Origin: a virus
Strand: one strand, 5' to 3'
IMG/VR virus record: IMGVR_UViG_3300031977_002685
Coordinates: 1-29,309 of that record
Length of the DNA stretch: 29,309 nucleotides
Below are positions 1 through 29,309 of the stretch, piece by piece. The notes under the pieces are model-generated. The model made no database searches. It saw nothing but the letters and a program-made list of their open reading frames with translations, and was not told where the DNA came from. The position numbers and the translations under genes were made by a program. Numbering within the stretch: position 1 is the stretch's first letter; the number at the start of each line of letters is the position of its first letter.

Positions 1-1020
1 TGCATTTTTTATTTTGATTGCTTTTCTCAAAAAGATATCTGATGTTGTGCTTTGAATAATAAAGTTCAATGCTCTAAAGCGATCACATTCAATCTTTCGA
101 CCAAAAGGATTATTTACATATTTTCCGTCCCAATACTTTTCAACTGTTCCGACTTTGTTATAGAAGTTTTCAATCTCTGGCATTCCCAAAGTTGCTGATT
201 CTCCTCCATAAAGCCATGAAAACATTTTAACCTTAATTTCTTCTCTTGTCAAGTTTTCAGAATAGATATTGTTTATTTTTTCTCTGTGCCATTCATGGAT
301 ATCTCCATCTGGTTGTGACTGTTCATTCAAGGCCAACAAACATCTTAATTCTGCCGCATTGAAATCAAGTTCAAGAAAGAAATCATTATTTGGACTGAGA
401 ATATCTCGATAAGCTTTGTCCATTGTCAAGATCGGAAAAGAATCTTTCTTTGTTGTTAATCTTCCTGTGACAGTTCCAAAAACATTATAATTTACAAATG
501 GAGATGTTCTTGAAAGTTTCTCTCTGAACTTTCTTGCTTTGTATTGATGAAGCTTATCATTCATCTTGTTTGCATCAACATTCAAAGGTCTTTTTGAAAT
601 ATCATTTACAAGATCACTTAATCCAACCAAGAAATCATAATTCTCTGGTTTTCTAAAATTCTTGAAAACATAATCAGTTATTTTTGATTTTACTTTATTG
701 TAATCTAAAACAAATGATTCAGGAACAAGATCATAAAAACAATAATCAGAAGAAATAACTTTTGCTTTTTGAAATGATCTCAAATAAGAAAAATGTTTTT
801 TCTTAATATCATCCCATTCTTCTTTCAAATGCTCAGGACAACATTGATCAATGTTTTTTCCTCCAACATACAAAGAAGCAAAATCAATATTATGATCCAA
901 TAAAGAAGAATCAAATGACCATGTTTTAGATAACATATTGTAATCAGGATGTTTATCTATATGATCATTGACAAAAATGCTATTGCATTCTTTTTTGTTA
1001 TCAATAATATGGAATAACAT
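1..1020 (-). CDS. DNA polymerase family A (N-terminal part, cut by window edge)
   Basis: Template-directed DNA synthesis in phage replication. I translated 340 codons from the ATG at 1020; the frame is open to base 1. Motif A is at residues 219-226 (DFNAAELR, compare DYSQIELR in Pol I, with D219 as the metal ligand). It is preceded by GTVTGRL at 182-188, the usual pre-motif-A signature. Motif B is at about 259-272 (REEIKVKMF..LYG), and PFGRK at 305-309 and FIIQSTTSDIF at 320-330 fit the finger/palm region. Motif C (HDE) must lie beyond the left edge. The first 170 residues show no clear 3'-5' exonuclease motifs. T4 itself uses a family B polymerase, so this is a notable pairing with T4-like virion genes. 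A sigma70-like promoter candidate lies just upstream; the Shine-Dalgarno sequence is weak. Confidence 0.87.
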   Translation of the reverse strand, partial: MLFHIIDNKKECNSIFVNDHIDKHPDYNMLSKTWSFDSSLLDHNIDFASLYVGGKNIDQCCPEHLKEEWDDIKKKHFSYLRSFQKAKVISSDYCFYDLVPESFVLDYNKVKSKITDYVFKNFRKPENYDFLVGLSDLVNDISKRPLNVDANKMNDKLHQYKARKFREKLSRTSPFVNYNVFGTVTGRLTTKKDSFPILTMDKAYRDILSPNNDFFLELDFNAAELRCLLALNEQSQPDGDIHEWHREKINNIYSENLTREEIKVKMFSWLYGGESATLGMPEIENFYNKVGTVEKYWDGKYVNNPFGRKIECDRFRALNFIIQSTTSDIFLRKAIKIKNA

Positions 1021-1028
1021 ATTATAAG

Positions 1029-1057
1029 ATCTTATCACAGATCGCAGAACATGTCAA
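1029..1057 (-). promoter_or_regulatory. Candidate sigma70-like promoter for the DNA polymerase gene
   Basis: On the minus strand a perfect -35 box TTGACA (1057-1052) is followed after exactly 17 nt by TAAGAT (1034-1029), which matches the -10 consensus at 4 of 6 positions. The ATG of the polymerase begins 8 nt beyond the -10 box, so any transcript would be almost leaderless. The -35 box overlaps the stop codon of the preceding baseplate-region gene. The 12-bp palindrome ATAAGATCTTAT (1024-1035) covers the -10 box and could be an operator. This would fit early, host-polymerase expression of a replication gene. It is a motif match only. Confidence 0.4.
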
Positions 1058-2184
1058 CTGCTTTTTTTGAAAAAAGTTGAAACATAATTTAATGCTTCGC
1101 TCATACCATTTCTATCGAATATTAAATTGGCTCTTGATGATATTGTCTTCTTTGTTTCGTTCGATAATTTGGTTCCACTCTCAATGGCCATGACATTGAT
1201 ATAATAATTTAACCAATACTTTGGAGTATAGTTTGATTCGATTTGCTGTTTACTTACAAAGGATCTTTTAACCAATTTTCCCACCGTTTTTTGCTTACAT
1301 TCTGAATACATATACTTTGTGAAAGATGGATATGCAGTTGAGAATGTATAATAAAATCTTCCGAACATATCTTTCATTAGTTGTATGTCTTTTTCGTAGG
1401 CTAAATTATAGTATTCATTGAGGATTTTGTCAAGTGTTAAATCGAAATTTATCTCCCAATAAGGGGATCCGAGATCAGCAATTAACCTCCATGGAGCATT
1501 TTTATCGATTTTGAAGCCAAACTTTTCGGCTGTCTGAGCATAACAAACAAAATTTGCATTCTGAAGGAGATCATCATATTTTTCAGCATCCGATCCATGA
1601 TCCAATTCTGATAACTCAATCATAATTCCAGATGCCAAAGGCGATACAAAAGAGGACAAATGATAGTTGGAAAGAGTTAAAGGAAACTCAGCACCATATT
1701 CATTAAAGAACTCATAAAATTTATTTAAAAAGTCGTCGAAAGATAAGATGCTTGACTTTCGATTATTGATCGTGATATAGTTGTTACCATAAAGATCATA
1801 AAGTTGTCCAATGTATATTTCTCTATTATCAACAGAACTTTCCCAGCCTTTGACAGGGAGCAATTCTTCAAAGACAGTTCCAGCAGCATTTTCTTTATTT
1901 AGGAATAGAAATTCATTTCTGAAGTTTTCAAATGCATCTGCAACAAAGTCAAGAACAAAAAGATCTGTTTCAGCTGATTCAACTCTTTTTAGCTTTTCTT
2001 CTATTACGATTATTGGCTGCCCTTTTTTATTAATCCTGCCATAAAGTGGTTTGTCATACCAGAGATCAAAAGGAGTTGGAGCACCAGTTGTAGATGTCAA
2101 AGGGTAAGAAGAATCTTTATATCTCTTTCTTTGAACAAAAAGTTCAAAAGAATTTAGATCATTTGTCCCAGTTGGTTTTGTCAT
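1054..2184 (-). CDS. Conserved T4-like virion/baseplate-region protein, function unknown
   Basis: This 376-residue protein has no motif that gives a function. It is soluble-looking, rich in aromatic residues, with no signal peptide or membrane segment. From memory of related marine phage proteins, the stretches LDFVADAF (about 78-85), LPVKGW (about 109-114) and FKIDKNAPWRLIADLGSP (about 224-241) are typical of a family found next to baseplate genes. The ATG overlaps the stop of the upstream hub-like gene (ATGA), and a GAGGAAGAG ribosome site precedes it, so the two are probably co-translated. A baseplate or tail-fibre attachment role is inferred from position only. It is the last gene of the virion block before the DNA polymerase. 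Confidence 0.65.
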   Translation of the reverse strand: MTKPTGTNDLNSFELFVQRKRYKDSSYPLTSTTGAPTPFDLWYDKPLYGRINKKGQPIIVIEEKLKRVESAETDLFVLDFVADAFENFRNEFLFLNKENAAGTVFEELLPVKGWESSVDNREIYIGQLYDLYGNNYITINNRKSSILSFDDFLNKFYEFFNEYGAEFPLTLSNYHLSSFVSPLASGIMIELSELDHGSDAEKYDDLLQNANFVCYAQTAEKFGFKIDKNAPWRLIADLGSPYWEINFDLTLDKILNEYYNLAYEKDIQLMKDMFGRFYYTFSTAYPSFTKYMYSECKQKTVGKLVKRSFVSKQQIESNYTPKYWLNYYINVMAIESGTKLSNETKKTISSRANLIFDRNGMSEALNYVSTFFKKSS

Positions 2185-4805
2185 GAACTCTTCCTCTTCT
2201 TCGGTGCATCATTTATTTTCTCATTCATGATAGAATTTTCTTTTTCTTTCGTTGAGTTCTTATTTGAGTTAAGAATATTCAGGCCAACAGTGTTTACAGT
2301 TTCTAATGTAGTTGTAAACACACCAGACTTAATGCTGTGCTTGACTTTTAGAATGTCATAGTATCCGCCAATCCCAATTTCTTCTGCCCATATTTTAAAT
2401 TCTGTTCCCTCTGCTGTATTGCTGTCTTGTAATATTTTTTCTCTTATTCTTGCAGCAGGTGTATTGCCAAGGCCCAAAGATCTTGGGTCAATATATATTT
2501 GTGTTCCGTTTACAAAGAGTGGACAACCATATAAACTAATATCTGCATCATATTTGTCAGCAAGAAGGATGTTTGTTTGGACACCAAATTTATTATTTAA
2601 TATCTGAGCCTCTAATCTTTTTGGAACTGGTGTTCTCTTGAAGCCAACTTTCTTAACCATTCCTCTTGTGTTTCCTGCAAATATGTGAGGAATAAAATAA
2701 CTCTCATTCAAGTCGAACACATTTTGACCAATACCAGGAATTGGAGATCTAGAATCAGTATAGATAAACAAATACTCTTCAGCTTCTTGAGATGTTTTTT
2801 GCTTCTTTTCAGCTCTTCTGTTTATTCTATGGCTTACAATTTCATCAACAGATATTCTTTTTTCATAATTTCCATTCCATATTTCATTGATTGCTTCGCC
2901 CTTTGGTAGTGCAAGAGTCGTAAACTTTGGAGTTGCTCCTTGTGGCAATTTACCGATTCCTAAATCTTCTGGTGAGATGGCCGATGTCATAAGAGTTCCC
3001 AAACAATCAATTAGGAATTGATGTAAAGGATATGATGTTCGCTCTGGCCTGACGACAAACCTTAGCCACCACTCCTGAAATAGATTTAAAGATATAGGAA
3101 TATCCGCAAGTGGCTTTGGCTCAAGTCTTCCAGTATTGCGATTAAGGATGTTGACTGTCCCCAACATCAGTCTTGTTTCGTTGTAATTGTCGTTTGATTT
3201 TGTTGTCTTGCCTAAGACATTGTTTGTGCATTTGTCGTATGTTGTTGGGCGATCATTAACAATAGACATTGCTGCATTTATAAGATCTCCAAGAAAGAAG
3301 AAGTTAATTCTGTAATCACTGCCAATCTTATTTAGATCTCTTCTGTTTCGTAAAAGTCTATTTGTTTTACTTATTTCTTTTGTTTTGTTTTTTTCGTTTG
3401 TAGTTTTTCTTGCGTTAGTTACAGCTTCAGAGAATTTTACACCGCTTTGACCAGCACCTTTTACATTAGATAATTTGCTGGCGATTTGTCTTTTATATCT
3501 TTTCCTTGCCTCGATAAGTTTTTCTTGTCTTCGCTCTCTCAATTCTTCAGAACTTATTTCCGGTATTTGTTCTTTGGCTTCTTTTATTTCTTTTTTTGCA
3601 TCCATGTAAGCCTTCAATTGCTCTTTGGGGATCTGAATATAAAACATTCTTCCGCTTTTATTATCGCCACCGTCGCTAATACTGTCTATTCTTCCTATAA
3701 GTTTGCTCCAAGCTTTCTCAAGAGTTTCGTTCTTCAGGTCTCCTAATTTTCTTTTTAAAACATCAATCCTTTCTTCAATCTTTTCAATTGATTTTTCTTG
3801 AATCGCTCTTGCAGCCTTTGCCTGCTTTTCAGTCTTTTTAGACAGATCAGGGTGTCCTTTTGACCAATTGGTTTTCTTCTCTATTTCTTCATCCAACTCA
3901 TTCAGCTCTTTTCTGGCTTCTTTAAGTTCTTCTCGTGCTGCACGAAGATCCTCTCTTCTTTTTTTCTTTGTCTGTGCAAATACAACTGCTTCTTCTGCGG
4001 ATTCATCAACCAAAAACAAATCATGAGTTGTAGAATTCATCAATGCCTCTATTCTACCAACCAGATCGACATCTAATACAACCGCACCATTTTCTTGAAA
4101 ATTAATACCAGACCTAACCATGTTCAAGTTGATGGTTGTGGTAAGATTTGAAATTTCCTCTATCTCGCTTCTGCTAAAAAGAATATTGCTTGGATCTGTT
4201 GGGACAGACCATCCAGCCTCAACTTGAATTGGAAATGGCCTATTTGCGTCAGTCGCTGCAATGTCCATGGCGTTAGTTGACTCTTGATATCCGGTAGACA
4301 CCAAATCACCAAAACTTATTTTGCGTTTATTACCTTTAGAATCAGTAGCATCCCTCATCATAAAAAGGCTTTCAAAGCTCTGAAAATATAAGACTAATCT
4401 TGCTTTTCTTGTAACTCCGCCGTGACCGATAGATTTACCAGTATCTTCCCAATCAAAACTCTTCAGACCAACATCAGTCCCTCTTTGCTCTAAAGATGCT
4501 AAAATATCATCAACTGTCGGAGTTTTGTTTATGGGGAACTCTAGCTTGGTTCCATCAACCAAGACTTTAAATATTTTAATTTTAGGAACTAAAAGAGATA
4601 TTTGAGCAGGAGAAAGAGTGTTCAAGATATCCATCTTTGGAAGATCAATTAGTTTATTGGCCATCCCAGTAGAATCACCAGTTACTTGAACTAAGTTTTC
4701 ATATGATGTTGGCTTCTTTTCTTTGCCACCAGTTGATAAGTTTTCAATAATGTCAGCAAACTCTATCAAAAAAGACTGCTCATCAAATAAGTCTTGTTTA
4801 GCCAC
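2181..4805 (-). CDS. Large baseplate hub-like protein with coiled-coil insertion
   Basis: This is an 874-residue virion protein, probably part of the baseplate hub. The C-terminal third holds features I associate with gp27-type hubs of marine T4-like phages: a GVQTNILLADKYDADISLYG region (about 744-763), NGTQIYIDP (about 769-777), and a GIGGYYDILKVKHSIKSGVF stretch (about 812-831). Between about residues 280 and 365, and again at 398-445, the sequence is highly charged (K, E, R) with heptad-like spacing, predicting long coiled coils that appear to be inserted into the domain. Translation starts at a GTG (4805) behind a GGAG site 9 nt upstream; no better ATG is in range. It is coupled to the LysM-like gene upstream, with its start 3 nt beyond that gene's stop. 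The exact T4 equivalent is uncertain. Confidence 0.6.
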   Translation of the reverse strand: MAKQDLFDEQSFLIEFADIIENLSTGGKEKKPTSYENLVQVTGDSTGMANKLIDLPKMDILNTLSPAQISLLVPKIKIFKVLVDGTKLEFPINKTPTVDDILASLEQRGTDVGLKSFDWEDTGKSIGHGGVTRKARLVLYFQSFESLFMMRDATDSKGNKRKISFGDLVSTGYQESTNAMDIAATDANRPFPIQVEAGWSVPTDPSNILFSRSEIEEISNLTTTINLNMVRSGINFQENGAVVLDVDLVGRIEALMNSTTHDLFLVDESAEEAVVFAQTKKKRREDLRAAREELKEARKELNELDEEIEKKTNWSKGHPDLSKKTEKQAKAARAIQEKSIEKIEERIDVLKRKLGDLKNETLEKAWSKLIGRIDSISDGGDNKSGRMFYIQIPKEQLKAYMDAKKEIKEAKEQIPEISSEELRERRQEKLIEARKRYKRQIASKLSNVKGAGQSGVKFSEAVTNARKTTNEKNKTKEISKTNRLLRNRRDLNKIGSDYRINFFFLGDLINAAMSIVNDRPTTYDKCTNNVLGKTTKSNDNYNETRLMLGTVNILNRNTGRLEPKPLADIPISLNLFQEWWLRFVVRPERTSYPLHQFLIDCLGTLMTSAISPEDLGIGKLPQGATPKFTTLALPKGEAINEIWNGNYEKRISVDEIVSHRINRRAEKKQKTSQEAEEYLFIYTDSRSPIPGIGQNVFDLNESYFIPHIFAGNTRGMVKKVGFKRTPVPKRLEAQILNNKFGVQTNILLADKYDADISLYGCPLFVNGTQIYIDPRSLGLGNTPAARIREKILQDSNTAEGTEFKIWAEEIGIGGYYDILKVKHSIKSGVFTTTLETVNTVGLNILNSNKNSTKEKENSIMNEKINDAPKKRKSS

Positions 4806-4808
4806 TTT

Positions 4809-5147
4809 TTACAGCTCCAATATCGATAATACTCTTTCTAATGGATTCGGAATATCAATGACATCGCCAATCTCTAGATGACCTTCTGTTGGGACTTTAT
4901 TAAACCATGCGATAACCCACCAAAGAGATGCGTCATTGTAATATCTGTGGGCAAGCTTAAAGAATCTATCGCCGCTTTTCCATGTATGTGATACCAAATT
5001 TAATCTTGATATTTCTTTTGCGGTTGGATGCTTTAAGTTCGGAGTGAAATATTGCCTCATGGTTTTGACATTTCTCTCTTCACGAACTTTAGAATATAAT
5101 TCTGTATCATTCACGCCCAATCTTCTTGTATTATATCTTGAAGTCAT
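4809..5147 (-). CDS. LysM-like baseplate wedge protein (T4 gp53 type)
   Basis: This 112-residue protein has a C-terminal LysM-like fold: HTWKSGDRFFKLAHRYYNDASLWW (about 54-77) followed by NKVPTEGHLEIGDVIDIP (about 83-100). That is the pattern of T4 gp53 and of P2 gpX-like tail proteins, which join baseplate or tube parts. The N-terminal half is charged and without recognisable motifs. It sits between a tube-cap-like protein and the hub-like protein, consistent with a baseplate inner wedge or hub connector. The start ATG follows the upstream stop within 3 nt, with AGGA about 9 nt upstream. The LysM-like fold is clear by eye; equivalence to gp53 is inferred. Confidence 0.7.
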   Translation of the reverse strand: MTSRYNTRRLGVNDTELYSKVREERNVKTMRQYFTPNLKHPTAKEISRLNLVSHTWKSGDRFFKLAHRYYNDASLWWVIAWFNKVPTEGHLEIGDVIDIPNPLERVLSILEL

Positions 5148-5149
5148 AA

Positions 5150-5941
5150 TTATTGTCCTGTCATTTTATTAATATCGGCCTGCTTTTTCTCATCATTCCT
5201 CTGACTTGGGTTCTCTCTATTGTTTGGTTTATCTGTTACTGTAATTTGACCACCAGCAACATACACTCCATAAGGAAAATTAACATTCTGAACTGAATAA
5301 GCAGAGTTGATTGTGCCTTCACCAGTGTCAATATCTTCTTTTGTCCATCCCAATCTTTCTTCATGAATAACAGTATAGTTTACTGTAACATCATATCTCT
5401 TTGGAAATATTTTGCCTTCAAATTGGAAAACGCCAACCTCCAAATTTGGAGCGTATGTAACGCCATCCATCTTGCCCAATAGTCCAGTTCCATCGGCAGA
5501 GTTCTGAACCCAATTCATAAATTGAAGCTTTATTAAAGGAGCTGATTTAATAGTTTGTGTGTCATTTTTGCCACCTTCAAAGACAGGATAAAGCATATTT
5601 ATTAATCCTGATATTTTTTCAAGGTTTAAGCGTGATTCTTCCCCTGATGCAGCAGGAACACTAAAGCCAAGACTAATTGTTCTTGATGTGTTTTGGAATG
5701 TCTGTATATTATCCATTTTGCCATATGCTGGCTCAGATGTCCAATTCGATTGATAAGAGTCTCCGAAAGATGTTAGAAATGCCTTAAATTGAACCTTTGC
5801 GCCTGTTGGGACATGCGTGAATTTAACAAACTGTCCTTTTTTACTTTCTAGCAGGTCAGTTTGATCAGCAAATGTCAAGTCTAGCCCAACCGCTCTTCTG
5901 AATGCTCCTAAAGCTCCTGGATTTCTATCGAATATAGGCAT
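5150..5941 (-). CDS. Baseplate tail-tube cap/initiator-like protein (gp48/gp54 type)
   Basis: This 263-residue protein lies directly after the tape measure. The central region (about 40-110) reads like a tube-type beta-sandwich: FKAFLTSFGDSYQSNW, then YGKMDNIQTFQNTSRTISLG, the pattern of tail-tube initiators that cap the baseplate hub and start tube polymerisation. A second strand-rich part (about 165-200) includes FEGKIFPKRYDVTVNYTVIH. The C-terminus (about 236-263) is polar, low in hydrophobics and probably disordered. The gene has its own TCTATTTA promoter candidate 17 nt upstream of the ATG and a GAGAA ribosome site. It could equally be another baseplate wedge protein; the tube-like assignment is by pattern and position. 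Confidence 0.55.
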   Translation of the reverse strand: MPIFDRNPGALGAFRRAVGLDLTFADQTDLLESKKGQFVKFTHVPTGAKVQFKAFLTSFGDSYQSNWTSEPAYGKMDNIQTFQNTSRTISLGFSVPAASGEESRLNLEKISGLINMLYPVFEGGKNDTQTIKSAPLIKLQFMNWVQNSADGTGLLGKMDGVTYAPNLEVGVFQFEGKIFPKRYDVTVNYTVIHEERLGWTKEDIDTGEGTINSAYSVQNVNFPYGVYVAGGQITVTDKPNNRENPSQRNDEKKQADINKMTGQ

Positions 5942-5958
5942 AGTAATTCTCTATTATG

Positions 5959-5966
5959 TAAATAGA
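5959..5966 (-). promoter_or_regulatory. Late promoter motif candidate (TCTATTTA) before the tube-cap-like gene
   Basis: The coding strand reads TCTATTTA 17 nt before the ATG at 5941, in the only sizeable gap (60 nt) of the baseplate block. It differs at one position from the recurrent ACTATTTA octamer of this window. No terminator is visible in the same gap. Confidence 0.45.
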
Positions 5967-6001
5967 TTAAAAAACGATTATTTCAAATATGAAGTTGTGG
6001 A

Positions 6002-8050
6002 TTAGTTTCCAAAATCAGTAGGATTGGATTTTGAATCAACATAGTCCAAAACGAACTCACCGAGGTTGGTTCCATCTGCGAGTCTTAGGACGCCCATAAC
6101 AGGAGTTTGATTTTGGTGAGCATAAGCTTGTGACGATGCTCCTGGTGGGAAAGCTGCATTTATCTCTGCTCTATTTACTGGTGCTACCATTCTTGGGGCA
6201 GGTGGTTGAGTGCCTAATTCTTCTTCGGTCAAGGGTCGTGCTGTGGCCTCCTCTTTTCCGAAGATGAGATCTCTAGCAACACCACCAGCTCCTCTATTCC
6301 TATAAGTTCGTATAACATCAGCCGTTACGCCAATGGCATCTGCAAGGGCACCGAGAATTGCGGATATATCATTAAATATTGATTTTATTTCATTAATGCT
6401 TCTATCTATTACACCTTCAAATCCGCCTTCAAAAAATCCTGTTTGATTGTTGAATTGTTCCATGAATTTGGTAACAAACGGTGCGATATGTTCATCATAT
6501 TTTTCTTTTAAGAACGCGAATGCTTCTGGTAATTTCTTTTTGACCCACACATATGCTTTTTTCATAGCCCCAACAAGTGGAAATTTCTCTTCGTATTCTC
6601 CAAATAGGCCCATGATTTTTTCATCTAATGTTGTAAAAAGTCCTTTAATGCCTTCTATGCCTTTATCAAAAGCGGCTGTCAGCATATCCCAATGTTTAAT
6701 CACAAGCACAATCCCAGCCCCAATCAAGACCCAAGGATTCATCATGGCTGAAAGGACTGGATTGATTATTCTTCCTGCTTGCGAGAATGCAAATCCGAGA
6801 GCACCAGCTTTTAAAACTAAAGAGCCTATTGTTTTTATCGGCTCTTTATATTGTTTAAGGAATTTAATTCCTTTTCTCAATCCACTAGCAAAATTATCAA
6901 ATATGCCTTCTGTAGCTCCAAGACCTTCATCACCAGTTATAAACTCTATTATATCCTTTAGCAAAGGCTTAAGAGCTTGAGAAACTCTCATAGACAATTG
7001 CTCAAATGCTGCTCGAAATTTATCTGCAATTTTCACACCAGCTTGCAAAGCTTTGGTAAGTTCTTGCTGTGCTTTAACAGATGGATCAACTTTTTCTTCG
7101 AGATCTTCTATCATAGCTTGCTCAGTGCCAAATAAGCGGACAGCATCAGCAACATCTCCAATACCAGCAGCTTGTGCAATCGCTTGCTTTTCAAACCTGT
7201 TCATTGATTCAAAGCTTCTGCCGGTTGCATTGACAGCCTGTCTAATCATGTTAACTCTTTCTGCTTCGTTGGCAGTTAATAACTGAACACTGTTTAGAAG
7301 TGGTCCACCCAAAATAGCATTTAAGTTTCCTGCTGCTTGTGCAGCACCTTCAAAAGTATCAAATCTTTCGGTCATTGCAAGAAGCTTGCCCATCTGAACT
7401 CCAGTTGCTTTTGATTGAGCTGCCAATTGTTTAAACACACGAATACCAGATTTGCCATATTTTGCAAGCTTTGGCCCAGCCTGAACAAAGTCTTGAGCCA
7501 TCTTTGCTGGTGCTTCTCCAATTGCAAGAGCAAAAGAAGCTAATTCTTCATTTGTTGCAATAGCTTGATTCTGTGTCATGCCCATTGCTTTAATTAATAT
7601 TTCTTGACTTTGGGCAGTTGTTTGGGTTGAGATTCCCAACTTTTCCATTGCAGCTGCTTGTTTTACTAAAGCTCTTTGTGTTTTCGGGGCAAGCAAAGAA
7701 AAGTTTGAATAAGTTGCAAAAAGACCTTTTGCTGCATTTGCTGCGTCAGATGTTGCAACCCCAAGATTTTTAAGCTGCCCAGCAACACCAGTCGCCATGT
7801 TAGCAAACTTTTCACCTTGACCTGTTGCTTGCTGCAACTCAGCACTTAGATCAATGAGTTCGAGAGCAAGATCTTTAAAGCCTTTAAATCCGCTTGTAGC
7901 TCCAAGTTCTCCAACAAATTTATTTGTTGCTTGAGCTGCTTCCTCAAATGGTTGCGTAAGTGCATCTACAGCACCTCGAAGTCCATCGATAATTCCCGTT
8001 AAATCTAATATCGCGGCTTTTGCTTCGCTTCCGTCATCACCATTAGCCAT
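6002..8050 (-). CDS. Tail tape measure protein
   Basis: This 682-residue protein sets tail length and is threaded inside the tail tube. It is long, mostly helical and Ala/Gln/Lys rich, with Ala-rich helices at about 60-330. A hydrophobic segment around 435-450 (NPWVLIGAGIVLVIKHW) is typical of tape measures that meet the host membrane on DNA entry. Amphipathic helices rich in F and K follow. The C-terminus (about 600-682) is Pro/Ala rich and ends in a small beta-like segment (MGVLRLADGTNLGEFVL). It is similar in size to T4 gp29 (590 aa). Its ribosome site (TTAGGTAA) overlaps the stop of the small gene before it, so the two are probably coupled. Position between the tail tube/chaperone and the baseplate genes is the classic one. 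Confidence 0.85.
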   Translation of the reverse strand: MANGDDGSEAKAAILDLTGIIDGLRGAVDALTQPFEEAAQATNKFVGELGATSGFKGFKDLALELIDLSAELQQATGQGEKFANMATGVAGQLKNLGVATSDAANAAKGLFATYSNFSLLAPKTQRALVKQAAAMEKLGISTQTTAQSQEILIKAMGMTQNQAIATNEELASFALAIGEAPAKMAQDFVQAGPKLAKYGKSGIRVFKQLAAQSKATGVQMGKLLAMTERFDTFEGAAQAAGNLNAILGGPLLNSVQLLTANEAERVNMIRQAVNATGRSFESMNRFEKQAIAQAAGIGDVADAVRLFGTEQAMIEDLEEKVDPSVKAQQELTKALQAGVKIADKFRAAFEQLSMRVSQALKPLLKDIIEFITGDEGLGATEGIFDNFASGLRKGIKFLKQYKEPIKTIGSLVLKAGALGFAFSQAGRIINPVLSAMMNPWVLIGAGIVLVIKHWDMLTAAFDKGIEGIKGLFTTLDEKIMGLFGEYEEKFPLVGAMKKAYVWVKKKLPEAFAFLKEKYDEHIAPFVTKFMEQFNNQTGFFEGGFEGVIDRSINEIKSIFNDISAILGALADAIGVTADVIRTYRNRGAGGVARDLIFGKEEATARPLTEEELGTQPPAPRMVAPVNRAEINAAFPPGASSQAYAHQNQTPVMGVLRLADGTNLGEFVLDYVDSKSNPTDFGN

Positions 8051-8057
8051 AATCTAA

Positions 8058-8384
8058 TTACCTAAGAGGCCACTCAACACCCATTCTTCTTTCAAAATCT
8101 TTAATCTCTTTGTCAAGTCTTGCACGAACTTTAACAGTTCTTGGATTATCTGGGCCATAATCTCTATATGTTTCCATATATTTTTTTTCTTGCCCAAGAA
8201 CTCTAACAAAGGACTGAACTTGCTGTTTTGTTCCTTCAACTGAGATTGGTTTATTTGAATATCCCATCATTGTCATTAACAAGTCTTTCACAAGATTTGA
8301 GAATTGTCTAACATATGCTTCGACTTCATTTAATTGCCCTAATTGTGAAAGTTTTATGACTTGATTTTCATTTGAGTTATTCAT
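8058..8384 (-). CDS. Small conserved tail-region protein, unknown function
   Basis: This 108-residue, helical, charged protein lies between the tail assembly chaperone and the tape measure. It has no signal peptide, membrane segment or known motif. The start is well supported: ATG at 8384 with GAGGGAC upstream, and an ACTATTTA promoter candidate 19 nt before it. The gene comes first after the 8.4-kb terminator, so it heads the tape-measure/baseplate transcription unit. A second reading frame inside it (8054-8239) is a shadow. A role as tape-measure chaperone or baseplate assembly factor is a guess from position. Confidence 0.6.
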   Translation of the reverse strand: MNNSNENQVIKLSQLGQLNEVEAYVRQFSNLVKDLLMTMMGYSNKPISVEGTKQQVQSFVRVLGQEKKYMETYRDYGPDNPRTVKVRARLDKEIKDFERRMGVEWPLR

Positions 8385-8403
8385 CGGATGTCCCTCTATA
8401 GGT

Positions 8404-8411
8404 TAAATAGT
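8404..8411 (-). promoter_or_regulatory. Late promoter motif candidate (ACTATTTA) after the 8.4-kb terminator
   Basis: Exact ACTATTTA on the coding strand, 19 nt before the ATG at 8384 and 13 nt downstream of a strong terminator. A terminator followed by this motif marks a transcription-unit boundary, supporting a promoter role. Confidence 0.55.
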
Positions 8412-8424
8412 TTGCAAATTAAAA

Positions 8425-8450
8425 TAAAAAACCCCCAATGAAGGGGGCTT
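8425..8450 (-). terminator. Rho-independent terminator after the tail chaperone
   Basis: On the minus strand the RNA forms a hairpin with five C-G pairs (GCCCCC TTCATT GGGGG), extendable by a G-U and two A-U pairs, followed by TTTTTT-A-TTTT. It starts 5 nt after the stop codon of the frameshifted chaperone extension (8455), so it closes the sheath/tube/chaperone unit. Confidence 0.88.
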
Positions 8451-8454
8451 CAAA

Positions 8455-8703
8455 TTATCTTTTGGTTGTTGAGTTCTTTTTCTTTGCTTTTTCAATCTGT
8501 TCTCGTTCTTTTTCAAACTCTTTTCCGAGTCTTCCAATCCACCACTCCCTTAATTGGATGGGCAAACTGTAAGCTTCTGCAAAGCTCCAACCACCATATT
8601 GCTTGAGGTAGAACATTTGTTCATAAACAGATTTTATATACTCATTAGTCAGGCCAAAAAAAGTTGGTTGAGAAAGGTAAATCAACAGCATTTTCAGCAT
8701 CAC
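8455..8703 (-). CDS. C-terminal extension of the tail assembly chaperone, probably reached by frameshift
   Basis: This open frame overlaps the end of the gene at 8645-9478 by 59 nt and has no ribosome binding site before its possible starts (GTG/ATG near 8703-8689). Its protein-like part begins just after the shared Phe-Phe: EYIKSVYEQMFYLKQYGG, then AYSLPIQLREWW, then a charged Lys/Glu tail (about residues 20-82). Before that the residues are only a frame-shadow of the upstream gene. At 8662-8656 the message carries seven consecutive T; a +1 (or -2) slip there joins 274 residues of the upstream protein to 66 residues of this frame (340 aa for +1). Short and extended products of this kind are standard for tail assembly chaperones. 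Independent translation by coupling cannot be excluded. Confidence 0.7.
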   Translation of the reverse strand: MMLKMLLIYLSQPTFFGLTNEYIKSVYEQMFYLKQYGGWSFAEAYSLPIQLREWWIGRLGKEFEKEREQIEKAKKKNSTTKR

Positions 8704-9478
8704 AAGATTCGCAAGTGAAATCGTAGCTCATGTCAACATCTGGCCGCGCTCTTTCATATTCTTTGCGAAGATGTGTTGCGTCAAGTGCAGGCATGAGATC
8801 TACAAATTCCTCAACCGTCCTCCTTTCTGATACTCCATTGAGCGTGACAATAATAGCTTTGTATTGGTCAGTCAATGCTGTATCGGGCAACTTTAACTTC
8901 TTTCTTTTTTCTGCTTTTGCAGATAAGATTTTTTCATCATTTCCAGTTAACAAACGACATTCAGCAACAACGCCTGTTTTTGGAAGAGTGATAAAAAATG
9001 TCCCATTGTCAGAAAACTTAATGTCTTCTGGCGTTTCTCTTGTTTTGACTTCTGTAAGATCAAAGCTTTGCTCACAAGCAGCACCACAATGAGTGCAAGT
9101 TACTTGCGCTTCATAATCATTTCCGAATCCACTGATTCTTGATGCAATAATGAGAGCATTCTTGTCTCCGACAAACAAGTCTTGGCATTTAATATTTTTG
9201 TCGATAATAATACTTTCCAACATTCTGTCAATCGCAACACCTTTTTTGAGAAGTGTTTTTGATGTGAGAATGTCAGTTTCTTTCGCTGTCATATAGCGAA
9301 TTTCAATTGTGTCTTTCTCGTGTAAAGGGTGATTTGCAGGATAGAACTTGCCTTTTGTTGGCAAATCAACAAATTCCGTTGGTATTACAAAATTTAAAAG
9401 TGATTGTGCATCCTGCGATACTGCTGGTGAGTCACCATCAGATTGAACTCCCAAGCGAGAGTCATCATTTCTTGGCAT
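8645..9478 (-). CDS. Tail assembly chaperone / baseplate hub assembly protein (T4 gp26/gp51 type)
   Basis: This 277-residue protein has the marks of the T4-baseplate protein family: VDLPTKGKFYPANHPL (about 37-52), IRYMTAKETDILTSKTLLKKG (about 60-80) and DKNALIIASRISGFG (about 105-119). Two Cys pairs, C128-x2-C131 and C256-x2-C259, probably bind one zinc ion. The protein ends TNFFWPD and is followed by an overlapping frame that looks like its natural continuation (8455). It lies between the tail tube and the tape measure, where tail assembly chaperones are encoded; these hold the tape measure before the tube polymerises. The start ATG has a TAAGAGG site. Which T4 gene is the closest relative is not certain. 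Confidence 0.75.
   Translation of the reverse strand: MPRNDDSRLGVQSDGDSPAVSQDAQSLLNFVIPTEFVDLPTKGKFYPANHPLHEKDTIEIRYMTAKETDILTSKTLLKKGVAIDRMLESIIIDKNIKCQDLFVGDKNALIIASRISGFGNDYEAQVTCTHCGAACEQSFDLTEVKTRETPEDIKFSDNGTFFITLPKTGVVAECRLLTGNDEKILSAKAEKRKKLKLPDTALTDQYKAIIVTLNGVSERRTVEEFVDLMPALDATHLRKEYERARPDVDMSYDFTCESCDAENAVDLPFSTNFFWPD
8656..8662 (-). other. Probable programmed ribosomal frameshift site (seven T)
   Basis: The message reads AAC TTT TTT TGG in the chaperone frame, three codons before its stop. tRNA-Phe in the P site can slip +1 on TTTT and keep full pairing, leading into GGC CTG ACT and the extension frame. A -2 slip reaches the same frame with one extra Phe; a -1 slip would not. 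Confidence 0.6.
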
Positions 9479-9497
9479 ATAAACCTCTTAATTTATT

Positions 9498-10061
9498 TTA
9501 GTTAGCTCCTGAAGTTTGTGGGAACTTGCCAACGCCATTTACATTTAGATAAGCGTTGTCATATCTAACAGTAACTTCAACATTTAGTAGACCTTCATCT
9601 TCATATGAAAGGTCGCCAAAGGTTGCATTTGTTACGAAAGGATTGTTAAGCACCCATTCTTCAACTGTGTTTCCGTCTGAATCGAGAGTTTTAATTCTCA
9701 TTTGGCCCAAAGCTTGAACAGATTTTCTTTTTGAAACTGTTGCAAGTGTATCTGGACCTTGTGGAGTTAGTGGCAATTCATATCCAGCATTCTCAAGAAT
9801 TGTCATCAAATCCTTTGATGCATTTGAGTCTGGATCAACTGTGTCAACGATTGTAAAATTGATTTCGTTCCACTCAACACTTCCTGGATAATGGAATGTG
9901 TGATTTAGATATTTGTGACTATCTGTGTTAATAGTGAAAGAAGGCTTGGTAACACTCTTAATCAAGTATTGCTTAATGCCTAATGAAGCTCCTCCTGGAA
10001 TGCTTAATACAAATCGATAACCTCTTTTAGGTTCTAAGTTGGGATCTTGCCAAAAACTCAT
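9498..10061 (-). CDS. gp19: Tail tube protein (T4 gp19-like)
   Basis: This 187-residue protein stacks as hexameric rings to form the inner tail tube through which DNA passes. The N-terminus (MSFWQDPNLEPKRGYRF) and the KSVTKPSFTIN...KYLNHTFHYPGSVEW stretch (about 36-60) are hallmarks of gp19-like tubes in T4-type phages. The C-terminal part, with NPFVTNATFGDLSYEDEGLL (about 139-158), fits the conserved beta-strand tail of the family. Length is close to T4 gp19 (163 aa). It follows the sheath gene with a 38-nt gap holding an ACTATTTA motif and a TAGGAGAA ribosome site. The tube is needed in many copies, which suits its own promoter candidate. Confidence 0.92.
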   Translation of the reverse strand: MSFWQDPNLEPKRGYRFVLSIPGGASLGIKQYLIKSVTKPSFTINTDSHKYLNHTFHYPGSVEWNEINFTIVDTVDPDSNASKDLMTILENAGYELPLTPQGPDTLATVSKRKSVQALGQMRIKTLDSDGNTVEEWVLNNPFVTNATFGDLSYEDEGLLNVEVTVRYDNAYLNVNGVGKFPQTSGAN

Positions 10062-10080
10062 GTGTTATATTCTCCTAATC

Positions 10081-10088
10081 TAAATAGT
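10081..10088 (-). promoter_or_regulatory. Late promoter motif candidate (ACTATTTA) before the tube gene
   Basis: Exact ACTATTTA on the coding strand, 19 nt before the ATG at 10061, in the short gap between sheath and tube genes. The TAGGAGAA ribosome site lies between motif and start. Confidence 0.55.
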
Positions 10089-10099
10089 CATCTTTGACA

Positions 10100-13015
10100 C
10101 TAATCTTCAAAAGATGCTCCACTATTTGTAATTACAAAGTCAATCGCGATAAACTCAATTGCTTTTGCAGGTTTTAAGAAGATTTTTGCATACATTGTGT
10201 TTCTGTCAATTAAGTCAGGAGTAGTTGTTGAGCGATCCAACAATACTCTGTAGTCTTCCAAACCAAGTCTTACCTTAACTGAGTCAAGGAATGGAACAAC
10301 TTGACCAGTAAATCTATCCCATGTTGATTCAACATTTTGGTCGAACAACAATCTTGCAGAGATTCTAGAAATTTCTTTCTTAACATAAATCAACATTCTT
10401 CTGACATTAACTCTATCAAGAGCTGATGGAGTAATTTGAAGTGTCTTTTGTCCAAAAATTACAATTCCTTCTGCTGGGAATTGAGCAATTGGGTTAATGT
10501 TTGCTTCATAAAGCTTGTCTCTGTCTTTAGATGTCAATCTTTGTTTGACGCCAATGACAGGGATACCAGCAGCACCTTCAGTTAGACCACCGCGAGTAAA
10601 GCCAGCAGGAGCGAACCAAAGCTCAGAGTTTGCTTCTGTGCTTGAGTAAGTTCCGAAAGCAGCGATTGATGGAGGTGCCCAAAGCGAGAGACCTGTGTTG
10701 TCGTCTTTGATTCTTACCCAAGGATAATAAGCTGAACCGTAGCTGTTGTTGATTTGTCTATTATTAAGAGTATCAACAGCAGTTTGAACATTTCCAACAA
10801 CAGTTGAGTCAGAATCGCTAGCAACATAACTTGCTCTGTCTTCGCGAGGCAAGTAGTTTCCTTCGATATCAATGATTGCCATTGCATCTCCGCGACTCTC
10901 ACAAACTTTCAACATTTGATTTGTCAAGCCTTCTGTCCAGATGCCTGGAGCAGTAAGCATGTTGCAATCAATTACTTCTGGGTCGCTAACTGCATCAATT
11001 GCACACTTAACAGAGTTGTAAGCATAGCTGTTAAACTCAGTAATTGTTGAAGTGTTAGTTCCGCCGAGAACATAATTGTTAAATGGATTTCTTTCTGTGA
11101 TGTCAAGGCCATCAAATCCGCCAACGATTGGCATTGTGAATTGGTCAAAGCCAGCATCAAGAACATTTTTGTAAGTTGCACCAGAGCCAGTAGCAGTTAA
11201 TGAAAGGCTGCTTGCGCGGGAACCTGAAAGGTAGAATCCTTGTGTTGTTGATGGGGTATTTGTTACTACTGGAGCACTACCAGAATGCCTTGTGATGTCA
11301 TCAAGAGAGAAGACATAAGAGAATTCTGTGTAACTATTTTCAGTATCAAATGTTCCAATCAAGTTATCATTTAAGCCTCTAACAACATCAACATAAGAAT
11401 TTTCAAATCTGTTTGAGCTTCCTGATTTTGTTGTGTCAACGCCAAAGTAAGCGTCTTTTGGACTTGCCAAGTCACCAGTTTCAGTTGATCTTCTTAAGCG
11501 TGTTTTTGGAAATGCGAAAGAACCAGTGAATGAGCCACCAAAATATACAAGAGGATTTCCTGTTGCTCCACCAGAGCCTGTATTCATGTTTTGAACCATC
11601 GCTTCTGCAAAACCAGTTGAAGGGTCGCCAAATGCAGATGCACTTGTTTGAGTTGCGCTATCGATTGACCAACCTTTGTATCTTAATGGACCGAAATATC
11701 CAAATGGAAGAAGTTCAGGATCGGTCGCTCCGCCATGAACATCAGGATTCATATCCACATAAATATATTTTGAGCGATTTGGGAAATCTCCATATTCTCT
11801 AAATCTACGGTCAGTATCAGACCATTCTGCATAACTATTACCGATTTTCTCAGCAATGTAGTTTCTAGAATATGGATTCAGTGTGCAGTTCGTAAATACT
11901 TCAAGCGGTTGAGCAGCATTGTCTGTATCTTTTGCATCTCTAATTTCTACTGTGAAAGAGCCATATTTCTCAATATCGTTTGCAGATGGCCTAATATCTC
12001 TAATTGAAACTTTGATATTTGACTGATTCCATTGGCCACCCTCAAGAGATTTAAACTTGAAGAGTTTTTGCATGTTTCTTGGGCTATAGTCTCCAGGAGC
12101 ACCACCCATGTCTTGGCCAATAACCCAGCCAGTTTCTGCTTTTGTAAGGCTTGCACGGTTGATATTTGCATCAGTTGAGCTGTTGTGAAGAGGAAGAACA
12201 ACTCCAAAAACATTTCCGCCTGCGCCATTGTTAGTGATTGCTTCATCTATATCTCTGTCAAATGTTTCCCCAAGGAAGTAATTTTTTACAGAGCCAGATG
12301 CATATTCACGAGTATTGTCTACTAAAGTTGGATTTGTGCTAAAGACTTTACGAATATAATTTTTTGAATTTTCATTAAAATTAAATGTAAGAGTTTCAGT
12401 AACTGCCCCAGATGAGCTTCTGATAACTGCATTAAATTCAAGACCAGTCCCAGCTGATTCAATAAGATGGTTTGTGCTTGCTGTTGTATTTACCTCACCA
12501 GCGATTGTTCCAGATAAACCAACATTACCATCTTGGCAATAGAATGTTGCTGCAAGTGTTCCAGTTTGAGCTGTTCCACTATTAATCAAGAACAAGCCAT
12601 ATGCCGCACCTCCAGATAGGTTAGTGCTGACAGGAGAACTACCAATTTGCCAACCTGCTTCACCAGCAGCTGTAGCGTCAGTATTTGCACGACCAAGAAG
12701 TCTCACATAAGTGATTGGGTTATTGTTTTTTAACCATGCTTGTGCTGCATAGGCACCGTATGTAGGAGCAACGCCATAACCTCCATCTCTCCAAATATCT
12801 CCACCTTTGTTACCAGCCTCTGGTGAACCAAAGATTTCAACAAATTCAGAAAATGAAGAAACTTTAACAGGTCTTAGACCTGGACCTTGGTTTGCTGTCC
12901 CGATGATTACAGGACCAATGTTTTCTGGAATTTGAGGTAATTGAGAGTTATCAATTTCTGCGATTTGCACTCCTGGTGATACAAATCTAAATTTATCGAC
13001 GCCGGTTTTAGCCAT
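10100..13015 (-). CDS. gp18: Tail sheath protein (T4 gp18-like)
   Basis: This 971-residue protein forms the contractile sheath around the tube. The N-terminus (FVSPGVQIAEID, about 11-22; VIIGTANQGPG, about 36-46) and the C-terminal domain (GIVIFGQKTL at about 850, RVNVRRMLIYVKKEISR just after, YAKIFLKPAKAIEFI near the end) are clear sheath signatures. It is much longer than T4 gp18 (659 aa). The extra length lies in the middle (about 110-640), Gly/Ser/Thr/Asn rich and beta-like, probably surface-exposed protrusion domains. Two copies of the late promoter motif sit upstream, and the AAGGAGA ribosome site is strong. It is followed directly by the tube gene. Confidence 0.93.
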   Translation of the reverse strand: MAKTGVDKFRFVSPGVQIAEIDNSQLPQIPENIGPVIIGTANQGPGLRPVKVSSFSEFVEIFGSPEAGNKGGDIWRDGGYGVAPTYGAYAAQAWLKNNNPITYVRLLGRANTDATAAGEAGWQIGSSPVSTNLSGGAAYGLFLINSGTAQTGTLAATFYCQDGNVGLSGTIAGEVNTTASTNHLIESAGTGLEFNAVIRSSSGAVTETLTFNFNENSKNYIRKVFSTNPTLVDNTREYASGSVKNYFLGETFDRDIDEAITNNGAGGNVFGVVLPLHNSSTDANINRASLTKAETGWVIGQDMGGAPGDYSPRNMQKLFKFKSLEGGQWNQSNIKVSIRDIRPSANDIEKYGSFTVEIRDAKDTDNAAQPLEVFTNCTLNPYSRNYIAEKIGNSYAEWSDTDRRFREYGDFPNRSKYIYVDMNPDVHGGATDPELLPFGYFGPLRYKGWSIDSATQTSASAFGDPSTGFAEAMVQNMNTGSGGATGNPLVYFGGSFTGSFAFPKTRLRRSTETGDLASPKDAYFGVDTTKSGSSNRFENSYVDVVRGLNDNLIGTFDTENSYTEFSYVFSLDDITRHSGSAPVVTNTPSTTQGFYLSGSRASSLSLTATGSGATYKNVLDAGFDQFTMPIVGGFDGLDITERNPFNNYVLGGTNTSTITEFNSYAYNSVKCAIDAVSDPEVIDCNMLTAPGIWTEGLTNQMLKVCESRGDAMAIIDIEGNYLPREDRASYVASDSDSTVVGNVQTAVDTLNNRQINNSYGSAYYPWVRIKDDNTGLSLWAPPSIAAFGTYSSTEANSELWFAPAGFTRGGLTEGAAGIPVIGVKQRLTSKDRDKLYEANINPIAQFPAEGIVIFGQKTLQITPSALDRVNVRRMLIYVKKEISRISARLLFDQNVESTWDRFTGQVVPFLDSVKVRLGLEDYRVLLDRSTTTPDLIDRNTMYAKIFLKPAKAIEFIAIDFVITNSGASFED

Positions 13016-13040
13016 TTATGGGAATCTCCTTACATAGTAA

Positions 13041-13068
13041 TAAATACTTAAATTCTATAATAAATAGT
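13041..13068 (-). promoter_or_regulatory. Paired late promoter motifs before the sheath gene
   Basis: Two copies on the coding strand: ACTATTTA at 13068-13061 and AGTATTTA at 13048-13041, exactly 20 bp (two helical turns) apart, the nearer one 25 nt before the ATG at 13015. They lie in an 82-nt gap with no visible terminator. Confidence 0.5.
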
Positions 13069-13097
13069 ATGGTATGCCTCCAAAAGACAAGGAAACA

Positions 13098-13985
13098 TTA
13101 ATCGTTATACTTTCCGCCCTTCCAGTCTGGAATGTCTCCGAATATCACATGTTCTCTTGGAGTCCTTACTGCAACAGCATTTTCTCTTCTTACGACAAAA
13201 GGTTGTTTTTGGTTTGAATCAGCACCAATCAAATAGCCAAGAACTTTCATATTGACGGTTGTCTCATAAACGCGAGTTTCTTCTGTCAATTCTGTTATGT
13301 TATTGTTTGATGAGAAGTCAGACTGCATAAAAGATTCATATCTGTGGCCTTGATGACTTAGCAAGACTCTATAATTAATTCCACCTGCATTTACAACAAA
13401 AGGCTGAATAAGTTCGTTAATCTGTTGTTGATATTCTGTTCTTATGCTGATTGTATAATCTACGCTGACATACACTGGCATTGGAACTGTAATTGTTTCA
13501 TAAACAACTTTTTTATCTTTCTTTTTATTTGGAAAGTTTATTTGCCCACCAGTTGGTTGAACGACTCCATTAACACCATATCTTCTTGCAGAGTCAGCAT
13601 TTAAAAAATTGCCTGTCTTGTCTTGTTTTATTTCACGAGCAATTGTTACTGATCCGCCTTTCTTATCTCCAACAGGATCAACATTGCCATAAAAATATCC
13701 TTTATCTGATAGATCTTTTGTGAATCCATTTCTTTGAAGGGTAATGATCGGAAAGATCAAAGCACCTTCACTATCACGCAAATCTTTATTGTTTTTGATC
13801 TGATTAGCTCGCTCTCCAGCAACCCAAACGATTGGGACTTTTTTAAATCCTTTGTTTGTTGTGCATGATAAGTCAAGTTCTTTCGTAAGCCAATTATAAA
13901 TCGAATAATCAATTGTTTCCAATGTTGATGGCTCAAAAGGAAGAATCTGCTTCATTGTATCATCTTTTTTGTTTGAATCTGACAT
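13098..13985 (-). CDS. gp15: Tail terminator / sheath-stabilising neck protein (T4 gp15-like)
   Basis: This 295-residue protein probably caps the top of the tail and joins it to the neck. Two regions match the gp15 pattern: KKVPIVWVAGERA..., followed by FPIITLQRNGF (about 47-86), compares with the VPITYAS...LPRINLHL segment of T4 gp15. YVSVDYTISIRTEYQQQINE (about 172-191), followed by LIQPFV, compares with YELSIFTRYEDDMFQIVEQ. Size is close to T4 gp15 (272 aa). It is the last of three neck genes before the sheath. The start is 2 nt after the upstream stop with only a weak ribosome site, suggesting translational coupling. Confidence 0.78.
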   Translation of the reverse strand: MSDSNKKDDTMKQILPFEPSTLETIDYSIYNWLTKELDLSCTTNKGFKKVPIVWVAGERANQIKNNKDLRDSEGALIFPIITLQRNGFTKDLSDKGYFYGNVDPVGDKKGGSVTIAREIKQDKTGNFLNADSARRYGVNGVVQPTGGQINFPNKKKDKKVVYETITVPMPVYVSVDYTISIRTEYQQQINELIQPFVVNAGGINYRVLLSHQGHRYESFMQSDFSSNNNITELTEETRVYETTVNMKVLGYLIGADSNQKQPFVVRRENAVAVRTPREHVIFGDIPDWKGGKYND

Positions 13986-13987
13986 TT

Positions 13988-14479
13988 TTATTTAGCATCA
14001 AAAAGACCTTGGCGAGCACGATAACATTTAGCTGAGATTTCAACTTTGTGTGCTGTTTGGCCAAATAGCTCTCTTGGTTGAGAAAGTGTGACGATCTCAT
14101 AATATGCAGAACCATATAAAATAAAATCACCTTCTCTTACAAAAAGATCTTGATCTTCTGTTAATCTCCTTTTGTGAAAATGAATGGTAACTGATGATAA
14201 CCTATCAACACCATAATTTGTAGTAGTTGTTTCAGAGCCTTCCCAATCGACAAGAGCATAAACTCGAATAGGAGGTAAAAAGTTTTTCTCAATAGCTTCG
14301 CCATACAATGGATGAAAGTTTGTATGAACATTGCTTATTGGATAATATAAGACTGTTTGTCCAATAACTCTTTCGATTAACTCATCGTTAACTTGCTTAA
14401 CTAAATCTCTTTCTTTTTGGTTAAAAAAGAGTGGAGGAGGCGGAGCATCTGGTCTATTCCATTTGTTGTCGTCTGACAT
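13988..14479 (-). CDS. gp14: Neck protein (T4 gp14-like)
   Basis: This 163-residue protein is a probable head-tail connector. Its layout follows T4 gp14 in short form: YPISNVHTNFHPLYGEAIEK (about 46-65), a YALVDWEGSETTTTNYGVD stretch (about 74-92) corresponding to the Glu/Gly region before the conserved beta strands, then REGDFILYGSAYYEIV (about 114-129) and LFGQTAHKVEISAKCY (about 136-151), matching the GDLIYFP..LFEI and QLGQNAIRKITAGKF pattern. T4 gp14 is longer (256 aa), so the ends are reduced. The ribosome site AAGGAGG is perfect. It lies between the gp13-like and gp15-like genes, the same order as in T4. Confidence 0.68.
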   Translation of the reverse strand: MSDDNKWNRPDAPPPPLFFNQKERDLVKQVNDELIERVIGQTVLYYPISNVHTNFHPLYGEAIEKNFLPPIRVYALVDWEGSETTTTNYGVDRLSSVTIHFHKRRLTEDQDLFVREGDFILYGSAYYEIVTLSQPRELFGQTAHKVEISAKCYRARQGLFDAK

Positions 14480-14490
14480 TTAAAGCCTCC

Positions 14491-15765
14491 TTATCCTACA
14501 TAAATTGACATAGGAACATTTACTTGAATTCTATTTGCATCTTCTGCCATCTTAGCATCGCCCTCTACCATTGCATCATATGTTAGAGAATCCAGAATTT
14601 GTTTTAATTCTTCTTTCAATGCGCTTTGTTCATCTTTTGCTTGCGATAAAAGCTCTGATGCATTTAATTGAATGTCGTTTCCTGGGATTGGAATTGAGCC
14701 AAACTTGCCTCTGACTTGCCCAAGCATTTCTTTTGAAACTGCTAAAGCATATTTTCTAATCCATTGCTTACCAATTGAGTTAATGTTTTCGTATGGTATG
14801 TTTGCAAATGGAAGTGTGTTTACATTATTGACTCCATCAACGCCATCTTTTCTTGTTGGATCTGAATCCCAAGCGTCTTGAGGGATGGTAAACTCAAACC
14901 ATATTTTTGTTGGTCCACCATTTCCAACATTAGCATATGCTGGATAAATGCTTATTCTATTGTCTCTAATCTCGTATGAATAGTGAGATGCTCTTGTATA
15001 AAGATTTGTTTCAAATGCCATTGCTTGTAATTTATTTTGCCAAGCTGGAACAATCTCGAATGTCGATTCATCAGAATATTGGCCATATGTATTTAAATTG
15101 CCAACAACATTTAATCCGCCATAATACCCATAAAATCTCCACATAGCTGAAGGAGACTTGTAATATACTCTTCTGATTGCAATTCTTTTGTTATTAACAG
15201 AGCCACTAAAATCAACACCAGAATTTAAAGATGCAGACTGAACAACTTCTTGCAAATCATATGTTTGTTGATTGTTGGATAGTCCAAATGATGCAGTATA
15301 TATTCTTGCATCACCAAGAGCTGCTTCTTGAGCCAAGCCATCAGCAATTCTTCGTCCATACTCGAAAGTAAATTTTGGAAATTTAAGAGCAACATGAGTC
15401 CCGCTTAAAGATGATGAAAGAGGGCCAGCTTTTAATTCGCCTTTATGATCAAATGTTCCTGTTGTTGCCCCAAGAAAGTTGGAGAGAACATTTTTTGCTT
15501 GATGATTGTTAATGATGTATGAATATTCTAAACAAGCAATTTCATAAGATGCATATACATTTTCTTCTTTTAATTCGATATCAAGAACATCACCGCCAAG
15601 CATTTTATATGTAAATGCAACTTGGTCAACGGCACCAGAAACAAAATCTGTCGATGTTGAATATATTCCATATGGAAGAGAACCAGTAACATTTCCACTA
15701 TTGCCTGTAACGGGCAAGACCACCACACTTGAATTTTGAACAGGAGTTAGAACTGGAACTGACAT
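14491..15765 (-). CDS. gp13: Neck protein (T4 gp13-like)
   Basis: This 424-residue protein is a probable neck/connector component. The part most diagnostic of gp13-like proteins is C-terminal: IRKYALAVSKEMLGQVRGKFGSIPIPG (about 336-362), then a Leu/Glu-rich helix. The N-terminal half (LDIELKEENVYASYEIACLEY at about 57-77) fits the helical start of the family, and the middle (about 140-300) is beta-rich. It is longer than T4 gp13 (309 aa). I chose the ATG at 15765 because GAGAGG lies 7 nt upstream; an in-frame TTG 15 nt earlier sits upstream of that site. An ACTATTTA motif is 17 nt before the start, just after the capsid terminator. Confidence 0.72.
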   Translation of the reverse strand: MSVPVLTPVQNSSVVVLPVTGNSGNVTGSLPYGIYSTSTDFVSGAVDQVAFTYKMLGGDVLDIELKEENVYASYEIACLEYSYIINNHQAKNVLSNFLGATTGTFDHKGELKAGPLSSSLSGTHVALKFPKFTFEYGRRIADGLAQEAALGDARIYTASFGLSNNQQTYDLQEVVQSASLNSGVDFSGSVNNKRIAIRRVYYKSPSAMWRFYGYYGGLNVVGNLNTYGQYSDESTFEIVPAWQNKLQAMAFETNLYTRASHYSYEIRDNRISIYPAYANVGNGGPTKIWFEFTIPQDAWDSDPTRKDGVDGVNNVNTLPFANIPYENINSIGKQWIRKYALAVSKEMLGQVRGKFGSIPIPGNDIQLNASELLSQAKDEQSALKEELKQILDSLTYDAMVEGDAKMAEDANRIQVNVPMSIYVG

Positions 15766-15782
15766 ATATATACCTCTCAATC

Positions 15783-15790
15783 TAAATAGT
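15783..15790 (-). promoter_or_regulatory. Late promoter motif candidate (ACTATTTA) at the start of the neck unit
   Basis: Exact ACTATTTA on the coding strand, 17 nt before the ATG at 15765 and 20 nt beyond the capsid-gene terminator. The terminator-then-motif layout repeats that at 8.4 kb. Confidence 0.58.
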
Positions 15791-15810
15791 GGAAAATGGC
15801 ACTAAATGGT

Positions 15811-15849
15811 AAAATAAAAAGCCCTACCCTCCATAAAGGAAGATAGGGC
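15811..15849 (-). terminator. Strong Rho-independent terminator after the major capsid gene
   Basis: On the minus strand a 12-bp stem (GCCCTATCTTCC / GGAGGGTAGGGC, two G-U pairs) closes a 5-nt loop and is followed by TTTTTATTTT. It lies 27 nt after the capsid stop codon, which is itself backed by a second in-frame TAG. Confidence 0.93.
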
Positions 15850-15876
15850 CTGAAGATTAATAACTAATTGCTAGAA

Positions 15877-17571
15877 TTAGCCAAGAAGATCTTCAACGAT
15901 TACAAGACCATACATATCTGGTCTAACCATCTTCTTGCCATAACGAGTCATGACACCCTTACGAGGCACGAAATCGTCTGGTCCAAAAATGGTTGGAGTA
16001 ACTTGTAGAGGCACATAAGGTGCATATACATAACCGCTTTCTAGGAAGCTGTTACCTTTACGACCAACGAGGATAACATTTCTTAGGAAATATGGGTCAA
16101 CATAGATGTCCCATTTCTTAGAAAGTTGTCCAACACGAGTCGCACCAGCAGCTCCGCGATTTTCGTCAGCGGTTGTGTCAGCGCGGAAACCAGATGTGAA
16201 CTCAAGAACATTAGCAACTTCTGGGCCACAAACGAGGAAGTTTGCGCCACCACGAAGAGTTTTTCTGTGGATTTGAGCAGAAACATCGTTTACTGTCTCA
16301 AGAAGAGTCTCATACCATTCAGAAACTGTTCCAGTGAAGTCTGGGAATAGGCTTTGGTTGGTAGATTGTCCACCAGTTCTGTCAACAAACTTACCTGGTT
16401 TACGAGACCAGTAGTAGGTTCCAGCTTTAGCACCTTTAACAAGGTCTTCAAGGATTTCTTGGTCAATTTCAAGAGCGATTTGCTCAGAAAGAATGCTTGT
16501 CAACTCAACTTCTGCATCCAAGTTGTGGTATGCGTTGATGTCTTGTTGAAGCTCTGGAGTCCATTTTGCTTTAAGTTTCTTAGTGATTGCAGTTACAGAC
16601 ACAGAATCAACTTTGATGTCGATTTCTGGAATGTTCGTGTTGTCTTCAAGACCCCATGCTGTTGTTCCAACGATTGAGCCAACATCAGCTCCACCATTTG
16701 TGAAGTTATCTGAGATTGTAAATGTTGCAGCAGTAACACCCTCAACAGAAGCTGTAAGGTCTCCAACTGTCTCAGAACCTGTCGCTTCAAGAACAACAAG
16801 AGCAGTAGCTGTAGAAGAGCCAGAGAATCTTGTCAAGCGACGAACTTGGCGACCAACTGATAGTCCTTCAAGAGTGACTGTTACGAAATCATTTTCGTTG
16901 AATTGTGCTGCTGTAAGCTCAGAAACAGTGATAGTAGCGACAACAGCTAATGATCCAGAAAGATCAGGGTCATATTGAACTCCCTTAGACAATCCACCAG
17001 CTGCATCATCACCAGTTCCAGAACCAACAGTTCCAGAAAGGATAGCAACTGGGTTAGAAATGGTAGCTGATTGTGACACTGGAGATGACCAACCATTGTT
17101 AAGAGCGTAGAAGCTAGTTTCTGCATTTGCGCCAGCAAGATCTACACCACCAGTGATTTGGCGACCGACTCTTCCACCACCGTATACAGATGCGCTGACA
17201 GAATATCCGCCCAAGTTAAGTTGGTCAGGATTTCCGCCATAAGTAAAGTCGAGGAAGAAGATAAGGCCAGATGGCAAGCTCATTGGTTGAACGGAAACAA
17301 GTTCATTTGCTACAAGTCCACCGAATACACGACGAACGATTGGAAATGCAACTGCTGCAAAACCTTCTACATCACCAGCTGCCATTGAGGAAGACTCACG
17401 AAGAATTTCTTTCGCTTGGTTCTCCAAAAGTGCTGCCATACCATTGCGAGTGTGCTCGCTGTTAAGACCTTCCAAAAGTCCAGTCTTTTCCCATTTGTTT
17501 AGAAGGGCTTCGCCTTCTTTTTGAGTGTTGCGTCTAACAACACCTTCTGTCAATTTTTCTACAATAGACAT
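15877..17571 (-). CDS. gp23: Major capsid protein (T4 gp23-like)
   Basis: This 564-residue protein is the main shell subunit. The N-terminal delta region (about 1-60) is followed by DVEGFAAVAFPIVRRVFGGL (about 67-86), the standard beginning of mature T4-like capsid proteins. Two LxE sites, LLE (48-50) and LRE (57-59, before SSSM), are possible cleavage points for the prohead protease. A Gly/Ser/Thr-rich middle (about 150-320) is probably the inserted surface domain. The C-terminal part (DTTADENRGAAGATRVGQL, YVDPYFLRNVILVGRKG, VYAPYVPLQVTP, DMYGLVIVEDLLG) is strongly gp23-like. The ribosome site AAGGAGAA is strong, and the scaffold gene lies 20 nt upstream. Confidence 0.95.
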   Translation of the reverse strand: MSIVEKLTEGVVRRNTQKEGEALLNKWEKTGLLEGLNSEHTRNGMAALLENQAKEILRESSSMAAGDVEGFAAVAFPIVRRVFGGLVANELVSVQPMSLPSGLIFFLDFTYGGNPDQLNLGGYSVSASVYGGGRVGRQITGGVDLAGANAETSFYALNNGWSSPVSQSATISNPVAILSGTVGSGTGDDAAGGLSKGVQYDPDLSGSLAVVATITVSELTAAQFNENDFVTVTLEGLSVGRQVRRLTRFSGSSTATALVVLEATGSETVGDLTASVEGVTAATFTISDNFTNGGADVGSIVGTTAWGLEDNTNIPEIDIKVDSVSVTAITKKLKAKWTPELQQDINAYHNLDAEVELTSILSEQIALEIDQEILEDLVKGAKAGTYYWSRKPGKFVDRTGGQSTNQSLFPDFTGTVSEWYETLLETVNDVSAQIHRKTLRGGANFLVCGPEVANVLEFTSGFRADTTADENRGAAGATRVGQLSKKWDIYVDPYFLRNVILVGRKGNSFLESGYVYAPYVPLQVTPTIFGPDDFVPRKGVMTRYGKKMVRPDMYGLVIVEDLLG

Positions 17572-17591
17572 TTTAATTTCTCCTTAAATGA

Positions 17592-18776
17592 TTATTTTGT
17601 AATCCCCGCAAGTCTTCTCATTCTGTCCATTGCAGAATTGTTGACTTGCTTCGTTTCTTTTTTTGATTTTAATACGAGACTGTTATTTTTGCTAACTGCT
17701 TCACTTAAGTTTCTTGGAGCTGTATTTTTGACAGACTTCAAGTTGTGTTGCAATGTTTCATAAATAACTTTTGCCTCTTCAATTGATCTCGCATTAGAAA
17801 TAGATTCGACAATTTGTTGTTTTTGTCGCTCATTCAAGGAGTCCGATTTCAGAACACGATTTTCATAAACTAATTTAGCATTTGAAACATTGAGATCTAC
17901 AAGTTTATCGCTAACTTGTTTTGCAAGGCTCTTAAGTTCTTTATAATCAGAACCAAGCTTATTGTTTTCAAGCTTGAGAGAACTGACATGCTCTTCCAAT
18001 CCCATGATTTTCTTTAATGCTTTGTTGAGTGCTTTGTTGTCCTCTTCGGCATCATCACACTCCATTTCAGCTGCTGCCACATCCATAGCATATTCTTGCT
18101 GTGGTAGTGTTGGGTGAGTTGTTCCCAAATCACCTCTTGCCTCAACTGACATATCGACTGTTAATTTTTCTGACAAGATATCTTCCATGATTTCAAGGAT
18201 GTTTTCTTCTGTTAGTTCGATATCTTCGTCTAACTCTTCTTCTTTTAACTCAACTTCTTCGTTGGTTTCTTTTTTCTTTGCGCGGAGAGCTTCAAGATCT
18301 TTTTCGTCAATGTCTCCGTCTTTGTCTTGGTCCATCACCTTCTCTTGCTTATCAGAAAGCTTTTCTTCCAAATCAAGCATTTCTGCAAGGGCTTCCAAAT
18401 CTGTTTCAAGTTCTTCGCCTTCTGGTGCTGGTTCCGCCATCGCAGACATGTCAACCTCTTCTTCTTCTGGTTCGTCACGAAGAGCATCGACAATGCCACT
18501 TAGATCAATTGTTACAACTTCTTGCTCGTCTGGACAAGGACATGCAGTCTCACCTTCAGTTGCTTTTAAGTTGATGTCACCAATCATCTCGTCTGGTTCG
18601 TTATTGGCCATTCCTGCCATTGGATCCACTTCATCTTGTTCGAGCAAAGCGTCAACTGCTTGCTTTACATCCGATGAATATTTTTCAAGGATTTCTCGTT
18701 CCGCATTCTTGATTGCGGCCTCTTTAAGTGATTGTGCGTCGATGACGGCTTGTTCTAACATTGATGATGACATCAT
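17592..18776 (-). CDS. gp22: Prohead core scaffolding protein (T4 gp22-like) with EF-hand loop
   Basis: This 394-residue, very acidic helical protein sits directly before the capsid gene, as gp22 does in T4. It should form the internal core on which the shell assembles and then be degraded by the prohead protease. Residues 95-205 are rich in Glu/Asp, and 250-345 form a predicted coiled coil ending with SISNARSIEEAKVIYE (325-340), a pattern I recognise from marine gp22-like scaffolds. Residues 149-160 (DQDKDGDIDEKD) are a perfect 12-residue EF-hand calcium loop: D149, D151, D153, G154, I156, D160. Two ATGs are adjacent; the second (18773) has better spacing to GGAG. A Ser-rich opposite-strand frame is only its shadow. 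Confidence 0.87.
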   Translation of the reverse strand: MMSSSMLEQAVIDAQSLKEAAIKNAEREILEKYSSDVKQAVDALLEQDEVDPMAGMANNEPDEMIGDINLKATEGETACPCPDEQEVVTIDLSGIVDALRDEPEEEEVDMSAMAEPAPEGEELETDLEALAEMLDLEEKLSDKQEKVMDQDKDGDIDEKDLEALRAKKKETNEEVELKEEELDEDIELTEENILEIMEDILSEKLTVDMSVEARGDLGTTHPTLPQQEYAMDVAAAEMECDDAEEDNKALNKALKKIMGLEEHVSSLKLENNKLGSDYKELKSLAKQVSDKLVDLNVSNAKLVYENRVLKSDSLNERQKQQIVESISNARSIEEAKVIYETLQHNLKSVKNTAPRNLSEAVSKNNSLVLKSKKETKQVNNSAMDRMRRLAGITK

Positions 18777-18791
18777 AATCTCCTAAATATA

Positions 18792-18816
18792 AAAATAGTT
18801 GTCTTCAATAAATAGT
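18792..18816 (-). promoter_or_regulatory. Late promoter motif candidate(s) before the scaffold gene
   Basis: Exact ACTATTTA at 18816-18809 (32 nt before the ATG) and a near copy ACTATTTT at 18799-18792 (15 nt before the ATG). They lie in the 80-nt gap between the third paralogue and the scaffold gene; no terminator is seen there. Confidence 0.5.
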
Positions 18817-18856
18817 GGCCAAAATGCTTAAAAGAAGTAAAATGGATATGTTATGG

Positions 18857-19264
18857 CTAACCTACCCCGGCAGAGCCTGACCAATTGTTCGCTAACACCT
18901 CAGATGGGATGTTTGTTAAGCCAGCGACAATATCAAATCCTATATTGCCTGATTGAGACTTATAATAAAGTCTTGATACTTTAAAATAAAATACTTGCGG
19001 AGATGTGTCCTGCACTGATGGAGAGCTAAATAATCTAAAATAGTTGTTGGTGTTGAAACCATTTTCAGAAAAAGCAATTAAAGGCCCATCTACTGTTCGC
19101 CCAATATTGTTGTTCCTTATGTGAATCCAATTTGTTATAAATGGAAATTCTATAACTCGGACCACATTATCTGCATTAATTCTACCTTTAAAAAAAGGCT
19201 TTCCTGATACTTGATAAGCTCCAACATCTCCTAATGATGGTGGTCCGGGAGAATAAACAGACAT
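18857..19264 (-). CDS. Tandem virion-type paralogue 3, unknown function
   Basis: This 135-residue beta-rich protein shares with its two upstream neighbours an N-terminal GAYQVSGKPFFKG (about 15-27), a central IEFPFITNWIHIRN (about 39-52) and a C-terminal NNWSGSAGVG at the very end. It is the most diverged of the three. The ATG overlaps the preceding stop codon (TAATG) and uses a GAGGGGG site formed by the end of that gene, so translation is coupled. There is no signal peptide or membrane segment. Placement between the prohead protease and the scaffold suggests a head surface (decoration or vertex) protein, but that is inference. Confidence 0.65.
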   Translation of the reverse strand: MSVYSPGPPSLGDVGAYQVSGKPFFKGRINADNVVRVIEFPFITNWIHIRNNNIGRTVDGPLIAFSENGFNTNNYFRLFSSPSVQDTSPQVFYFKVSRLYYKSQSGNIGFDIVAGLTNIPSEVLANNWSGSAGVG

Positions 19265-19740
19265 TATCCCACCCCCTCTGAGCCGGACCAGTTATTTGTA
19301 ATCGTGCTTGTTGGAATTCCTGTTAATCCCGCAATTACATCAACATTATCGGCAGCACCAGATAAATAAAGTTTTGTTAACTTAAGTTCTAATCGTGGCG
19401 TCCGTGCTTGACGGTTATAGTTCGGTGTCGGATTTGAATTATCAGTATAGTTATCGTTGACTTGAAAGTATGATCCAGTCAGTTTAGTGCCAGGAAGTCC
19501 TGGAACTAATGCATTTTCAAACCCATTTGCCGAAGCCGCAACCAAAACTCTCTTTGAATTATCACTAGACTTTGATGAATTTCTAACAATAATCCAGCGA
19601 GTCACATATGGAAATGTTATTTCTAACGGACCATTTGTGTAAAGAGACACATCAATTCCGCCACTTACAAATGGCTTTCCTGAAACCTGATATGAGCCAA
19701 CATTTCCTAAAGCAGGTGGACCTTGATTGTAATCTGCCAT
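19264..19740 (-). CDS. Tandem virion-type paralogue 2, unknown function
   Basis: This 158-residue protein is the middle member of the tandem triplet. It shares VGSYQVSGKPFVSGGIDVS (about 14-32), PLEITFPYVTRWIIV (about 38-52), ELKLTKLYLSGA (about 120-131) and the NNWSGSEGVG end with paralogue 1. It differs mainly by an insertion of about 25 residues between the central strands (about 80-110, rich in Asn, Thr, Pro), which looks like an enlarged surface loop. It starts 3 nt after the preceding stop with GAAGG upstream. A capsid decoration role is inferred from position and small beta-rich size. Confidence 0.65.
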   Translation of the reverse strand: MADYNQGPPALGNVGSYQVSGKPFVSGGIDVSLYTNGPLEITFPYVTRWIIVRNSSKSSDNSKRVLVAASANGFENALVPGLPGTKLTGSYFQVNDNYTDNSNPTPNYNRQARTPRLELKLTKLYLSGAADNVDVIAGLTGIPTSTITNNWSGSEGVG

Positions 19741-19743
19741 TAT

Positions 19744-20145
19744 TTAAATACCTTCAGAGCCAGACCAGTTATTTATTATTGTTCCAGATGAAATAGTCGT
19801 TAATCCAACGATTACATCGCAATTTGTGCAAGCACCAGTAAGATATAATTTCGTTACTTTCAGTTCTAAACGAGCAGTCATTGTGTCTCCATAGTCATTC
19901 CCATCTTTATTTACTGTAAAGTAATTGTTTGTATCAAATCCAGTTGATGAAAAAGCTACTTTAACATCATTGCTTGTATCGTGATTTGTTACAGTAATCC
20001 ATCTTGTGACTGTTGGAAAAGAAATTTCTAAAGGACCACTCGTGTATGCAGAAACATCAATTCCTCCACTAAGAAATGGCTTTCCTGATACTTGATAGGA
20101 GCCGACATGTCCTAGCCCCGGTGATCCATAATTAAAAACTGCCAT
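19744..20145 (-). CDS. Tandem virion-type paralogue 1, unknown function
   Basis: This 133-residue protein is the first member of the triplet. It is beta-rich, with VGSYQVSGKPFLSGGIDVS (about 14-32), PLEISFPTVTRWITV (about 38-52), ELKVTKLYLTGAC (about 93-105) and the NNWSGSEG end. The start has a good GAGG site and an AGTATTTA motif 17 nt upstream, so the triplet probably has its own promoter. Three copies in a row suggest duplication followed by divergence of an exposed virion part. I cannot name the family; head decoration, vertex or head fibre are all possible. Confidence 0.65.
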   Translation of the reverse strand: MAVFNYGSPGLGHVGSYQVSGKPFLSGGIDVSAYTSGPLEISFPTVTRWITVTNHDTSNDVKVAFSSTGFDTNNYFTVNKDGNDYGDTMTARLELKVTKLYLTGACTNCDVIVGLTTISSGTIINNWSGSEGI

Positions 20146-20162
20146 AATTTACCTCAATATTA

Positions 20163-20170
20163 TAAATACT
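20163..20170 (-). promoter_or_regulatory. Late promoter motif candidate (AGTATTTA) before the triplet
   Basis: AGTATTTA on the coding strand, 17 nt before the ATG at 20145 and overlapping the last base of the bS21 stop codon. It differs from the main octamer at one position. The opposite strand reads TATAAATA here, the T4 late box, but no gene lies downstream on that strand. Confidence 0.45.
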
Positions 20171-20379
20171 TACGATCTTTCGTTTTCGCGCTGCTCTTTT
20201 CTTTTTAGCTTTTCAAGCTCTGCTTTTCTCTTTGCCTTCTTCTCTCTTTTGATTTCAGATGGCTTTTTGAATTGCTGTCTTTCGCGATACTCTTCAATAA
20301 TTTTTTCTTTTTTTACTTTTCTTGAGAATCTTTTTAGCATCGCTTCAATCGATTCATTCTTTCTTATTTTAACATGCAT
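20170..20379 (-). CDS. rpsU: Phage-encoded small-subunit ribosomal protein bS21
   Basis: This 69-residue, highly basic protein matches bacterial bS21 along its length: VKIRKNESIEAMLKRFSRKV (3-22) aligns with the [20 protein letters not shown] region of E. coli S21, then a YRERQQFKKPSEIKREKKAK stretch (31-50) with the conserved R-x7-KP spacing, then a Lys/Arg-rich helix. bS21 sits on the 30S platform near the 3' end of 16S rRNA and affects mRNA start-site selection. The reading frame extends upstream to 20430, but that part overlaps the previous gene; the ATG at 20379 gives the standard N-terminus. The start is 4 nt after the previous stop and lacks a Shine-Dalgarno sequence, unlike most neighbours. 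bS21 genes are known in SAR11 and some large phages. Here it lies inside the capsid operon. Confidence 0.92.
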   Translation of the reverse strand: MHVKIRKNESIEAMLKRFSRKVKKEKIIEEYRERQQFKKPSEIKREKKAKRKAELEKLKRKEQRENERS

Positions 20380-20383
20380 ATTA

Positions 20384-20758
20384 TTATTTATTAAAAATAC
20401 TGAACTGGCTAATGTCAATTCCTGGGTCATTCGGATCAGAATCCCTTAATGCTCCATATTGTGCTGATTGCGAACTACCACCAGATCTTAGTGGTTGTGT
20501 ATTTTCAAATATTCCTTTAAATCCTGCTGATTTTTCTAAACTTCTTTTTGTCTCTTCCAACTTCATTTTTGCTGCCTTAACTGCTTCAGATTGACCTTCA
20601 TTAATTGGCTTTGATGGAGCAGCTTGCAATTGTGTTGAGCCAAGTCCTTTTGCAACTTCGGTTATGATTCCAGAAAGTGTTCCGTCTTCAAAAATAACTT
20701 CTTTTATGCATTCTTTAATAAGTGGCTTAAGGACTTTCTTAAGTTCTTCTTTTTTCAT
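20384..20758 (-). CDS. Small prohead-core-type protein with N-terminal targeting-like helix
   Basis: This 124-residue protein has a basic amphipathic N-terminal helix (MKKEELKKVLKPLIKECIKE) containing IKE and IFE sites that match the LxE/IxE cleavage rule of T4 prohead protease. A middle charged helix (about 55-80, KAAKMKLEETKRSLEKS) follows, and the C-terminus is polar and probably flexible. It lies directly after the protease gene, with its ATG overlapping the protease stop (ATGA). In T4 the genes around 21 encode small core proteins (gp67, gp68), so a core or internal head role is plausible. No sequence match to those is claimed. Confidence 0.6.
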   Translation of the reverse strand: MKKEELKKVLKPLIKECIKEVIFEDGTLSGIITEVAKGLGSTQLQAAPSKPINEGQSEAVKAAKMKLEETKRSLEKSAGFKGIFENTQPLRSGGSSQSAQYGALRDSDPNDPGIDISQFSIFNK

Positions 20759-21360
20759 TTTTCACCTACGATATCGTTTAAAAGTCGGTTGATTCGGTCT
20801 GCTTTTGACCAGATTTGTCTTTGCTTTGATTCAGATAATCTCATGAATGCGCCTTGTGTTGATGGCTCAGACACAATATCAAAACAAATTAATTGGAAAT
20901 CTTCTTGGACAATTGTTTTGCCCATGTTTTCTCTAACAGAACCCAAGCCTCTTGAAGAGATTCCAAGAGTGATTCCATCATCAATAAGAGCTTTTAGGAT
21001 TTGGCCAGATGGAGTTGACAGAACTTTAATCTTGCCCATGAGATCTTTTCCTTCCCACCAAAGAGATGTAACGATATGAGAGGAATTTTTAAGATTTACA
21101 ACTGAGTCTTCTGGGTGATCAAGTTCTCCGCAAGCTCTTTTTTCTTTGACAACTTTCATATAATTGTCAACTTCTCTTCTTAAGATATCTTCTGAATAGA
21201 TTCTGCCATTACCATTTTGAGCATCTGCTCTTTGCATAATGCCTGTAAGATAGATTGTTCCGTTCTTAACTTCGCGTTTCTCATCCTCTGATAGAAGGTC
21301 TTGGCAAACACCACCTTCACAAAGTTCAAAATATTCTCGGAGAAGATACTTATCAGACAT
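20755..21360 (-). CDS. gp21: Prohead core protease (T4 gp21-like, serine peptidase)
   Basis: This 201-residue protein cleaves scaffold, capsid and internal proteins in the prohead, after LxE/IxE sites in T4. The motifs expected of the family are visible: NGRIYSEDILRREV (51-64), CGELDHP with H82 as the likely catalytic His, a GISSRGLGS block (133-141) with the catalytic Ser (S135 or S136), and ICFDIVSEPS (158-167), where D161 may complete the triad. Length is close to T4 gp21 (212 aa). The start codon overlaps the preceding stop (TAATG). Downstream lies a small core-type protein, as expected for a prohead operon. Confidence 0.92.
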   Translation of the reverse strand: MSDKYLLREYFELCEGGVCQDLLSEDEKREVKNGTIYLTGIMQRADAQNGNGRIYSEDILRREVDNYMKVVKEKRACGELDHPEDSVVNLKNSSHIVTSLWWEGKDLMGKIKVLSTPSGQILKALIDDGITLGISSRGLGSVRENMGKTIVQEDFQLICFDIVSEPSTQGAFMRLSESKQRQIWSKADRINRLLNDIVGEK

Positions 21361-21902
21361 TATTTTTCTTCTCCTTCTCTTATTGTCACGCCACTGGATG
21401 GCCTAAATGTTATTGGTCCACTTCCGGGCCTAATACCACCAGGAATTTCGGGCTTTATTTCTTTTGGAATATCTTTAATTTCTCTCTCAATTATGTTTAG
21501 GTATTCCATGATTTCTTTAGTATCAAGTTTTTCTGCCTTAGAAGCATATAGCTTCAAAGAATTTAGAGCATTTAATGCTTTATCTTGGCTTTCATTCATC
21601 ATGCCAGAATATGCTGGATTGTCTTCAATTTTTTCCGAACCTTGGAAAGTTTTTGTTAACCAACCATGAATGTCGTCCAATCCAGAAATAATATCTTGAG
21701 AGATTGGGTCATTTGCTTGACAAGCCATTGGAAGATGATTTTTAGCCATATCAAGTAATGCAAACCATTTGTCAAGCTCTTGTGGTCTTTCTACATTTAT
21801 GCTTTTCTCGAAATAAGGATCTTTTGGCTGTTCTGCCTCATTTGCAAGATTTTGAACTTCTTCCTTGATAACTTGTTTGATATAGCCTAATTTAAATTTC
21901 AT
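21360..21902 (-). CDS. Candidate internal head protein with capsid-targeting-like N-terminus
   Basis: This 180-residue soluble protein has no known domain. The N-terminus (MKFKLGYIKQVIKEEV) is a basic amphipathic helix with an IKE site and resembles the start of three other proteins in this window. The rest is mainly helical (about 40-145) with a Pro/Gly-rich C-terminal tail (about 148-175). It lies immediately before the prohead protease gene (1-nt overlap) and after a terminator, with a GGAGATG site upstream. The guess is that the N-terminal helix takes the protein into the prohead, where the protease trims it. Confidence 0.6.
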   Translation of the reverse strand: MKFKLGYIKQVIKEEVQNLANEAEQPKDPYFEKSINVERPQELDKWFALLDMAKNHLPMACQANDPISQDIISGLDDIHGWLTKTFQGSEKIEDNPAYSGMMNESQDKALNALNSLKLYASKAEKLDTKEIMEYLNIIEREIKDIPKEIKPEIPGGIRPGSGPITFRPSSGVTIREGEEK

Positions 21903-21913
21903 AACACATCTCC

Positions 21914-21938
21914 AAAAATAAAAGCGGGCATTACCCGC
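21914..21938 (-). terminator. Rho-independent terminator before the protease cluster
   Basis: On the minus strand GCGGG-TAATG-CCCGC (5-bp perfect stem) is followed by TTTTATTTTT. It lies just before the ribosome site of the gene starting at 21902, so read-through or a nearby unseen promoter must serve the protease genes. Confidence 0.8.
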
Positions 21939-22012
21939 ACGAGTCAGTTGCCGCTACAGCATCTTCTAACTGGCTGAAGCATCCACTTCTTTGTCCAACC
22001 ATTTACCATTCG
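21931..22012 (-). other. Structured intergenic element with possible micro-ORFs
   Basis: The gap between two genes holds more structure than usual. On the minus strand GCTTCAGC (21980-21973) can pair with GCTGTAGC (21960-21953), with one mismatch, around a 12-nt loop. CAGTT in the loop can pair with AACTG just downstream (possible pseudoknot), and the terminator stem follows. Two micro-ORFs also run through it: 22009-21944 (21 aa, starting MVNGWTKKW) and 22002-21931 (23 aa, starting MVGQRSG and ending in SCG, its stop inside the terminator loop). Neither has a convincing ribosome site. Function unknown: small RNA, leader peptide, or chance. Confidence 0.3.
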
Positions 22013-22336
22013 CTAATCACCACCTAATTTGACTTTCAATCCAAAGTCATTAACTAACATACTTAGCATGTATGACACTCCAGATCCAATACAACCCATA
22101 CAAAGAGCAGTGGACGCAGAATAATCAAATGTAAATAGTTCCGTATATTTATTTATGGACCACAAAAATAAGCCAACCCAAAATCCCATACACATTGGGC
22201 AATGAAACAATTTTCCAAACCCATTTAGTGATTCTTTTGATGGCCTAATTTTGTTGAAGATGCTTCCAAATACAAGAATTTGTGTCATTCCATAAGAAGC
22301 TAAAGAGAAATAGATAAGATCCAATTCATGCCTCAT
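22013..22336 (-). CDS. Small membrane protein with two CxxC motifs, unknown function
   Basis: This 107-residue protein has about three hydrophobic segments (about 8-24, 48-62, 75-95), so it is probably in the host inner membrane. The sequence FHCPMCMGFWVGLF (45-58) is distinctive, with C46-x2-C49; a second pair, C79-x2-C82, precedes GSGVSY. I have seen similar HCPMC-GFWVG proteins in marine phages, without known function. The ATG overlaps the upstream stop (ATGA). It is an odd membrane protein in the middle of head genes; redox, metal-binding, or a superinfection or lysis-related role are all open. Confidence 0.65.
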   Translation of the reverse strand: MRHELDLIYFSLASYGMTQILVFGSIFNKIRPSKESLNGFGKLFHCPMCMGFWVGLFLWSINKYTELFTFDYSASTALCMGCIGSGVSYMLSMLVNDFGLKVKLGGD

Positions 22337-22896
22337 TCATAATATCCATATCCGCTAAGATATCTGCGGATACGATATGGAGTGATTGAGCCTTTTTTCG
22401 GTTCTTGAGGAACTTCGCCAAGTTCTGTTGAATCTTCTGGAGATGGGTCAACATAATTGTCTTCAATTTCGTCCTCAATGAATTGCTGAGTTTGGAACTT
22501 TGGTCTTTCGATATCAATGAATTTTGATGTAGAAAAAACAACAACTTGATTCTCGTTAATGTTATCGTCAACAGCTTCAGGATATTTTCCTTCAATTGAG
22601 CCAAAAACATTTCCTGCTTGAACAGACTCTGGAAGAATTATACCTTGCTGGACCATATATTTGAAATAATTATTTTGAATTTCATAGATTTCATCAGAGA
22701 TGTCATCCTTTGGAAATGTCATAACCTTTTTCATTTTTGTATCGATAATGATATCAATTTGGTTATGATCCAAAATCATTAATTTTCCATCAAGAGTTTT
22801 GCGAATGTTTATTTCAACTTGAGGAACTGGAGGTTGTTTTGGTTGCTCTTGAGCTTCAATCTCTTCAGATGGCTCAATATTAATATTAATTGCCAT
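22333..22896 (-). CDS. Conserved head-region protein, unknown function
   Basis: This 187-residue acidic, soluble protein has a Pro/Glu/Gln-rich N-terminus (about 8-26), then a beta-like part (INIRKTLDGKLMILDHNQID, about 29-48), MTFPKDDISDEIYEIQNNYFKYM (about 59-81) and VQAGNVFGSIEGKYPEA (about 92-108). The C-terminus ends with a YRIRRYLSGYGYYE segment. The middle block is familiar from proteins next to portal genes in marine T4-like phages, but I know no function. It overlaps the upstream gene by 11 nt and the membrane protein gene by 4 nt, so all are likely co-translated. Confidence 0.6.
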   Translation of the reverse strand: MAININIEPSEEIEAQEQPKQPPVPQVEINIRKTLDGKLMILDHNQIDIIIDTKMKKVMTFPKDDISDEIYEIQNNYFKYMVQQGIILPESVQAGNVFGSIEGKYPEAVDDNINENQVVVFSTSKFIDIERPKFQTQQFIEDEIEDNYVDPSPEDSTELGEVPQEPKKGSITPYRIRRYLSGYGYYE

Positions 22897-23716
22897 CTTC
22901 TTGAAACTCCCTTACAAGACTTTGAATTTTTGATATCTCTTGAATCATTTGTTGGTCTGGTTTTCTGGCCTTATATGATTCAAGCATTTCCAACACTTTG
23001 TTTGCGTTTGTTTGCATTGTTTGGTCTTGTTGGATTTCTTCTGTGTCGAATGATTTCTTAACTGCTTCTTTGAGTCTGCCAATCTCTTCTTCAAGATACA
23101 CTTTTAATTCGATTCCGTTGTTGTCGAATGAAGTGATATATCTGTTCAATAGTTCTTTTTGTTCTTGCAAAAGTTTATCACCATATTCTTCGTTGAATCT
23201 TTTTGTAAATGATTTGAAAACAAGGTTATCAATTGGCTTTAATTCGGTCTCTTTTTGGTTATCGACTGTCATTGTATCAACAATGTTTTTCTCCAACAAG
23301 ACTTTTGATTTAACAGTGATGTTTTGGCTAAAAATTTGTGAAATTGATGCTAAATTTTTATAGTTCGGAACGAAATTGGAGAATACATCATTCTCAAAGT
23401 TCTTCTTAATTTTCTTTAAAATTACATTCTGTTCTTGCAGTAGTTTATCTTTGTCAATATTTTGGTGACGCAACTTAACTTCGTTCAATACTCTTTCTGC
23501 AACTTGACCAGAAATACCGTTTGTTTCTGTGATTGCTTTATATAATTTAAGCTCTTTATAAGATTCTGTATTTCTGTTAAATGACTCTTTGATGATGGCC
23601 TTGATTTCGTGTTGTTTCTGGACATTCTTATCCAACACAGCCCTTGTTAGCTCTTGAATAAGGGCTTCATAAATAAACGCACTATTTCTTTTTTTGTTAT
23701 GTTTAAACTTTGCCAT
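22886..23716 (-). CDS. Coiled-coil protein next to the portal, unknown (candidate prohead core)
   Basis: This 276-residue, charged, almost entirely helical protein has a conserved-looking N-terminus (FKHNKKRNSAFIYEALIQEL, about 3-22). Lys/Glu/Gln-rich helices follow with heptad-like spacing (about 95-115, 180-260). There are no membrane segments or catalytic motifs. The ATG at 23716 overlaps the portal stop (TGATG) with GAGAG upstream; an in-frame GTG one codon earlier is less likely. Proteins starting in this manner often follow the portal gene in uncultured marine phages. A scaffold or core role around the portal is inferred from position only. Confidence 0.6.
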   Translation of the reverse strand: MAKFKHNKKRNSAFIYEALIQELTRAVLDKNVQKQHEIKAIIKESFNRNTESYKELKLYKAITETNGISGQVAERVLNEVKLRHQNIDKDKLLQEQNVILKKIKKNFENDVFSNFVPNYKNLASISQIFSQNITVKSKVLLEKNIVDTMTVDNQKETELKPIDNLVFKSFTKRFNEEYGDKLLQEQKELLNRYITSFDNNGIELKVYLEEEIGRLKEAVKKSFDTEEIQQDQTMQTNANKVLEMLESYKARKPDQQMIQEISKIQSLVREFQEDGN

Positions 23717-25620
23717 CACGCTTCTCTCTTTTTAGAATCCAAGTTCTCAATGATTGCTTGAATCTCAACATCATTTTGAAGAACTTCCAATTCTTCTTTT
23801 GTCATGCTCTTCTTATAATTAGTTGATAAATCTTCAACAATGCCTTTACTTAATTGCCTTAGTGGATAATAAAAGTGATCTTTTTGTCTTGATGGCATTT
23901 TGCCTGTTTCATCTGACCATTTGCTTTTGTAATGTCTTTTTCTTGCGCCAAGATCTCTTTTGTCGTGATGTGTTTTAAAAACTGAATCATTTCTCTTACC
24001 AGGTGCTGATAATAGCGTTTCTTCTTCGCCACCTTCTTCTCCAGCGGCTGCTTCATCACCTCCAAGACCAAGATCATCGCCTGCACCAGCAGCTTCATCG
24101 CCTGCTAGATCTGCTCCGCCCGTAAGATCAGCACCACCCATTAGGTCACCACCGGCAGCAGCTTCTGCATCAGCAGCGGCAGCTGTTTCGAGTGCAGCAT
24201 CGAACTTACGATCATAGAACATTTCTCTTTGATTCTTGATAACTTCTTCATCAGAAAGATCAAAGATGTTTTTGGAAACCCAATTTCTACTGAAGTATCC
24301 TTCAGTTGCAGCAGCTGCAATATCAAACTTAGTTCTCCAATGCTCAAGCTCTTGCAATTCTGCAAGTTTTGATGGAGCGTTCAAGTGAAGCTTAAACGAG
24401 ATTAAATCATTGCCAGTATAGCCCAAAGTATAAAGATGGATAACTGCAATCTTTTCAAGCTCTGAAATAATGCTTCTCTGAAGTCTTGTGATTGTTCTTG
24501 CAAAACGAATATCTTTTTGTGCAAGAGTTGTTTTGTCTTCGCCTTCGCCTTCTTGCGTGAGATATGAAGGAGGAATCTTTAATGCTGAAAATAATTTGTC
24601 ACGAAGATATTTTACATCATCGATATCGCCTGTATATGTTCCACCAGGCAATGACTCAACTCTTGTTCCGCCAGTTGAGCCACGAACAGGAATGAAATAA
24701 TCTTCATCAATTGACATTGGATTGTAACGAAGGTCAACTCGGCCTGTTGTCTCGTCAATAACTTGATTTCTTTTCATTGATGTTACAATTCTTTGCATGT
24801 GTTGTTCGACTTCTTTTTCTGGAATACCACCAACATCAATATAAAAAATTCTTCTTTCTGGAGAGCGAACAACACGATATGCCATCATTGCATCTTCGAT
24901 AAGTGAAAGTTGTCTCCAAATTCTTCTTGAAGCTTCCAAAACTGATGTTCCATAAGGAGCATACTTGTCGTTTCCAAGGATTCTAAAGTGTGCAACTTGC
25001 CAGTTTTCAAATGTCAATCCACCAGAATTCCACTGAAATTGAACATAATTTGGATTTGTTTTGTCTTCTCCTTCCATTCTTTCGATTTCAGCAGGAGGAA
25101 GGCCAACAACAGACTTAACACCAGTATTCTCATCAATATCCAAATAAAGAAAATAATCTCCATATTTGCACATTGTTCGGCACCATCCAAAAATATTAAA
25201 CTCAATATTGAGGACACTATAAAAAAGATTATTTAAAAGTTCTTTAATTTCTTCGTTTGGGCAATTGATTGTCAAAAGCTTTTGAAGAGGAGAAGAAACT
25301 GTCATCTCGTCTGCATAGATGTCGAGAGCAGATGCAATTTCTGGAGTATATTCCATCTGGTCAAAATCAACATATCTTTCAGCTCTTGCGGCATGATTGA
25401 TTGAATTGGCATAAATGTTATCAAAAGGATTGTAAGTGGTCTTTTTAAATTGCAAACCAGCAGCAGACTGGAAGTTATATTTGTCTAGCTGCCATCTCTT
25501 TAGTTGTCTTGGGTTTTGTTGTTGATATTGTGTAAGTGGACCTGATAAGATTCTTGTTAATGCCTTATAAAGTATCGAATCAGGATTTCTTGGGTTTTTG
25601 TTGTTTCTATTGTTTGCCAT
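23716..25620 (-). CDS. gp20: Portal protein (T4 gp20-like)
   Basis: This 634-residue protein forms the dodecameric vertex ring through which DNA is packaged and to which the neck binds. Signature segments are EIASALDIYADE (about 94-105), the LSLIEDAMMAYRVVRSPERR stretch (about 238-257) followed by IFYIDVGGIP, FIPVRGSTGGTRVESLPGG (about 310-328), and LRDKLFSALKIPPSYL (about 340-355). Between about 480 and 545 lies an unusual low-complexity Ala/Gly/Asp/Glu tract with GGADL-type repeats, probably a flexible surface segment. It is longer than T4 gp20 (524 aa), mostly because of that tract and the basic tail after it. It starts behind AAAGGA, a few bases after the terminase stop. Confidence 0.93.
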   Translation of the reverse strand: MANNRNNKNPRNPDSILYKALTRILSGPLTQYQQQNPRQLKRWQLDKYNFQSAAGLQFKKTTYNPFDNIYANSINHAARAERYVDFDQMEYTPEIASALDIYADEMTVSSPLQKLLTINCPNEEIKELLNNLFYSVLNIEFNIFGWCRTMCKYGDYFLYLDIDENTGVKSVVGLPPAEIERMEGEDKTNPNYVQFQWNSGGLTFENWQVAHFRILGNDKYAPYGTSVLEASRRIWRQLSLIEDAMMAYRVVRSPERRIFYIDVGGIPEKEVEQHMQRIVTSMKRNQVIDETTGRVDLRYNPMSIDEDYFIPVRGSTGGTRVESLPGGTYTGDIDDVKYLRDKLFSALKIPPSYLTQEGEGEDKTTLAQKDIRFARTITRLQRSIISELEKIAVIHLYTLGYTGNDLISFKLHLNAPSKLAELQELEHWRTKFDIAAAATEGYFSRNWVSKNIFDLSDEEVIKNQREMFYDRKFDAALETAAAADAEAAAGGDLMGGADLTGGADLAGDEAAGAGDDLGLGGDEAAAGEEGGEEETLLSAPGKRNDSVFKTHHDKRDLGARKRHYKSKWSDETGKMPSRQKDHFYYPLRQLSKGIVEDLSTNYKKSMTKEELEVLQNDVEIQAIIENLDSKKREA

Positions 25621-25622
25621 TG

Positions 25623-27212
25623 TTATCCTTTAATAATCCAGCCAAAATCATTATATATTTTTTTTGCTTCGTTCATTTTATCAAAGTTTTGTTCTTTTTT
25701 GTAGCCAATCATACCAGGAATTGTAGTATTGAACTTTGTGTTTGCCACAACCATTGAATTTAAGAACGCTCGCTTATATTTAAGATCTTTTGTGCTTTCC
25801 TCCAATACAGTATCCCTGACCCAACAAGTTATTGCCAATGACATTACAAGATCATCATTGTAACTTCTTTGAGCTTCAGGTCTTCCATTTTTCCACACAA
25901 AAGTCTTTAACTCTTGGAAAGAACGAACAGAATTGATAGTAATTAGGTTATTTCTGATGAATTCTTCCATTTTAGCCACAATAAGTGGCCGAGTTTTCTG
26001 AGAAGTTGTAAAACCAGGCACAGAATTAGAAACATTTTCTGCTTCGTATTGCTCAAGATATTCGTGAGTGCCTTTAACAGAGTAATAAATATTTGGATAT
26101 TCTGCTTCAATTAATTTTTCAAGAACTGAAAATCCAATGTTATTGTTCTCCATAACAAGCATTGCATCGCCATATTCTCTTCCGGCATCATACAATATTC
26201 TTGCAAACAGATCAGTTGTTGGTTTGCCACGATATTCTGCAACTTGATTCATTGTTGCAATATCAAAAATGTGAAAAACTGAATAATCTTTTCCATCTCC
26301 ACGAGCAGTATCGCCAACAAGAATATATTTCTTTTCTTTGTCGTATTCTTCCCAAATCCAAAAGTTTCTATCAAATCCAGTTTGATGTTTTGGTTCTGAA
26401 GAATGTTGCTCGATTCTTGTTAAGTCATCAGCGTGAACAACTGTCTCACCAGAAGCATTAAAATTACATTCATACTCTTGTGCAATCTTTCTTCTTGAAA
26501 GATTTTTTGTTGTCTCTTCAAACCAATCTTGATCTCTTTCAGGATGCAATGTCCAGTGCAACTTTGTTGGATGGAATGTGCTTTCTCCTGTATCAGCTGC
26601 AACATATGTTTTATGAAACCAATTACCAACACCATTTGGAGATGAAAGAGCAATACATCGACCACCAGCTGCCATTGTAGGTTGCAGGGCTGTCCACAAC
26701 TCGTCAAAGCCTTCAATGTGCGCTGCCTCATCGATTACAAGAAGTGAAAGTGCTTCTGAACGACCAGCATCTGCTGATGTTGATGACGCTTTGATTTCTG
26801 AGCCATTGTTAAGAACAAATGATGAACGATTGTCGATTGCAATTTGGGCCAATTGGTCAAACCAAGGAGGCAGATTCTTAATCATTGCTTTTACTTTTTT
26901 GACAAGGTTTGCTGCTGTGCTAAACTTTGTTGCAATGACCAGAATATTTTTGTCTCGATGAAATAGCATCATCCATGACACATAAGCAGCAGTAATCGTA
27001 GAGATGCCCATCTGCCTTGACTTTAGGATGATATTATTACGATAATCGTTAAATTTGTATAATAAATCTTTTTGAAAACCCCAAGTCTTAAACGCTACTT
27101 GTCCACGAGTTGGATGTGAGATTTTGCAGTAATTGTCGATAAAAAAGACTGGATCTTTTCCGCATTTAACAATTTCTTTTACGAGATCTTTTTTGGAAAG
27201 GTATTGTGACAT
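25623..27212 (-). CDS. gp17: Terminase large subunit (T4 gp17-like)
   Basis: This 529-residue packaging motor has an N-terminal ATPase and a C-terminal nuclease. Walker A is KSRQMGIST (64-72), Walker B is LLVIDEAAH (157-165, D161/E162), and LSSPNG (189-194) is the coupling motif. Nuclease acidic residues are D301 in LVGDTARGDGKDYS, E355 in MLVMENNN, and D453/D454 in YNDDLVMSLA. The N-terminus (CGKDPVFFIDNYCKISHP) is typical of gp17-like proteins without an extra domain. It shows no Shine-Dalgarno sequence, and an ACTATTTA motif lies only 8 nt before the ATG, so a promoter there would give a nearly leaderless message. No small terminase subunit is recognisable nearby. Confidence 0.95.
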   Translation of the reverse strand: MSQYLSKKDLVKEIVKCGKDPVFFIDNYCKISHPTRGQVAFKTWGFQKDLLYKFNDYRNNIILKSRQMGISTITAAYVSWMMLFHRDKNILVIATKFSTAANLVKKVKAMIKNLPPWFDQLAQIAIDNRSSFVLNNGSEIKASSTSADAGRSEALSLLVIDEAAHIEGFDELWTALQPTMAAGGRCIALSSPNGVGNWFHKTYVAADTGESTFHPTKLHWTLHPERDQDWFEETTKNLSRRKIAQEYECNFNASGETVVHADDLTRIEQHSSEPKHQTGFDRNFWIWEEYDKEKKYILVGDTARGDGKDYSVFHIFDIATMNQVAEYRGKPTTDLFARILYDAGREYGDAMLVMENNNIGFSVLEKLIEAEYPNIYYSVKGTHEYLEQYEAENVSNSVPGFTTSQKTRPLIVAKMEEFIRNNLITINSVRSFQELKTFVWKNGRPEAQRSYNDDLVMSLAITCWVRDTVLEESTKDLKYKRAFLNSMVVANTKFNTTIPGMIGYKKEQNFDKMNEAKKIYNDFGWIIKG

Positions 27213-27220
27213 ACATTAGA

Positions 27221-27228
27221 TAAATAGT
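27221..27228 (-). promoter_or_regulatory. Late promoter motif candidate (ACTATTTA) before the terminase gene
   Basis: Exact ACTATTTA on the coding strand, only 8 nt from the terminase ATG, in the 16-nt gap after the preceding stop. The spacing is shorter than the 17-19 nt seen for most other copies. Confidence 0.45.
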
Positions 27229-27822
27229 TTATTGTGCAGGAGCTGGAGCTGGGCCTTTTGCATCGGCGGCGGGTTTTGTGTTTGCAAGCGCAGACAATTG
27301 CTTAACCACTTCTGCCGACTTTGGATTTTCTGTTGCAAGATCATTAATAAATTTCATAACAGCAGCTTCCATTTCATCCACAAATCCGCCAAGAACAGGA
27401 ACATCTTTCAAGTCCGCAAGAACTTTCTTAATTTTGCCAATGTGCTTGCTCATCATGTTGGCAATCTTTCCAGCCTTGCCAAGATATATGGCCAGCTTTC
27501 CGCCTTTACCAATTGCATCGCCAACACCAGGAATCATTGAAATAGCTGATAGTGCAGCTTGCAGATACTCGCCTTTTTTCGCATACAATAAAGCATTTGT
27601 AAGATCAGCAGCTTCACCAATTCCTGGAATTGCACCTGCAACATCTAGAGCAACATGCTTTAATTTATCAAGAATGCCTTCATCAAGATTCTCAGACATC
27701 AAATTAAATTGCTCATGCAATAAATTAATTCTATTTTCTTCTTGTTGCCAAATAGATTCAAGCTTTAATGACTCTATTTCTTCGGTAATTAATTTATTGA
27801 GATATTGTTTTGTAAGTTTCAT
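27229..27822 (-). CDS. Candidate internal/ejected virion protein with targeting-like N-terminus and hydrophobic hairpin
   Basis: This is a 197-residue protein of unknown family. Residues 1-16 (MKLTKQYLNKLITEEI) form a basic amphipathic helix with an ITE site, resembling T4 capsid-targeting peptides; more LxE/IxE-type sites follow (KLE at 20-22, LHE at 35-37). Residues 62-111 form a Gly/Ala-rich hydrophobic hairpin: AGAIPGIGEAADL, then AALSAISMIPGVGDAIGKGG. This repeated IPG-x-G pattern resembles the pre-toxin segment of bacterial polymorphic toxins. A helical part and a Pro/Ala tail follow. The ATG overlaps the upstream stop (ATGA). The idea is that it is packaged in the head and enters or crosses the host membrane during DNA injection; this is inference. 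Confidence 0.6.
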   Translation of the reverse strand: MKLTKQYLNKLITEEIESLKLESIWQQEENRINLLHEQFNLMSENLDEGILDKLKHVALDVAGAIPGIGEAADLTNALLYAKKGEYLQAALSAISMIPGVGDAIGKGGKLAIYLGKAGKIANMMSKHIGKIKKVLADLKDVPVLGGFVDEMEAAVMKFINDLATENPKSAEVVKQLSALANTKPAADAKGPAPAPAQ

Positions 27823-28385
27823 TCTCTTGGCTCTTCATCTCTTTTGCCGCTCACATTTTCAGGAGCTTTTGCAGAGAAATCTTCTTTACCAAAACCAATC
27901 CAATTTTTGATTGAGTTGTTCAATCTTTCTTCAACAGTTGTTCCAAGTTCTGGATTGTCAGGAATTCCACCAATTTTGTATGTTTGACTTGCATTGCACC
28001 AAGAATGTCTTTTATTCATGCTTTGGACATGGACATTTGGCTCTTTATCGTGCTTTGTTAATGAAAGAGAAGATTTTTTAATGCGACGATATTCCTTTTT
28101 TAGGAAGCTTGCAATGTCTTCAAGTCTTTGAGCAATCTCTCCTTCAAAGTCGTTCATGTAAACTTCTTTGAGTGAGATTTGACTTTGGTAATTAATGGTC
28201 AAAATATTGCCAGAAATCTTAACATTAAAGCCATCCATAACTCTTCTGTCGAGAATTGGATTTCCTTCTTCTCTTTGAAGACCGATTTTTAGTGGTTGTC
28301 CTTTGTCGTCTAATGCACCATCATAAGCGTTTGCAGCTGCTTGTGCGATCCCATTAACGATTTCTACAATATTACTGTCTGCCAT
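27819..28385 (-). CDS. Conserved virion-region protein, unknown function
   Basis: This is a 188-residue protein. The N-terminal helix (MADSNIVEIVNGIAQAAANAYDG) is followed by a beta-rich part (MDGFNVKISGNILTINYQSQ, about 50-69), a helical, basic middle (IAQRLEDIASFLKKEYRRIKKSSLSL, about 84-109) and a segment with NKRHSWCNASQTYKIGG (about 123-139). The C-terminus is charged. It has no signal peptide, membrane segment or catalytic motif that I recognise. The ribosome site AAGAGAGAA is acceptable. It is coupled by ATGA to the candidate internal protein downstream. A head or tail-completion role is possible; I do not recognise a T4 equivalent. Confidence 0.6.
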   Translation of the reverse strand: MADSNIVEIVNGIAQAAANAYDGALDDKGQPLKIGLQREEGNPILDRRVMDGFNVKISGNILTINYQSQISLKEVYMNDFEGEIAQRLEDIASFLKKEYRRIKKSSLSLTKHDKEPNVHVQSMNKRHSWCNASQTYKIGGIPDNPELGTTVEERLNNSIKNWIGFGKEDFSAKAPENVSGKRDEEPRE

Positions 28386-28403
28386 TATTATTCTCTCTTA
28401 AAA

Positions 28404-28862
28404 TTATTCTTCTGTTGCGTCTACAGTTGTTCCGCTCATCTCATCTTGAGCAGGAGCCGCTTCTTCTTCTGGAGCTGGGCCTGCTGCCATTTGTGCCAAT
28501 TGAGCGTGTTTTTTGTTTAGAGCGTTTAATGAGTTATTGAAAACAGGAGAAAAATCTTTTACCAATTCTTTTACGAATGGATTTTTCTCTCCAACTTTTG
28601 TGAACTCTGCATTCATTTTTTGCGACAATGCGTTCAAGTTATTTAACGCCTTTGACAATGCTTTGTGGTATTTCTTCCCAAGAGCCTTCGCTTGCCCTTG
28701 AGCGCGGCCAGCTTGAAATTGCTGCCTAATTCCAGCGGTTGCAGACTTGATTCCTGCACCGATACCAGCAAATGGATTAATTTCGTTTAGCTCTTCTTCG
28801 GAAAGGTTTTCCAGCTCTTCTACGATTAATTGTTCGATTAGTTCTTTTGTGACTTTTGCCAT
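28404..28862 (-). CDS. Candidate internal head protein with targeting-like N-terminus
   Basis: This is a 152-residue protein. The N-terminus (MAKVTKELIEQLIVEELENL) is an amphipathic helix with an IVE site like those of three other genes here. It is followed by a Gly/Ala-rich stretch (INPFAGIGAGIKSATAGI, about 28-45), basic helices (about 50-115), and an acidic Pro/Ala/Glu tail. The ATG at 28862 was chosen because GGAAGAGAAGAG lies just upstream; the frame stays open 12 codons further but without a better start. It overlaps the zinc-ribbon gene by 25 nt. Helical basic composition suits a DNA-associated or core protein inside the head. This is inference. Confidence 0.6.
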   Translation of the reverse strand: MAKVTKELIEQLIVEELENLSEEELNEINPFAGIGAGIKSATAGIRQQFQAGRAQGQAKALGKKYHKALSKALNNLNALSQKMNAEFTKVGEKNPFVKELVKDFSPVFNNSLNALNKKHAQLAQMAAGPAPEEEAAPAQDEMSGTTVDATEE

Positions 28863-29194
28863 TTCTCTTCTCTTCCTTCTACATGCTGTATATAACATTT
28901 AAAACAGCATTTAAATTTTGTCATATAAAGATCGTCTTTCATACTGAACGAATATGTATTGCAAACAGGACAAGTGCGATCAGAATCTTTAATAAATAGT
29001 TTCTTGGGCATTAAAATGCCATCGACTTCAATTTTCTCTTTTTCTTTCCGCACTTTATAAGATTTCTTGATTTGCTCAAGATAATCCTTTTCTTTTTCGT
29101 CGTCCCAATTTGCTTTTGGGTTTTGGATTGCTTCGTCGCCATATTTCTCTTTTATGGCCTTTTCAACCTTTATAAGATAATCTGGATCTTTCAT
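28838..29194 (-). CDS. Zinc-ribbon protein, unknown function
   Basis: This is a 118-residue protein. A charged helical N-terminal half (about 1-55) precedes a probable zinc ribbon: C75-x2-C78, 17 residues, then C96-C97-x2-C100, followed by a YIQHVEGREEKW end. I recall similar small proteins with this ending upstream of terminase in marine phages, without known function. I chose the ATG at 29194 because it overlaps the preceding stop (ATGA) and gives a plausible N-terminus. A start 25 codons earlier would only translate the end of the upstream gene in another frame. It might bind nucleic acid or another virion protein. Confidence 0.65.
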   Translation of the reverse strand: MKDPDYLIKVEKAIKEKYGDEAIQNPKANWDDEKEKDYLEQIKKSYKVRKEKEKIEVDGILMPKKLFIKDSDRTCPVCNTYSFSMKDDLYMTKFKCCFKCYIQHVEGREEKWQKSQKN

Positions 29195-29309
29195 TTTGCT
29201 ATCTCTGTTGCCGCATAAAAAATGGCAATTGATGTTCCTGCTCCAAGCGCAAAGCCAATGATTGCCCACAAAGTTGTATTGTCACCTTTGGCCAATGATC
29301 TTAATGTTT
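29191..29309 (-). CDS. Small membrane protein, C-terminal part (cut by window edge)
   Basis: The frame entering from the right edge gives 38 residues before the stop at 29191. They read TLRSLAKGDN, then a hydrophobic helix TLWAIIGFALGAGTSIAIFY, then a short polar end (AATEIAK). One membrane segment near the C-terminus is therefore likely. The stop overlaps the start of the zinc-ribbon gene (ATGA). The N-terminus lies outside the window, so no function can be given. Confidence 0.55.
   Translation of the reverse strand, partial: TLRSLAKGDNTTLWAIIGFALGAGTSIAIFYAATEIAK

What the first reader, a model, noticed from the sequence alone, without database searches (positions are those of the whole stretch)
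20384..28862. Four unrelated head-region proteins share an N-terminal signal resembling T4 capsid-targeting peptides
Genes starting at 28862, 27822, 21902 and 20758 begin with MAKVTKELIEQLIVEE, MKLTKQYLNKLITEE, MKFKLGYIKQVIKEE and MKKEELKKVLKPLIKE. The common plan is Met, basic residues, alternating Leu/Ile, then I-x-E at residue 12-17. T4 internal proteins carry short N-terminal peptides that target them to the prohead and are cut after LxE/IxE by gp21; a gp21-like protease lies in this cluster. This suggests a reusable targeting tag on different cargo proteins.
Basis: partly seen in the sequence, partly recalled or inferred. Interest (0 to 1): 0.66.

Follow-up and report, generated by a model that had tools for sequence, protein, structure and literature searches.

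The report
Reusable capsid-loading tag on phage proteins
Several unrelated proteins of this T4-like virus begin with the same short address label, and the same kind of label sits on hundreds of unrelated proteins of related viruses; it most likely loads them into the new virus head so that they are injected into the next host cell, which gives a simple way to find such proteins.

Summary
The N-termini exist as quoted. Three of the four genes (28862, 27822, 21902) carry a real, reusable N-terminal tag, MKITKxxLKxIIKEE[LI]; 21902 is a diverged copy. The fourth (20758) belongs to a conserved single-copy family downstream of gp21 and is not the swapped module. In 80 related protease loci plus the window, the motif occurs 113 times at gene starts on the late strand, 5 times internally and never on the opposite strand; shuffling expects about 0.1. 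Across IMG/VR it sits on about 250 unrelated cargo families. A control pattern with the residues in reverse order hits nothing.

The T4-like relatives studied use two further tags: MENFDLKKFLVENKLTxNS...LKE (the cultivated Flavobacterium phage immuto) and MKLLFENWRKYLKE. All three share the spacing phi-x-x-phi-[LI]-x-E seen in T4's MKTYQEFIAE. Six cargo families, including the 27822 protein, carry different tags in different phages. Two tags are followed at residues 21-24 by a second [LI]xE, matching the conserved capsid-protein site [LI]RE|[AS].

Best explanation: a T4-type capsid-targeting and injection tag removed by gp21 (0.78). The cut may lie at the second LxE rather than the first. No virion proteomics exists, so packaging and cleavage remain inferred.

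The parts
28404..28862 (-). Tagged cargo protein 1 (152 aa), MAKVTKELIEQLIVEE...; homologues L010 and L014 are also tagged
28815..28862 (-). Tag T1, residues 1-16; further LxE at L20-S-E22 and L25-N-E27
   Evidence: LxE positions read from the sequence
27229..27822 (-). Tagged cargo protein 2 (197 aa), Gly-rich helical protein; homologous cargo carries tag T3 in L006, L019, L408, L409, L428, L436
27778..27822 (-). Tag T1, residues 1-15 (MKLTKQYLNKLITEE)
27679..27687 (-). Predicted gp21 cleavage motif L46-D-E48, cut before G49; L46 and E48 at least 90% conserved at the tag/cargo junction
   Evidence: alignment; helix break at residues 46-47 in a low-confidence model
21360..21902 (-). Tagged cargo protein 3 (180 aa), in the slot just upstream of gp21; diverged T1 tag
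21858..21902 (-). Diverged tag T1, residues 1-15 (MKFKLGYIKQVIKEE)
20755..21360 (-). gp21-type prohead protease (Peptidase_S77), the presumed processing enzyme
   Evidence: (E 1.6e-33)
20384..20758 (-). Conserved single-copy gene after gp21, probable prohead core protein; NOT the swapped tag
15877..17571 (-). Major capsid protein gp23; conserved propeptide site AKEILRE59|SSSM gives the protease motif of this clade
17592..18776 (-). gp22-like scaffold by position (gene order before gp23), the likely docking partner of the tag
   Evidence: synteny; no family match; role inferred
23716..25620 (-). Portal gp20
25623..27212 (-). Terminase large subunit gp17

Best explanation
The shared N-terminus is a capsid-targeting sequence of the T4 type in a lineage-specific form. 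During prohead assembly the amphipathic tag (MKITKxxLKxIIKEE...) docks the cargo on the scaffold core. The S77 protease gp21 then cuts after an [LI]xE motif, either the tag's own I-x-E or a second LxE at about residue 22 (E48|G49 in the 27822 protein), and frees the mature cargo in the head. The cargo is packed with the DNA and presumably injected to act on the next host. Because tag and cargo are separate modules, unrelated genes are recruited and kept in late cassettes. Shown here: the tag is real, selected as protein, N-terminal, late-strand, reused on hundreds of families, swapped for other tags on homologous cargo, and followed by LxE sites. Inferred: docking on the core, cleavage, packaging and injection.
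For: (1) Reuse: 569 tagged proteins in 351 cargo families over three tags; on protease loci alone 113 same-strand, 0 opposite-strand, 5 internal. (2) Not DNA-level: third codon positions vary at conserved residues, 0.2-0.9 bits against 1.2-2.0 at first and second positions for most. (3) Swap: six cargo families carry more than one tag class; the 27822 family has T1 in four members and T3 in six, with LxE kept at the junction; a GNAT family has T1 in L120 and T3 in L103. (4) Spacing: T4 residues 4 and 7 (targeting) and 8 and 10 (processing) in MKTYQEFIAE (PMC9026906) correspond to L8, I11, I12, E14 here; the generic T4-like pattern recovers ipII and ipIII in T4 with no control hits. (5) [LI]xE within 14 aa after the tag: T1 156/248 families against 67 shuffled; T2 43/51 against 12; E at residue 21 or 22 in 37 of 65 families of a subclass; capsid-protein site [LI]RE|[AS] conserved. 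(6) S77 in 30/50 T1 records against 7/40 random records (p about 4e-5); none of the 20 S77-negative records has an HK97-type capsid gene. (7) Operons of consecutive tagged genes; cargo includes kinases, NUDIX, GNAT, HNH and a TseH-like domain.
Against: No virion proteomics exists for any T1-bearing phage, and the tag pattern was absent from 13 isolate genomes apart from one chance-like hit in S-CRM01. There is no sequence homology to the T4 tag beyond spacing. The tag's own P1' residue is nearly always E, unlike the A/S of the capsid site. T3 tags show no second LxE enrichment, and S77 co-occurrence for T3 on 15-99 kb contigs is not significant (7/25 against 5/36). Large contigs are often T4-like anyway. 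Some tagged clusters lie 50-100 kb from the head genes. LxE enrichment just after the tag could partly reflect continued helix periodicity.
Confidence: 0.78

Rival explanations
1. The N-terminal helix is an assembly or oligomerisation element that recruits proteins to another virion or intracellular structure (tail, inner membrane, replication site), and gp21 plays no part.
For: The tag is a plain amphipathic helix; some tagged operons lie far from the head genes; the cut site is not proven.
Against: LxE sites conserved next to tags and across a tag swap; same phi-x-x-phi-[LI]-x-E spacing as the proven T4 tag; association with S77.
Confidence: 0.14
2. The shared N-terminus is a DNA or mRNA element (translation enhancer, late promoter, recombination site) that only looks like a protein motif.
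For: Tagged genes sit in tandem cassettes that could recombine at the repeated start.
Against: Synonymous third positions vary freely while the amino acids are fixed; different codons encode the same tag within one genome.
Confidence: 0.02
3. A chance resemblance of K/E/I/L-rich N-termini in AT-rich genes, over-read by the first reader.
For: True for the 20758 gene, whose N-terminus is family-specific.
Confidence: 0.02
4. Tagged proteins are consumed as prohead core components (like T4 gp67 and gp68) and degraded during maturation, not delivered to the host.
For: Many tagged proteins are small and without known domains; the slot between gp20 and gp21 is where T4 has gp67 and gp68.
Against: Some cargos carry enzyme domains (kinase, NUDIX, GNAT, HNH, TseH-like) that make little sense as scaffold; cargo identity is very variable.
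Confidence: 0.2

Closest known systems
[quoted passage not shown]
   Same: Short N-terminal peptide on unrelated internal proteins; phi-x-x-phi-[LI]-x-E spacing; gp21-type protease in the genome; cargo diversity under one tag was already described for T-even phages
   Different: Different sequence (MKITKxxLKxIIKEE, not MKTYQEFIAE); usually longer with a second LxE; hundreds of cargo families; two tag classes in one genome; packaging unproven
Tags T2 (MENFDLKKFLVENKLTxNS) and T3 (MKLLFENWRKYLKE) found here; no published name found
   Same: Same architecture; found on homologous cargo in place of T1 (T3 in several families; T2 shares one family with T1 and one with T3)
   Different: Different residues; T2 belongs to the Flavobacterium phage immuto lineage; T3 coexists with T1 in the same genomes
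Propeptides of phiKZ/SPN3US head and ejection proteins (described in PMC9026906)
   Same: Many packaged proteins cut after a short motif ending in E by a distant gp21 homologue
   Different: Motif there is S/A-x-E
T4 Alt ADP-ribosyltransferase
   Same: An enzyme carried in the head and cut N-terminally by gp21, the model for enzyme cargo
   Different: Propeptide only 7 residues, not this tag

Membership tests
T4-type capsid-targeting sequence | Located at the extreme N-terminus within the first 10-19 residues | tested here: met
   113 N-terminal against 5 internal
T4-type capsid-targeting sequence | Shared by proteins whose mature parts are unrelated | tested here: met
   248 families for T1, 351 in all
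T4-type capsid-targeting sequence | Aromatic or aliphatic residues at T4 positions 4, 7 and 8 and E at 10 (phi-x-x-phi-[LI]-x-E) | tested here: met
   L8, I11, I12, E14 nearly invariant; T4 roles from PMC9026906
T4-type capsid-targeting sequence | gp21-type S77 protease in the same genome | tested here: met
   window; 10/11 T1 records of at least 100 kb; control 7/40 of all sizes
T4-type capsid-targeting sequence | L/I-x-E site at or just after the tag | tested here: met
T4-type capsid-targeting sequence | Detectable sequence homology to MKTYQEFIAE | tested here: inconclusive
   spacing only; the T1 DNA pattern has no match in T4
T4-type capsid-targeting sequence | Protein found inside the virion with the N-terminus removed | not testable with these tools
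   needs virion proteomics
T4-type capsid-targeting sequence | Tag sufficient to package a foreign protein | not testable with these tools
   shown for T4 (PMC9026906), not here
Tagged set in this window | 20758 gene carries the tag | tested here: not met
   N-terminus conserved only within its own orthologous family

The most novel reading that the evidence does not exclude
T4-like phages use lineage-specific address tags read by their own scaffold, often two tag classes in one genome, to load an interchangeable arsenal of hundreds of protein families (kinases, ADP-ribosyltransferase-like, acetyltransferases, nucleases, NUDIX, T6SS-effector-like) into the head for injection. The tags can therefore be used to read injected effectors directly from metagenomes.
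Probability: 0.6. Interest if true: 0.86.

Novelty: new variant of a known kind. Interest (0 to 1): 0.76.

Why it matters
It is hard to know which phage proteins enter the host with the DNA. A short recognisable tag with an LxE cut site would mark them from sequence alone, in phages never grown. It would also supply new targeting peptides for loading proteins into phage heads, and a natural experiment (tag swaps on the same cargo) to learn what the prohead core reads. Because immuto, the closest isolate, carries its own tag on five proteins, the idea can be tested in culture now.

Tried and rejected
tblastn of the bare tag against isolate phages found nothing, probably too short or masked. Pfam and PHROGs gave no name for the window's tagged proteins, except a weak PHROG hit of the 27822 protein to phrog_790 'endolysin' (E 0.0019). 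The AlphaFold model of the 27822 protein is all-helical and of modest confidence (pLDDT 67), and Foldseek found no significant PDB match. Sequence searches of ART-like cargos against PDB gave nothing significant, so that assignment stays a motif-level inference. The idea that the E14|E15 bond is the only cut site was dropped because a second [LI]xE is strongly enriched after T1 and T2. A first small control for S77 co-occurrence was replaced by a larger one. Literature searches for the motif strings returned no relevant paper, but the library is open-access only.

Full report
Observation. The window is a 29 kb record of a T4-like virus. On the minus strand, from high to low coordinate, it carries terminase gp17, portal gp20, the S77 protease gp21, a gp22-like scaffold, capsid protein gp23, then sheath, tube and further tail genes, assigned by family match or conserved gene order. 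The four N-termini are exactly as quoted, and the 28862 gene has a clear ribosome-binding site. No head-shell or tail gene in the window shares the pattern.

Is it more than chance? In 80 related protease loci from IMG/VR plus the window, the strict motif is found 113 times at gene starts, all on the protease strand, 5 times inside genes and never on the other strand. Among 7259 ORFs, 100 carry it at the first start codon against a shuffled mean of 0.12. In 257 Gb of bacterial and archaeal genomes it occurs in only 13 stretches, all in MAGs and mostly in dense clusters of tagged genes, likely binned phage.

Membership of the four genes. 28862 and 27822 are canonical. 21902 is a diverged copy: it lacks the T/K at positions 4-5, but the gene in the same slot upstream of gp21 is canonically tagged in relatives. 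20758 is different: its N-terminus is conserved within one orthologous family that follows gp21 in many phages (MNKxxLKKLIKPVVKECIQEVLIEEG).

Reuse. Removing the tag and clustering what is left gives 248 cargo families for this tag (T1). Searching relatives showed two more tags. T2 (MENFDLKKFLVENKLTxNSxxLKE) came from the nearest isolate by protease similarity, Flavobacterium phage immuto. T3 (MKLLFENWRKYLKE) was first seen on homologues of the window's 27822 protein. In total there are 569 tagged proteins in 351 families. T1 and T3 coexist in single genomes and even in one operon; runs of five to twelve consecutive tagged genes occur. The sets fetched by pattern are biased to the consensus; the protease-locus set (105 tagged proteins, 53 families) is not.

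Protein-level selection. For T1, third codon positions at conserved residues are variable while first and second positions are largely fixed, so the conserved thing is the peptide.

Tag swapping. Six cargo families carry more than one tag class. In the 27822 family, four members have T1 and six have T3, followed by a homologous cargo domain; across this swap L46 and E48 (LxE) at the junction are conserved in at least 90% of sequences. A GNAT family shows T1 in L120 and T3 in L103. Interchange on homologous cargo argues that the tags do the same job.

Link to capsid targeting. In T4 the first 10 residues of IPIII (MKTYQEFIAE) suffice for packaging; residues 4 and 7 govern targeting and 8 and 10 processing, and gp21 cuts after L/I-x-E (PMC9026906). 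All three new tags keep that spacing: L-KQ-I-I-K-E, L-KK-F-L-V-E and W-RK-Y-L-K-E against Y-QE-F-I-A-E. A generic pattern of this form recovers ipII, ipIII and gp61.1 in T4 and one or two genes in seven other isolates, with no control hits. The capsid proteins of this clade have a conserved propeptide site [LI]RE|[AS], so the local protease specificity is probably [LI]xE. After T1 and T2 a second [LI]xE is strongly enriched (156/248 against 67 shuffled; 43/51 against 12), at residue 21 or 22 in 37 of 65 families of a T1 subclass. T3 shows none, and its own YLxE would serve, as in T4.

Protease co-occurrence. S77 was found in 30 of 50 T1 records (10 of 11 at 100 kb or more), 17 of 35 T2 records and 15 of 35 T3 records, against 7 of 40 records of at least 15 kb found with an arbitrary 14-mer. 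For contigs of 15-99 kb: T1 20/39 against 5/36, p about 6e-4; T2 p 0.02; T3 not significant. The S77-negative T1 records lack HK97-type capsid genes; three have a T4 portal and one a gp23, so they look like fragments.

Cargo. Most cargo is unnamed. Recognisable domains on T3 include protein kinases, NUDIX, guanylate kinase, nucleotidyl- and cytidylyltransferases and HNH; on T1, GNAT and a TseH-like type VI effector. Several T3 cargos have YH[VLY][ST]-type motifs resembling ADP-ribosyltransferases, which sequence search could not confirm. This is what an injected host-takeover set would look like, as with T4 Alt.

What is shown and what is inferred. Shown: a selected, modular, N-terminal, late-strand peptide tag in three classes, reused and swapped, with the T4 spacing and adjacent protease motifs. 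Inferred: scaffold docking, cleavage by gp21, packaging and injection. The concept is that of the T4 CTS, whose use on diverse T-even internal proteins is known (PMC3012670). New here are the sequences, the scale, the multiple classes and their presence in uncultivated and flavobacterial T4-like phages. No open-access paper containing the motif strings was found.

Noticed in passing
window 20170-20430 (-): A phage-encoded ribosomal protein bS21 (Pfam Ribosomal_S21, E 8.5e-13) lies in the head cluster just after the gp21 region; Microcystis phage Mel-JY01 has an annotated S21 in a similar place.
   Followed up: partly
window 18857-20145 (-): Three tandem paralogous genes (xxPxLGxVGxYQVSGKPF...) between the protease region and the scaffold, without Pfam or PHROG match; possible decoration proteins.
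   Followed up: no
L590 (PBIO01000025.1, 101 kb contig binned as Halobacteriovorax), 386-7769: About a dozen tagged genes follow each other in 8 kb, nearly every one starting MKITKRQLKRIIKEE; probably a misbinned large phage.
   Followed up: partly
T4 genome NC_000866, 18966-19130 (-): T4 gp61.1 (54 aa, hypothetical) begins MKTFKEFIKE, a CTS-like start; perhaps an unrecognised T4 internal protein.
   Followed up: no
window 28838-29194 and 27819-28385 (-): Two untagged genes without a family name, conserved in dozens of relatives in the same place beside tagged genes upstream of terminase; function unknown.
   Followed up: no
L234, L216, L194 (G055, G054 and others): Kinase-like proteins related to T3-tagged L414 begin MYxKFWxQFLxEQ, a further variant with the same phi-x-x-phi-L-x-E spacing.
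   Followed up: partly
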